From contig NZ_JACJHY010000045.1 in assembly GCF_014138625.1 (NCBI RefSeq), positions 1 through 38,628 on the forward strand: 38,628 nucleotides of DNA, in the 5' to 3' direction. A model generated the notes under the pieces. That model saw nothing but the letters and a program-made list of their open reading frames with translations, searched no databases and had not been told where the DNA came from. This DNA is from Aminobacter ciceronei. Its GTDB lineage: Bacteria > Pseudomonadota > Alphaproteobacteria > Rhizobiales > Rhizobiaceae. A program made the translations under genes and the position numbers. Shown here one piece after another: positions 1-38,628 of the stretch; within the stretch, counting starts at the first letter, position 1, and the number at the start of each line of letters is the position of its first letter.

Positions 1-59
1 GGCATAGTTCGACGGTCGGCATAAACCTGCTTATGCCGCGCGCGGCATAAACAGGTTTC
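1..59. repeat. Palindromic end sequence, left copy
   Basis: These 59 bases are the reverse complement of 38501-38559, with two mismatches (positions 30 and 51). Bases 23-58 form a near-palindrome with arms AAACCTGC/ACAGGTTT outside and TTATGCC/GGCATAA inside, around a GCGCGC core. Beyond it, GGCATAGTTCGACGGTCGGC at 1-20 runs to the window edge. In the tnpC sense the sequence begins right after the codons for Glu-Thr-Cys, so it interrupts the transposase gene. It is probably the terminal sequence of another mobile element whose body lies outside the window. Confidence 0.85.
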
Positions 60-1445
60 GGTGAGAGAGCAAACGATCGCCCAGCGGCCGCCGCCGCCAT
101 CGCTGCCGGCGAACAGGTGGTTCTTGCGGCCGAGCGCAACGGGACGGATGGCCCGCTCGACCGGGTTGGTATCGAGCTCGACACGACCATCGGTGAGGAA
201 GCGGGTCAGTCCGGTCCAACGCGACAGCGCATAGCGGATCGCTTCTGCAAGCGTGCTGCGTCCGGAGATGTGCTGGAGCTGCACTTCCAGCCAGGTGTGG
301 AAGGCGGCAACAACGGGTTTCGATCGCTGCAGCCGCGCCGCAAGCCTAAGGGCCGGCGACTGTCCGCGCACATCCGCCTCGACGGCATAGATTTCACCGA
401 TCCGGCGCAGGGCTTCCGCCGCCACGGGCGATCCGGTCGCTTCGACCACGTCATAGAACTTGCGCCTCGTATGCGCCCAGCAGGCGGCAAGAACGATATC
501 GCCACTGGTAGCGAGCTGTTCAAAGCCGGCATAACCATCGACATGCAGCACGCCCTTGAAGTGCTGAAGATGCGATACCGGGCGCTCGGCCTTTCGGTCC
601 GGCGCAAACAGGTAGACTGCCGCAGGCGGCTCGGGTCCGGCCCAGGGTCGCTGCTCACGGGCATAGACCCACAACCGTCCCGTCTTGGTCCGCCCACGGC
701 CCGGATCGAGTACCGGCACCGGTGTGTCGTCGGCGAACAGATGGTTGGAGGCGAACACGTTCTTCACCAGCCGCTCGTGCAGGGCTTCCAGCCACCAGCA
801 GGCGCCGCCGACCCAACCAGCCAGCGTCGAGCGCGCCAGATCGACACCATGCCGGGCGAAGATCTGCGATTGCCGGTAGAGCGGCGTGTGGTCGCAATAT
901 TTGGAGACCAGCACCTGCGCCAGAAGTGCTGGCGTTGCCAATCCGCCGGCGATCAAGCGCTCCGGCGCAGCCACTTGCGCTACAGTCTCGCAGGCACGGC
1001 AGGCGTATTTCGGGCGCGTGATGCGGACCACGCGAAGCTGTGCCGGGACCCAGTCGAGCATCTCGCTGACGCTCTCGCCGATCGCATGGAGTGCGCCGCC
1101 ACAGCACACACAATACGCTTCTTCGATGTCGAGCCGCACGTCCTCGCGTGGCAGATGATCGGGCAGCGGCTTGCGGTGGGATGGCCGCTCCAATGGTGGA
1201 TGGATGCTCGGCCTGCTCTCCCGGATGCGGGCGATGTCGGCATCGAGGTCTTCCAGGGCGAGCGCCAGCTGGTCGGGATCGAGGCGCTCGGAACGCCGGC
1301 CGAACTGCGCCCGCTGGAGCTTCTTGATGATCGATTGGAGGCGCTCGATCTCGCCATCGCGGCTCTCGACGGCAGCTGCCATATCGCGCAGCAGACGCTG
1401 CAAAAGTGCTGGATCGGACGGCAGATTGTCGAGATCGATCAACAT
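51..1445 (-). pseudogene. tnpC: IS66 transposase TnpC, interrupted at the 3' end
   Basis: This is the DDE transposase of the IS66 family. 465 native codons are intact from the ATG at 1445, starting MLIDLDNLPS. A Cys-rich zinc-ribbon region (CVCCGG and later CRACE) precedes the catalytic core. Core motifs are FADDTPVPVLD, HVDGYAGF and the NPVERAIRPVAL glutamate motif at about residue 430. The family usually runs to about 510-540 residues. Here homology stops after SLTETC and the frame enters the palindromic sequence, staying open to the window edge, so about 50 C-terminal residues are lost. The break is at exactly the same codon number as in the other tnpC at 37115. Activity is doubtful. Confidence 0.88.
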
Positions 1446-1517
1446 GGTCGAATCTACCACGAACCGCTCAAAAACCAAAGGATTCCAGCGGTTTCCGTGT
1501 CGATCGGCGGACCGTTT

Positions 1518-1871
1518 TCAGCCGGCCAGCGCTGGTCTCCAGACACGCTCGGGTGCGCGCCAGTCAATGCCCTCGATCAGCATGGCGAGTTGCGCAGGTG
1601 TCAGCGTGATCGAGCCGTCATGACCTGCCATGCGTGGCCACACGAAGCTGCCCTGGTCGAGCCGCTTGGTGAACAGACACAGCCCGTTGCCATCCCAGAA
1701 CAGGATCTTGAGCAGCGACGCCTTCTTTCCCCGGAAGGCAAACAGATGCCCCGAGAACGGGTCCTGTTTCAGCGTTGCCTGGACCAGCATGGCGAGACCG
1801 TCGAGGCCTTTCCTCATGTCGGTGTGACCCAGCGCCAGATGCACCTTCACGCCCGCCGGAACGATCATCAT
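1518..1871 (-). CDS. tnpB: IS66 accessory protein TnpB
   Basis: A 117-residue protein of the IS66 Orf2 (TnpB) family, recognised by the DMRKGLDGLA, DPFSGHLFAFRGKK and LFWDGNGLCLFTKRL motifs, which are the family's strongest signatures. It is needed for IS66 transposition, but its biochemical role is not established. The ATG at 1871 overlaps the tnpA stop codon in an ATGA arrangement, which implies translational coupling, and a GGAGG lies upstream. The length is normal (about 115 residues) and the frame is intact. Confidence 0.93.
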   Translation of the reverse strand: MMIVPAGVKVHLALGHTDMRKGLDGLAMLVQATLKQDPFSGHLFAFRGKKASLLKILFWDGNGLCLFTKRLDQGSFVWPRMAGHDGSITLTPAQLAMLIEGIDWRAPERVWRPALAG

Positions 1872-2755
1872 GATGCAGTCCCTCCGCTGTCGACGAACGC
1901 CCGTACCGCAACAGGATCAATGCCCGCAGGTGCAAAGACACGCCGCCCATCCGGCAGTTCGATTGCCATCATCCCGTCAGGCGGCTGCACAAGGTTCTGC
2001 AGCGCGAGTGCCGCTGCCGCGTCCGTTGCCAGCGTCACAGATGCCAGTTTCGCTTGCTTCTTCTGCGTCACGCCGAATTCCGCGCGCCAGCGAAACAGGA
2101 TGCCGGTCGCGATCCCATGCCGGCGCGCCACAGCCGAGACCGTTGCACCTGCAGCTTCACTCTCTTGCACGATGGTGAGCTTCTGTGCGTCCGTGAAAAA
2201 CCGGCGGAAGCGCGTGGCGGGAGTGTCATCTGGACGCGCTGTCAAGCCGTTTTCGGACGTCGCGCCGTTAGTGATATCACTAACGGTCGGGCGGGCGGCG
2301 GGATGAAGATGTGCCCGCCAGTCGATATCCAGTTCGCCATCCTCCAGGCGGTCACGCCAACGGCGCAGCGCGTAGGGCGAAAGTTGCAGTGCCGCGGCGT
2401 ATTCGCGAACGCCCATGCCGCTCCAGTTCATCGCCTCGACATGCATTGCCCAGAACGCCCGGAGCGCACGATTGCGCACATCCGTGCTCACGCCAAAACG
2501 TTGGCGTTGACGCCGGCGCGGCCCTTTCTGGCGGTGTTGCGGACACGCTTCTCGGAGCAATTGTGCCTGCGATTCCGCATGTTTGCGCGCTGCTTCCTTG
2601 CCCATCAGGTGGTCAAGCCAGCGCTCGAACGTACGCCGGTTGAGACGGTGATGGCGGCAATAGGTTGTGCGCGCCAGCCCGCTCTGACGCCACGCTTCGA
2701 CGTGAACCACCCAGAAGGACTTACGCGCCGTGTTCTCGAAATGTCTCAAATTCAC
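1868..2755 (-). CDS. tnpA: IS66-type TnpA, long form with an extra N-terminal region
   Basis: A 295-residue protein starting at a GTG. The C-terminal half, from about residue 185, is the usual IS66 TnpA helix-turn-helix unit (AQKLTIVQESEAAGATVSAV, then RHGIATGILFRWRAEFG). The N-terminal half holds two further repeats of the type VEAWRQSG...RRTFERWLDHL and VEAMNWSG...YALRRWRDRL, each resembling a DNA-binding helix-turn-helix. Ordinary TnpA proteins are 90-150 residues, so this is the long variant. It overlaps tnpB by 4 bp. The gene reads toward tnpC, and the IS inverted repeat lies 54 bp upstream. Confidence 0.85.
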   Translation of the reverse strand: MNLRHFENTARKSFWVVHVEAWRQSGLARTTYCRHHRLNRRTFERWLDHLMGKEAARKHAESQAQLLREACPQHRQKGPRRRQRQRFGVSTDVRNRALRAFWAMHVEAMNWSGMGVREYAAALQLSPYALRRWRDRLEDGELDIDWRAHLHPAARPTVSDITNGATSENGLTARPDDTPATRFRRFFTDAQKLTIVQESEAAGATVSAVARRHGIATGILFRWRAEFGVTQKKQAKLASVTLATDAAAALALQNLVQPPDGMMAIELPDGRRVFAPAGIDPVAVRAFVDSGGTAS

Positions 2756-2808
2756 CGGAGACCCTCCACGCTACGAAGGAACTCCACATGCTGCGATTTT
2801 GCACTACG

Positions 2809-2837
2809 CCAACGAGGTGTCAGGACCGGACGCTTAC
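2809..2837 (-). repeat. IS66 inverted repeat, tnpA-proximal end
   Basis: Read on the minus strand from 2837, the sequence begins GTAAGCGTCCGGTCCTGACA, which matches the GTAAGCG start of IS66 inverted repeats. It marks the boundary between the left IS and the conjugation module. Confidence 0.8.
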
Positions 2838-2878
2838 GAAACGACAGAGGACGGCAAGATAAAAGCGCCAGCGCGGTC

Positions 2879-2909
2879 AAAGGCCAAGTCATTGACATGA
2901 CTTGCCTTT
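2879..2909. promoter_or_regulatory. Dyad upstream of the relaxase gene
   Basis: AAAGGCCAAGTCA (2879-2891) and TGACTTGCCTTT (2898-2909) form an inverted repeat broken by one unpaired C, around a TTGACA hexamer at 2892-2897. The hexamer could serve as a -35 box, but no good -10 follows at the normal distance. It lies about 105 bp upstream of the relaxase start and could be an operator or part of a transfer origin. The region from 2838 to 3012 holds no gene. Confidence 0.4.
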
Positions 2910-3012
2910 CGTTCAGCATGGCGGTCGGTCGCGGGCATACTGCCCGGAATTGGCCAACAATTACAACGGCTCCGCATGCACAGCCCAGCTCGACGACGCG
3001 GAGGCGTTCGCG

Positions 3013-4779
3013 ATGAGCGAGGGCGACAGCGAGTTCCGCATCAAGCCAGGGCGCATTCGTTCGACACGGGCGCCGAAGGCGAAGGGCTTTATCCAGCAGG
3101 TCCTGCGCGCCGCCCGGAAGGCAGGTCATATGGTGGGCGGCCTTTCCAAGACCACGGTGGCCACCTCGCGACGTGGTCATTCCACCTTTGGGCGAGGCCG
3201 CAACATCTTTGGCCGCTCTCGAGTGTTCGGCAGTTCCCGCCGCGTCGTGGTGACCGCACGCATCGCTCGCCATCAAGGCAAGGCTTTCCGATCCGCGCCG
3301 CTGACCGCGCACGTTTCCTATCTCAAGCGCGAGGGCGTCAGCCGCGACGGCGAGAAGGGTGTGATGTTCGACGCTAACAATGACCGCGCCGACGATATCG
3401 CCTTCGCCGATCGCTGCAAGGACGACCGGCATCATTTCCGTTTCATTGTCTCGCCCGAGGACGCAGCCGAGATGACCGACCTCAAGGCGTTCACGCGCGA
3501 TCTAACCCGGCAGATGGAAGCCGATCTCGGCACGCGCCTCGACTGGGTCGCCGTCGACCACTGGAACACCGACAATCCGCATGCCCATCTGCTCGTGCGC
3601 GGCGTCGACGACACCGGCGCCGACCTCGTGATCTCGCGCGACTACATCAGCCGTGGCTTGCGCTCCCGGGCGGAAGATCTGGTCGACATCGAGCTCGGCC
3701 CCAAGCCCGAGCACGAGATCCGCAACGCGCTGGAAAAGGAGATCACCGCTGAACGCTGGACCCGCATCGACGCCGAGATCCAGCGCGCGGCCGACGAGAC
3801 TGGCTACGTCGATCTCAGACCCGACCAAACCGGCCTGGCCGATCCCGAGCTGCGCCGCCTCATGGTCGGCCGCCTTCAGCATGTCGAGAAGATGGGCCTC
3901 GCCGTCCAGGGCGAGCCCGGCCAATGGGTCGTGCGGCTCGAAGCCGAACGAACGCTGCGTGATCTCGGCATCCGCGGCGACATCATCAAGACGATGCACC
4001 GCGCCTTCACCGAGCGCGGTCTGGATCGCGGGATCGCCGACTATGTGGTCGACGGCGCAGCATCCGGCGCGCCGATCATCGGCCGCCTTGTCGATCGCGG
4101 TCTTCACAACGAGCTGACCGGTGAAGCCTATGCCGTCATCGACAGCGTCGACGGGCGCGCGCACCATGTCCGTTTCAGAGGCGTCGAAGCGTTCGACCAG
4201 GCGCCAGCCAATGGCGGCATCGTCGAGGTACGTCGCTTCGGCGACCCGGACGATCAGCGCCCGACCCTCGTGCTCGCCACGCGCTCCGATCTCAACCTGC
4301 AGGCTCAGGTCACCGCGCCAGGCGCAACCTGGCTCGACCATCGCCTTGTCCAACGCGGGGCCATGTCGATGTCACCGGCAGGATTCGGCCGCGAGGTACG
4401 CGACGCCATGCAGGCGCGCGCCGAGCAACTCGCCGATCGGGGTCTCGCCCGACGCGATGGCCAGCGCATCGTCATGCAGCGCGATCTCCTTGCCACGCTG
4501 CGCCGGCGCGAGCTCAATGCTGTTGGCGAGAAGCTTTCGGGCGAGACCGGCCTGCCGCATGTGAATACGCAGAGCGGCGAGCATGTCGCCGGCACCGTGC
4601 GCCAACGCCTCACCCTCTCCTCCGGCCGCTTTGCCATGATCGACGACGGTCTCGGCTTCCAGCTCGTGCCTTGGTCGCGCGAACTCGACCGCAGGCTCGG
4701 TCAGCACGTCACCGGCGTCGCGAAGGACGGCGGCGGTATCGAATGGTCGATTGGCCGCAAACGCGACCTCGGCCTCTGA
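3013..4779 (+). CDS. rlxS: VirD2-like relaxase with DUF3363 domain
   Basis: A 588-residue conjugative relaxase of the type found in Tn4371-like integrative elements and related plasmids. The enzyme nicks one strand at oriT and pilots it through the secretion channel. Residues 1-75 are basic. A conserved tyrosine lies in TAHVSYLKREG (about Y103). The metal-binding His pair is in NPHAHLLVRG (about H190 and H192) and another His pair in RHHFRF (about H140-141). The C-terminal two thirds is DUF3363. The frame opens at 2902, but ATG 3013 is chosen because a GGAG precedes it and family members begin at this point (MSEGDSEFRIKPGRI). TraG follows 24 bp downstream. Genes usually found upstream (S26 peptidase, parA, repA) are replaced by the IS66 element. 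Confidence 0.9.
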   Translation: MSEGDSEFRIKPGRIRSTRAPKAKGFIQQVLRAARKAGHMVGGLSKTTVATSRRGHSTFGRGRNIFGRSRVFGSSRRVVVTARIARHQGKAFRSAPLTAHVSYLKREGVSRDGEKGVMFDANNDRADDIAFADRCKDDRHHFRFIVSPEDAAEMTDLKAFTRDLTRQMEADLGTRLDWVAVDHWNTDNPHAHLLVRGVDDTGADLVISRDYISRGLRSRAEDLVDIELGPKPEHEIRNALEKEITAERWTRIDAEIQRAADETGYVDLRPDQTGLADPELRRLMVGRLQHVEKMGLAVQGEPGQWVVRLEAERTLRDLGIRGDIIKTMHRAFTERGLDRGIADYVVDGAASGAPIIGRLVDRGLHNELTGEAYAVIDSVDGRAHHVRFRGVEAFDQAPANGGIVEVRRFGDPDDQRPTLVLATRSDLNLQAQVTAPGATWLDHRLVQRGAMSMSPAGFGREVRDAMQARAEQLADRGLARRDGQRIVMQRDLLATLRRRELNAVGEKLSGETGLPHVNTQSGEHVAGTVRQRLTLSSGRFAMIDDGLGFQLVPWSRELDRRLGQHVTGVAKDGGGIEWSIGRKRDLGL

Positions 4780-4803
4780 CAATCGACAGACAGGAATCTC
4801 GCC

Positions 4804-6786
4804 ATGTCCGCGACGAAAATCCTCTGGGGCCAGATCACTGTGGTCTTCCTCATCGTGATCGCCACCATCTGGGCCGCCACGCAATACGTCGCCTGGCAAC
4901 TCGGGTTTCAGGCGCAGCTGGGGACACCCTGGTTCAAACTCGCGGGCGTCCCCGTCTACTATCCGCCGGCCTTCTTCTGGTGGTGGTACTTCTTCGACGC
5001 TTATGCTCCTGAAATCTTCAACAAGGGCGGCATCATCGCAGCGTCAGGCGGCTTCATTGCTATTGCCGTCGCCATCGGCATGTCAGTCTGGCGCGCCCGC
5101 GAGGCTAAGAATGTCCAGACCTATGGCTCGGCGCGATGGGCCGAGACCAAGGAGGTAGAGGCGGCGGGCCTGCTCGGTGCGGACGGTGTGGTGCTGGGAC
5201 GGGTGGAGCGCGACTATCTGCGCCATGACGGGCCGGAGCATGTGCTGTGCTTTGCTCCGACCCGTTCGGGCAAAGGTGTCGGCCTTGTCGTTCCCACGCT
5301 ACTGACCTGGCCGGGCTCTGCCCTCGTACACGACATCAAGGGCGAAAACTGGCAGCTCACCGCCGGCTATCGCGCCAGGCATGGCCGCGTATTGCTGTTC
5401 GATCCGACCAACCCAAAATCGGCTGCCTACAATCCCCTGCTCGAGGTCCGCCGCGGCGACTGGGAGGTCCGCGACGTCCAGAACGTCGCGGACGTGCTGG
5501 TCGACCCGGAAGGCTCGCTGGACAAACGCAACCACTGGGAAAAGACCAGCCACTCGCTTCTGGTCGGTGCGATTCTGCACGTCCTTTACGCCGAGGAGAA
5601 CAAGACCCTCGCCGGCGTCGCTGCCTTCCTGTCGGACCCACGCCGCCCGATCGAGGCAACCCTGGCGGCGATGATGACCACAAAACATCTAGGAGACGCC
5701 GGACCGCATCCTGTCGTGGCCTCGACCGCGCGCGAGCTTCTCAACAAATCCGACAACGAGCGCTCCGGCGTGCTGTCGACCGCCATGTCCTTCCTTGGCC
5801 TTTATCGCGATCCCGTCGTGGCCGAGGTCACCAGCCACTGCGACTGGCGTATCGCGGATCTCACCACGGACGTACGACCAGCGACGCTCTATTTGGTGGT
5901 GCCACCCTCCGACATCTCTCGCACCAAGCCGCTGATCCGTCTCGTGCTCAATCAGATCGGCCGGCGGCTGACCGAGGACCTGCATTCCAAGGAGCGCAAG
6001 CACCGCGTCCTCATGTTGCTCGACGAGTTCCCCGCGCTCGGCCGTCTCGACTTCTTCGAATCCGCGCTCGCCTTCATGGCCGGCTACGGCATCAAGAGCT
6101 TCCTGATCGCCCAGTCGCTGAACCAGATCGAGAAAGCCTATGGCGCGAACAACTCGATCCTCGACAATTGCCATGTCCGCGTGAGCTTCGCGACCAACGA
6201 CGAGCGGACCGCCAAGCGCGTCTCGGACGCACTCGGCACGGCAACCGAAATGAAGGCGATGAAGAACTATGCCGGTCATCGGCTCTCGCCTTGGCTCGGC
6301 CATATCATGGTCTCGCGCTCGGAGACCGCGCGCCCGCTGCTCACTCCCGGCGAGGTCATGCAGCTTCCGCCCACCGACGAGATCGTCATGGTGGCCGGCA
6401 CACCGCCCATCCGCGCGAAGAAGGCTCGCTATTATGAAGACGCTCGCTTCTGCGAGCGCGTCCTACCCCCGCCCGATCCGAAGAATTCCGGCCTGACGCG
6501 GCACAGCGATGGCTGGTCAACGCTACAACCACAGAAGCCCGATCCGGCACTGACGGCGGCTCATACGCCGGACAACGCCAATGCCGGCCTGCGCCGGGAG
6601 CCCGAGCTTCCCGACCACGTCGCCATCGTCAAGGAGACCACCGATCAACGTCCCGCGGAAGAGTTCGCGCATATTCTGGACGATGAATCGGAGGATGCCG
6701 CACGCCAACGTCAGGCGCTGCGCCGCCAGATGACAGGCATCGCCCGCCAGGTCTCGCTCGATCCCGGCGACGGCATGGAACTATAG
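4804..6786 (+). CDS. traG: Conjugal transfer coupling protein TraG (VirD4-like)
   Basis: A 660-residue inner-membrane ATPase that links the relaxase-DNA complex to the type IV secretion channel. Two N-terminal membrane segments lie at about residues 8-35 and 70-95. Walker A is APTRSGKGVG (residues 151-160) and Walker B is MLLDEFPALGRL near residue 405. The length is normal for TraG/VirD4. It is co-directional with the relaxase (24 bp gap) and followed after 12 bp by the CopG-like gene, so all three are probably one operon. Confidence 0.95.
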   Translation: MSATKILWGQITVVFLIVIATIWAATQYVAWQLGFQAQLGTPWFKLAGVPVYYPPAFFWWWYFFDAYAPEIFNKGGIIAASGGFIAIAVAIGMSVWRAREAKNVQTYGSARWAETKEVEAAGLLGADGVVLGRVERDYLRHDGPEHVLCFAPTRSGKGVGLVVPTLLTWPGSALVHDIKGENWQLTAGYRARHGRVLLFDPTNPKSAAYNPLLEVRRGDWEVRDVQNVADVLVDPEGSLDKRNHWEKTSHSLLVGAILHVLYAEENKTLAGVAAFLSDPRRPIEATLAAMMTTKHLGDAGPHPVVASTARELLNKSDNERSGVLSTAMSFLGLYRDPVVAEVTSHCDWRIADLTTDVRPATLYLVVPPSDISRTKPLIRLVLNQIGRRLTEDLHSKERKHRVLMLLDEFPALGRLDFFESALAFMAGYGIKSFLIAQSLNQIEKAYGANNSILDNCHVRVSFATNDERTAKRVSDALGTATEMKAMKNYAGHRLSPWLGHIMVSRSETARPLLTPGEVMQLPPTDEIVMVAGTPPIRAKKARYYEDARFCERVLPPPDPKNSGLTRHSDGWSTLQPQKPDPALTAAHTPDNANAGLRREPELPDHVAIVKETTDQRPAEEFAHILDDESEDAARQRQALRRQMTGIARQVSLDPGDGMEL

Positions 6787-6798
6787 GAGGAGTCTGCT

Positions 6799-7227
6799 AT
6801 GCGCGATCGTCTCAACCTCACGCTTCCGGTCGAGCTCATCAGTCGGATCAATGAACTCGCTGACCGCAAGAAACTCGCAAGATCCGCTATCGTCGAAGCC
6901 GCCGTCGCGTCCTTCCTTTCGCCGGACCACTCCGACGCCAGGGAGGCAGCATTCACGCGGCGGCTCGACCGCCTTACCCGGCAGGTTCAGCGAATGGAAC
7001 GTGATCTCGGCGTCACGGCCGAAACGCTTGCGCTCTTCGTCCGCTTTTGGCTGTCGATCACGCCGCCATTGCCACTGGATGCCCAGGCTGCGGCGCAGGC
7101 AAAGGGCCGGGAGCGGTTCGACGGCTTCGTGGAAACGCTCGGCAAACGTCTTCAGAAAGGGCAGAGCTTTCTGCGCGAGATTCCGGACGACATGCCGCCA
7201 TCCACGGTTGACGATCAGCCTGGATGA
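6799..7227 (+). CDS. CopG/ribbon-helix-helix protein of the trb operon
   Basis: A 142-residue protein with an N-terminal ribbon-helix-helix DNA-binding fold: a short strand (DRLNLTLP) followed by two helices (ELISRINELADRKKLARSAI). It continues into a predicted helical region with a hydrophobic stretch (LALFVRFWLSITPPLPL) at about residues 78-95. AGGAGG sits 8 bp upstream of the ATG. Such a protein regularly lies between traG and trbB in this type of module. It may regulate transfer genes or act at the DNA-processing step; the sequence does not say which. Confidence 0.85.
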   Translation: MRDRLNLTLPVELISRINELADRKKLARSAIVEAAVASFLSPDHSDAREAAFTRRLDRLTRQVQRMERDLGVTAETLALFVRFWLSITPPLPLDAQAAAQAKGRERFDGFVETLGKRLQKGQSFLREIPDDMPPSTVDDQPG

Positions 7228-7274
7228 CCCCAGCCGCGGCCACTGCCAAATGAGGTTGCATCAGCACTTCATCT

Positions 7275-7296
7275 AATGTAGTAACGTACCTACATT
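7275..7296. promoter_or_regulatory. Operator-like dyad upstream of the toxin-antitoxin pair
   Basis: AATGTAG (7275-7281) and CTACATT (7290-7296) form a perfect 7-bp inverted repeat with an 8-bp spacer, 17 bp before the antitoxin ATG. Phd-type antitoxins normally bind such dyads to repress their own promoter, so this is the likely autoregulatory site. Confidence 0.6.
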
Positions 7297-7312
7297 CTCG
7301 ATGGAGGTTAAA

Positions 7313-7567
7313 ATGCCCATCACGACTTTATCGAGCCGCGAGCTCAACCAGGATGTCGGGCGCGCCAAAAAGGCGGCTGTAAATGGCCCGGTGTTCATCA
7401 CCGACCGGGGCAAACCCGCCCATGTGCTTCTCAACATCGAAGACTATCAGCGACTGATCGGAAAGAGCCGAAATCTTGTCGAGGCATTGTCGATGCCGGG
7501 ACTCTCCGAAACGGATTTTGACCCGCCCCGCGCCACCATTCCAAGCCGCGAGGTCGATCTCTCCTGA
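7313..7567 (+). CDS. Phd/YefM-type antitoxin
   Basis: An 84-residue antitoxin of the Phd/YefM family. The N-terminus MPITTLSSRELNQDVGRAKK is the typical DNA-binding part, followed by PVFITDRGKPAHVLLNIEDY, the family's hallmark. The C-terminal tail is the expected toxin-neutralising segment. ATG 7313 is preferred over 7301 because GGAGG lies 5 bp upstream of it. The stop codon overlaps the toxin start (TGATG), so the two are translationally coupled. Pairing of a Phd-like antitoxin with a PIN toxin is common. Confidence 0.92.
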   Translation: MPITTLSSRELNQDVGRAKKAAVNGPVFITDRGKPAHVLLNIEDYQRLIGKSRNLVEALSMPGLSETDFDPPRATIPSREVDLS

Positions 7568-7992
7568 TGTTTCTCCTCGACACCAACATCATTTCCGAGT
7601 TGCGCAAGGCCGGGGACGGCAAAGCGGACCCGAATGTTGTCGCGTGGCTATCGCGAAGCGATGCGACAAGCTTCTTCATCTCCGCAATCTCTCTCATGGA
7701 GCTTGAAATCGGCGTACAACGCATGGAACGGCGCGACGCGGAGCAAGGCATGCGCTTGCGAACCTGGATGGACACGCACGTCATTCCGGAATTTGCCGAT
7801 CGTACGCTCCCCGTCGATGCGACAGTTGCGCTGCGCTGCGCAAGATTGCATGTGCCAGATCCACGCGCCGAGCGCGACGCACTGATCGGTGCGACAGCGC
7901 TGGTCCATGGAATGACGGTCGTCACCCGAAATCTCGCGGATTTTTCTGCGTTCGGAGTGGACCTCGTGAACCCCTGGGAAGCCCAAAGCTAA
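7567..7992 (+). CDS. vapC: PIN-domain toxin, VapC-type ribonuclease
   Basis: A 141-residue PIN-domain protein, the normal VapC length. Acidic metal-binding residues are visible in MFLLDTNIISEL (Asp5), in SLMELEIG and in PRAERDALIGATAL, with a final aspartate in TRNLADF. VapC enzymes cut tRNA or rRNA and are held inactive by the antitoxin. The pair probably stabilises the element by post-segregational killing. It interrupts the usual CopG-trbB adjacency, so it was likely gained after the conjugation module was assembled. Confidence 0.92.
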   Translation: MFLLDTNIISELRKAGDGKADPNVVAWLSRSDATSFFISAISLMELEIGVQRMERRDAEQGMRLRTWMDTHVIPEFADRTLPVDATVALRCARLHVPDPRAERDALIGATALVHGMTVVTRNLADFSAFGVDLVNPWEAQS

Positions 7993-8251
7993 CGGTCGAT
8001 TACACCAGACCCGGCAGTCTGGAGCGACGCCGCGATGATGAGCGAATCCGAGTCGGTTCCTAGTCCAGATTTGAACTCTTGCACGTCGATCTTCTCTTTC
8101 GTCTTCAAGCGCAACTCCGCCGTTCTCCTGTATTTGCACGCCACACTACGACGGCCGCTCAAACCTATTGAAGCGGCCCAATAGATGGCTTTCTTAATCA
8201 TCCCCGATCCAGGGCCGCGCAGCGCGCCGCCCGCACGAGAACGGGGACGAC
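7993..8251. other. Gap between vapC and trbB
   Basis: No convincing gene. A minus-strand frame at 7989-8201 could encode 70 residues starting MIKKAIYWAASIGLSGRR, but it has no recognised family and no clear ribosome site. The last 60 bases (CCGCCCGCACGAG... before the trbB GTG) look like the native leader of trbB, which the toxin-antitoxin insertion displaced from the CopG gene. Confidence 0.45.
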
Positions 8252-9235
8252 GTGGCAATTTCTCAAGCAACATCCGAGGCTTCTTTGCGCGGTGCACGCA
8301 TGCTGCGCACAGCGCTCGGGCCGGCTATTGCCGCTTTCCTGGCAGACCCGTCCATCGTCGAGGTGATGCTCAACCCCGACGGGCGGCTCTGGATCGACCG
8401 CCTCACCAGTGGGCTTGAAAATACGGGCCGCACGCTGTCAGCCAGCGATGGCGAGCGCATCATTCGCCTCGTCGCCCATCATGTCGACGCCGAAGTCCAT
8501 CCCGGTAATCCGCGCGTATCAGCCGAGCTTCCCGAAACGGGAGAGCGGTTCGAAGGACTTCTGCCTCCTGTGGTGGCGGCACCCGCCTTCGCGATACGCA
8601 AGCCCGCAGTCGCCGTCTTCACGCTCGACGACTATGTGTCGGCCGGCATCATGGTCGCCGCACAGGCCGAAGTACTGCGCAACGCCGTTGCCTCCCGCGC
8701 CAACATCCTCGTTGCCGGTGGCACGTCAACCGGTAAGACCACGCTTACCAATGCGCTGCTCGCCGAAGTCGCCAAGACCTCCGATCGCGTCGTCCTGATC
8801 GAAGATACACGCGAGCTGCAATGCGCCGCGCCCAACCTCGTCGCGCTGCGCACCAGGGACGGGATCGTCTCGCTGTCCGATCTCGTGCGCTCGTCGCTAC
8901 GGCTGCGTCCCGACCGCATTCCCATAGGGGAAGTGCGGGGCTCGGAAGCGCTAGACCTCCTCAAAGCCTGGGGCACCGGCCATCCCGGAGGCATCGGCAC
9001 CATCCATGCCGGCACCGGCATAGGTGCGCTGCTCCGCCTCGAGCAGCTTATCCAGGAAGCCGTCGTCACCGTCCCGCGCGCTTTGATCGCAGAGACTATC
9101 GATCTCGTCGCCGTGCTCTGCGGCCGTGGCGCGCAACGCCGCCTTGCCGAACTCGCTCGCGTCGAGGGCCTCGGCCCCGACGGAGACTACCGCATCACCG
9201 CCATAACAATCAGCAACGAAGGAACCTCCATATGA
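8252..9235 (+). CDS. trbB: TrbB, VirB11-like secretion ATPase
   Basis: A 327-residue hexameric ATPase of the VirB11/TrbB family, which powers assembly of the conjugative pilus from the cytoplasmic side. Walker A is [10 protein letters not shown] (residues 156-165). The Asp box [10 protein letters not shown] and the His box [15 protein letters not shown] follow. It starts at a GTG ([10 protein letters not shown]) after a GGGGACG stretch; the length is normal. The stop overlaps the trbC ATG by 4 bp. Confidence 0.95.
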
Positions 9236-9564
9236 CCCCGCCTATCTCCCGCGCGGCACGCCTTATCCCGGCTTTCTGCTCGGTCACCCTCATGTCGCTC
9301 ACGCTGGCGCCGGCCGCGCACGCCTCTGGTTCGTCCATGCCCTGGGAACAGCCCCTGCAGCAGATCCTGCAATCGGTCGAAGGTCCGGTCGCCAAGATTG
9401 TCGCGGTGATCATCATCATTGTGACCGGCCTGACACTGGCCTTCGGCGACACCTCGGGCGGCTTCCGCCGGCTGATCCAGGTCGTCTTCGGCCTGTCGAT
9501 CGCTTTCGCCGCGTCGAGCTTCTTCCTGTCCTTCTTCTCCTTCGGCGGCGGAGCGCTCGTCTGA
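9232..9564 (+). CDS. trbC: TrbC, pilin precursor
   Basis: A 110-residue VirB2/TrbC-type prepilin. A signal sequence of about 31 residues ends at AAHA. Two hydrophobic segments follow (KIVAVIIIIVTGLTLAF and the segment around VVFGLSIAFAASSFFL), separated by a short polar loop, as in cyclised or processed pilins. ATG 9232 overlaps the trbB stop. The next gene is 70 bp away, and the gap holds two stem-loops that may help raise pilin expression over the rest. Confidence 0.93.
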   Translation: MTPPISRAARLIPAFCSVTLMSLTLAPAAHASGSSMPWEQPLQQILQSVEGPVAKIVAVIIIIVTGLTLAFGDTSGGFRRLIQVVFGLSIAFAASSFFLSFFSFGGGALV

Positions 9565-9580
9565 TGGAGGATGACAACTG

Positions 9581-9615
9581 GCGCGCCACAGGCGCGCAAA
9601 AGGCCCCAGTGGGGC
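9581..9615 (+). other. Two stem-loops between trbC and trbD
   Basis: GCGCGCC-ACA-GGCGCGC (9581-9597) is a perfect 7-bp stem. Six bases later GCCCC-AGT-GGGGC (9603-9615) is a perfect 5-bp stem, followed by GTTTC. There is no long U-tract, so this is more likely an mRNA-processing or stability element, or a weak attenuator, than a full terminator. Confidence 0.6.
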
Positions 9616-9634
9616 GTTTCGAAGGAGGAATGCC

Positions 9635-9910
9635 ATGAGCCATAGCGAATGGCCGGAAGTCCCGGGATTCAGCGCGCCCGTCCATCGAGCGCTCACCGAG
9701 CACATCCTGCTCGGCGGCGCGCCGCGCTCGATCGCCATCCTGAACGGAACGCTTGCCGCAGCACTCGGCCTCGGCTTGCGGCTCTGGATCGTAGGAATCG
9801 TGCTCGGCCTCATCGGACACCTGGCCGCCGTCTGGGCCGCCAAACGCGATCCGATGTTCGTCGACGTGGTACGCAGGCATCTCCGCATCCCCAGCCATCT
9901 TAGAGCATGA
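9635..9910 (+). CDS. trbD: TrbD, VirB3-like inner-membrane protein
   Basis: A 91-residue TrbD/VirB3 protein. Residues 1-35 carry the family motif PVHRALTEHILLGGAPRSIA, then two membrane segments span about residues 37-70. The C-terminal tail WAAKRDPMFVDVVRRHL is typical. ATG 9635 has a GGAGGA upstream. TrbD partners TrbE, whose gene follows 10 bp later. Confidence 0.93.
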   Translation: MSHSEWPEVPGFSAPVHRALTEHILLGGAPRSIAILNGTLAAALGLGLRLWIVGIVLGLIGHLAAVWAAKRDPMFVDVVRRHLRIPSHLRA

Positions 9911-9920
9911 GGTGGACGCG

Positions 9921-12407
9921 ATGATGAACCTTGCCGAATATCGCAACCGCAGCGCCCGGCTTTCGGACTTCTTACCCTGGGCAGCGCTCGTACGCGAGGG
10001 CGTAGTCCTCAACAAAGACGGAAGCTTGCAGCGCACCGCTTGCTTTCGCGGTCCCGATCTCGACAGCGCAGTGGCTGCCGAACTGGTGGCGGTCGCCAGC
10101 CGCCTCAACAATGCCTTCCGCCGTCTCGGCTCCGGCTGGGCGATCTTCGTCGAAGCGCAACGCCACGCCGCCGGCTGCTATCCCCAGAGCATCTTCGCCG
10201 ACGCTGCATCCGCCCTCGTTGACGCCGAACGCAAGGCCGATTTCGAAGAAGCCGGCGCGCACTACGAGTCGAGCTACTTCCTGACCTTCGCATACCTGCC
10301 TCCCGCAGAAGACGCCGCACGCGCGGAAAGCTGGCTCTATGAAGGCAAGTCCGAGAACGGCGTCGATACAGGCGAGATCGTCACCGGCTTCATCGACCGT
10401 ACCGATCGCATCCTCCAACTAGTCGATGGCTTCATGCCCGATTGCGGCTGGCTCACCGACCCGGAGACGCTGACCTATCTGCACGCCTGTGTCTCGACCA
10501 AGGGGCATCGCGTTCGCGTCCCCGAGACGCCAATGCATCTCGACGCGCTGCTCGCCGACCAGTCGCTGACCGGCGGGCTCGAGCCGCGCCTTGGCGATCA
10601 GCATCTACGCATTCTCACCGTCGTCGGCTTTCCGACAGCAACCACGCCAGGAATTCTGGACGAGCTCAACCGCCTCGCCTTCCCCTATCGCTGGTCGACC
10701 CGCGCCATCCTGCTCGACAAGACCGACGCCACCCGGCTGCTCACAAAGATCCGCCGCCAATGGTTCGCCAAACGCAAATCGATCGCCGCGATCCTGAAGG
10801 AGGTAATGACCAACGAGGCGTCAGCGCTTGTCGACACCGACGCGGCGAACAAGGCGGCGGATGCCGATCTCGCCCTTCAGGAGGTCGGCGCCGACTATGC
10901 TGGCCAGGCTTACGTCACCGCGACGCTCACCGTCTGGGATGCCGATCCACGCATCGCCGATGAGAAATTGCGGTTGGCCGAGAAGGTCATACAGGGCCGA
11001 GACTTCACCTCGATGGTCGAAACCATCAACGCCGTGGACGCCTGGCTCGGCTCCCTGCCCGGGCATGTCTATGCCAATGTCCGGCAGCCGCTGATCTCCA
11101 CCATCAATCTCGCCCACATGATCCCGCTTTCGGCGGTGTGGGCGGGGCCAGAGCGGGACGAGCACTTCGCAGAACCCCCTTTGCTGTTTGGCAAGACCGA
11201 AGGCTCCACCCCGTTCCGGCTTGCACTTCACGTCGGCGATGTCGGCCACACGCTGATCGTCGGCCCGACCGGCGCGGGCAAATCCGTGCTGCTCGCGCTG
11301 ATGGCGCTGCAGTTCCGCCGCTATCGCCACTCCCAGGTCTTCGCCTTCGACTTCGGCGGCTCGATCCGAGCCGCCACCCTCGCCATGGGGGGCGACTGGC
11401 ACGATCTCGGCGGCGGCCTGAGCAGCGACGTACATCAGCCCGTCCAGCTCCAGCCACTCGCCCGCATCCATCATGTACCAGAACGCGCCTGGGCCGCTGA
11501 CTGGATCGTCTCGATCCTGACCCGCGAGAACGTGCAGATCACACCCGAGGTGAAAGAACATATTTGGTCGGCGCTAACCTCGCTCGGCAGCGCGCCGGTC
11601 CCCGAACGCACCATCACCGGCCTCACAGTCCTACTCCAATCGAATGATCTGAAGCAGGCTCTGCGCCCCTATTGCGTCGGTGGTCCCTATGGGCGGCTTG
11701 TCGACGCCGAATCCGAGCGCCTCGGCTTCGCATCGGTGCAAGCCTTCGAGACGGAAGGTCTGGTCGGTACGGGCGCCGCACCCGCCGTCCTCTCCTACCT
11801 CTTCCACCGCATCGAGGATCGCCTCGATGGCTCGCCCACGCTAATCATCATCGACGAGGGCTGGCTTGCGCTCGACGATGACGGGTTCTCCGGCCAGATC
11901 CGCGAATGGCTGAAGACGCTGCGCAAGAAGAACGCCAGCGTCATCTTCGCCACGCAATCGCTCTCCGACATCGACGGCTCGGCGATCGCGCCAGCGATCA
12001 TCGAGAGCTGCCAGACGCGCCTCTTGCTGCCAAACGAACGCGCGATCGAACCGCAGATCACTGCGATCTATCGCCGCTTTGGTCTCAATGACCGCCAGAT
12101 CGATATCCTCGCCCGCGCCACGCCGAAGCGCGACTACTACTGCCAGTCGCGCCGGGGCAATCGCCTGTTCGAACTCGGGCTCTCCGACGTTGCCCTCGCG
12201 CTCTGCGCCGCGTCGTCCAAGCAGGATCAGGCGCTGATCGGCCAGGTCCACGATCGCGCAGGCGCGGACGGCTTCCTCGCCGAATGGCTGCGAGCCCACG
12301 ACCTACATTGGGCGGCCGATCTCATCCCGAACCTAACCAATGTCGCGCCGACCGACACCCATGCGCCCGGCATCCCAGCCCCCACCGAACAGGAGACATG
12401 TTTATGA
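9921..12407 (+). CDS. trbE: TrbE, VirB4-like secretion ATPase
   Basis: An 828-residue ATPase of the VirB4/TrbE family, the largest energy-providing protein of the pilus-assembly system. Walker A is GPTGAGKSVLLAL near residue 450 and Walker B is LIIIDEGWLALDD near residue 640. The in-frame GTG at 9912 is rejected in favour of ATG 9921 (MMNLAEYRNRSARLSDFLPW), the usual family start. The length is normal. The stop overlaps the trbJ start (ATGA). Confidence 0.95.
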   Translation: MMNLAEYRNRSARLSDFLPWAALVREGVVLNKDGSLQRTACFRGPDLDSAVAAELVAVASRLNNAFRRLGSGWAIFVEAQRHAAGCYPQSIFADAASALVDAERKADFEEAGAHYESSYFLTFAYLPPAEDAARAESWLYEGKSENGVDTGEIVTGFIDRTDRILQLVDGFMPDCGWLTDPETLTYLHACVSTKGHRVRVPETPMHLDALLADQSLTGGLEPRLGDQHLRILTVVGFPTATTPGILDELNRLAFPYRWSTRAILLDKTDATRLLTKIRRQWFAKRKSIAAILKEVMTNEASALVDTDAANKAADADLALQEVGADYAGQAYVTATLTVWDADPRIADEKLRLAEKVIQGRDFTSMVETINAVDAWLGSLPGHVYANVRQPLISTINLAHMIPLSAVWAGPERDEHFAEPPLLFGKTEGSTPFRLALHVGDVGHTLIVGPTGAGKSVLLALMALQFRRYRHSQVFAFDFGGSIRAATLAMGGDWHDLGGGLSSDVHQPVQLQPLARIHHVPERAWAADWIVSILTRENVQITPEVKEHIWSALTSLGSAPVPERTITGLTVLLQSNDLKQALRPYCVGGPYGRLVDAESERLGFASVQAFETEGLVGTGAAPAVLSYLFHRIEDRLDGSPTLIIIDEGWLALDDDGFSGQIREWLKTLRKKNASVIFATQSLSDIDGSAIAPAIIESCQTRLLLPNERAIEPQITAIYRRFGLNDRQIDILARATPKRDYYCQSRRGNRLFELGLSDVALALCAASSKQDQALIGQVHDRAGADGFLAEWLRAHDLHWAADLIPNLTNVAPTDTHAPGIPAPTEQETCL

Positions 12408-13165
12408 CCATTCGTCATCGCCCCCGCCTGCGCGCCGTCCTTATGGCTGCCACCGTGCTGGTCGCCCCGATCGTTGCCACGCCGATCCTGGTCACACCCG
12501 CCCAGGCGCTCATCGTGTTCGATCCGTCGAACTACACGCAGAATGTGCTGACCGCCGCACGTTCCCTCGAGCATATCACCAACCAGATCACCTCGCTTCA
12601 GAACGAAGCACAGATGCTGATCAACCAAGCGCGCAACCTCGCCAATCTGCCGTTCTCCGCGCTCCAGCAGATCCAGCAGTCGGTCCAGAAGACACAACAG
12701 CTTCTGAGCCAGGCCCAAAACATCGCCTTCGACGTCCAGCAGATCGATCAGGCGTTTCAGCAGACCTACAAGAACGTTTCGCTGTCGACCTCCGATCAGC
12801 AACTCGTCACTGATGCCCGCTCGCGCTGGCAGAATACTGTCGGCGGTCTGCAGGACGCCATGCGCGTACAGGCTGGCGTCGTCGGCAATATCGAGACCAA
12901 CCGTGCGCAAATGTCGGAGCTCATTGGCCATAGCCAGAACGCTGCCGGCGCGCTGCAGGCGACACAGGCCGGCAATCAGCTGCTCGCCCTCCAGGCCCAG
13001 CAGCTCGCGGACCTCACCGCCGTCGTCGCCGCCACAGGCCGCGCGCAAGCACTGACCGAGGCCGAACGCGCTGCCGCCGCCGAACAGGGCCGGGAACAGC
13101 GTCGCCGCTTCCTGACGCCGGGCTCTGGCTATCAGGCCGGCGACGCCAAGATGTTCAATCGCTGA
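12404..13165 (+). CDS. trbJ: TrbJ, VirB5-like periplasmic protein
   Basis: A 253-residue exported protein. The signal sequence ends at about TPAQA, then the mature protein begins IVFDPSNYTQN, as in other TrbJ proteins. The rest is almost all helical and Gln-rich (repeated QIQQSVQKTQQLLSQAQ), consistent with the coiled-coil VirB5 fold located at the pilus tip. Of two in-frame ATGs, 12404 is chosen because AGGAG lies 8 bp upstream and it overlaps the trbE stop. Confidence 0.93.
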   Translation: MTIRHRPRLRAVLMAATVLVAPIVATPILVTPAQALIVFDPSNYTQNVLTAARSLEHITNQITSLQNEAQMLINQARNLANLPFSALQQIQQSVQKTQQLLSQAQNIAFDVQQIDQAFQQTYKNVSLSTSDQQLVTDARSRWQNTVGGLQDAMRVQAGVVGNIETNRAQMSELIGHSQNAAGALQATQAGNQLLALQAQQLADLTAVVAATGRAQALTEAERAAAAEQGREQRRRFLTPGSGYQAGDAKMFNR

Positions 13166-13176
13166 GGGCCGTGACC

Positions 13177-13497
13177 ATGGACGGCAAGACCCTCGCGCGC
13201 ATCGCAGCCATCATCTTCGTCGCGGTCGCCATCACGGCGACCGCGCTCGAGATGAGCCGGAAAGAAGAGCTGGTGGCGGTGATCCCGCCGGCGTTTGCGC
13301 CATCTGCGCCCAACCCGCTGCGCGAGGACCTTCGGCGATGCCAGGGTTTCGGCGAAGCGGCGCTGCGCGACCGCAATTGTCTGCGCCTGTGGGCCGAGCA
13401 GCGAGACCGCTTCCTCGGTTTCAAGACGCCGCCGGCGACCCCATCACCAGAGCCCTTCACCCAGTCTCCGGCCGCGACAGCGACGGAGGCGCAATAG
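13177..13497 (+). CDS. trbK: TrbK-like entry-exclusion candidate
   Basis: A 106-residue protein with an N-terminal membrane anchor (ARIAAIIFVAVAITATAL) and a short periplasmic domain with two cysteines in CQGF and RDRNCLRLW, ending in a Pro/Thr/Ala-rich tail. The position between trbJ and trbL and the CxGF...NCxxLWAEQ pattern match the TrbK-alt family. Such proteins are thought to block redundant transfer into cells already carrying the element. ATG 13177 is preferred to GTG 13171 because GAGGG is correctly spaced. Confidence 0.75.
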   Translation: MDGKTLARIAAIIFVAVAITATALEMSRKEELVAVIPPAFAPSAPNPLREDLRRCQGFGEAALRDRNCLRLWAEQRDRFLGFKTPPATPSPEPFTQSPAATATEAQ

Positions 13498-13499
13498 GC

Positions 13500-14876
13500 A
13501 TGGGCAGCACCGGTGTCATCGACCAATTCCTCGGCACCTTTACACGCTACATCGATTCCGGCTTCGGGCTTCTCGGCGGCGAAGTCGCCTTCATCGCCAC
13601 CACGCTGATCGTCATCGATGTGACCCTCGCCGCCCTCTTCTGGAGCTGGGGCGCTGATGACGACATCCTCGCTCGGCTGGTGAAGAAGACGCTGTTCGTC
13701 GGCGTCTTCGCCTATCTGATCTCCAACTGGAACAACCTCGCCCGCATCGTCTTCGAGAGTTTCTCCGGGCTCGGCCTGAAAGCGAGCGGGACCGGCTTTT
13801 CCGTGCAGGACCTCCTGCGTCCGGGCAAGGTTGCACAGACCGGCCTCGACGCCGGCCGCCCGCTGCTTGAATCCATCTCCGGCCTTATGGGCTGGATCTC
13901 GTTCTTCGAGAACTTCATCCAGATTGCCTGCTTGCTCTTCGCATGGGCGCTCGTCCTGCTCGCCTTCTTCATTCTGGCCGTGCAGCTTTTCGTCACTTTG
14001 ATTGAATTCAAGCTGACTACGCTCGCCGGCTTCGTGCTGATCCCCTTTGGCCTCTTCGGCAAATCCGCCTTCATGGCCGAGCGCGTACTGGGTAACGTCG
14101 TCTCCTCCGGCATCAAGGTGCTGGTGCTTGCCGTGATTATCGGCATCGGCTCGACCCTCTTTAGCCAGTTCACGGCCGGCTTCGGCGGCCAGAACCCGAC
14201 CATCGACCAGGCCATGGCGATCGTGCTCGCCGCGCTCTCGCTTCTAGGCCTCGGCATTTTCGGACCCGGCATCGCCAACGGGCTCGTCTCGGGCGGTCCC
14301 CAGCTTGGCGCGGGAGCAGCAGTCGGCACTGGCCTTGCCGCTGGCGGCGCGATGCTCGCCGCCAGTGGTGCTGCCGGCCTTGCAGCGCGCGGCGGTGCGG
14401 CCGCGCTCTCGGGAACCGCTGCCGCCGCGCGCGGCAGCGCATCGCTCGCAGGTGGAGCTTCGGCCGCCTACAGCCTCGGCTCCGCCGGCCAGTCCGGCGC
14501 GGCAGCCGTTGCCTCTGGTCTCGAGGGCGTCGCCCGGGCCGGCGGTTCCGCTGCCGTCTCGCCGCTAAAGCGAGCGATCGCACACACCGGCGAATCCATG
14601 AAATCCAGCACTGCCTCTGGCACGAAGTCCGCCTTCGAAGTCACCGGCGGCTCCTCGACCATGGGGACTGTCGGCGATGGAGCAAAGGCGGCCAACAATG
14701 CCGCCTCGTCCAGCGCGGACGCGTCGGGGCACACCGCCGGCGGCCCACCCGATTGGGCCAGGCACATGCAGCGCTCCCAGCGCGTCTCCCACGGGGTCCA
14801 GACCGCCGCTCATGCCGTTCGCGCCGGCGACAGCCATGGCGGCGGCTCCTCCATCAATCTCTCTGAGGGGAACTAA
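13500..14876 (+). CDS. trbL: TrbL, VirB6-like polytopic membrane protein
   Basis: A 458-residue inner-membrane channel component. The N-terminal 290 residues hold at least six hydrophobic segments; the block around residues 140-215 is the most conserved VirB6-like part. From about residue 270 the protein becomes a Gly/Ala/Ser-rich low-complexity tail, which is usual for TrbL. The frame is open further upstream, but ATG 13500 (MGSTGVIDQFLG) follows the trbK stop by 2 bp and matches the family start. Confidence 0.93.
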   Translation: MGSTGVIDQFLGTFTRYIDSGFGLLGGEVAFIATTLIVIDVTLAALFWSWGADDDILARLVKKTLFVGVFAYLISNWNNLARIVFESFSGLGLKASGTGFSVQDLLRPGKVAQTGLDAGRPLLESISGLMGWISFFENFIQIACLLFAWALVLLAFFILAVQLFVTLIEFKLTTLAGFVLIPFGLFGKSAFMAERVLGNVVSSGIKVLVLAVIIGIGSTLFSQFTAGFGGQNPTIDQAMAIVLAALSLLGLGIFGPGIANGLVSGGPQLGAGAAVGTGLAAGGAMLAASGAAGLAARGGAAALSGTAAAARGSASLAGGASAAYSLGSAGQSGAAAVASGLEGVARAGGSAAVSPLKRAIAHTGESMKSSTASGTKSAFEVTGGSSTMGTVGDGAKAANNAASSSADASGHTAGGPPDWARHMQRSQRVSHGVQTAAHAVRAGDSHGGGSSINLSEGN

Positions 14877-14879
14877 CCG

Positions 14880-15569
14880 ATGAACATCTTCCGACGACCA
14901 ACCACGCATTACGGCAAGACGGCCGAGCCAGAGACGCCATATCAACGCGCCGGACAGGCCTGGGACGAGCGCATCGGCTCAGCCCGCCTACAGGCGAAGA
15001 ACTGGCGCTATATGGCCTTCGGCTGCCTGATCCTCTCAGGGGGCTTCGCCTCCGCCCTCGTCTGGCAATCGGCCCGCGGCACGATCGTTCCCTGGGTAGT
15101 GCAGGTCGATCGTCTCGGTCAGACCCAGGCCATCGCGCCTGCGGTCGCCGACTATCAGCCCACCGATCCGCAGGTCGCCTGGCATCTCGCCCGCTTCGTC
15201 GAGCAGGTCCGTTCGATCCCTGCCGACGCGATCATCGTGCGGCAGAACTGGCTACGCGCATACGAGTTCACGACCTCGGTCGGCGCCATGGCGCTCAACG
15301 ACTACGCCCGCGCCAACGATCCTTTCACCAAGGTCGGCAAGCAGCAGATCGCTATCGACGTCTCCTCGGTGATCCGCGCCTCACCCCACAGCTTCCGCGT
15401 CGCCTGGACGGAGCGGCGCTATCAGGACGGCTCACTCGCCGAGACATCCCGCTGGACCGCTATCCTCACCGTCGTCGTGCAAGCCCCGCACGACGCCGAA
15501 AAGCTCCAGGCCAACCCGCTCGGAATCTACATCAACGCCATCAACTGGTCGAAGGAGCTTGCACAATGA
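14880..15569 (+). CDS. trbF: TrbF, VirB8-like assembly factor
   Basis: A 229-residue bitopic protein. A cytoplasmic N-terminus (about 45 residues, with YQRAGQAWDERIGSARLQAK, a TrbF signature) precedes one membrane segment at about 48-66 and a periplasmic VirB8/NTF2-like domain. It nucleates the secretion-channel core. It starts 3 bp after trbL and overlaps trbG by 4 bp. The length is normal. Confidence 0.95.
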   Translation: MNIFRRPTTHYGKTAEPETPYQRAGQAWDERIGSARLQAKNWRYMAFGCLILSGGFASALVWQSARGTIVPWVVQVDRLGQTQAIAPAVADYQPTDPQVAWHLARFVEQVRSIPADAIIVRQNWLRAYEFTTSVGAMALNDYARANDPFTKVGKQQIAIDVSSVIRASPHSFRVAWTERRYQDGSLAETSRWTAILTVVVQAPHDAEKLQANPLGIYINAINWSKELAQ

Positions 15570-16612
15570 CGACCGCCTTCCGCAAAGCCGGCAGGCCGGC
15601 TTTCATCTGCGCAAAAACGGGTTTCCGTAAAATCTCTTTGCCGTTTCTCCTGTTCGCCGCTTCGGCGCTCGCAGGATGCGCAACCACCAACCCGCCGCCG
15701 GAAATCGAGTACGACAATGCCGCGCCAACCGTGCAGACCTTCGATCCGCCAGCGCCTGTTCGGGTGGTTGAGTTACCGAAGCCCCTGCCGCTTCCCGGTC
15801 AGATGAAGCCGCTCGAAACCTCGCGACAAGGAGCCGAACCAATCGATCCCGCAGCCCGCGTGAACCATGCCAATGCCGCAGCCCGCGTGCAGCCGGTGCG
15901 CAACGGCTTCATCAACTCGATGCAGGTTTATCCGTTCACGCAAGGCGCGCTCTATCAGGTCTATACCGCCGTCGGACAGATCACCGACATCGCGCTGCAA
16001 CCCGGCGAGCAGCTCGTCGGCTCAGGTCCCGTTGCCGCCGGCGACACCGTGCGCTGGATCATCGGCGATACGGAAAGCGGCGCCGGCGCCACCAGGCAGA
16101 TCCACATCCTGGTGAAGCCGACGCGGCCGGAATTGACGACCAATCTCGTCATCAACACCAACATCCGCACCTACCACATGGAGTTGCGCTCGACCGAGCG
16201 CACCTACATGGCCTCGGTCTCGTGGCAATATCCGCAGGACCAGCTCATCGCGCTGCGCCGCCAGAACGCGCAGGCCGAAGCCGTTCAGCCCGCCTCGACG
16301 GGTGTCGATCTCGCCAACGTCAATTTCCGCTATCACGTAGTTGGCGATCGCGCGCCGTGGCGGCCGCTGCGCGCCTTCGACGACGGCCGTCAGGTCTTTA
16401 TCGAATTCCCGCGTGGCATCGGCCAGGGCGAGATGCCACCGCTCTTCGTTGTCGGTCCTGAAGGCAAGACCTCCGAGCTCGTCAACTATCGCGTGCGCGG
16501 CCACCACATGATCGTCGACCGCCTCTTCGCTGCGGCCGAAATGCGTTTTGGCTCTGGCGACCGCCAGAAGCGCGTCCGCATCGTGCGCACCGACGGAAGG
16601 CCGGCGTCATGA
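15566..16612 (+). CDS. trbG: TrbG, VirB9-like outer-membrane core lipoprotein
   Basis: A 348-residue protein with a lipobox (ALAGC, Cys at about 38) behind a somewhat long N-terminus. The VirB9/CagX domain follows from about residue 110. It forms the outer-membrane ring with TrbI. ATG 15566 overlaps the trbF stop (ATGA), and the stop overlaps trbI the same way. The first 20 residues before the hydrophobic core are longer than usual, but no better start is visible. Confidence 0.95.
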   Translation: MTTAFRKAGRPAFICAKTGFRKISLPFLLFAASALAGCATTNPPPEIEYDNAAPTVQTFDPPAPVRVVELPKPLPLPGQMKPLETSRQGAEPIDPAARVNHANAAARVQPVRNGFINSMQVYPFTQGALYQVYTAVGQITDIALQPGEQLVGSGPVAAGDTVRWIIGDTESGAGATRQIHILVKPTRPELTTNLVINTNIRTYHMELRSTERTYMASVSWQYPQDQLIALRRQNAQAEAVQPASTGVDLANVNFRYHVVGDRAPWRPLRAFDDGRQVFIEFPRGIGQGEMPPLFVVGPEGKTSELVNYRVRGHHMIVDRLFAAAEMRFGSGDRQKRVRIVRTDGRPAS

Positions 16613-17823
16613 GCGAGATCGACCCCGGAAAGGAAAAGGAAGCGCCGTACTGGGAAGGCGCTTTGCCGCTCACCGGCGAACCCGCGATGCGGCTTCGCCC
16701 AGAGCCCCCGCGTGTGACGCGGCTGTCGCGTAAGGTGCTAGCTGGTTTCGGTCTCGTCGCCGGCGTCGGCCTGGGCGCTGCTCTGATCTACGCGCTCCAG
16801 ACCCGCAACGCCGGAAAGCCGGAAGAACTGATCTCTACGGATAGCCGCGCCGTCGCCGATGGTCTGGCGGGCCTGCCGCGCGACTACACCGGCCCAATTC
16901 TCGGCCCGCCCCTTCCCGGCGATCTCGGCCGCCCGATCCTCAATGCGCAGAACGCGGTGCCGCCGGCGATCGGCACGCCCGATCCGGGCCTGAGTGCCGA
17001 GGAGCAGCACCGACAGCAGGAGCTGGAATCCGCGCGCACGGCAAAGCTGTTCGCCCCCACCGAAACGCGCCCCGCGACATCCGGCACGCCTGCCACCACG
17101 CAGACGAGCCCGGCCGTTCCGCCGATGCCGGACCTCGCCACGCTCGGGCTCGGCCCCCAGCCGTCGACGCCAACCGCCGTCGAAAGGCAGAATGCGTTCC
17201 TCAATACCCCGCCTGATAAGCGCACCGTCTCGCCCGGTCGCGTTGCGCCACCAGCCTCGCCCTATGTGCTCCAGGCGGGGGCTGTGATCTCGGCTGCGCT
17301 CATCACCGGCATCCGCTCCGACCTGCCCGGTCAGATTACCGCCCAGGTTACCGAAAACATCTATGACAGCCCGACAGGACGTATTCTCCTCGTTCCCCAG
17401 GGCACGCGCGTCATCGGGCAGTACAACAATGATGTCGGTTTCGGGCAGCGACGCATCCTGCTCGTTTGGAACCGGCTGATCTTGCCGAGCGGGCGATCGA
17501 TTGTGCTCGAGCGCCAGCCAGGCGCCGATGCTGAAGGCTATGCCGGCCTGGAAGATGGTGTCGATTATCACTGGTGGGATCTGGCCAAGGCCGCCGGCCT
17601 CTCGACACTCCTCAGTGTCGGCGCCGAATTGGTGACCAATGACGAAGACCGGCTTATGCGGGCCATCCGCGATGGCGCCCAGGACACGATCAACGAAGCA
17701 GGCCAGCAGATCATCCGCCGCCAGCTCAACATCGCGCCGACGCTGACCATCCGTCCGGGCTTCCCGGTCCGCGTCATCGTAACGCGCGACCTCGTGCTCG
17801 AGCCCTATGGAGGAACGCAATGA
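16609..17823 (+). CDS. trbI: TrbI, VirB10-like channel scaffold
   Basis: A 404-residue VirB10/TrbI protein. A short cytoplasmic N-terminus precedes one membrane segment at about residues 43-63. A long Pro-rich periplasmic linker (to about 220) and the C-terminal VirB10 beta-barrel domain follow (YVLQAGAVISAALITGIRSD, then LLVPQGTRVIGQY). It spans both membranes and senses ATP use by TrbE and TrbB. It is the last complete gene of the operon; the next gene overlaps its stop but is truncated. Confidence 0.95.
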   Translation: MSEIDPGKEKEAPYWEGALPLTGEPAMRLRPEPPRVTRLSRKVLAGFGLVAGVGLGAALIYALQTRNAGKPEELISTDSRAVADGLAGLPRDYTGPILGPPLPGDLGRPILNAQNAVPPAIGTPDPGLSAEEQHRQQELESARTAKLFAPTETRPATSGTPATTQTSPAVPPMPDLATLGLGPQPSTPTAVERQNAFLNTPPDKRTVSPGRVAPPASPYVLQAGAVISAALITGIRSDLPGQITAQVTENIYDSPTGRILLVPQGTRVIGQYNNDVGFGQRRILLVWNRLILPSGRSIVLERQPGADAEGYAGLEDGVDYHWWDLAKAAGLSTLLSVGAELVTNDEDRLMRAIRDGAQDTINEAGQQIIRRQLNIAPTLTIRPGFPVRVIVTRDLVLEPYGGTQ

Positions 17824-17927
17824 CCAAACTAAAGCTCGGCCCGATCGTCGACGAAAAACCCGTGAAGGTTGCGGTGGAGCTACCGGCTTCGCTTCATCGC
17901 GAAGTTTTTGGACGACGGAGGCACTGA
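17820..17927 (+). pseudogene. DUF2274 gene, truncated after about 28 codons
   Basis: The ATG overlaps the trbI stop, as in intact operons of this type. The first 28 or so residues (MTKLKLGPIVDEKPVKVAVE, then LPASLHREV) match the N-terminus of DUF2274 proteins, which are usually about 75-80 residues. The sequence then switches to FGRRRH and stops. The breakpoint is near 17900-17910, directly before the ribosome site of the next gene, so a deletion or recombination joined two formerly separate regions. Confidence 0.75.
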
Positions 17928-18157
17928 TGGACAGCAAGAAATATCTGACGCCCGAGGAAGTCTCGGCGCGATATCGTGGTGGCATCTCAGTTGGGACGCT
18001 GCGAAACTGGCGTGCGATGCGTATCGGTCCGTCGTTTGTTAAAATAGGTAAGGCCGTCTTGTATCCCGCGGATTAGCTCGATGCCTGGGACGAAATGAAT
18101 AAAGTGCAGTGCCGTGCGTCAAAGCGACTCATCGAGCAAACAATTGACCGAGTGTGA
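17927..18157 (+). pseudogene. Helix-turn-helix protein of the rep module, broken by a stop codon
   Basis: Starts at ATG 17927 with GGAGG 5 bp upstream. The product MDSKKYLTPEEVSARYRGGI, then SVGTLRNWRAMRIGP and KIGKAVLYPAD, is an excisionase/AlpA-like winged helix-turn-helix of the kind that normally precedes repA in these elements. A TAG at 18074-18076 falls where a Glu or Gln codon is expected. In the same frame homology resumes at once with LDAWDEMNKVQCRASKRLIE and ends at the TGA at 18155-18157. So this is either a nonsense-mutated gene or a 49-residue shortened product. No repA follows. Confidence 0.7.
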
Positions 18158-18502
18158 TGATTACGATGGGGCACCGCCAACAAGTCGCTCTCAAGTTGGC
18201 AACTTGCAGGAAGTAGTCGTCGATTGCCTCAATGAGCGCCATACTCCTAGCGGCAGCGCGCTGCATCTCAGGCATGCCCTTCACCGGTGAGAACATGCCG
18301 ACCCGCCAGCAAGATGACTTACCGGTCGGCGGCGGCGCCCGCGCTGGTTCTTGGAAGCACGGCGCGACGACCGAAATAGAGAACGGCGCGGCGGATGGTA
18401 TCACCAAATCCGCTGACCTCGGAAACATGACCTCGCAGAGGGTCCCTGCGTGACACCTGGGTCGGAGTTGGCTGGCAACTGGTAGTTCAAGTGGATTGGC
18501 AG
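18158..18502. other. Gene-poor junction between conjugation and copper regions
   Basis: No recognisable gene on either strand. Open frames here (for example 18129-18506 minus) have no family resemblance that I can see. On the plus strand, CAACTGGTAGTTCAA at 18477-18491 resembles the right half of the CueR site at 32931-32945. This could be a decayed promoter or chance. The region looks like recombination debris. Confidence 0.4.
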
Positions 18503-18991
18503 TCATCGAACCACCTGACGGCTCTCATACGCACGGTTGAGGTTGTCGTGCCTCTTTTGGATTTCCTCAGGCCATGTCGATTTGATGTACGACAGCACAG
18601 CGATGATGTCGTCATCAGTCAACACTCCACCAAATGTCGGCATCCTCGTCCGGTAGTCCCGGAGATTGGCGGCTTCCACCAACCCCAGCTTCGTGATGTT
18701 GAGCAATAGCCTGTCCGGATGATGCCATGTGTGACCGCTCTGGTCGTGCGGTGGCGCTGGCAGAAATCCTTCCTTGTTACGAGTCTGCCAGTCGGGTTGG
18801 CCTTCCAGGTTCCGGCCATGACAGGAAGCGCAGTACTGAACGTAAACAGCGTTGCCCCTGGCGACCACACGGACATCATCCGCTTTGAGAAATCCCTCAG
18901 GACTTCGGAACAGGAAGACGTAGCCTGCAAAGACGCCCGCGGCCGCAGCCAGCGCCACCAAGATGGAAAGCCCCATCTTTGTCATTGGCAT
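18503..18991 (-). CDS. Membrane-anchored monohaem cytochrome c
   Basis: A 162-residue class I c-type cytochrome. One N-terminal hydrophobic segment (about 7-28) anchors or exports it. The haem site is CASCH (residues 54-58), and the probable axial methionine is M117 in TRMPTFGGVL. It would carry electrons in the periplasm. It is the last gene of the copper cluster, 35 bp after the 37-residue membrane protein. ATG 18991 is chosen because the hydrophobic segment follows at once; the frame is open further upstream. Confidence 0.85.
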   Translation of the reverse strand: MPMTKMGLSILVALAAAAGVFAGYVFLFRSPEGFLKADDVRVVARGNAVYVQYCASCHGRNLEGQPDWQTRNKEGFLPAPPHDQSGHTWHHPDRLLLNITKLGLVEAANLRDYRTRMPTFGGVLTDDDIIAVLSYIKSTWPEEIQKRHDNLNRAYESRQVVR

Positions 18992-19026
18992 GTCCCGTTT
19001 GCTGTCGGTCCGCAAGTTCGGCCGCC

Positions 19027-19140
19027 TCACCGAAAAAACAGATATTTGACCAAGGCCGCGATGCCGAGAACCGCGACGATAAGAAACACAAGGGCGACAA
19101 AGCTCATCCCCCACATTCCCCCTGACATCATCTGTTCCAT
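19027..19140 (-). CDS. 37-residue Met-rich single-span membrane protein
   Basis: A very short gene 12 bp downstream of cusA with a good ribosome site (TAGGAG) overlapping the cusA stop. The product starts MEQMMSGGMWGM, with five methionines in the first twelve residues. One membrane segment follows (SFVALVFLIVAVLGIAALV), then KYLFFR. The compact Met-rich start and the position in a copper pump operon suggest a small Cu(I)-binding or pump-associated subunit, but no family is recognised. Confidence 0.7.
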   Translation of the reverse strand: MEQMMSGGMWGMSFVALVFLIVAVLGIAALVKYLFFR

Positions 19141-19152
19141 TAATGTCGGCTC

Positions 19153-22100
19153 CTATAAGGCTGCGAGTTTCAGGTGACGCGCTTCAGTGATCGCTTCCCC
19201 CTGTTCCGCTTTCTGGATGCTGGACAATGTCCACCCCTTCACGAGCCCGTAGACGGCCGGGATCACAACCAGCGTCAGTATCGTAGACGAAATCATGCCA
19301 CCGATCATCGGCACGGCGATGCGCTGCATGACCTCCGATCCGGTGCCCGTGCTCCACAGGATGGGTAGGAGACCAGCCATGATGGCGACGACCGTCATCA
19401 TCTTCGGTCGCACCCGCTCGACCGCGCCGACCATGATGGCGTTGTGAAGGTCGGCCCTGGTCAGATGGCGCCGTTGTTGCACCGATTGCTCCTTGGCCTC
19501 GGTCCAAGCGTTGTCGAGGTAGATCAGCATGATGACGCCCGTTTCGGCGGCAACGCCCGCGAGGGCGATGAAACCGACCGCGACGGCGACCGACATGTTG
19601 AAGCCCAGCCACCACATCATCCAGATGCCTCCGACAAGTGCGAAGGGTAGAGACAGCATCACGATTAGCGTTTCCGTAAGCGCGCGGAAATTCAGGTAGA
19701 GAAGGAGAAAAATGAGCGCCAGGGTCAGAGGCACGACAACCTTCAGCCGCGCTTGGGCCCGTTCGAGGTATTCGAACTGACCGCTCCAAGCGACGGAATA
19801 ACCAGGCGGCAGCTTCACTTCCGTAGCGACGGCCTTTTGCGCCTCGCCAACGTAACCGCCGAGATCACGGCCTGCTATGTCGACGAAGATATACACCGCG
19901 AGTTGCCCATTCTCCGTCCGGATCGAGGTCGCGCCGCGCGTAAGTTCCACCTTTGCGACTTCTCCCAATGGCACGAAGCCACCGCCGGGAAGAGCGACCT
20001 GGACGTCGCGCGCGATCGAGTCCGGATCGCTACGGAGCGCGCGGGGGTATCGTATCGAGACACCGTAGCGCTCCCGTCCCTCGACAGTAGAGGTAATGAC
20101 CTTCGCGCCCAGCGCCATCGAGATGACATCCTGGACGTCGGCGATCGAAAGCCCGTATCGGCCCAGCGCCATTCGGTCGGGAACGATGTCGAGGTAATAA
20201 CCGCCGATCACTCTCTCGGCATAGGCGCTGGAGGTTCCCGGGACCGACCGCAGGACCGCTTCGATCTGACGAGCGACCTTTTCCATCTCAGACAGATCGG
20301 TGCCGTACACTTTTACGCCTACCGGGGTTCGGATGCCAGTGGACAGCATGTCGATGCGGGCGCGGATCGGCATGGTCCACGCATTTGAAACGCCTGGGAA
20401 CTGAAGGGCGGCATCCATTTCGGTTTTCAGGCTTTCAGGCGTAACCCCAGGTCGCCATTCCGATTTCGGTTTCAGATTGATGATGGTCTCGAACATCTCC
20501 GTCGGCGCGGGATCCGTGGCGGTTTGAGCCCTGCCTGCCTTGCCGAAGACGGATTCGACCTCCGGAAAGGATTTGATAATGCGATTTTGCGTCTGAAGCA
20601 GTTCGGCGGCCTTGGTGACGGACAGGCCCGGCAACGTCGTGGGCATGTACATCAGCGTCCCCTCGTCCAGGTTCGGCATGAATTCGCTGCCCAGTTGACG
20701 AGCCGGCCAGACGGTGACGGCAAGGGCCGCTATGGCGAGCAGGATTGTGAAGGTTTTCGCCTTCAATACCCCGGTGATGACAGGTCGATAGAGGCTGATC
20801 AGCAGCCTGTTGAGCGGGTTCCTGTGCTCCGGGATGATCCGACCGCGAACAAAGACAACCATAAGAGCGGGCACAAGCGTGACCGAAAGCAACGCCGCCG
20901 CCGCCATGGCGAAGGTCTTGGTGAAGGCGAGCGGGCCGAACAGTCGGCCTTCCTGGCTTTCGAGCGTGAAGATCGGCAGGAAGGAAACCGTGATGATCAG
21001 CAGGCTGAAAAACAGCGCCGGACCGACTTCGGCGGCCGCATCAATCAACACCTGGATGCGGGGTTTGTCTGGCGGCGCACGCTCCAGATGCTTGTGGGCG
21101 TTCTCGATCATCACGATCGCCGCATCGATCATCGCGCCGATGGCGATGGCGATGCCGCCGAGGCTCATGATGTTCGATCCGAGACCGAGGAGCTTCATCG
21201 CGGCAAACGCCATCAGGATGCCAACTGGCAGCATGATGATCGCCACCAGCGCGCTCCTGACATGAAGGAGGAACACAATGGTCACGAGCGCGACCACAAT
21301 GCTTTCCTCAACCAATGTCGACTTCAGGGTCTCGATTGCAGCCTCGATGAGCTTCGAACGATCGTAGACGGGCACGATCGTGGTGCCTTCCGGCAGGCTC
21401 TTTTCGATGCCCGCAAGGCTCTCCTTGGCATTTTCGATGACGGTCAGTGCGTTTGCGCCGACGCGCTGGAGAACGATGCCGCTGGCAACCTCGCCCTCGC
21501 CGTTCAGTTCGGCGATGCCGCGGCGTTCGTCCGCAACGATCTCGACACGCGCCACATCGCCCAGTCTCAGAGGCACGCCGCCGACCGTCTTCAGCGCGAT
21601 GCTTTCTATATCCGCGACTCCCTTCAGGTAGCCGCGGCTCCGCACCATAAATTCGAACTCGGAGATCTCGACAGTGCGCCCGCCCGTGTCCATGTTGCTT
21701 GTGCGGACCGCGTCGCCGATCTCTGCCAGCGTCACATCTTGGGCGCGCATCCGCGCCGGATCGACGGTGATCGAATATTGCTTCACGAACCCGCCAACGC
21801 TGGCGACTTCCGACACGCCAGCAGCCTTGGAGGCCGCGAAACGTACGACCCAGTCCTGGAGCGAGCGAAGTTCGGCGAGCGACCGCTCCTTGCCGACGAC
21901 AGCATACTGGTAGACCCAGCCGACCCCGGTCGCATCCGGTCCAAGCGTCGGCGAAACTCCTTCTGGCAGTCGGCTCGCCGCCGCGTTCAGGTATTCGAGC
22001 ACACGGCTCCGCGCCCAATAGGGATCGGTGCCGTCCTCGAATATCACGTAGACGAACGAGATCCCGAAGAAGGAGAAGCCCCTAACCACCTTTGATTTGG

Positions 22101-22329
22101 GAACCGTCAGCATTGAAGTCGTCAGCGGATACGTGACCTGGTCCTCGACAACTTGCGGAGCCTGGCCCGGATAGTCGGTGAAGACGATAACCTGAACGTC
22201 TGAGAGGTCGGGTATGGCATCAAGCGGTAGTGTTTTGACCGCGTAGAAACCTGCGCCCGATGCCAACACAGATACAAAGAAGACGAGGACAAGATTGCGG
22301 GCCGACCAGGCGATAAGCTTGGCGATCAT
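19153..22329 (-). CDS. cusA: CusA-type heavy-metal RND efflux pump
   Basis: A 1058-residue HME-RND transporter, full length. The first membrane segment (about 11-30) is followed by the conserved PLDAIPDLSDVQVIVFT region. The proton-relay segment GAMIDAAIVMIEN (399-411, with Asp402) is intact. Methionines matching CusA copper positions occur in YMPTTLPG (M562) and RIDMLSTG (M661), which supports Cu(I)/Ag(I) rather than Zn/Co export. It works with CusB and the TolC-like gene at 27619. The start overlaps the cusB stop by 4 bp. Confidence 0.95.
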   Translation of the reverse strand: MIAKLIAWSARNLVLVFFVSVLASGAGFYAVKTLPLDAIPDLSDVQVIVFTDYPGQAPQVVEDQVTYPLTTSMLTVPKSKVVRGFSFFGISFVYVIFEDGTDPYWARSRVLEYLNAAASRLPEGVSPTLGPDATGVGWVYQYAVVGKERSLAELRSLQDWVVRFAASKAAGVSEVASVGGFVKQYSITVDPARMRAQDVTLAEIGDAVRTSNMDTGGRTVEISEFEFMVRSRGYLKGVADIESIALKTVGGVPLRLGDVARVEIVADERRGIAELNGEGEVASGIVLQRVGANALTVIENAKESLAGIEKSLPEGTTIVPVYDRSKLIEAAIETLKSTLVEESIVVALVTIVFLLHVRSALVAIIMLPVGILMAFAAMKLLGLGSNIMSLGGIAIAIGAMIDAAIVMIENAHKHLERAPPDKPRIQVLIDAAAEVGPALFFSLLIITVSFLPIFTLESQEGRLFGPLAFTKTFAMAAAALLSVTLVPALMVVFVRGRIIPEHRNPLNRLLISLYRPVITGVLKAKTFTILLAIAALAVTVWPARQLGSEFMPNLDEGTLMYMPTTLPGLSVTKAAELLQTQNRIIKSFPEVESVFGKAGRAQTATDPAPTEMFETIINLKPKSEWRPGVTPESLKTEMDAALQFPGVSNAWTMPIRARIDMLSTGIRTPVGVKVYGTDLSEMEKVARQIEAVLRSVPGTSSAYAERVIGGYYLDIVPDRMALGRYGLSIADVQDVISMALGAKVITSTVEGRERYGVSIRYPRALRSDPDSIARDVQVALPGGGFVPLGEVAKVELTRGATSIRTENGQLAVYIFVDIAGRDLGGYVGEAQKAVATEVKLPPGYSVAWSGQFEYLERAQARLKVVVPLTLALIFLLLYLNFRALTETLIVMLSLPFALVGGIWMMWWLGFNMSVAVAVGFIALAGVAAETGVIMLIYLDNAWTEAKEQSVQQRRHLTRADLHNAIMVGAVERVRPKMMTVVAIMAGLLPILWSTGTGSEVMQRIAVPMIGGMISSTILTLVVIPAVYGLVKGWTLSSIQKAEQGEAITEARHLKLAAL

Positions 22330-23783
22330 GGCCGAGTCTCCGCGGGTGCCAGAGCACTGAGCGCTGCCTTGAGATTGCTTTCGGCGTCGATCAGGAAGTT
22401 CGCCGAGACGACCACGCGTTCTCCCTCCGTAATGCCCTCCATGATTCCAGCCACGCTGTCGCCCCGCATGCCGACCTTCACAACGCGTGGCTCGAAGCTT
22501 CCTTCGCCCTTGTCAACTATCACGAACTGGCGGTCACCCGTGTCGATGATGGCGCTGTCGGGCACCGTCACAACAGGCTCGGCTGCGCCCGTCTCGACCT
22601 CAACCTCCGCATACATGTTGGATCGCAAGAGGCCGTCTGGATTGGTCAGTTCGATGCGGATCTGCCCAGTGCGGGTCTGCGCCTGGATTTCGGGATAGAT
22701 CAAGACGACTTTTCCGACGAATTCCTTGCCCGTAAGGCTGCGAACGCGGACAACTGCCTTGTCCCCTACCCGGACAGCATTCAGGTCGTATTCCGGCACG
22801 TCAGCCACGACCCACATGGTGGAGACATCGGCGATCCGGAACAGCGTTTTTCCGGCTTCGGCCATCATCCCTTCGACAGCGGACCGTTCCAGCACCAAAC
22901 CGTCCCGGGGGGCCGTGAGGGTTATCGAGATCGGCGCTTTCCTGGTTTTCTCGATTTCAGCGACGGTCCCTGGGGGCACGCCAAGATTCTCCAGGCGTTG
23001 TCGGCTTCCCGCAGCCGCTCCACCGTCAGCGCCCCCCTTCAGGTCCGCCGCGTAGAGCGCACCTGCCGTTGCGATCTCCTTGGCATATAGGCGCATGAGC
23101 GGCCGTCCCTTTCTGATAGTCTCACCCGTGGTGATGTCAGCCACTTGCTCCACGAAGGCTTCGGTACGAGTTGAGACCACGCTTACTCGGCGCTCATCCA
23201 ACGTAACCGTTCCAGGAACTTTGACGGGCCGTGTGACGGCATTCCTGGCTGCCAGTGCGGTTCTTACGCCTGACCGTTGCAGCTTTCCGGCCGAAATCCT
23301 GACAGTCGATCCGTCATCCGCCTCCCCTTCGTAAACGGGGAGGTAGTCCATTCCCATGGAGTCTTTCTTCGGCACCGGCGACGTATCCGGCAGGCCCATC
23401 GGATTGCGATAGTAGAGGACTTTCCTGTCACCAGAGTCCGTTCCTTCCGCGCTGGCCTGCTTCGCCGTGCCTTTGACGGGATCTTCGAAGCTCACGTCTT
23501 CGCTGGCCAGAACCGCCACGTAGTCGCGGCCATCATTGGTGCGCCTAGGCGTTGCCGAGTACACAGCGTCGCCGTCAGGATGGCGGTAATAGATGACCGG
23601 ACCAGAGGGATCCTGCGCGGCGTTTGACGAAGGTTCCGCCCTGAGTGGGATGTCGAAAAACCACTCTTCGACCGTTTGCACGACGGCTAGGCCTGACAGA
23701 TTGCGCTGTCCGGTCCAGTATCCGCCCGCTCCCGCCCCCGCCGCCACAACGGCAAGGGCCAGGAATGAGCCAAACCTGCTCAT
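22326..23783 (-). CDS. cusB: CusB-type membrane fusion protein with two metal-binding repeats
   Basis: A 485-residue periplasmic adaptor of a copper RND pump with an N-terminal membrane anchor or signal (7-25). Two copies of the YHS-like heavy-metal-binding domain precede the adaptor core: residues 63-96 (start IYYRHPDGDAVY) and 121-154 (start LYYRNPMGLPDT, with DSMGMDY). They align without gaps, but the three Met of the second copy are Asp, Asp and Arg in the first. The core from about 165 holds the hairpin, lipoyl and beta-barrel parts. It overlaps cusA and the FixH-like gene by 4 bp each. Confidence 0.93.
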   Translation of the reverse strand: MSRFGSFLALAVVAAGAGAGGYWTGQRNLSGLAVVQTVEEWFFDIPLRAEPSSNAAQDPSGPVIYYRHPDGDAVYSATPRRTNDGRDYVAVLASEDVSFEDPVKGTAKQASAEGTDSGDRKVLYYRNPMGLPDTSPVPKKDSMGMDYLPVYEGEADDGSTVRISAGKLQRSGVRTALAARNAVTRPVKVPGTVTLDERRVSVVSTRTEAFVEQVADITTGETIRKGRPLMRLYAKEIATAGALYAADLKGGADGGAAAGSRQRLENLGVPPGTVAEIEKTRKAPISITLTAPRDGLVLERSAVEGMMAEAGKTLFRIADVSTMWVVADVPEYDLNAVRVGDKAVVRVRSLTGKEFVGKVVLIYPEIQAQTRTGQIRIELTNPDGLLRSNMYAEVEVETGAAEPVVTVPDSAIIDTGDRQFVIVDKGEGSFEPRVVKVGMRGDSVAGIMEGITEGERVVVSANFLIDAESNLKAALSALAPAETRP

Positions 23784-24181
23784 TGAACGGCCTTAAATTC
23801 CAGGCGGCTCTCGACCGTGTCGGACTCGCCCTGGACTTTGGCTGCGATCGAGAAGCGCCAACCTCCCGCCATTGTCAGGTTGGTCTTGAAGCGGTAGATG
23901 CCCGGCTCGTTTGACGGCAGCGCATCGACGGATGTGGTCATTGCCTCCATCCCTTCAGGAGCCATGTCCATCCTGGTGGTGAACACGACAGCCTGCTCAA
24001 CGGGGGCACCCGTTCGCTTGTCGATGAGTTTTACTGCGACGACGGCATCATTGCCTTGCTCGATCTCATTCTGGACGAGTTGGAATTCGAAGTCTTCGGG
24101 AGCGGCTTGTGCGCTTTCGAAAGGCGCGATTAGCGATAACAACGCCACCATTGCGGCGCGCAGTGCAAATTTAGATTCCAT
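23780..24181 (-). CDS. FixH/YtkA-like periplasmic protein
   Basis: A 133-residue exported protein (signal sequence ending SAQA). The mature part is a predicted beta-sandwich like the FixH/YtkA family (LIDKRTGAPVEQAVVF, later GIYRFKTNLTMAGGWRF). A Met-rich stretch RMDMAPEGMEAM may bind copper. FixH-like proteins recur next to cusB in copper clusters; the role is unknown but may be metallochaperone-like. The stop overlaps cusB by 4 bp. Confidence 0.75.
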   Translation of the reverse strand: MESKFALRAAMVALLSLIAPFESAQAAPEDFEFQLVQNEIEQGNDAVVAVKLIDKRTGAPVEQAVVFTTRMDMAPEGMEAMTTSVDALPSNEPGIYRFKTNLTMAGGWRFSIAAKVQGESDTVESRLEFKAVQ

Positions 24182-24254
24182 GAGTTCAAACGTCCGATTG
24201 TCAGTATTCCGTGACTGTGCACGGCGTTGGGCTTGGCAACCGCCAAGCGACTAC

Positions 24255-24297
24255 AACCGTGCAGGAGTGCCGCACGGTTCCGGCGTTAGAAACGCCG
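24255..24297 (-). other. Two stem-loops upstream of the FixH-like gene
   Basis: AACCGTGC/GCACGGTT (24255-24279, 9-base loop) and CGGCGTT-AGA-AACGCCG (24281-24297) are perfect stems in the 123-bp gap between the Cys-rich gene and the FixH-like gene. Neither is followed by a U-tract on the minus strand. Confidence 0.5.
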
Positions 24298-24304
24298 CTG
24301 ACAA

Positions 24305-24697
24305 TTAGGCTTTGGGAGGCCTCGGTGGAGGTTCGCCAACCAGTGACGACAAGGCGACATCGCGGCCGCCATGGAAGTCCACGTCGACAACAAGCCGAGA
24401 CAGAAACTTGGGAGTCACTGCTCCGACAACGCTGACGAGGCTCGTCGTGCACAATACTGCTAGCGGACAGCCTTTGGCGCAGTCCGGTACGGCACGCTGT
24501 TGGTTCGGGCAGCAAGGCATGCCGTCGGGCATCGAAGCCATCGCTTCCGCAGCCATGACTGGTATCGCCGACGACGCAGCCATAGGTCCCGTGACCAACC
24601 CCATGAGGGCCAGTACCAAGAACGCGCGACCGATGCTGGACCAAAACATTGTGCGGCGGACCATGTCATATCGTGAGCGGGATGAATAGCCGTTCAT
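24305..24697 (-). CDS. Small Cys/Met-rich secreted protein, unknown
   Basis: A 130-residue protein, family not recognised. A hydrophobic segment (about 23-50) resembles a signal or anchor, then comes MASMPDGMPCCPNQQRAVPD followed by CAKGCPLAVLC, with five cysteines in 24 residues. The C-terminus is Pro-rich (GEPPPRPPKA). The Cys/Met motif suggests periplasmic copper binding. The start at 24697 is the longest; alternatives at 24664 or 24649 would sit nearer the signal sequence, and no clear ribosome site decides between them. Confidence 0.6.
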   Translation of the reverse strand: MNGYSSRSRYDMVRRTMFWSSIGRAFLVLALMGLVTGPMAASSAIPVMAAEAMASMPDGMPCCPNQQRAVPDCAKGCPLAVLCTTSLVSVVGAVTPKFLSRLVVDVDFHGGRDVALSSLVGEPPPRPPKA

Positions 24698-24762
24698 AGG
24701 AATGTGACAACCGAGAGATCGTCAGCATCATACCGATCGTTCCGTTCAGAGCAGCCTAATCT

Positions 24763-24793
24763 GGACGAGTCGGACGCTGTGCCCGACCCGTCC
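24763..24793 (-). other. Stem-loop downstream of pseudoazurin
   Basis: GGACGAGTCGG (24763-24773) and CCGACCCGTCC (24783-24793) pair over 11 positions with one mismatch and a 9-base loop. It lies 10 bp past the pseudoazurin stop on the minus strand, with no U-tract after it. It may protect or process the mRNA, or act as a weak terminator. Confidence 0.5.
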
Positions 24794-24802
24794 GTGGCGA
24801 TT

Positions 24803-25252
24803 TTAATTTCCGACCTGGGTGATCAACTCCGCAAGCCGAGTCTTTCCCTTGCCAGGAATCTTTGCATTTTTTGCGGCCTCAACGTTTGCAACGCTGTTGC
24901 CTACCTGAATAACCCCCACCATACCGAGGGCGGCATGAGGCAGGCATTTGTACGCATACACGCCTTCCTGATCAAAGGTGACTTTGACTGGTTCGTTGAT
25001 CTTACCCTTCCACGTCGTCCCGTCCTTCGGCACCAGCAATTCCGTTGTTTCCGAATTATGCCCCTTGTCTGCAGACACGAACGTAACCGTGTCGCCCGGG
25101 GCGATTTTCAGAAAAGCAGGCTCAAATTGCCAGGCCTGTCCGTCTGTGCCCTTGTTGCGCATTTGAACTTCATACTCAGCCGCACTGGCTGCCGCCCAAG
25201 GCGCGCCTACGGCGAAAGCGGTCAACAAAAGCGTGGCAAATATTCTACCCAT
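24803..25252 (-). CDS. Pseudoazurin, blue copper electron carrier
   Basis: A 149-residue type 1 copper protein. The signal sequence ends ASA, and the mature start AEYEVQMRNKGTDG is typical of pseudoazurins. Copper ligands are H65 (KGHNSET), C103 and H106 (YKCLPHAALG) and M111. The Cys-Xaa-Xaa-His-(Xaa)4-Met spacing is that of the family. Pseudoazurins usually pass electrons to nitrite reductase or cytochromes; here the neighbours are copper genes, so it may accept electrons from Cu(I) oxidation. A clear AAGGAG precedes the ATG. Confidence 0.93.
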   Translation of the reverse strand: MGRIFATLLLTAFAVGAPWAAASAAEYEVQMRNKGTDGQAWQFEPAFLKIAPGDTVTFVSADKGHNSETTELLVPKDGTTWKGKINEPVKVTFDQEGVYAYKCLPHAALGMVGVIQVGNSVANVEAAKNAKIPGKGKTRLAELITQVGN

Positions 25253-25288
25253 TTACATCTCCTTGGCTTGGGAAGCGGCCGGACGGCA

Positions 25289-25326
25289 TGCATGGACCCG
25301 ACCATAAAAATGGCCAGGTCCATGCA
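25289..25326 (-). other. Strong nested stem-loop between cusF and pseudoazurin
   Basis: TGCATGGACC (25289-25298) and GGTCCATGCA (25317-25326) are a perfect 10-bp inverted repeat. Inside, after a symmetrical 3x3 internal loop, CCAT-AAAA-ATGG (25302-25313) pairs again. It starts 6 bp past the cusF stop. There is no U-tract after it on the minus strand, so an mRNA-stability or processing role is likelier than termination. Confidence 0.65.
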
Positions 25327-25331
25327 GAGCA

Positions 25332-25613
25332 TCAGCTCGCCTTTTCGATCTTTGTGACGGTGATTGCGCCGTTAACACGATCTGCCTCGAAATCGACCTT
25401 GTCGCCGACCTTGACCTTGCCGAGCAAGGCCGGATCGGTGACGCGAAACACCATCTGCATCGCGCCCATGCCGAGGTTGTCGATCGGACCGTGCTTCAGC
25501 GTAATTTTGCCCTCGGTATCGTTGATTTTCTTCACTTCACCTTCCACTGCCTGGGCTGCGGCGGGAATGAGAAGAGCGGCGATGACCAGTCCAGCTTTCA
25601 AAGATGTACGCAT
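25332..25613 (-). CDS. cusF: CusF-like periplasmic copper-binding protein
   Basis: A 93-residue protein of the CusF family: signal sequence ending AQA, then a small beta-barrel. The copper-binding segment reads HGPIDNLGMGAMQMVFRV. Spacing to E. coli CusF gives H41, M52 and M54 for the His and two Met ligands, but position 49, which is the metal-capping Trp in CusF, is Met here. It probably hands Cu(I) to CusB. It is followed by a strong stem-loop and pseudoazurin. Confidence 0.85.
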   Translation of the reverse strand: MRTSLKAGLVIAALLIPAAAQAVEGEVKKINDTEGKITLKHGPIDNLGMGAMQMVFRVTDPALLGKVKVGDKVDFEADRVNGAITVTKIEKAS

Positions 25614-25644
25614 GGTGTGTTTTCCTTTTGAGGTTTCACTTCGC

Positions 25645-26205
25645 TTAGTTTACGGCCGCTAGGCCAATCATCCCGGCTTCGCGATGTCCGGGAATTAGGC
25701 AGGCGAACTCAAATCCGCCCGTATTCGTGAACTTCCAAAGCATCTCTCCGGTCTGGCCAGAGGCGACACGAATGGCATTGGGATCGTCGTGCTCCATGTC
25801 CGGATTTTTCTGCATCTCGAGCGAGTGCTTCTGATTTGCTTCCGCGGTGGCCAAGACGAATTCGTGGTCGATTTCCCCAGCGTTGCGTATCTTGAACCTG
25901 ACCTGTTCGCCGGCCCTCGCCTGAACGTTGCTCGGTGAAAAAATCATCCGTCCATCGTTCGTCTCCGACATCGTGATCGTGACGAGACGAGCTGGCTTGT
26001 TGGGATCGCCTGGCTCGCCATAGGCTTGCTGCGCGTCATGCGAATGGGGTGGAGCTCCAGGTTTGTCCTGGTGTCCGGCAGCAGGCGTTGGTGGGCTGAG
26101 CGCTGTCGCGGGGTCTAAGCTGGTTGTGCCTGGGAGGACCGACTGCGATGTGCAGGCGGCAACGGTCCCTGCAACCGCTACCAATGCTAGTATTTTCAAG
26201 ATCAT
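25645..26205 (-). CDS. Cupredoxin lipoprotein (CopI-like)
   Basis: A 186-residue protein with a lipobox VAAC (C18), a Pro/His-rich linker and a C-terminal plastocyanin-like domain from about residue 70. Type 1 copper ligands are H114 (EIDHEF), C169, H174 (FACLIPGHREAGM) and M179. A Met/His-rich loop (LEMQKNPDMEHDD) may bind additional copper. It resembles CopI-type cupredoxins of copper-resistance clusters. An 80-bp gap with two short stem-loops separates it from the upstream oxidase gene. Confidence 0.88.
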   Translation of the reverse strand: MILKILALVAVAGTVAACTSQSVLPGTTSLDPATALSPPTPAAGHQDKPGAPPHSHDAQQAYGEPGDPNKPARLVTITMSETNDGRMIFSPSNVQARAGEQVRFKIRNAGEIDHEFVLATAEANQKHSLEMQKNPDMEHDDPNAIRVASGQTGEMLWKFTNTGGFEFACLIPGHREAGMIGLAAVN

Positions 26206-26250
26206 AGCGTATCCAAGTCTGGTTCAGTATTCGGTTGTTGCTGCGTGAGA

Positions 26251-26279
26251 CGAATTTGCATTCGACGGCGGCTATGCCG
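26251..26279 (-). other. Two short stem-loops between multicopper oxidase and cupredoxin
   Basis: CGAAT-TTGC-ATTCG (26251-26264; on the transcribed strand the loop is GCAA, a GNRA tetraloop) and CGGC-TAT-GCCG (26269-26279). They begin 6 bp past the oxidase stop on the minus strand and have no U-tract. Confidence 0.45.
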
Positions 26280-26284
26280 GAAGA

Positions 26285-27604
26285 TCAGCTTTTTGTGTCA
26301 CCTGACGTAGCAGGAGCTGGAACATCGCCCTTCCATTCGTAGGCGACTGTCCCCTCTGGATGTTTGAACCATCCAGGATCTGAGTAGTCATTCGCAGACA
26401 GGCCCTCGCGGACCTTAACTACTGAGAACATCCCGCCCATTTCGATCGCACCGAACTGTCCCCATCCTGTCATCATCGGGATGGTGTTGTCGGGAAGCGG
26501 CATTTCCATTTCGCCCATGTCGGCCATCCCGCGGTCGCCCATTGGCATGTAGTCAGGCTGAACCTTGCGGATCTTTTCGGTGACCTTGGAGTTGTCGACG
26601 CCGATGAACGTGGGCACGTCATGACCCATCGCGTTCATGGTGTGGTGCGACTTGTGACAGTGGATCGCCCAGTCGCCTTCGTACTTGGCATCGAACTCAT
26701 ACGCCCGCATTGCGCCGACCGGGATGTCGATCGATACCTCGGGCCATCTTGCCTCGGGCCTGACCCAACCGCCGTCAGTACAGGTCACCTCAAAGTCGTA
26801 TCCATGCATATGGATCGGATGATTGGTCATCGTCAGATTGCCAACCCTGACGCGCACACGGTCATTCTTCGACACGACGAGATGGCTGATCCCTGGAAAC
26901 ACGCGGCTGTTCCAGCACCACATGTTGAAGTCGGTCATCTCCATGATCTTGGGCACGTAGGTCCCCGGATCGATATCGTAGGCGTTGAGCAAAAACACGA
27001 AATCGCGGTCAACTGGCATGAACTTCGGGTCTTTGGGATGGATGACGAAGAAACCCATCATGCCCATCGCCATTTGGACCATTTCGTCGGCATGCGGGTG
27101 GTACATAAAGGTCCCGCTTTTCACGAGGTCGAACTCGTAGACGAAGGTTTTTCCTGACGGGATCCCAGGCTGTGTCAGCCCCGTTACACCATCCATTCCA
27201 CTCGGCAGGATCATCCCGTGCCAGTGGATCGTGGTGTGTTCGGGGAGCTTGTTCGTCACGAAAATACGGACACGGTCACCTTCCACCGCCTCAATGGTCG
27301 GTCCTGGCGACTGGCCATTGTAGCCCCAAAGGTAGCCTGTCATTCCCGGTGCCATTTCCCGCTCGACGGGCTCGGCCACTAGGTGGAACTCCTTCACCCC
27401 GTTGTTCATCCTATGTGGCAGCGTCCAGCCGTTGAGTGTGACGACCGGTTGATAGTCTGGACCGCTGTTTGGGAAGATTGGAGGCTGCATGTCCGCAGAT
27501 TCCATCAAGGGAGCGTCGGGCAGTCCCATGGCCGAGGTCTTCGTCCACGCAGTCGCACTGGCAAGGAGCGCGCTCGCCCCAAGTAATTGTCGTCTTGAAA
27601 GCAT
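26285..27604 (-). CDS. Periplasmic multicopper oxidase, Tat-exported
   Basis: A 439-residue multicopper oxidase with an N-terminal twin-arginine signal (MLSRRQLLGASALL). All four copper-binding motifs are present: HWH (127/129), HPH (169/171), HPIHMHG (262/265/267), and HCHKSHHTMNAM (H315, C316, H317, H321, with M326 as axial ligand). It probably oxidises toxic Cu(I) to Cu(II) in the periplasm. The C-terminal 90 residues are Met-rich (GMADMGEMEMP). The gene lies 14 bp after the TolC-like gene. CopA-like naming is avoided because CopA also names the ATPase. Confidence 0.92.
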   Translation of the reverse strand: MLSRRQLLGASALLASATAWTKTSAMGLPDAPLMESADMQPPIFPNSGPDYQPVVTLNGWTLPHRMNNGVKEFHLVAEPVEREMAPGMTGYLWGYNGQSPGPTIEAVEGDRVRIFVTNKLPEHTTIHWHGMILPSGMDGVTGLTQPGIPSGKTFVYEFDLVKSGTFMYHPHADEMVQMAMGMMGFFVIHPKDPKFMPVDRDFVFLLNAYDIDPGTYVPKIMEMTDFNMWCWNSRVFPGISHLVVSKNDRVRVRVGNLTMTNHPIHMHGYDFEVTCTDGGWVRPEARWPEVSIDIPVGAMRAYEFDAKYEGDWAIHCHKSHHTMNAMGHDVPTFIGVDNSKVTEKIRKVQPDYMPMGDRGMADMGEMEMPLPDNTIPMMTGWGQFGAIEMGGMFSVVKVREGLSANDYSDPGWFKHPEGTVAYEWKGDVPAPATSGDTKS

Positions 27605-27618
27605 TTGTCGTTCCTTAT

Positions 27619-29073
27619 TCAGTGGCCCGCGCCATCTGCCGCAGCCACGGCTTGGGCAGGCCCCTCACTGCTGGAGGAACCTCCACCGCCGTAAACCGCC
27701 GTCCCAAGATTGGCGTCAGCCAGCCAGAAATTGCGCTTTGCATTGATGGAAAGCATGATCGAATTGACCTTCGCTCGCGTGTCCGCGAGTAGCTCGAAAG
27801 TATTCGTGATCATCCCGTTGTAGGTGAGGACGGATTCTTCCTCGATCTTGGTGCGCAAGGGCACGACATTGTTTCTGTAGTGTCGTGCGATCTCGGCGGT
27901 CGAACGGTACGCGTCATACGCAGTCCGCGCCTCGGAGCGGACGTTGACGGCTTTCTCCGCAAGGAGATTTGCGGCCTGCATGTAAGACAGTTCCGCCTTG
28001 CGCATCCGCGCTTTGCCCGTGTCAAAGATCGGGATGACAAATTCTAGCTCAACGTTGCCGGATACAATCGTCTCCGTCTTGCCGTCTTCTTTCTCTTGCT
28101 CAACTTCCACGCCGGAAAGAATTTCGAGGTCGGTCAGGTAGCGGGTCGCCTCGGTTAACCCGTATGATTTGGCCAATGCTTCCAACTCGAGCCTTGCAAC
28201 CTGCAGATCCACCCGGTTTTTCAGGGCATCAGCTACAACTGTCTGCTTAGCCTTTGAGACTTTCGGCAGAGATGGGAGGGCGTTTGGAACCGAGTATTCG
28301 GTGTCGTTTCCCCAGAGACCCATAAGACGGGTGAGCTCTTCCTTTGCCGTGCGAGCGGCAAGCTTGGCTTCTGCAGTTTGTCCCGCCAGCTCAGCGTAGA
28401 ATACGTGCTCCCTCGCCTGCCCTGCCTTATTAAGCGCTCCTGTCTCACCCAGCTTCTGGGCCAACTCAGACGCAGCGTCGGCGGTAGCCTGAGCCCTATT
28501 CAGGTAGGCAACTGTTTCCCAGGCCGCCACTGCGTTGATCCAGGAGCGGCGGGTGTCGGCAGCAAGTCTTAGAGTCTCCTCTGCAGCCCTAAGTTGCGCC
28601 TGCCGGAATCGGGCATCCGCAACAGCAATCCGCTTAGGCTTGGTGATTAGGGCGAGGATGTTATTTGCCACCGCACTCTCGATGGTGCGGCCCAGACCAA
28701 TCCCGATTACCCCTACCGAGACGGTTGGATTGACGGGCATTGTCTCCTGCCAAACGTCGGCCGCTGATAATCCGATTTCGGCATAGGCGGCTTGCAGGCC
28801 TCTGTTGTTCAGTAGAGCAACCTGAACCGCCGTATCGGCACCGATAGTCTTCTTTTGGATCAGTCCTTTGACGCGTTCAGAAACAATGCGCGCCTCTTCG
28901 CTTGATTGAACCCAGACGGCCTGTTTCCCTGTCACCGAGGCGGTTCGTGCCGAGACAGTATCGAAGCCCGCCATAGGATCGGAAATGCCGCGAACATTTG
29001 CCGAGGTTGCACATCCAGCGGCGATCAGAGGCATCGAAGCGGCCGCGAGCATTTTCAGGAAGCGGCGCGTCAT
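27619..29073 (-). CDS. TolC/CusC-like outer-membrane efflux lipoprotein
   Basis: A 484-residue outer-membrane factor with a lipobox (LIAAGC, Cys21), two long helical repeats typical of the TolC family (about 60-260 and 275-450), and a low-complexity Gly/Ser-rich tail. It would complete the CusCBA-type pump with cusB and cusA although they lie 4 kb away in the same cluster. The start overlaps the small lipoprotein gene by 4 bp. Confidence 0.9.
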   Translation of the reverse strand: MTRRFLKMLAAASMPLIAAGCATSANVRGISDPMAGFDTVSARTASVTGKQAVWVQSSEEARIVSERVKGLIQKKTIGADTAVQVALLNNRGLQAAYAEIGLSAADVWQETMPVNPTVSVGVIGIGLGRTIESAVANNILALITKPKRIAVADARFRQAQLRAAEETLRLAADTRRSWINAVAAWETVAYLNRAQATADAASELAQKLGETGALNKAGQAREHVFYAELAGQTAEAKLAARTAKEELTRLMGLWGNDTEYSVPNALPSLPKVSKAKQTVVADALKNRVDLQVARLELEALAKSYGLTEATRYLTDLEILSGVEVEQEKEDGKTETIVSGNVELEFVIPIFDTGKARMRKAELSYMQAANLLAEKAVNVRSEARTAYDAYRSTAEIARHYRNNVVPLRTKIEEESVLTYNGMITNTFELLADTRAKVNSIMLSINAKRNFWLADANLGTAVYGGGGSSSSEGPAQAVAAADGAGH

Positions 29074-29303
29074 GAGGCGGCTCCCTTATTTGCAGGAGAC
29101 AGCTTGTCGTTAAGCTGACGCCAATTCTTGGGATCGACAGGATGCCTATGGCTGTAGTCGACCACGGAGTGGTGGTGAGTTTTCCGCAGTCCCATGACCG
29201 GATCGGCCGGACTAAAAGCGGGAAGTACGTTCGGTGGATTGGTTGCCGCGCAGCCGGCAACCGACAGCAATGCGAGCATCGCAAGGCTAGCGAGTTTCAT
29301 CAT
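29070..29303 (-). CDS. Small His-rich lipoprotein, unknown
   Basis: A 77-residue protein with a lipobox (SVAGC, C18) and a mature part of about 60 residues containing HHHSVVDYSHRHPVD, which has six His in 12 residues. No family is recognised, but it lies directly upstream of, and overlaps, the TolC-like gene. The His cluster suggests Cu or Zn binding in the periplasm. The second ATG (29300) is slightly better spaced from AGG. Confidence 0.7.
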   Translation of the reverse strand: MMKLASLAMLALLSVAGCAATNPPNVLPAFSPADPVMGLRKTHHHSVVDYSHRHPVDPKNWRQLNDKLSPANKGAAS

Positions 29304-29336
29304 GGACCTGAAATTTGACGTGTGCGGATGCGTGCG

Positions 29337-29381
29337 CCGGAACGGATTCCGGACGCTTCGCGCGACCGCCTCAAGGAGGCG
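29337..29381 (-). other. Two stem-loops upstream of the small lipoprotein gene
   Basis: CCGGAA-CGGA-TTCCGG (29337-29352) and CGCCTC-AAG-GAGGCG (29367-29381) are perfect 6-bp stems in the 81-bp gap after the Cys/His-rich gene. There is no U-tract. Confidence 0.5.
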
Positions 29382-29384
29382 TTG

Positions 29385-29798
29385 TCAGATCAGGCGTCGT
29401 GGGGGGCGAATAAGGGCTGCGTATTCCCCGAGCGGAAGCGCTGTTGCCACAATGGGGGCAAAGCACCGCGCGACAACACGTTCGATGTCGGGACAATCCA
29501 CGGGGACCGCTTGGCACGGAGCGCAATGAACTTCACAGTTCTTGCCGGAGCCATCACGATGATCCGGGTTGCCGCCATGGCTGTCTTGGGACGTGGCGAC
29601 ATGACGATGATCGTGGCTTTTCGACTTTTGAATCGGCTCCAGGTCGTTGAGCACTACAGCCGCTTCAGCATGGAAGCCTGTCTCATCTGCGCCCGCAAAC
29701 ATTCCCGGCTGGAGGGAAGAAAAAACCAAGAGCGCAAACGCGAGAAGCGCGCGAAGCGGCCCCTTGCGATCGGTCAAGATTCGTCGAAAATTAATCAT
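29385..29798 (-). CDS. Cys/His-rich secreted protein, unknown
   Basis: A 137-residue protein of unrecognised family. A signal-like hydrophobic segment spans about residues 15-35. Then comes a His/Asp-rich stretch (KSHDHRHVATSQDSHGG, DHRD) and a Cys cluster CEVHCAPCQAVPVDC. The C-terminus ends Pro/Arg-rich. The layout (signal, His/Cys-rich centre, Pro tail) resembles the protein at 24305. ATG 29798 (MINFRRIL) is preferred over the frame's first ATG at 29834 because it lies nearer the signal. An FNR-like box lies 58 bp upstream. Confidence 0.65.
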   Translation of the reverse strand: MINFRRILTDRKGPLRALLAFALLVFSSLQPGMFAGADETGFHAEAAVVLNDLEPIQKSKSHDHRHVATSQDSHGGNPDHRDGSGKNCEVHCAPCQAVPVDCPDIERVVARCFAPIVATALPLGEYAALIRPPRRLI

Positions 29799-29855
29799 CG
29801 CGCCTCTTGGGCCCGTGTTCGCTCGGATTGTCAAGAACCGCAGCCCTCAGCTTGA

Positions 29856-29869
29856 TTGACTGCAATCAA
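29856..29869 (-). promoter_or_regulatory. FNR/FixK-like box
   Basis: TTGAC-TGCA-ATCAA at 29856-29869 matches the FNR/FixK consensus TTGAT-N4-ATCAA with one mismatch. On the minus strand GACAAT (29832-29827) is placed about right for a -10 box, which would put the site near -42 from a start of transcription at about 29820. The same stretch also holds overlapping dyads (CAATCA-AATG-TGATTG), so another regulator is possible. Confidence 0.4.
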
Positions 29870-29931
29870 ATGTGATTGAGGGTCAGCCTCGCAGACACCT
29901 CTCCAAACAGACGAAGAATGGCTGGTCTGCG

Positions 29932-31887
29932 TCAAGGCTCCACATCGATGACAAGCATCAGCCCGCCACCCCCTTTCATCTCAACATTATTGTTGGTTGT
30001 GTGATGGGGAATGTGACAATGCAGCAGCCATTTTCCTGGCCGCTGCGCCTTCCACAGGACGTCAAACCTCTGACCCGGCGCGACGTTAACAGTGTCAGCG
30101 AAATAGCGTGCGGTTTCGGCCAAGGTCTCGCCATCCACAGCAGCGACCTGGAAAGGCCCACCATGGATATGCATCGGATGAATAGCGGTAGTGTGAGATC
30201 CCACAAAGCGAACCTTGAGCGTCTGCCCCAGCTTCATTTTGATGGTTTCGGTTGCGGGGAACGCTTTCCCGTTGATGGTGAAGAAATTTGGGAACCCACC
30301 CTCCATTGGCATGGACGGGTAAGTTAGCCATTCGCGCTTGAGCCACTCTTGTAGTTGGACCGTGTATTCGAGATCAGCGGGGATCTCGTCTGCCGGATCC
30401 TTAGGGTCGATGATCAACGTGCCGTAAAGGCCCAACGACTGCTGGCGGTCCACATGGTCATGGGTATGATAGAAATAGGTGCCATGCTGGCCGACGGTGT
30501 ACTCATAGGAAAATGACTCACCTGGCTGGATAGGTTTCTGGGTAATCTCCGCTGGACCATCCATCTCGTTGGGAAGGATCAGCCCGTGCCAATGAATAGT
30601 GGTGCTCTCGGGCAAGCTGTTTCTCACGTTAATCCGAATACGGTCACCTTCCGTCACGCGCAATGTCGGCCCGGGGACTTGGTTGTTGTAGGCATAGGCC
30701 TCAACTGTCTCGCCAAGCAGAATGGACCATCGGATCACTGACGCTTCGAGATCAAACACCTTAACGCCGCCTTCGACGCGAGGCTCCAGTAGTTGACCGC
30801 CGAGCGCGTCAGGCGTGGCTTCGAAAGCCGTCAGTCGAGGATCCACAGCAGCCATGTCGCGCATCGACGCCCCTGGCGTGTCGAAGTCCATGATCATGCC
30901 AGGTGCCATGATGACGTCACCAACGTCATGAGCACTCAGCGACATGTTCACCTTGGTGAAGGGATAGGCGTAGCCCCCCAAGAGAAGAATGGTTGCAAAG
31001 GAAGCAATGGCGACAATCTGGGTTGTCGTTGGCGCAAAATGGGGTGGCAAGCTTTCCCCATGCTTTTTGGGCTCATCTCCGCCGTTCGAATCTGCATGGC
31101 CAGACCCTTTCGATCCTGACCCATGCTGGTGCATTGATTTAGCATGTTTGGCGGCCTCTGCGTTGTGGGAAGCCGCGTGGTTCGCATGGCTGTTTGCCGA
31201 GCCAGCTGCTTTCGTGGTTGGGGTGCGGTCAGTCATCAAGCCATGCTTCAAGCCTTTTGAAACCAGCCAAACGTTGAACGGATAGGCCGTCAGAAAGCCG
31301 ACGCTAATACCTAGCGCCATGACGCCCCAGAACAACATCTCTCCTGGCCACATCGCCCGCATGTCGCGACCCATCATCAGTATCGCCATGACAGGTGCCA
31401 TGCCGGCCATCATGGCGTTCATGCTGATGAATTCGGGCATGAATGAATTACGGACGTTTTCCCAATAGGTGCCGCCCATCATGTTCTTCATGAAGAGCGC
31501 CTGGAAAATGAAAAGGCCGAGGGCAAATCCGGCGATGTATTCGATGATGATGTCCAACCACATGGGCAAGCCAAGGACAGCGGTGATGGCCGCGGCGATA
31601 ATGATCCCCGTGGCATCGCCAGCAACGCAGTGGATGGTGCTGCCGATTCCCTGCTTCCAAAGCGGCTTGATAAATTGTTCGTGGGTACCCGGACGGGGTT
31701 CTTTGTCCGCGAGCACATAGAGCAACAAACCGATCGGTCCGAGATAAAGGGTTACAAGGATGAAGCCCCACTTCATCACTGCGGGTTCGGGATTATTGCG
31801 GAACTGATCCCACCCAACATATACCGTACTAAGTACCGCGAGGGTAAACCAGACGGCCAGAATATAATCGATTGGCTGAATGAACAT
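29932..31887 (-). CDS. DUF4396 membrane domain fused to a multicopper oxidase
   Basis: A 651-residue fusion. Residues 1-215 are a DUF4396 polytopic membrane domain (start MFIQPIDYILAVWF) with Met/His-rich parts (FMKNMMGGTYW, SMNAMMAGMAPVMA). A His-rich linker (about 225-285, with HANHAASHN and SMHQHG) and another membrane segment (about 290-312) lead to a periplasmic oxidase domain. Its copper motifs are HWHG (near 430), HTHDH, HPMHIHG and HCHIPHHTTNNN near 620. The residue expected to be the axial Met/Leu of type 1 copper is Asn. ATG 31887 is chosen because AGAGGAG lies just upstream; the frame opens 87 bp earlier. Confidence 0.88.
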   Translation of the reverse strand: MFIQPIDYILAVWFTLAVLSTVYVGWDQFRNNPEPAVMKWGFILVTLYLGPIGLLLYVLADKEPRPGTHEQFIKPLWKQGIGSTIHCVAGDATGIIIAAAITAVLGLPMWLDIIIEYIAGFALGLFIFQALFMKNMMGGTYWENVRNSFMPEFISMNAMMAGMAPVMAILMMGRDMRAMWPGEMLFWGVMALGISVGFLTAYPFNVWLVSKGLKHGLMTDRTPTTKAAGSANSHANHAASHNAEAAKHAKSMHQHGSGSKGSGHADSNGGDEPKKHGESLPPHFAPTTTQIVAIASFATILLLGGYAYPFTKVNMSLSAHDVGDVIMAPGMIMDFDTPGASMRDMAAVDPRLTAFEATPDALGGQLLEPRVEGGVKVFDLEASVIRWSILLGETVEAYAYNNQVPGPTLRVTEGDRIRINVRNSLPESTTIHWHGLILPNEMDGPAEITQKPIQPGESFSYEYTVGQHGTYFYHTHDHVDRQQSLGLYGTLIIDPKDPADEIPADLEYTVQLQEWLKREWLTYPSMPMEGGFPNFFTINGKAFPATETIKMKLGQTLKVRFVGSHTTAIHPMHIHGGPFQVAAVDGETLAETARYFADTVNVAPGQRFDVLWKAQRPGKWLLHCHIPHHTTNNNVEMKGGGGLMLVIDVEP

Positions 31888-31931
31888 GTCGTCTCCTCTC
31901 GCCCCAGACATCGTAACCAACGACCGCACTA

Positions 31932-32495
31932 CTAAAGTGGCTTGCTCCGGAATTTGGCGTGACAGCTGGTACAATCCTGCAGCATCAAGTGGAAAACGTG
32001 CTCAGCAGGTATCTCAGACGGGTCCAATTCTTTCGTCGGGCCCGCTCTCTTGCCTAGCAGGCTACTTCCCATACCCCCAGTACCAGGCTTCATTCTCATA
32101 TTGTCGGTGATGCCGTCCGGAGCGGTGTCTGCCGCCCTGGACAGTGCAGCCGCCAAGGTCTGGACGTGATGAGCGAGCGCCGCGAACTCGTCAGGAAACT
32201 GATCGATTTCGGCTTTGGCGGTAGTAGAACCACCGACAGAGCCACGGGGAAACTCGGCTATCAAGGCATCTCCGGATTTAGTCCGAAGGGTTTCAGCGGC
32301 CAGCTTGAAAGCGGTCGCGTCATAGTCGGTCTTGCCCTCAAACATTCCTGCAATTGTTTTGGCAGCCTCAGCCATGGCTTTCATTGAAGCCTGCCGATCT
32401 TCCACGACCCGATCGTGAGTTATGCCCGGGGCCGCCCCCGCGACTGCAATGCCCGACAGCAGCAAGACAAGCACGGGCGTGCCTGCGCGCCTCAT
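31932..32495 (-). CDS. Cytochrome c'-like protein
   Basis: A 187-residue exported protein (signal to about GAAPG) predicted to be four helices, with a single haem motif CTSCH (175-179) close to the C-terminus, which is the hallmark of class II c-type cytochromes. It lacks a distal axial ligand motif. Cytochromes c' bind NO or carry electrons; here it sits directly after cueR, overlapping it by 4 bp, so it is copper-induced. The following gene starts 44 bp later. Confidence 0.85.
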   Translation of the reverse strand: MRRAGTPVLVLLLSGIAVAGAAPGITHDRVVEDRQASMKAMAEAAKTIAGMFEGKTDYDATAFKLAAETLRTKSGDALIAEFPRGSVGGSTTAKAEIDQFPDEFAALAHHVQTLAAALSRAADTAPDGITDNMRMKPGTGGMGSSLLGKRAGPTKELDPSEIPAEHVFHLMLQDCTSCHAKFRSKPL

Positions 32496-32890
32496 TGAAC
32501 CGCAGATTTTCCGGACAGCCCATCAATGATCGGACAGTCCGGCAAATTGTTGCCCAGGCAATGATCCGCAAGATGGCGAAGCGTGTTACGAAATTCCGTC
32601 AACTCCGCGAGCTTGCGGTCAATTTCCCCCAGCTTGGTCGTAGCGATCGCTTTGACGTCGGCACTTTCACGCTCCGAGTCGCCGTAAAGCGAAAGAAGCT
32701 GGCGGCACTCCTCCACGGAAAAACCGAAGGCACGGGAACGCTGCAAGAACCGCAGTCTGTGAACGTCCGACATGGAATAATCTCTATATCCGTTCCCGGC
32801 ACGATCAGCTTTGAGAAGACCGATTTCCTCATAATAACGGATGGTCTTGGCCGGAAGCCCGGATTTCTCGGATGCCGTTCCGATATTCAT
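32492..32890 (-). CDS. cueR: CueR-like MerR-family copper regulator
   Basis: A 132-residue MerR-family activator. Helix-turn-helix at residues 1-37 (MNIGTASEKSGLPAKTIRYY), dimerisation helix, and a metal loop with C111 and C119 (HCLGNNLPDCPII), matching C112/C120 of CueR. The Ser typical of Cu(I)/Ag(I) sensors is at 76. ATG 32890 has GGAGG 5 bp upstream; the ATG at 32902 lies before that site. Its own promoter carries the CueR dyad. It heads the minus-strand copper cluster. Confidence 0.92.
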   Translation of the reverse strand: MNIGTASEKSGLPAKTIRYYEEIGLLKADRAGNGYRDYSMSDVHRLRFLQRSRAFGFSVEECRQLLSLYGDSERESADVKAIATTKLGEIDRKLAELTEFRNTLRHLADHCLGNNLPDCPIIDGLSGKSAVQ

Positions 32891-32914
32891 AGTCGCCTCC
32901 ATGTTGATCGAACA

Positions 32915-32945
32915 CAGGTAATCCTTCCAGTAACTGGAAGTTCAA
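32915..32945 (-). promoter_or_regulatory. CueR-type promoter with 19-bp spacer
   Basis: On the minus strand, -35 TTGAAC (32945-32940) is followed by a 19-bp spacer and a -10-like TACCTG (32920-32915). The spacer contains the perfect dyad CTTCCAG-TAA-CTGGAAG (32924-32940), close to the known CueR operator. The long spacer is what CueR untwists on binding Cu(I). It drives cueR and probably the whole cluster. Confidence 0.85.
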
Positions 32946-33048
32946 GGGTTATTTTGGTCCTCGGGAAAAATCCCCAGCCGCCGTGGATTGAAGCACCCGT
33001 ATGTGCCATGCCCAGCCACAACTTCGTGACGTGGCGGCCTGCATTTGG

Positions 33049-33618
33049 TCAGACCTGAGGACGCAACCCGGCCAACGTGACCGTGACAAGACGGTAGACT
33101 GCGGCCTTTGAAGGGAGGCTGCTAGCGGCGGTGAGAGCATGGAGGCAGTAGCTCGCAAGCTCGTCGGGTGCGAAATCGTCACGGATCTCGCCGGACTTTG
33201 CGCCCGCGATTAGCAGGTCCCGTATGAAATCCTTAAGATGTCGCTGCGCGCGGGCTACGTGTTCGCCCCGATGCAATAGTGCCGCGAGTTCCGTACCGTG
33301 GTGGCGATGGGAGATGAGCGCGTAAGCTTCAAGCACAGCTTTGAGCTGCTCTCGAGGAGAGCCGCCTTGGTCCCTGACCTCGACAAGGTGCCCGAGGTGG
33401 CTCGACACCTGACGTTCGTGCCAGGCGACCAGGATCGCTTCGACGTCCGGAAAATACTTATACAGCGTCGCGCGGCCGATTCCGGTCTCCTCTGCGATCT
33501 GCGACATGGTTATCGAAGCCAAACCACGCTTCGCCACCAGCGCCGCCGCACTGTCCAAGGTGGCGTCGCGAACCGCGCGGCGGTGAGCGTCGATTGTCTC
33601 GTTCCAGAGTTTCGGCAC
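33049..33618 (-). CDS. TetR-family regulator
   Basis: A 189-residue TetR-type repressor. The N-terminal helix-turn-helix reads ITMSQIAEETGIGRATLYKYFPD at about residues 37-60 (given in two parts: ITMSQIAEETG and IGRATLYKYF). The C-terminal ligand domain is not recognised. GTG 33618 (VPKLWNETIDAHRR) is chosen because the -10 TATAAT lies only 6 nt upstream, which would make the mRNA leaderless. It is divergent from the gene at 33747, with a dyad between them. Confidence 0.88.
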   Translation of the reverse strand: MPKLWNETIDAHRRAVRDATLDSAAALVAKRGLASITMSQIAEETGIGRATLYKYFPDVEAILVAWHERQVSSHLGHLVEVRDQGGSPREQLKAVLEAYALISHRHHGTELAALLHRGEHVARAQRHLKDFIRDLLIAGAKSGEIRDDFAPDELASYCLHALTAASSLPSKAAVYRLVTVTLAGLRPQV

Positions 33619-33654
33619 TAGGCCATTATACAGGCGGCGTGGCCGTACTGTCGA
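33619..33654 (-). promoter_or_regulatory. tetR promoter, leaderless
   Basis: On the minus strand TCGACA (33654-33649), an 18-bp spacer and a perfect TATAAT (33630-33625). The GTG start codon begins at the seventh base after the -10 box, the expected transcription start, so the transcript would have no 5' leader. Confidence 0.55.
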
Positions 33655-33667
33655 GGTACAAGACAAC

Positions 33668-33699
33668 TTGACTTCTTATAGACACAGTGTCTCGATAAA
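33668..33699 (+). promoter_or_regulatory. Operator-like dyad and possible promoter of the 33747 gene
   Basis: AGACAC-A-GTGTCT (33680-33692) is a perfect 6-bp dyad of the kind bound by TetR-family proteins, between divergent tetR and the 33747 gene. TTGACT (33668-33673) could be a -35 box; the best -10 candidate is GATAAA (33694-33699), but the spacing (20 bp) is long, so promoter confidence is low. Confidence 0.45.
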
Positions 33700-33746
33700 C
33701 CCATGCCATCGAGAGTATCGATGCGGTCTCTATCAGCGAGCCAAGC

Positions 33747-33974
33747 ATGGTTAATCCATCCCGCAAACCAAGTACCGATGACGACACCGTCACCCCCCTT
33801 TGGGTGAAGGTATCCGGGATCGTCGGCGGCATCCTGGTCCTGCTTGTTGTCATCATGATGCTCCTCGGAGGAAATCACGGCCCCTTGCGCCACCTATCCG
33901 GAAACGGCACCGAGCCCGCCAGCATCAAAGATGATACACCCCGAAACCAAGCACCGCCCGAGAGGGTCCGGTGA
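33747..33974 (+). CDS. Small single-span membrane protein, unknown
   Basis: A 75-residue protein of unrecognised family. A polar N-terminus (about 20 residues) precedes one membrane span (VSGIVGGILVLLVVIMMLLG) and a polar, Pro-rich tail. It overlaps the next membrane-protein gene (TGATG), so the pair is co-translated. Divergent tetR suggests induction by a TetR ligand. Confidence 0.6.
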   Translation: MVNPSRKPSTDDDTVTPLWVKVSGIVGGILVLLVVIMMLLGGNHGPLRHLSGNGTEPASIKDDTPRNQAPPERVR

Positions 33975-34501
33975 TGATGATGACACCTCACATCCGCAAG
34001 TTTGTGTTGACAGCGCACATCACGTCCTCCGTCGGCTTGATTGGTGCGATCGGAGGATTCCTGGCTCTGTCCGTTGCAGGTCTGACCAGCCAGACTGCAG
34101 AGCTGGTCCGTGCAGCCTATCTCGCAATGGAGTTGACCGCATGGTTCGTCATCCTCCCGTTGGCCTTTGTTTCGCTGCTGATAGGGATTGTCCAATCACT
34201 GGGCACTCCATGGGGATTGTTCCGATACTACTGGATCGTAGCGAAGCTCCTGCTGACAGTCCTTGCCATCGCCGTCTTGCTACTTCAGATGAGGCTGATC
34301 AGCGATATGGCAGACGTGGCCGCAGGCACAGCGTTGACCGCTGCTGATTTCTGGGAAGCAAGAATGTCGCTTGTGGTTCACGCCGGTGGCGGCCTGCTGG
34401 TTTTGCTCGTGCCAATGGTGCTGTCGGTTTACAAGCCGCAAGGCAGGACCCGCTACGGCCGACGTAAACGCGAGGAGCCGCAACTGCTGTCGCAGCCATA
34501 G
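33974..34501 (+). CDS. DUF2269-like integral membrane protein
   Basis: A 175-residue protein with four predicted membrane segments (about 10-38, 48-72, 84-105 and 133-153) and a basic C-terminus (GRTRYGRRKREE). It resembles the DUF2269 family of uncharacterised membrane proteins. Several consecutive ATGs (33974, 33977, 33980) allow any of three starts; GAGAGGG upstream fits 33974 or 33977. It forms a unit with the small protein before it. Confidence 0.6.
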   Translation: MMMTPHIRKFVLTAHITSSVGLIGAIGGFLALSVAGLTSQTAELVRAAYLAMELTAWFVILPLAFVSLLIGIVQSLGTPWGLFRYYWIVAKLLLTVLAIAVLLLQMRLISDMADVAAGTALTAADFWEARMSLVVHAGGGLLVLLVPMVLSVYKPQGRTRYGRRKREEPQLLSQP

Positions 34502-34829
34502 GATTTCCTCCCGGACGCATGATGGCCTTCTGGAACAGCATCATACCCAGACAGCGGCCAGCGCACGTGGATGGGTATGAAACCCAAGGGCCGTGCCTTG
34601 GTCCTTGCCTTTATTGCAATTCGCGAGTGGGCGAAGACCCGCCTGCCAGGCGGCCCTCCAGATTGAAAATTTGGCACCGGGACGGGGCAGGTTTTTACGC
34701 GTATCCCGCCCGCGCGCGGACGAGCAAGCGTGGAAAACCTCGGTGACATAATTGCCGTGCCGGGAGGACAGCACTTCCCGTCGAAGCGAGGGTAGAGCGA
34801 TGTCCCTTGCACCCGTGACATCTGTAGAG
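34502..34829. other. Gene-less stretch
   Basis: No convincing gene. Short frames on both strands (for example 34519-34746 plus, 34541-34774 minus) are Pro/Arg-rich and overlap each other. The stretch separates the convergent DUF2269-like and DUF305 genes. Confidence 0.4.
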
Positions 34830-34867
34830 CGGATACGGGGACGCGAACATGCGCGCCCCCGAATCCG
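34830..34867 (-). terminator. Long hairpin downstream of the DUF305 gene
   Basis: CGGATACGGGG (34830-34840) and CCCCGAATCCG (34857-34867) pair over 11 positions with one mismatch, and CGCG-AACATG-CGCG inside extends the stem. It begins 5 bp beyond the original DUF305 stop. There is no clear U-tract on either strand, but position and strength fit a terminator. Confidence 0.5.
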
Positions 34868-34872
34868 TCACA

Positions 34873-35282
34873 TCACTTGGCGTTCTCCGTGAGCCATTTG
34901 GTCATGTCGGCTATTTCCCGGGTTTGGGCGTCGATGACCTTCTGGGCAGTCTCTTTCGCCCATTGTTATCGCCGTTCTTTAGCTCGGCATTTGCCATTTC
35001 GATCGCACCCTGGTGATGGACGATCATTCCGCAAACGAACGCGACATCTGGGTCTTTTGCCATCATTGCCTGCATTGCCTGAGGCCTCATCATTCCCATC
35101 ATCGCGGCCATGAGTTCTTGATGCTGGGCGTCCATGCCGGACATGTCGGGCATCGTTACCATGCCCTTCATATCCATTCCCTCCGCAGCCTTGCATGCTG
35201 CGGGCAGGCCCTGGGAAATGGCGGATCCGCTATTACCCAGTGCGAGGAGCGTTGCCGCAAGAGCAATCTTCAATCCATACAT
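34873..35282 (-). pseudogene. DUF305 Met-rich protein, frameshifted near the C-terminus
   Basis: Exported protein (signal to about AISQ) with a Met-rich stretch (GMDMKGMVTMPDMSGMD, MMGMMRPQAMQAMM) and the DUF305 motif VCGMIVHHQGAIEMANAELK. Near 34963 one base is missing in the AAATGG run relative to the second copy at 35893, so the frame shifts after NGDN and ends early at 34911. Without the loss it would continue WAKETAQKVIDAQTREIADM to a TGA at 34875-34873. It may be a true mutation or a sequencing error. DUF305 proteins of this kind often occur near copper genes. Confidence 0.75.
34891..35000. repeat. 110-bp direct repeat, copy 1 (3' part of DUF305)
   Basis: Closely matches 35893-36002 in the same orientation. 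The copies differ by a few substitutions and two compensating 1-base indels (copy 1 lacks a T near 34963; copy 2 lacks a base near 35954). Confidence 0.85.
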
Positions 35283-35301
35283 CGTCTTTTCCTTCCGAAA
35301 A

Positions 35302-35697
35302 TTACTGAAGCCGCACTACCAAATCGGTTCGCGGCGGAATTGATGTCGGGGGGAAAAGTTTGCGCTGCGGAGGTCGCTCCAAGCGTGGCCTTGTAAGTGA
35401 ACGAAAGGTCTGCTCGGTCTTGGAGATGGGCAACCAAACCGTTGCAAGCCACATCAAAGGAGCCTTCTCGACCGGAGTACCTGCCCAACTGCAATGCGCC
35501 TGCGCACACCAACAAAACTGACGCTCCGCGTGATCGGTCTTATGAACCAAAGAATTCCCGTTCATGAGCACCGCACTCTGGACCTGGGCGTGGGCTAAGG
35601 GCGTGGTGTCCGCCGCGAAGCCAAGTCTGCAGCCCAAAGCTAGCACCAGCAAAACCACAATTGCCAGAAATGGACGGGGCCCCACGATAACGGTCAT
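35302..35697 (-). CDS. Secreted protein of unknown function, possibly frameshifted
   Basis: A 131-residue frame starting MTVIVGPRPFLAIVVLLVLA, with AAGGAG 10 bp upstream and a signal-like hydrophobic start. Cysteines occur in QFCWCAQAHCSW. From about residue 75 the sequence becomes Arg/Pro-rich and less protein-like, while another minus-strand frame (ending at 35270) reads plausibly from the same area, so a frameshift near 35470 is possible. No family recognised. It lies 19 bp upstream of the DUF305 gene and is probably co-transcribed. Confidence 0.5.
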   Translation of the reverse strand: MTVIVGPRPFLAIVVLLVLALGCRLGFAADTTPLAHAQVQSAVLMNGNSLVHKTDHAERQFCWCAQAHCSWAGTPVEKAPLMWLATVWLPISKTEQTFRSLTRPRLERPPQRKLFPPTSIPPRTDLVVRLQ

Positions 35698-35892
35698 CAA
35701 CCGAAATTCTCCTTCGTCCGCAAACGGCGCTGAGGGCTTTTCGTTCCACATGGGCGACCAGCGCCATAACTCGCTCTCGAACAGGCCCGAGCAGGCTGCG
35801 ATCGCGTTGAACCTGCTTGCGCACGTTGGGCAATGCACGTGCGAACTCCACGAGGCCCGAGAACTTTGCTTCACCTCGCGATTGCTCTCCGA
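35698..35892. other. Stretch between DUF305 fragment and unknown secreted gene
   Basis: No independent gene is apparent. A minus-strand frame runs through from the DUF305 fragment into the signal sequence of the next gene, with Cys in HVHCPTCASRF, but it shows no family resemblance. Confidence 0.35.
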
Positions 35893-36002
35893 GAGCCATT
35901 TGGTCATGACGGCTATTTCCCGGGTTTGGGCGTCGATGACCTTCTGGGCAGGCTGTTCGCCCATTTGTTATCGCCGTTCTTTAGCTTGGCATTTGCCATT
36001 TC
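35893..36002 (-). pseudogene. Partial second DUF305 copy (direct repeat, copy 2)
   Basis: Encodes only the C-terminal part of a DUF305 protein (MANAKLKNGDNKWA, then in another frame AQKVIDAQTREIAVMTKWL), with the frame broken by a 1-base loss near 35954. Homology to copy 1 stops abruptly at 36003. It is the remnant of a duplicated upstream copy; the N-terminal part is lost. Confidence 0.7.
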
Positions 36003-36173
36003 GGGCGGATGTGGCGGCAGTGGGGCTCAGGGATCTCGTTGTGCTCGGTATGGCGACCCGCCGCATCGTTGGACGGGTGGTAGTGGGACCGGGGTTCACG
36101 ACATCGAACTCATGACCAGAAGGTAAGGGATGAGGTTTGTGGCGGTGGCCCAATCCCGCTCCGCCGTCATGGC

Positions 36174-36196
36174 GTAAGCGGTGTTTCCGAGCCACC
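36174..36196 (+). repeat. IS66 inverted repeat, left end of the right element
   Basis: GTAAGCGGTGTTTCCGAGCC starts with the GTAAGCG typical of IS66 ends. It lies 84 bp before the tnpA start and marks the IS boundary. The stretch from 36003 to 36173 between the DUF305 fragment and this point shows no gene. Confidence 0.7.
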
Positions 36197-36257
36197 TTTC
36201 GGGAGTAATCGCAATCTGTGAGGTTGCCGATCCTGTATTGGGATCGGAGATCGGCTT

Positions 36258-36692
36258 GTGTCTGGACTTGACCTTACGCTTGACCCGGAGCGGCAGCTTC
36301 GGCGTTTCGAGGTGATCAACGGTGCCGGCGGTCGGCGTCACTGGTCGGTGGATGATAAGGCGCGGATCATCGCGGCGACGCTGGAGCCGAGCGCAATCAT
36401 TTCCGAGGTCGCCCGTCGGTATGGCCTTAGGCCGCAGCAGGTCTTCGCCTGGCGCCGCGAAGCGCGCAAACAGGCCGCTTCGGTGCATCAAGATTCTCCT
36501 GCCTTTGTGCCGGCGGTTTTGGCGGCGGCGGAACCTGTAGCCAGCCGTTCACCGAAGCAGCGGAAACGGCAAGCCACCCGAGATGCCGGTATGATCGAGC
36601 TTGAGATCGACGGCATCGCGATGCGCGTCGGCCGGGGCGCCGATACCAAGACGGTGGCCGCAGTGATCCGCGCGCTGAAGGCAACGTCGTGA
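36258..36692 (+). CDS. tnpA: IS66 TnpA, short form
   Basis: A 144-residue IS66 Orf1 protein. A helix-turn-helix lies at about residues 28-75 (WSVDDKARIIAATLEPSAII, then RYGLRPQQVFAWRREA). The C-terminal part IELEIDGIAMRVGRGADTKT is the usual TnpA tail. GTG start with GGAG 8 bp upstream. It overlaps tnpB by 4 bp. Confidence 0.92.
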   Translation: MSGLDLTLDPERQLRRFEVINGAGGRRHWSVDDKARIIAATLEPSAIISEVARRYGLRPQQVFAWRREARKQAASVHQDSPAFVPAVLAAAEPVASRSPKQRKRQATRDAGMIELEIDGIAMRVGRGADTKTVAAVIRALKATS

Positions 36693-37045
36693 TCGGGCCG
36701 ACGGGTGCGGTCAAGGTCTTGGTGGCGACGAAGCCCGTCGACTTCCGCAAGGGTGCGGAGGGATTGGCGGCGCTGGTGCGAGAGACAATGGGGGCCGATC
36801 CGTTCAGCGGGGCCGTCTACGTCTTCCGGGCGAAGCGGACTGACCGGATCAAGCTAGTCTTCTGGGATGGCACCGGGGTTTGCCTCTATGCCAAGCGTTT
36901 GGAGGATGGGGAGTTCCGCTGGCCGAAAGTGCATGACGGCATGATGCGGCTGACGGCCGCGCAGCTCTCGGCGCTACTCGAAGGTCTCGACTGGCGGCGA
37001 GTCCACGAGGCGCGCCGGACCCGCGTTCCAGCCCAGGCGGGCTGA
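36689..37045 (+). CDS. tnpB: IS66 accessory protein TnpB
   Basis: A 118-residue TnpB with the family motifs PVDFRKGAEGLAALV, DPFSGAVYVFRAKR, KLVFWDGTGVCLYAKRLEDG and FRWP. GTG start overlapping the tnpA stop. Intact and of normal length. It differs from the left TnpB throughout, showing that the two elements belong to different IS66 lineages. Confidence 0.93.
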   Translation: MIGPTGAVKVLVATKPVDFRKGAEGLAALVRETMGADPFSGAVYVFRAKRTDRIKLVFWDGTGVCLYAKRLEDGEFRWPKVHDGMMRLTAAQLSALLEGLDWRRVHEARRTRVPAQAG

Positions 37046-37114
37046 CCCGCGACCAAGTGAATCAGCCTGGATTCCGCTGTCGCGGGCTGTCGGCGAATAT
37101 GGTCTGATCCGCTC

Positions 37115-38509
37115 ATGGCGATGACGGCTGACCAGCTTCCCGACGATCCGGACGCGCTGAAGGCGATGGTCCTGGCGCGCGACGTCGAGAATGCCCGTCT
37201 GGTTCAGATCATCAAGGAATTGCAGCGTCACCGCTTCGGCCGGCGTGCCGAGACGCTCCCCGAGGATCAATTGCTGCTGGGGCTCGAAGAGGCCGAGCAG
37301 ATCGAGGCCGCCGACGAGGAAGAGAACGAACAAGCATCTCCCGCAGAGCGCCTGGAGCGCGCCAGGAAGCGTCGGACGAACCGCGGCGCGTTGCCATCCC
37401 ATCTGCCGCGGGTGGAAATGATCGTCGACATCGAGGACCATGCCTGCCCATGCTGCCGCAATGGCTTGCATCGGATCGGCGAGGACGTGAGCGAGCGGCT
37501 CGACATCGTGCCAGTGCAGCTGCGTGTAATCGTCGTGCGCCGGCCCAAATATGCCTGCCGCGCCTGTGAGGACGTCGTGGTCCAGGCTCCCGCGCCGGCC
37601 CGGCTGATCGAGGGTGGTCTTCCGACCGAGGCAACGGTCGCCCAGGTGCTGGTCTCCAAATACGCCGATCACCTGCCGCTGTATCGTCAGGCGCAGATCT
37701 ACGCCCGGCAGGGCATCAATCTCGACCGCTCGACCCTGGCTGACTGGGTCGGCCGCGCCGCCTGGCATCTGCGTCCGGTGCATGAGCGACTGCTTGCGAG
37801 ACTGAAGGCCTCGCCGAAGCTCTTTGCCGACGAGACCACCGCGCCAGTGCTCGATCCCGGCCGCGGCAGGACAAAGACCGGGCAACTCTGGGCCTATGCG
37901 CGTGACGACCGGCCATGGGAGGGAAGCGACCCGCCGGGCGTCGCCTATGTCTATGCGCCGGACCGAAAGGCCGAGCGTCCGATCGCTCATCTCGCAGGAT
38001 TCACCGGAATCTTGCAGGTCGACGGCTATGGCGGCTATCGCGTGCTGGCCGACAAAAGCTGCGTCACTCTCGCCTTCTGCTGGGCGCATGTCCGTCGGCG
38101 CTTTTATGAACTGGCAGCAGCCGGTCCCGCGCCGATCGCCAGCGAGGCGCTGAGACGGATCGCCGAACTCTACAAGATCGAGGATGGCATCCGTGGCCGA
38201 TCGGCCGACGAGCGCCGCGCGATGCGTCAGGACAAAAGCCGCGCCATCGTCGCCGATCTCGAACCCTGGCTGCGTGAAAAGCTCGGCCTGATCAGTCAGA
38301 AGACCAAGCTCGCAGAGGCAATCCGCTACACGCTCTCACGCTGGGAAGGCCTCTCGCGCTTCCTTGACGACGGCCGCATCGAGATCGACAGCAACACCGT
38401 CGAACGCTCGATCCGTCCGATCGCGCTCAACCGCAAGAACGCGCTCTTCGCAGGCTCTGACGGCGGCGCCGAACACTGGGCAGTCATCGCCTCGCTGATC
38501 GAAACCTGC
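37115..38509 (+). pseudogene. tnpC: IS66 transposase TnpC, interrupted at the 3' end
   Basis: 465 intact codons from ATG 37115 (MAMTADQLPDDPDALK). An N-terminal coiled region and a Cys-rich zinc ribbon (CPCCRNGLHRIGE, CRACED) precede the DDE core, with D239 (LFADETTAPVLD), D303 (QVDGYGGY) and E430 (NTVERSIRPIAL). Homology ends after LIETC at 38509, then the frame runs into the palindromic sequence and stays open to the window edge. About 50 C-terminal residues are missing. The break is at the same codon number (465) and the same Glu-Thr-Cys motif as in the left element. Confidence 0.9.
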
Positions 38510-38559
38510 TTATGCCGCGCGCGGCATAAACAGGTTTATGCCGACCGTCGAACTATGCC
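38501..38559. repeat. Palindromic end sequence, right copy
   Basis: Reverse complement of 1-59 with two mismatches. It contains the 36-bp near-palindrome (38502-38537) and then TATGCCG in two direct copies (38537-38543 and 38554-38560). The near-palindrome includes AAACCTGC from tnpC and its mirror ACAGGTTT, so part of the target is echoed inside the inserted sequence. Confidence 0.85.
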
Positions 38560-38628
38560 GAGTGCCTCTTTGACCATGGCGGTTGGAGTGCGCTTCTCCC
38601 GCCGTTTTGGCCGGAGATCAGCCGTTGG
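38560..38628. other. Interior of the inserted element (window edge)
   Basis: The 69 bases after the palindromic sequence are not IS66. They stay open in the tnpC frame, but no protein family can be recognised in so short a stretch. This is probably the start of the element that split tnpC. Confidence 0.5.

Follow-up and report, generated by a model that had tools for sequence, protein, structure and literature searches.

RIT elements are described as three overlapping tyrosine-recombinase genes within about 3.5 kb, with an inverted repeat of 28-29 bases and an overlapping palindromic sequence (PMC3414803, PMC2864759, PMC8138268), and in C. metallidurans one of them reportedly inactivates a tnpA gene of the IS66 family (PMC3414803, PMC2864759). 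A paper of 2012 stated that their mobility had still to be shown and found it difficult to see why three recombinases should be needed (PMC3414803). In known RIT elements, RitA has two core-binding domains and RitC an extra C-terminal helix. The sections of the RIT descriptions available to us contain no variable six-base spacers, no palindrome common to two inverted core sites, no freedom of orientation, no carry-over of spacers from one home to another and no recurrent hits at one IS66 codon. Further, no description of a double site was found in the available text of the literature on RIT, SE and GInt elements, a scope outside which the main RIT paper, Ricker 2013, falls.

Strand-biased circularizing integrative elements (SEs) are similar to the element described here in their tyrosine recombinases, imperfect inverted repeats and target specificity, as well as in a six-base spacer with a fingerprint/footprint rule, but they are larger and carry intA, CDS2, intB and CDS4, and the available part of the paper describes no second inverted core site (PMC10214605). 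GInt islands, with three integrases, share the use of several tyrosine recombinases, target specificity, 6-nt staggered cuts and a heteroduplex change of the attachment site, but differ in their ginABCD genes, their cargo and their direct imperfect repeats, and no palindrome is described in the sections at hand (PMC5385486). In the accessible text of both papers, the six-base spacers change at the attachment site (PMC10214605, PMC5385486). Neither gene set was found here: three recombinase genes fill the contig that carries the element, in place of intA-CDS2-intB-CDS4, and the RIT ends enclose no fourth gene of a ginABCD operon and no cargo. The coupling sequences of Tn916 are variable sequences of six bases carried between targets; Tn916 and Tn554 differ from the present element in their recombinase sets, and we know of no palindromic double site in either. 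Both are mentioned in the available part of the SE paper (PMC10214605). RIT elements as such, including one within an IS66 gene, have been described before; our own inference, from sequence comparison, is the two-way site with the record kept by the spacers.

The window spans the whole of contig C45 (38,628 nucleotides) in a genome of 6.77 Mb and 96 contigs. Near each end it carries the same 20-base palindrome, P20 (TTATGCCGCGCGCGGCATAA, or TTATGCCG-CGCG-CGGCATAA), at positions 31..50 and 38510..38529 (no strand assigned), in both cases directly after codon 465 of an IS66 tnpC gene. Allowing up to three mismatches, the 18-base core of P20 has no further match in the window, none of 100 shuffles gave two such matches, and the pair is not expected by chance. 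At least one of four strings of palindrome letters occurs in 754 papers; among the literature matches listed, which begin with those holding the most strings, none has the full letters of P20, and the best contains two of the four. On either side of P20 lie six variable bases (N6), one set toward the target and one (the inner N6) toward the end of a RIT element, and these resemble target codons read toward P20. At the right end, the 5' part of tnpC A (37115..38509, + strand, 465 codons) ends in the N6 ACCTGC (38504..38509, + strand) and is followed by P20, the inner N6 ACAGGT (38530..38535; ACCTGT on the - strand, read toward P20) and the ritC end of the RIT (38536..38628, + strand, to the contig end), which consists of the terminal inverted repeat TTATGCCGACCGTCGAACTATGCCGAGTG and then sequence common to the ritC end of contig C83. 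The left end is read on the opposite strand: there the 5' part of tnpC B (51..1445, - strand, 465 codons), cut at Glu-Thr-Cys, ends in ACCTGT (51..56, - strand, read toward P20) and is followed by P20, GCAGGT (25..30; ACCTGC on the + strand, read toward P20) and the first 24 bases of the same terminal inverted repeat (1..24, - strand, to the contig end), which by elimination would be the ritA end.

The initial annotation had noticed one palindrome interrupting two different IS66 tnpC genes at the same codon, and this is real: both genes have exactly 465 stop-free codons, the last three being Glu-Thr-Cys, Pfam identifies both products as IS66 transposases, and the two are of different types, tnpC A being 65% identical to the B-type copy on contig C17. 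A 36-base block, AAACCTGC-P20-ACAGGTTT (+ strand), is identical between 23-58 and 38502-38537, and a further 29 bases match in inverted orientation (1-29 versus 38531-38559), a block that takes in the greater part of an N6 together with 24 bases at the start of the RIT end. What the annotation had taken for one shared 50-base sequence is really a target-like N6, P20, a second target-like N6 and a RIT end.

The reading frame of tnpC A remains open through P20 into the RIT end up to the contig edge (38501-38626), so that the truncated transposase would acquire a new tail; an annotated LMB1 gene likewise reads on, to position 6318 of a plasmid relative (L006). Between the two cut IS66 genes, at 4804-17823 and 19153-31974, the window carries conjugation genes (TraG/VirD4-like, TrbL-, CagX- and TrbI-like, and a weak TrbE/TraG P-loop match) and metal-efflux/oxidase genes (an AcrB-family pump, an HlyD-type fusion protein and two multicopper oxidases).

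The recombinase genes lie on C83 (3,403 bases), a contig of the same genome that starts and stops in the inverted repeat and carries three consecutive, overlapping tyrosine-recombinase genes, ritA, ritB and ritC (107-1369, 1348-2289 and 2271-3287, from the first possible starts); the one other open reading frame of at least 150 aa is antisense to ritC. The three products are 88-93% identical to those of the annotated trio on the plasmid relative L006, whose genes overlap by 4 bases, twice, and all of whose three proteins contain the Pfam domain PF00589 (Phage_integrase). In all three C83 proteins GLR, HxxRH and LxH...Y were found by eye, which we take to be the tyrosine-recombinase catalytic motif. 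The terminal inverted repeat is 29 bases long and identical at the ritA and ritC ends, P20 lies six bases outside one inverted repeat, and the insertion measures 3,430 bases in two empty-site comparisons, all in agreement with the overlapping genes, the repeat of 28-29 bases, the overlapping palindrome and the length of about 3.5 kb given for RIT elements.

Ten exact RIT ends were found in this genome, two on C83 and eight at contig ends (C2, C7, C17, C37, C44, C81 and both ends of C45). At four of these eight junctions (C17, C81 and the two in the window) P20 and a tnpC 5' half are present, and at the other four (C2, C7, C37 and C44) a tnpC 3' half, which fits four RIT copies; the best explanation is that the four collapsed during assembly and broke the contigs. 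The window lacks recombinase genes because the assembly broke at these collapsed copies. By comparison with intact relatives, copy A pairs with C2, where its 3' part most likely lies, and C81 (copy C) with C44; both B copies would then, by elimination only, pair with C7 and C37. An eleventh RIT end with two mismatches, on C78 (L099), is a possible older fifth copy.

Empty and occupied sites can be compared directly on plasmids, for which a search returned 166 records, four of them with at least 80% query cover. On S. meliloti LMB1 pB the 5' half of tnpC is followed by P20, then by three overlapping tyrosine-recombinase genes and finally by the 3' half of tnpC; another LMB1 replicon has an identical IS66 copy that is intact and differs from the occupied one by 3,430 bases. 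The same length separates pRi2659 from pRi1724, in which the tnpC site is without the element: the two differ by a single 3,430-base insertion with flanks that are 99.6% and 99.3% identical. The initial annotation could have been wrong in two ways, namely if the sequence were a normal IS66 3' end or the result of an assembly error that duplicated one end of the contig at the other. In favour of these, P20 sits at the very ends of the contig and the two genes both belong to IS66; against them, close relatives of A and C that are intact have an ordinary IS66 C terminus and no P20, the palindrome also cuts HNH-type and desaturase genes, and the arrangement recurs in other genomes and, together with the trio, on complete plasmids; we give these explanations practically no credence. 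The annotation's other suppositions fared well: a site-specific mobile element aimed at the 3' part of tnpC is what the sequences show; its candidate, a RIT element, is present as the trio on C83 and adjoins the same junction in plasmids; the recombinase that it had missed in the window is on that contig; and the genome search with the junction sequence that it had proposed returned the same arrangement in other genomes and complete plasmids. Beyond it are the position of P20 beside either RIT end, six-base sequences that look carried over, and non-IS66 targets in relatives. We consider it quite probable that the locus as a whole is a RIT junction at the Thr-Cys/Ala codons toward the 3' terminus of the IS66 tnpC gene, with the two-site mechanism proposed below.

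An exact scan of genome contigs for P20 gave 73 copies in 70 stretches, many of them in metagenome-assembled genomes, with record titles covering Proteobacteria, Acidobacteria, Planctomycetota, Verrucomicrobia, Myxococcales, Actinomycetota, Anaerolineae and others; since the scan required an exact P20, it cannot show constancy of the palindrome. Viral contigs held no exact match. A RIT end adjoins 62 of the 73 copies (61 by an arm match six bases away, and L036, where the spacing is shifted and ritA follows), ten have none, and one is cut by a contig end. The trios beside P20 range from near-identical down to 35% (RitA) and 48% (RitC) identity with those of S. meliloti, so that the exact palindrome also accompanies recombinases of no more than 35-60% identity.

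With regard to placement, P20 lies beside ritA in 19 and beside ritC in 14 of 59 deduplicated junctions (26 could not be placed), which rules out that it is part of one fixed RIT end. It is at the ritC end in copy A, in C81 and in the four plasmids read, and at the ritA end in C17. In relation to the target its position is constant, on the tnpC 5' side in all readable IS66 flanks and with the tnpC 3' half at the far end. In three loci (L025, L041 and L077) P20 is present at both RIT ends; L041 and L077 have the same flank on both sides, and their double P20 may reflect either flipping or an assembly artefact. The ten copies without an adjoining RIT end invite the explanation that P20 is an independent, ends-only mini-element of 20 bases that inserted in tnpC first, the RIT landing later at its edge, and its outer eight bases are indeed the same as the RIT ends on both sides. 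None of the ten, however, reads as a simple insertion of P20 between a 5' half and a 3' half: in five, P20 looks like the meeting point of two target 5' halves (L022, L045 and L060; L019 and L072 with less certainty), in two (L052 and L076) P20 lies seemingly in ordinary coding sequence, with the frame read by eye, and the reading of three (L024, L043 and L046) is ambiguous. A symmetric free insert would also leave the constant 5'-half side of P20 unexplained, and we regard such an origin as very improbable.

Anatomy, copy number, empty sites and N6 patterns are directly observed; the circle, strand exchange and flipping that follow are inferred from them. We lean towards a palindromic double site that would allow integration in either orientation, flipping, tail-to-tail joining of targets and six-base spacers that record addresses. 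The RIT, about 3.4 kb with ritA-ritB-ritC and 29-base terminal inverted repeats, would be excised by its tyrosine recombinases as a circle with the joint RIT(C end)-N6-P20-N6-RIT(A end). P20 would represent two 8-base recombinase arms flanking four bases, so that the joint would hold two inverted core sites, each arm-N6-arm. Crossover at either core site would leave P20 attached to the 5' half of the target and the opposite RIT end attached to the 3' half, and since either site could be used, integration would be possible in both orientations with P20 always beside the 5' half. N6 would be the strand-exchange overlap; the uncrossed site would retain the N6 of the earlier home, and the P20-side junction would tend toward the incoming N6 and the far junction toward the target's own. 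The inner site would still be usable, both for flipping in place and for joining two target 5' halves around P20. The model predicts a counterpart to such joined 5' halves, a RIT between two 3' halves without P20, and in L192 a RIT does lie between an IS66 3' part and the 3' part of another transposase (the latter named by eye); when the L192 3' half was used to look for the partner of L019 in three genomes, the only hits were the L192 copy and a single weak one (36%). The RIT reaction would become testable with a defined two-core-site joint, exact empty sites and N6 histories that can be read.

The spacers were compared across the same 59 junctions. A constant inner N6 is ruled out, as identical RIT ends in this genome bear three different ones. 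The inner N6 equals the target-side N6 in 18 of the 59 (21 of 65 before deduplication); 20,000 shuffles within target classes, which were the analyst's own flank patterns, averaged 6.6 and never exceeded 16. The two N6s differ in the other 41, and copying of N6 by a hairpin is unsupported.

In this genome, the B copies have ACCTGT as 5' N6 and ACTGCC as 3' N6, and both recur as inner N6s on the ritC side, ACCTGT in A and ACTGCC in C81; an excised B-copy circle would bear one or the other on its ritC side. Together the two sequences make up only 2 of 36 N6s at like sites in other genomes, a small pool, and the chance of both matches is about 0.003. The inner N6 of the B copies, ACCTGC, is also the P20-side N6 of A and C81, a match that is weak evidence because ACCTGC accounts for 15 of the same 36. 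In a planctomycete genome (G306), TGTGAT, TGCGAT and TGCTGG are common to L054, L070 and L073 in inner, P20-side and far positions, on the assumption that the far end used for L073, which comes from elsewhere on the same 422,087-base contig, belongs to that copy. The sharing of N6s among copies in these two genomes fits carry-over from earlier homes, and such six-letter tags could offer a way to trace the moves of one element within a genome. In addition, the P20-side N6s of L054 and L073 are the same although their targets are a desaturase gene and an HNH-like gene (by eye), as if the element had jumped between unrelated targets.

A native N6 at the far end with a different N6 beside P20 is clear in six of ten copies examined: L006, L007, L008 and the present copy C by intact relatives (the far-end N6 of copy C being one base off native), and, from the reading frame alone, L054 and L070. 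L005 agrees weakly and L039 is ambiguous or contrary; A, with both N6s equal, and B have no bearing. For tnpC B, a near search of plasmids gave no relatives, and the nearest ones in two family genomes (about 75%) are too distant to give a native N6; a plasmid search for a relative of L028 found no place covering most of the query. The incoming N6 on the P20 side in these six of ten copies resembles the fingerprint/footprint rule of the available SE text (PMC10214605) and would suit a palindrome that acts as a folded single strand, with an 8-bp stem and a 4-base loop, in a strand-biased copy-out in place of a double-stranded two-way site. Such a route has already been proposed for SE elements and integron cassettes, and TTATGCCG-N4-CGGCATAA is kept while its central four bases vary and need not be palindromic. 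Simple hairpin copies, however, are not what the 41 of 59 unequal spacer pairs look like, and relatives have empty sites, though perhaps never occupied ones; we judge the folded strand unlikely, if well worth considering, and prefer the two-way site.

In addition to the Thr-Ala/Cys site of IS66 tnpC, relatives target the IS66 DNN motif (L058, L080 and L082) and HNH-type genes (L070, with DUF222, and L044). L054 lies in a gene for a fatty-acid desaturase, and L021 in a sphingomonad gene whose match to nucleotidyltransferases is weak. By eye only, L073 and L051 are HNH-like, L062 is IS66-like, and L025, L061, L074 and L078 are antisense to a tyrosine-recombinase RHTF motif. Pfam matched nine of 17 flank proteins above the cut-off and two only below it (L020 and L059), and gave no match for the other six (L029, L045, L062, L073, L076 and L088).

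The variability of the palindrome was seen in 20 trio loci chosen by protein, drawn from the 28 family genomes, out of 297, in which RitC had a match at 1e-60. Seven have TTATGCCG-N4-CGGCATAA with CGCC, ACAT, ATAT or CGCA as N4, and L137 and L144 have diverged palindromes. No recognised palindrome was seen in the other 11; most of these are incomplete or run off a contig, but in L135 the full trio and the sequence on either side of it are available. A simple search found inverted repeats at the trio ends in seven of the 20 (L136, L139, L141-L144 and L147), several other loci being contig-cut, partial or with genes only partly placed, and in L141-L144, which have inverted repeats and both flanks, the palindrome lies six bases outside one end only. 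The arm-N4-arm pattern occurs in 11 of 397 genomes of the order, the reversed pattern in none of the genomes listed, and outside the present genome a RIT end adjoins 10 of its 12 places (not L180 and L184). The pattern could serve as a sequence tag for finding RITs, including in fragmented assemblies broken by them.

Several loci have unusual arrangements. L137 holds two neighbouring trios in the same direction, one of them partial, and its diverged palindrome has other arms (TTATGTGG..CCACATAA), while L056 holds two neighbouring trios head to head, again with one partial. In L026, a diverged and broken trio (35-46% identity) stops about 1.4 kb before the P20 of a closely related trio. At position 5898 of L194, a RIT end with the variant palindrome CAATGCCGCGCGCGGCATTG lies at an apparent IS66 DNN site, with equal N6s on both sides.
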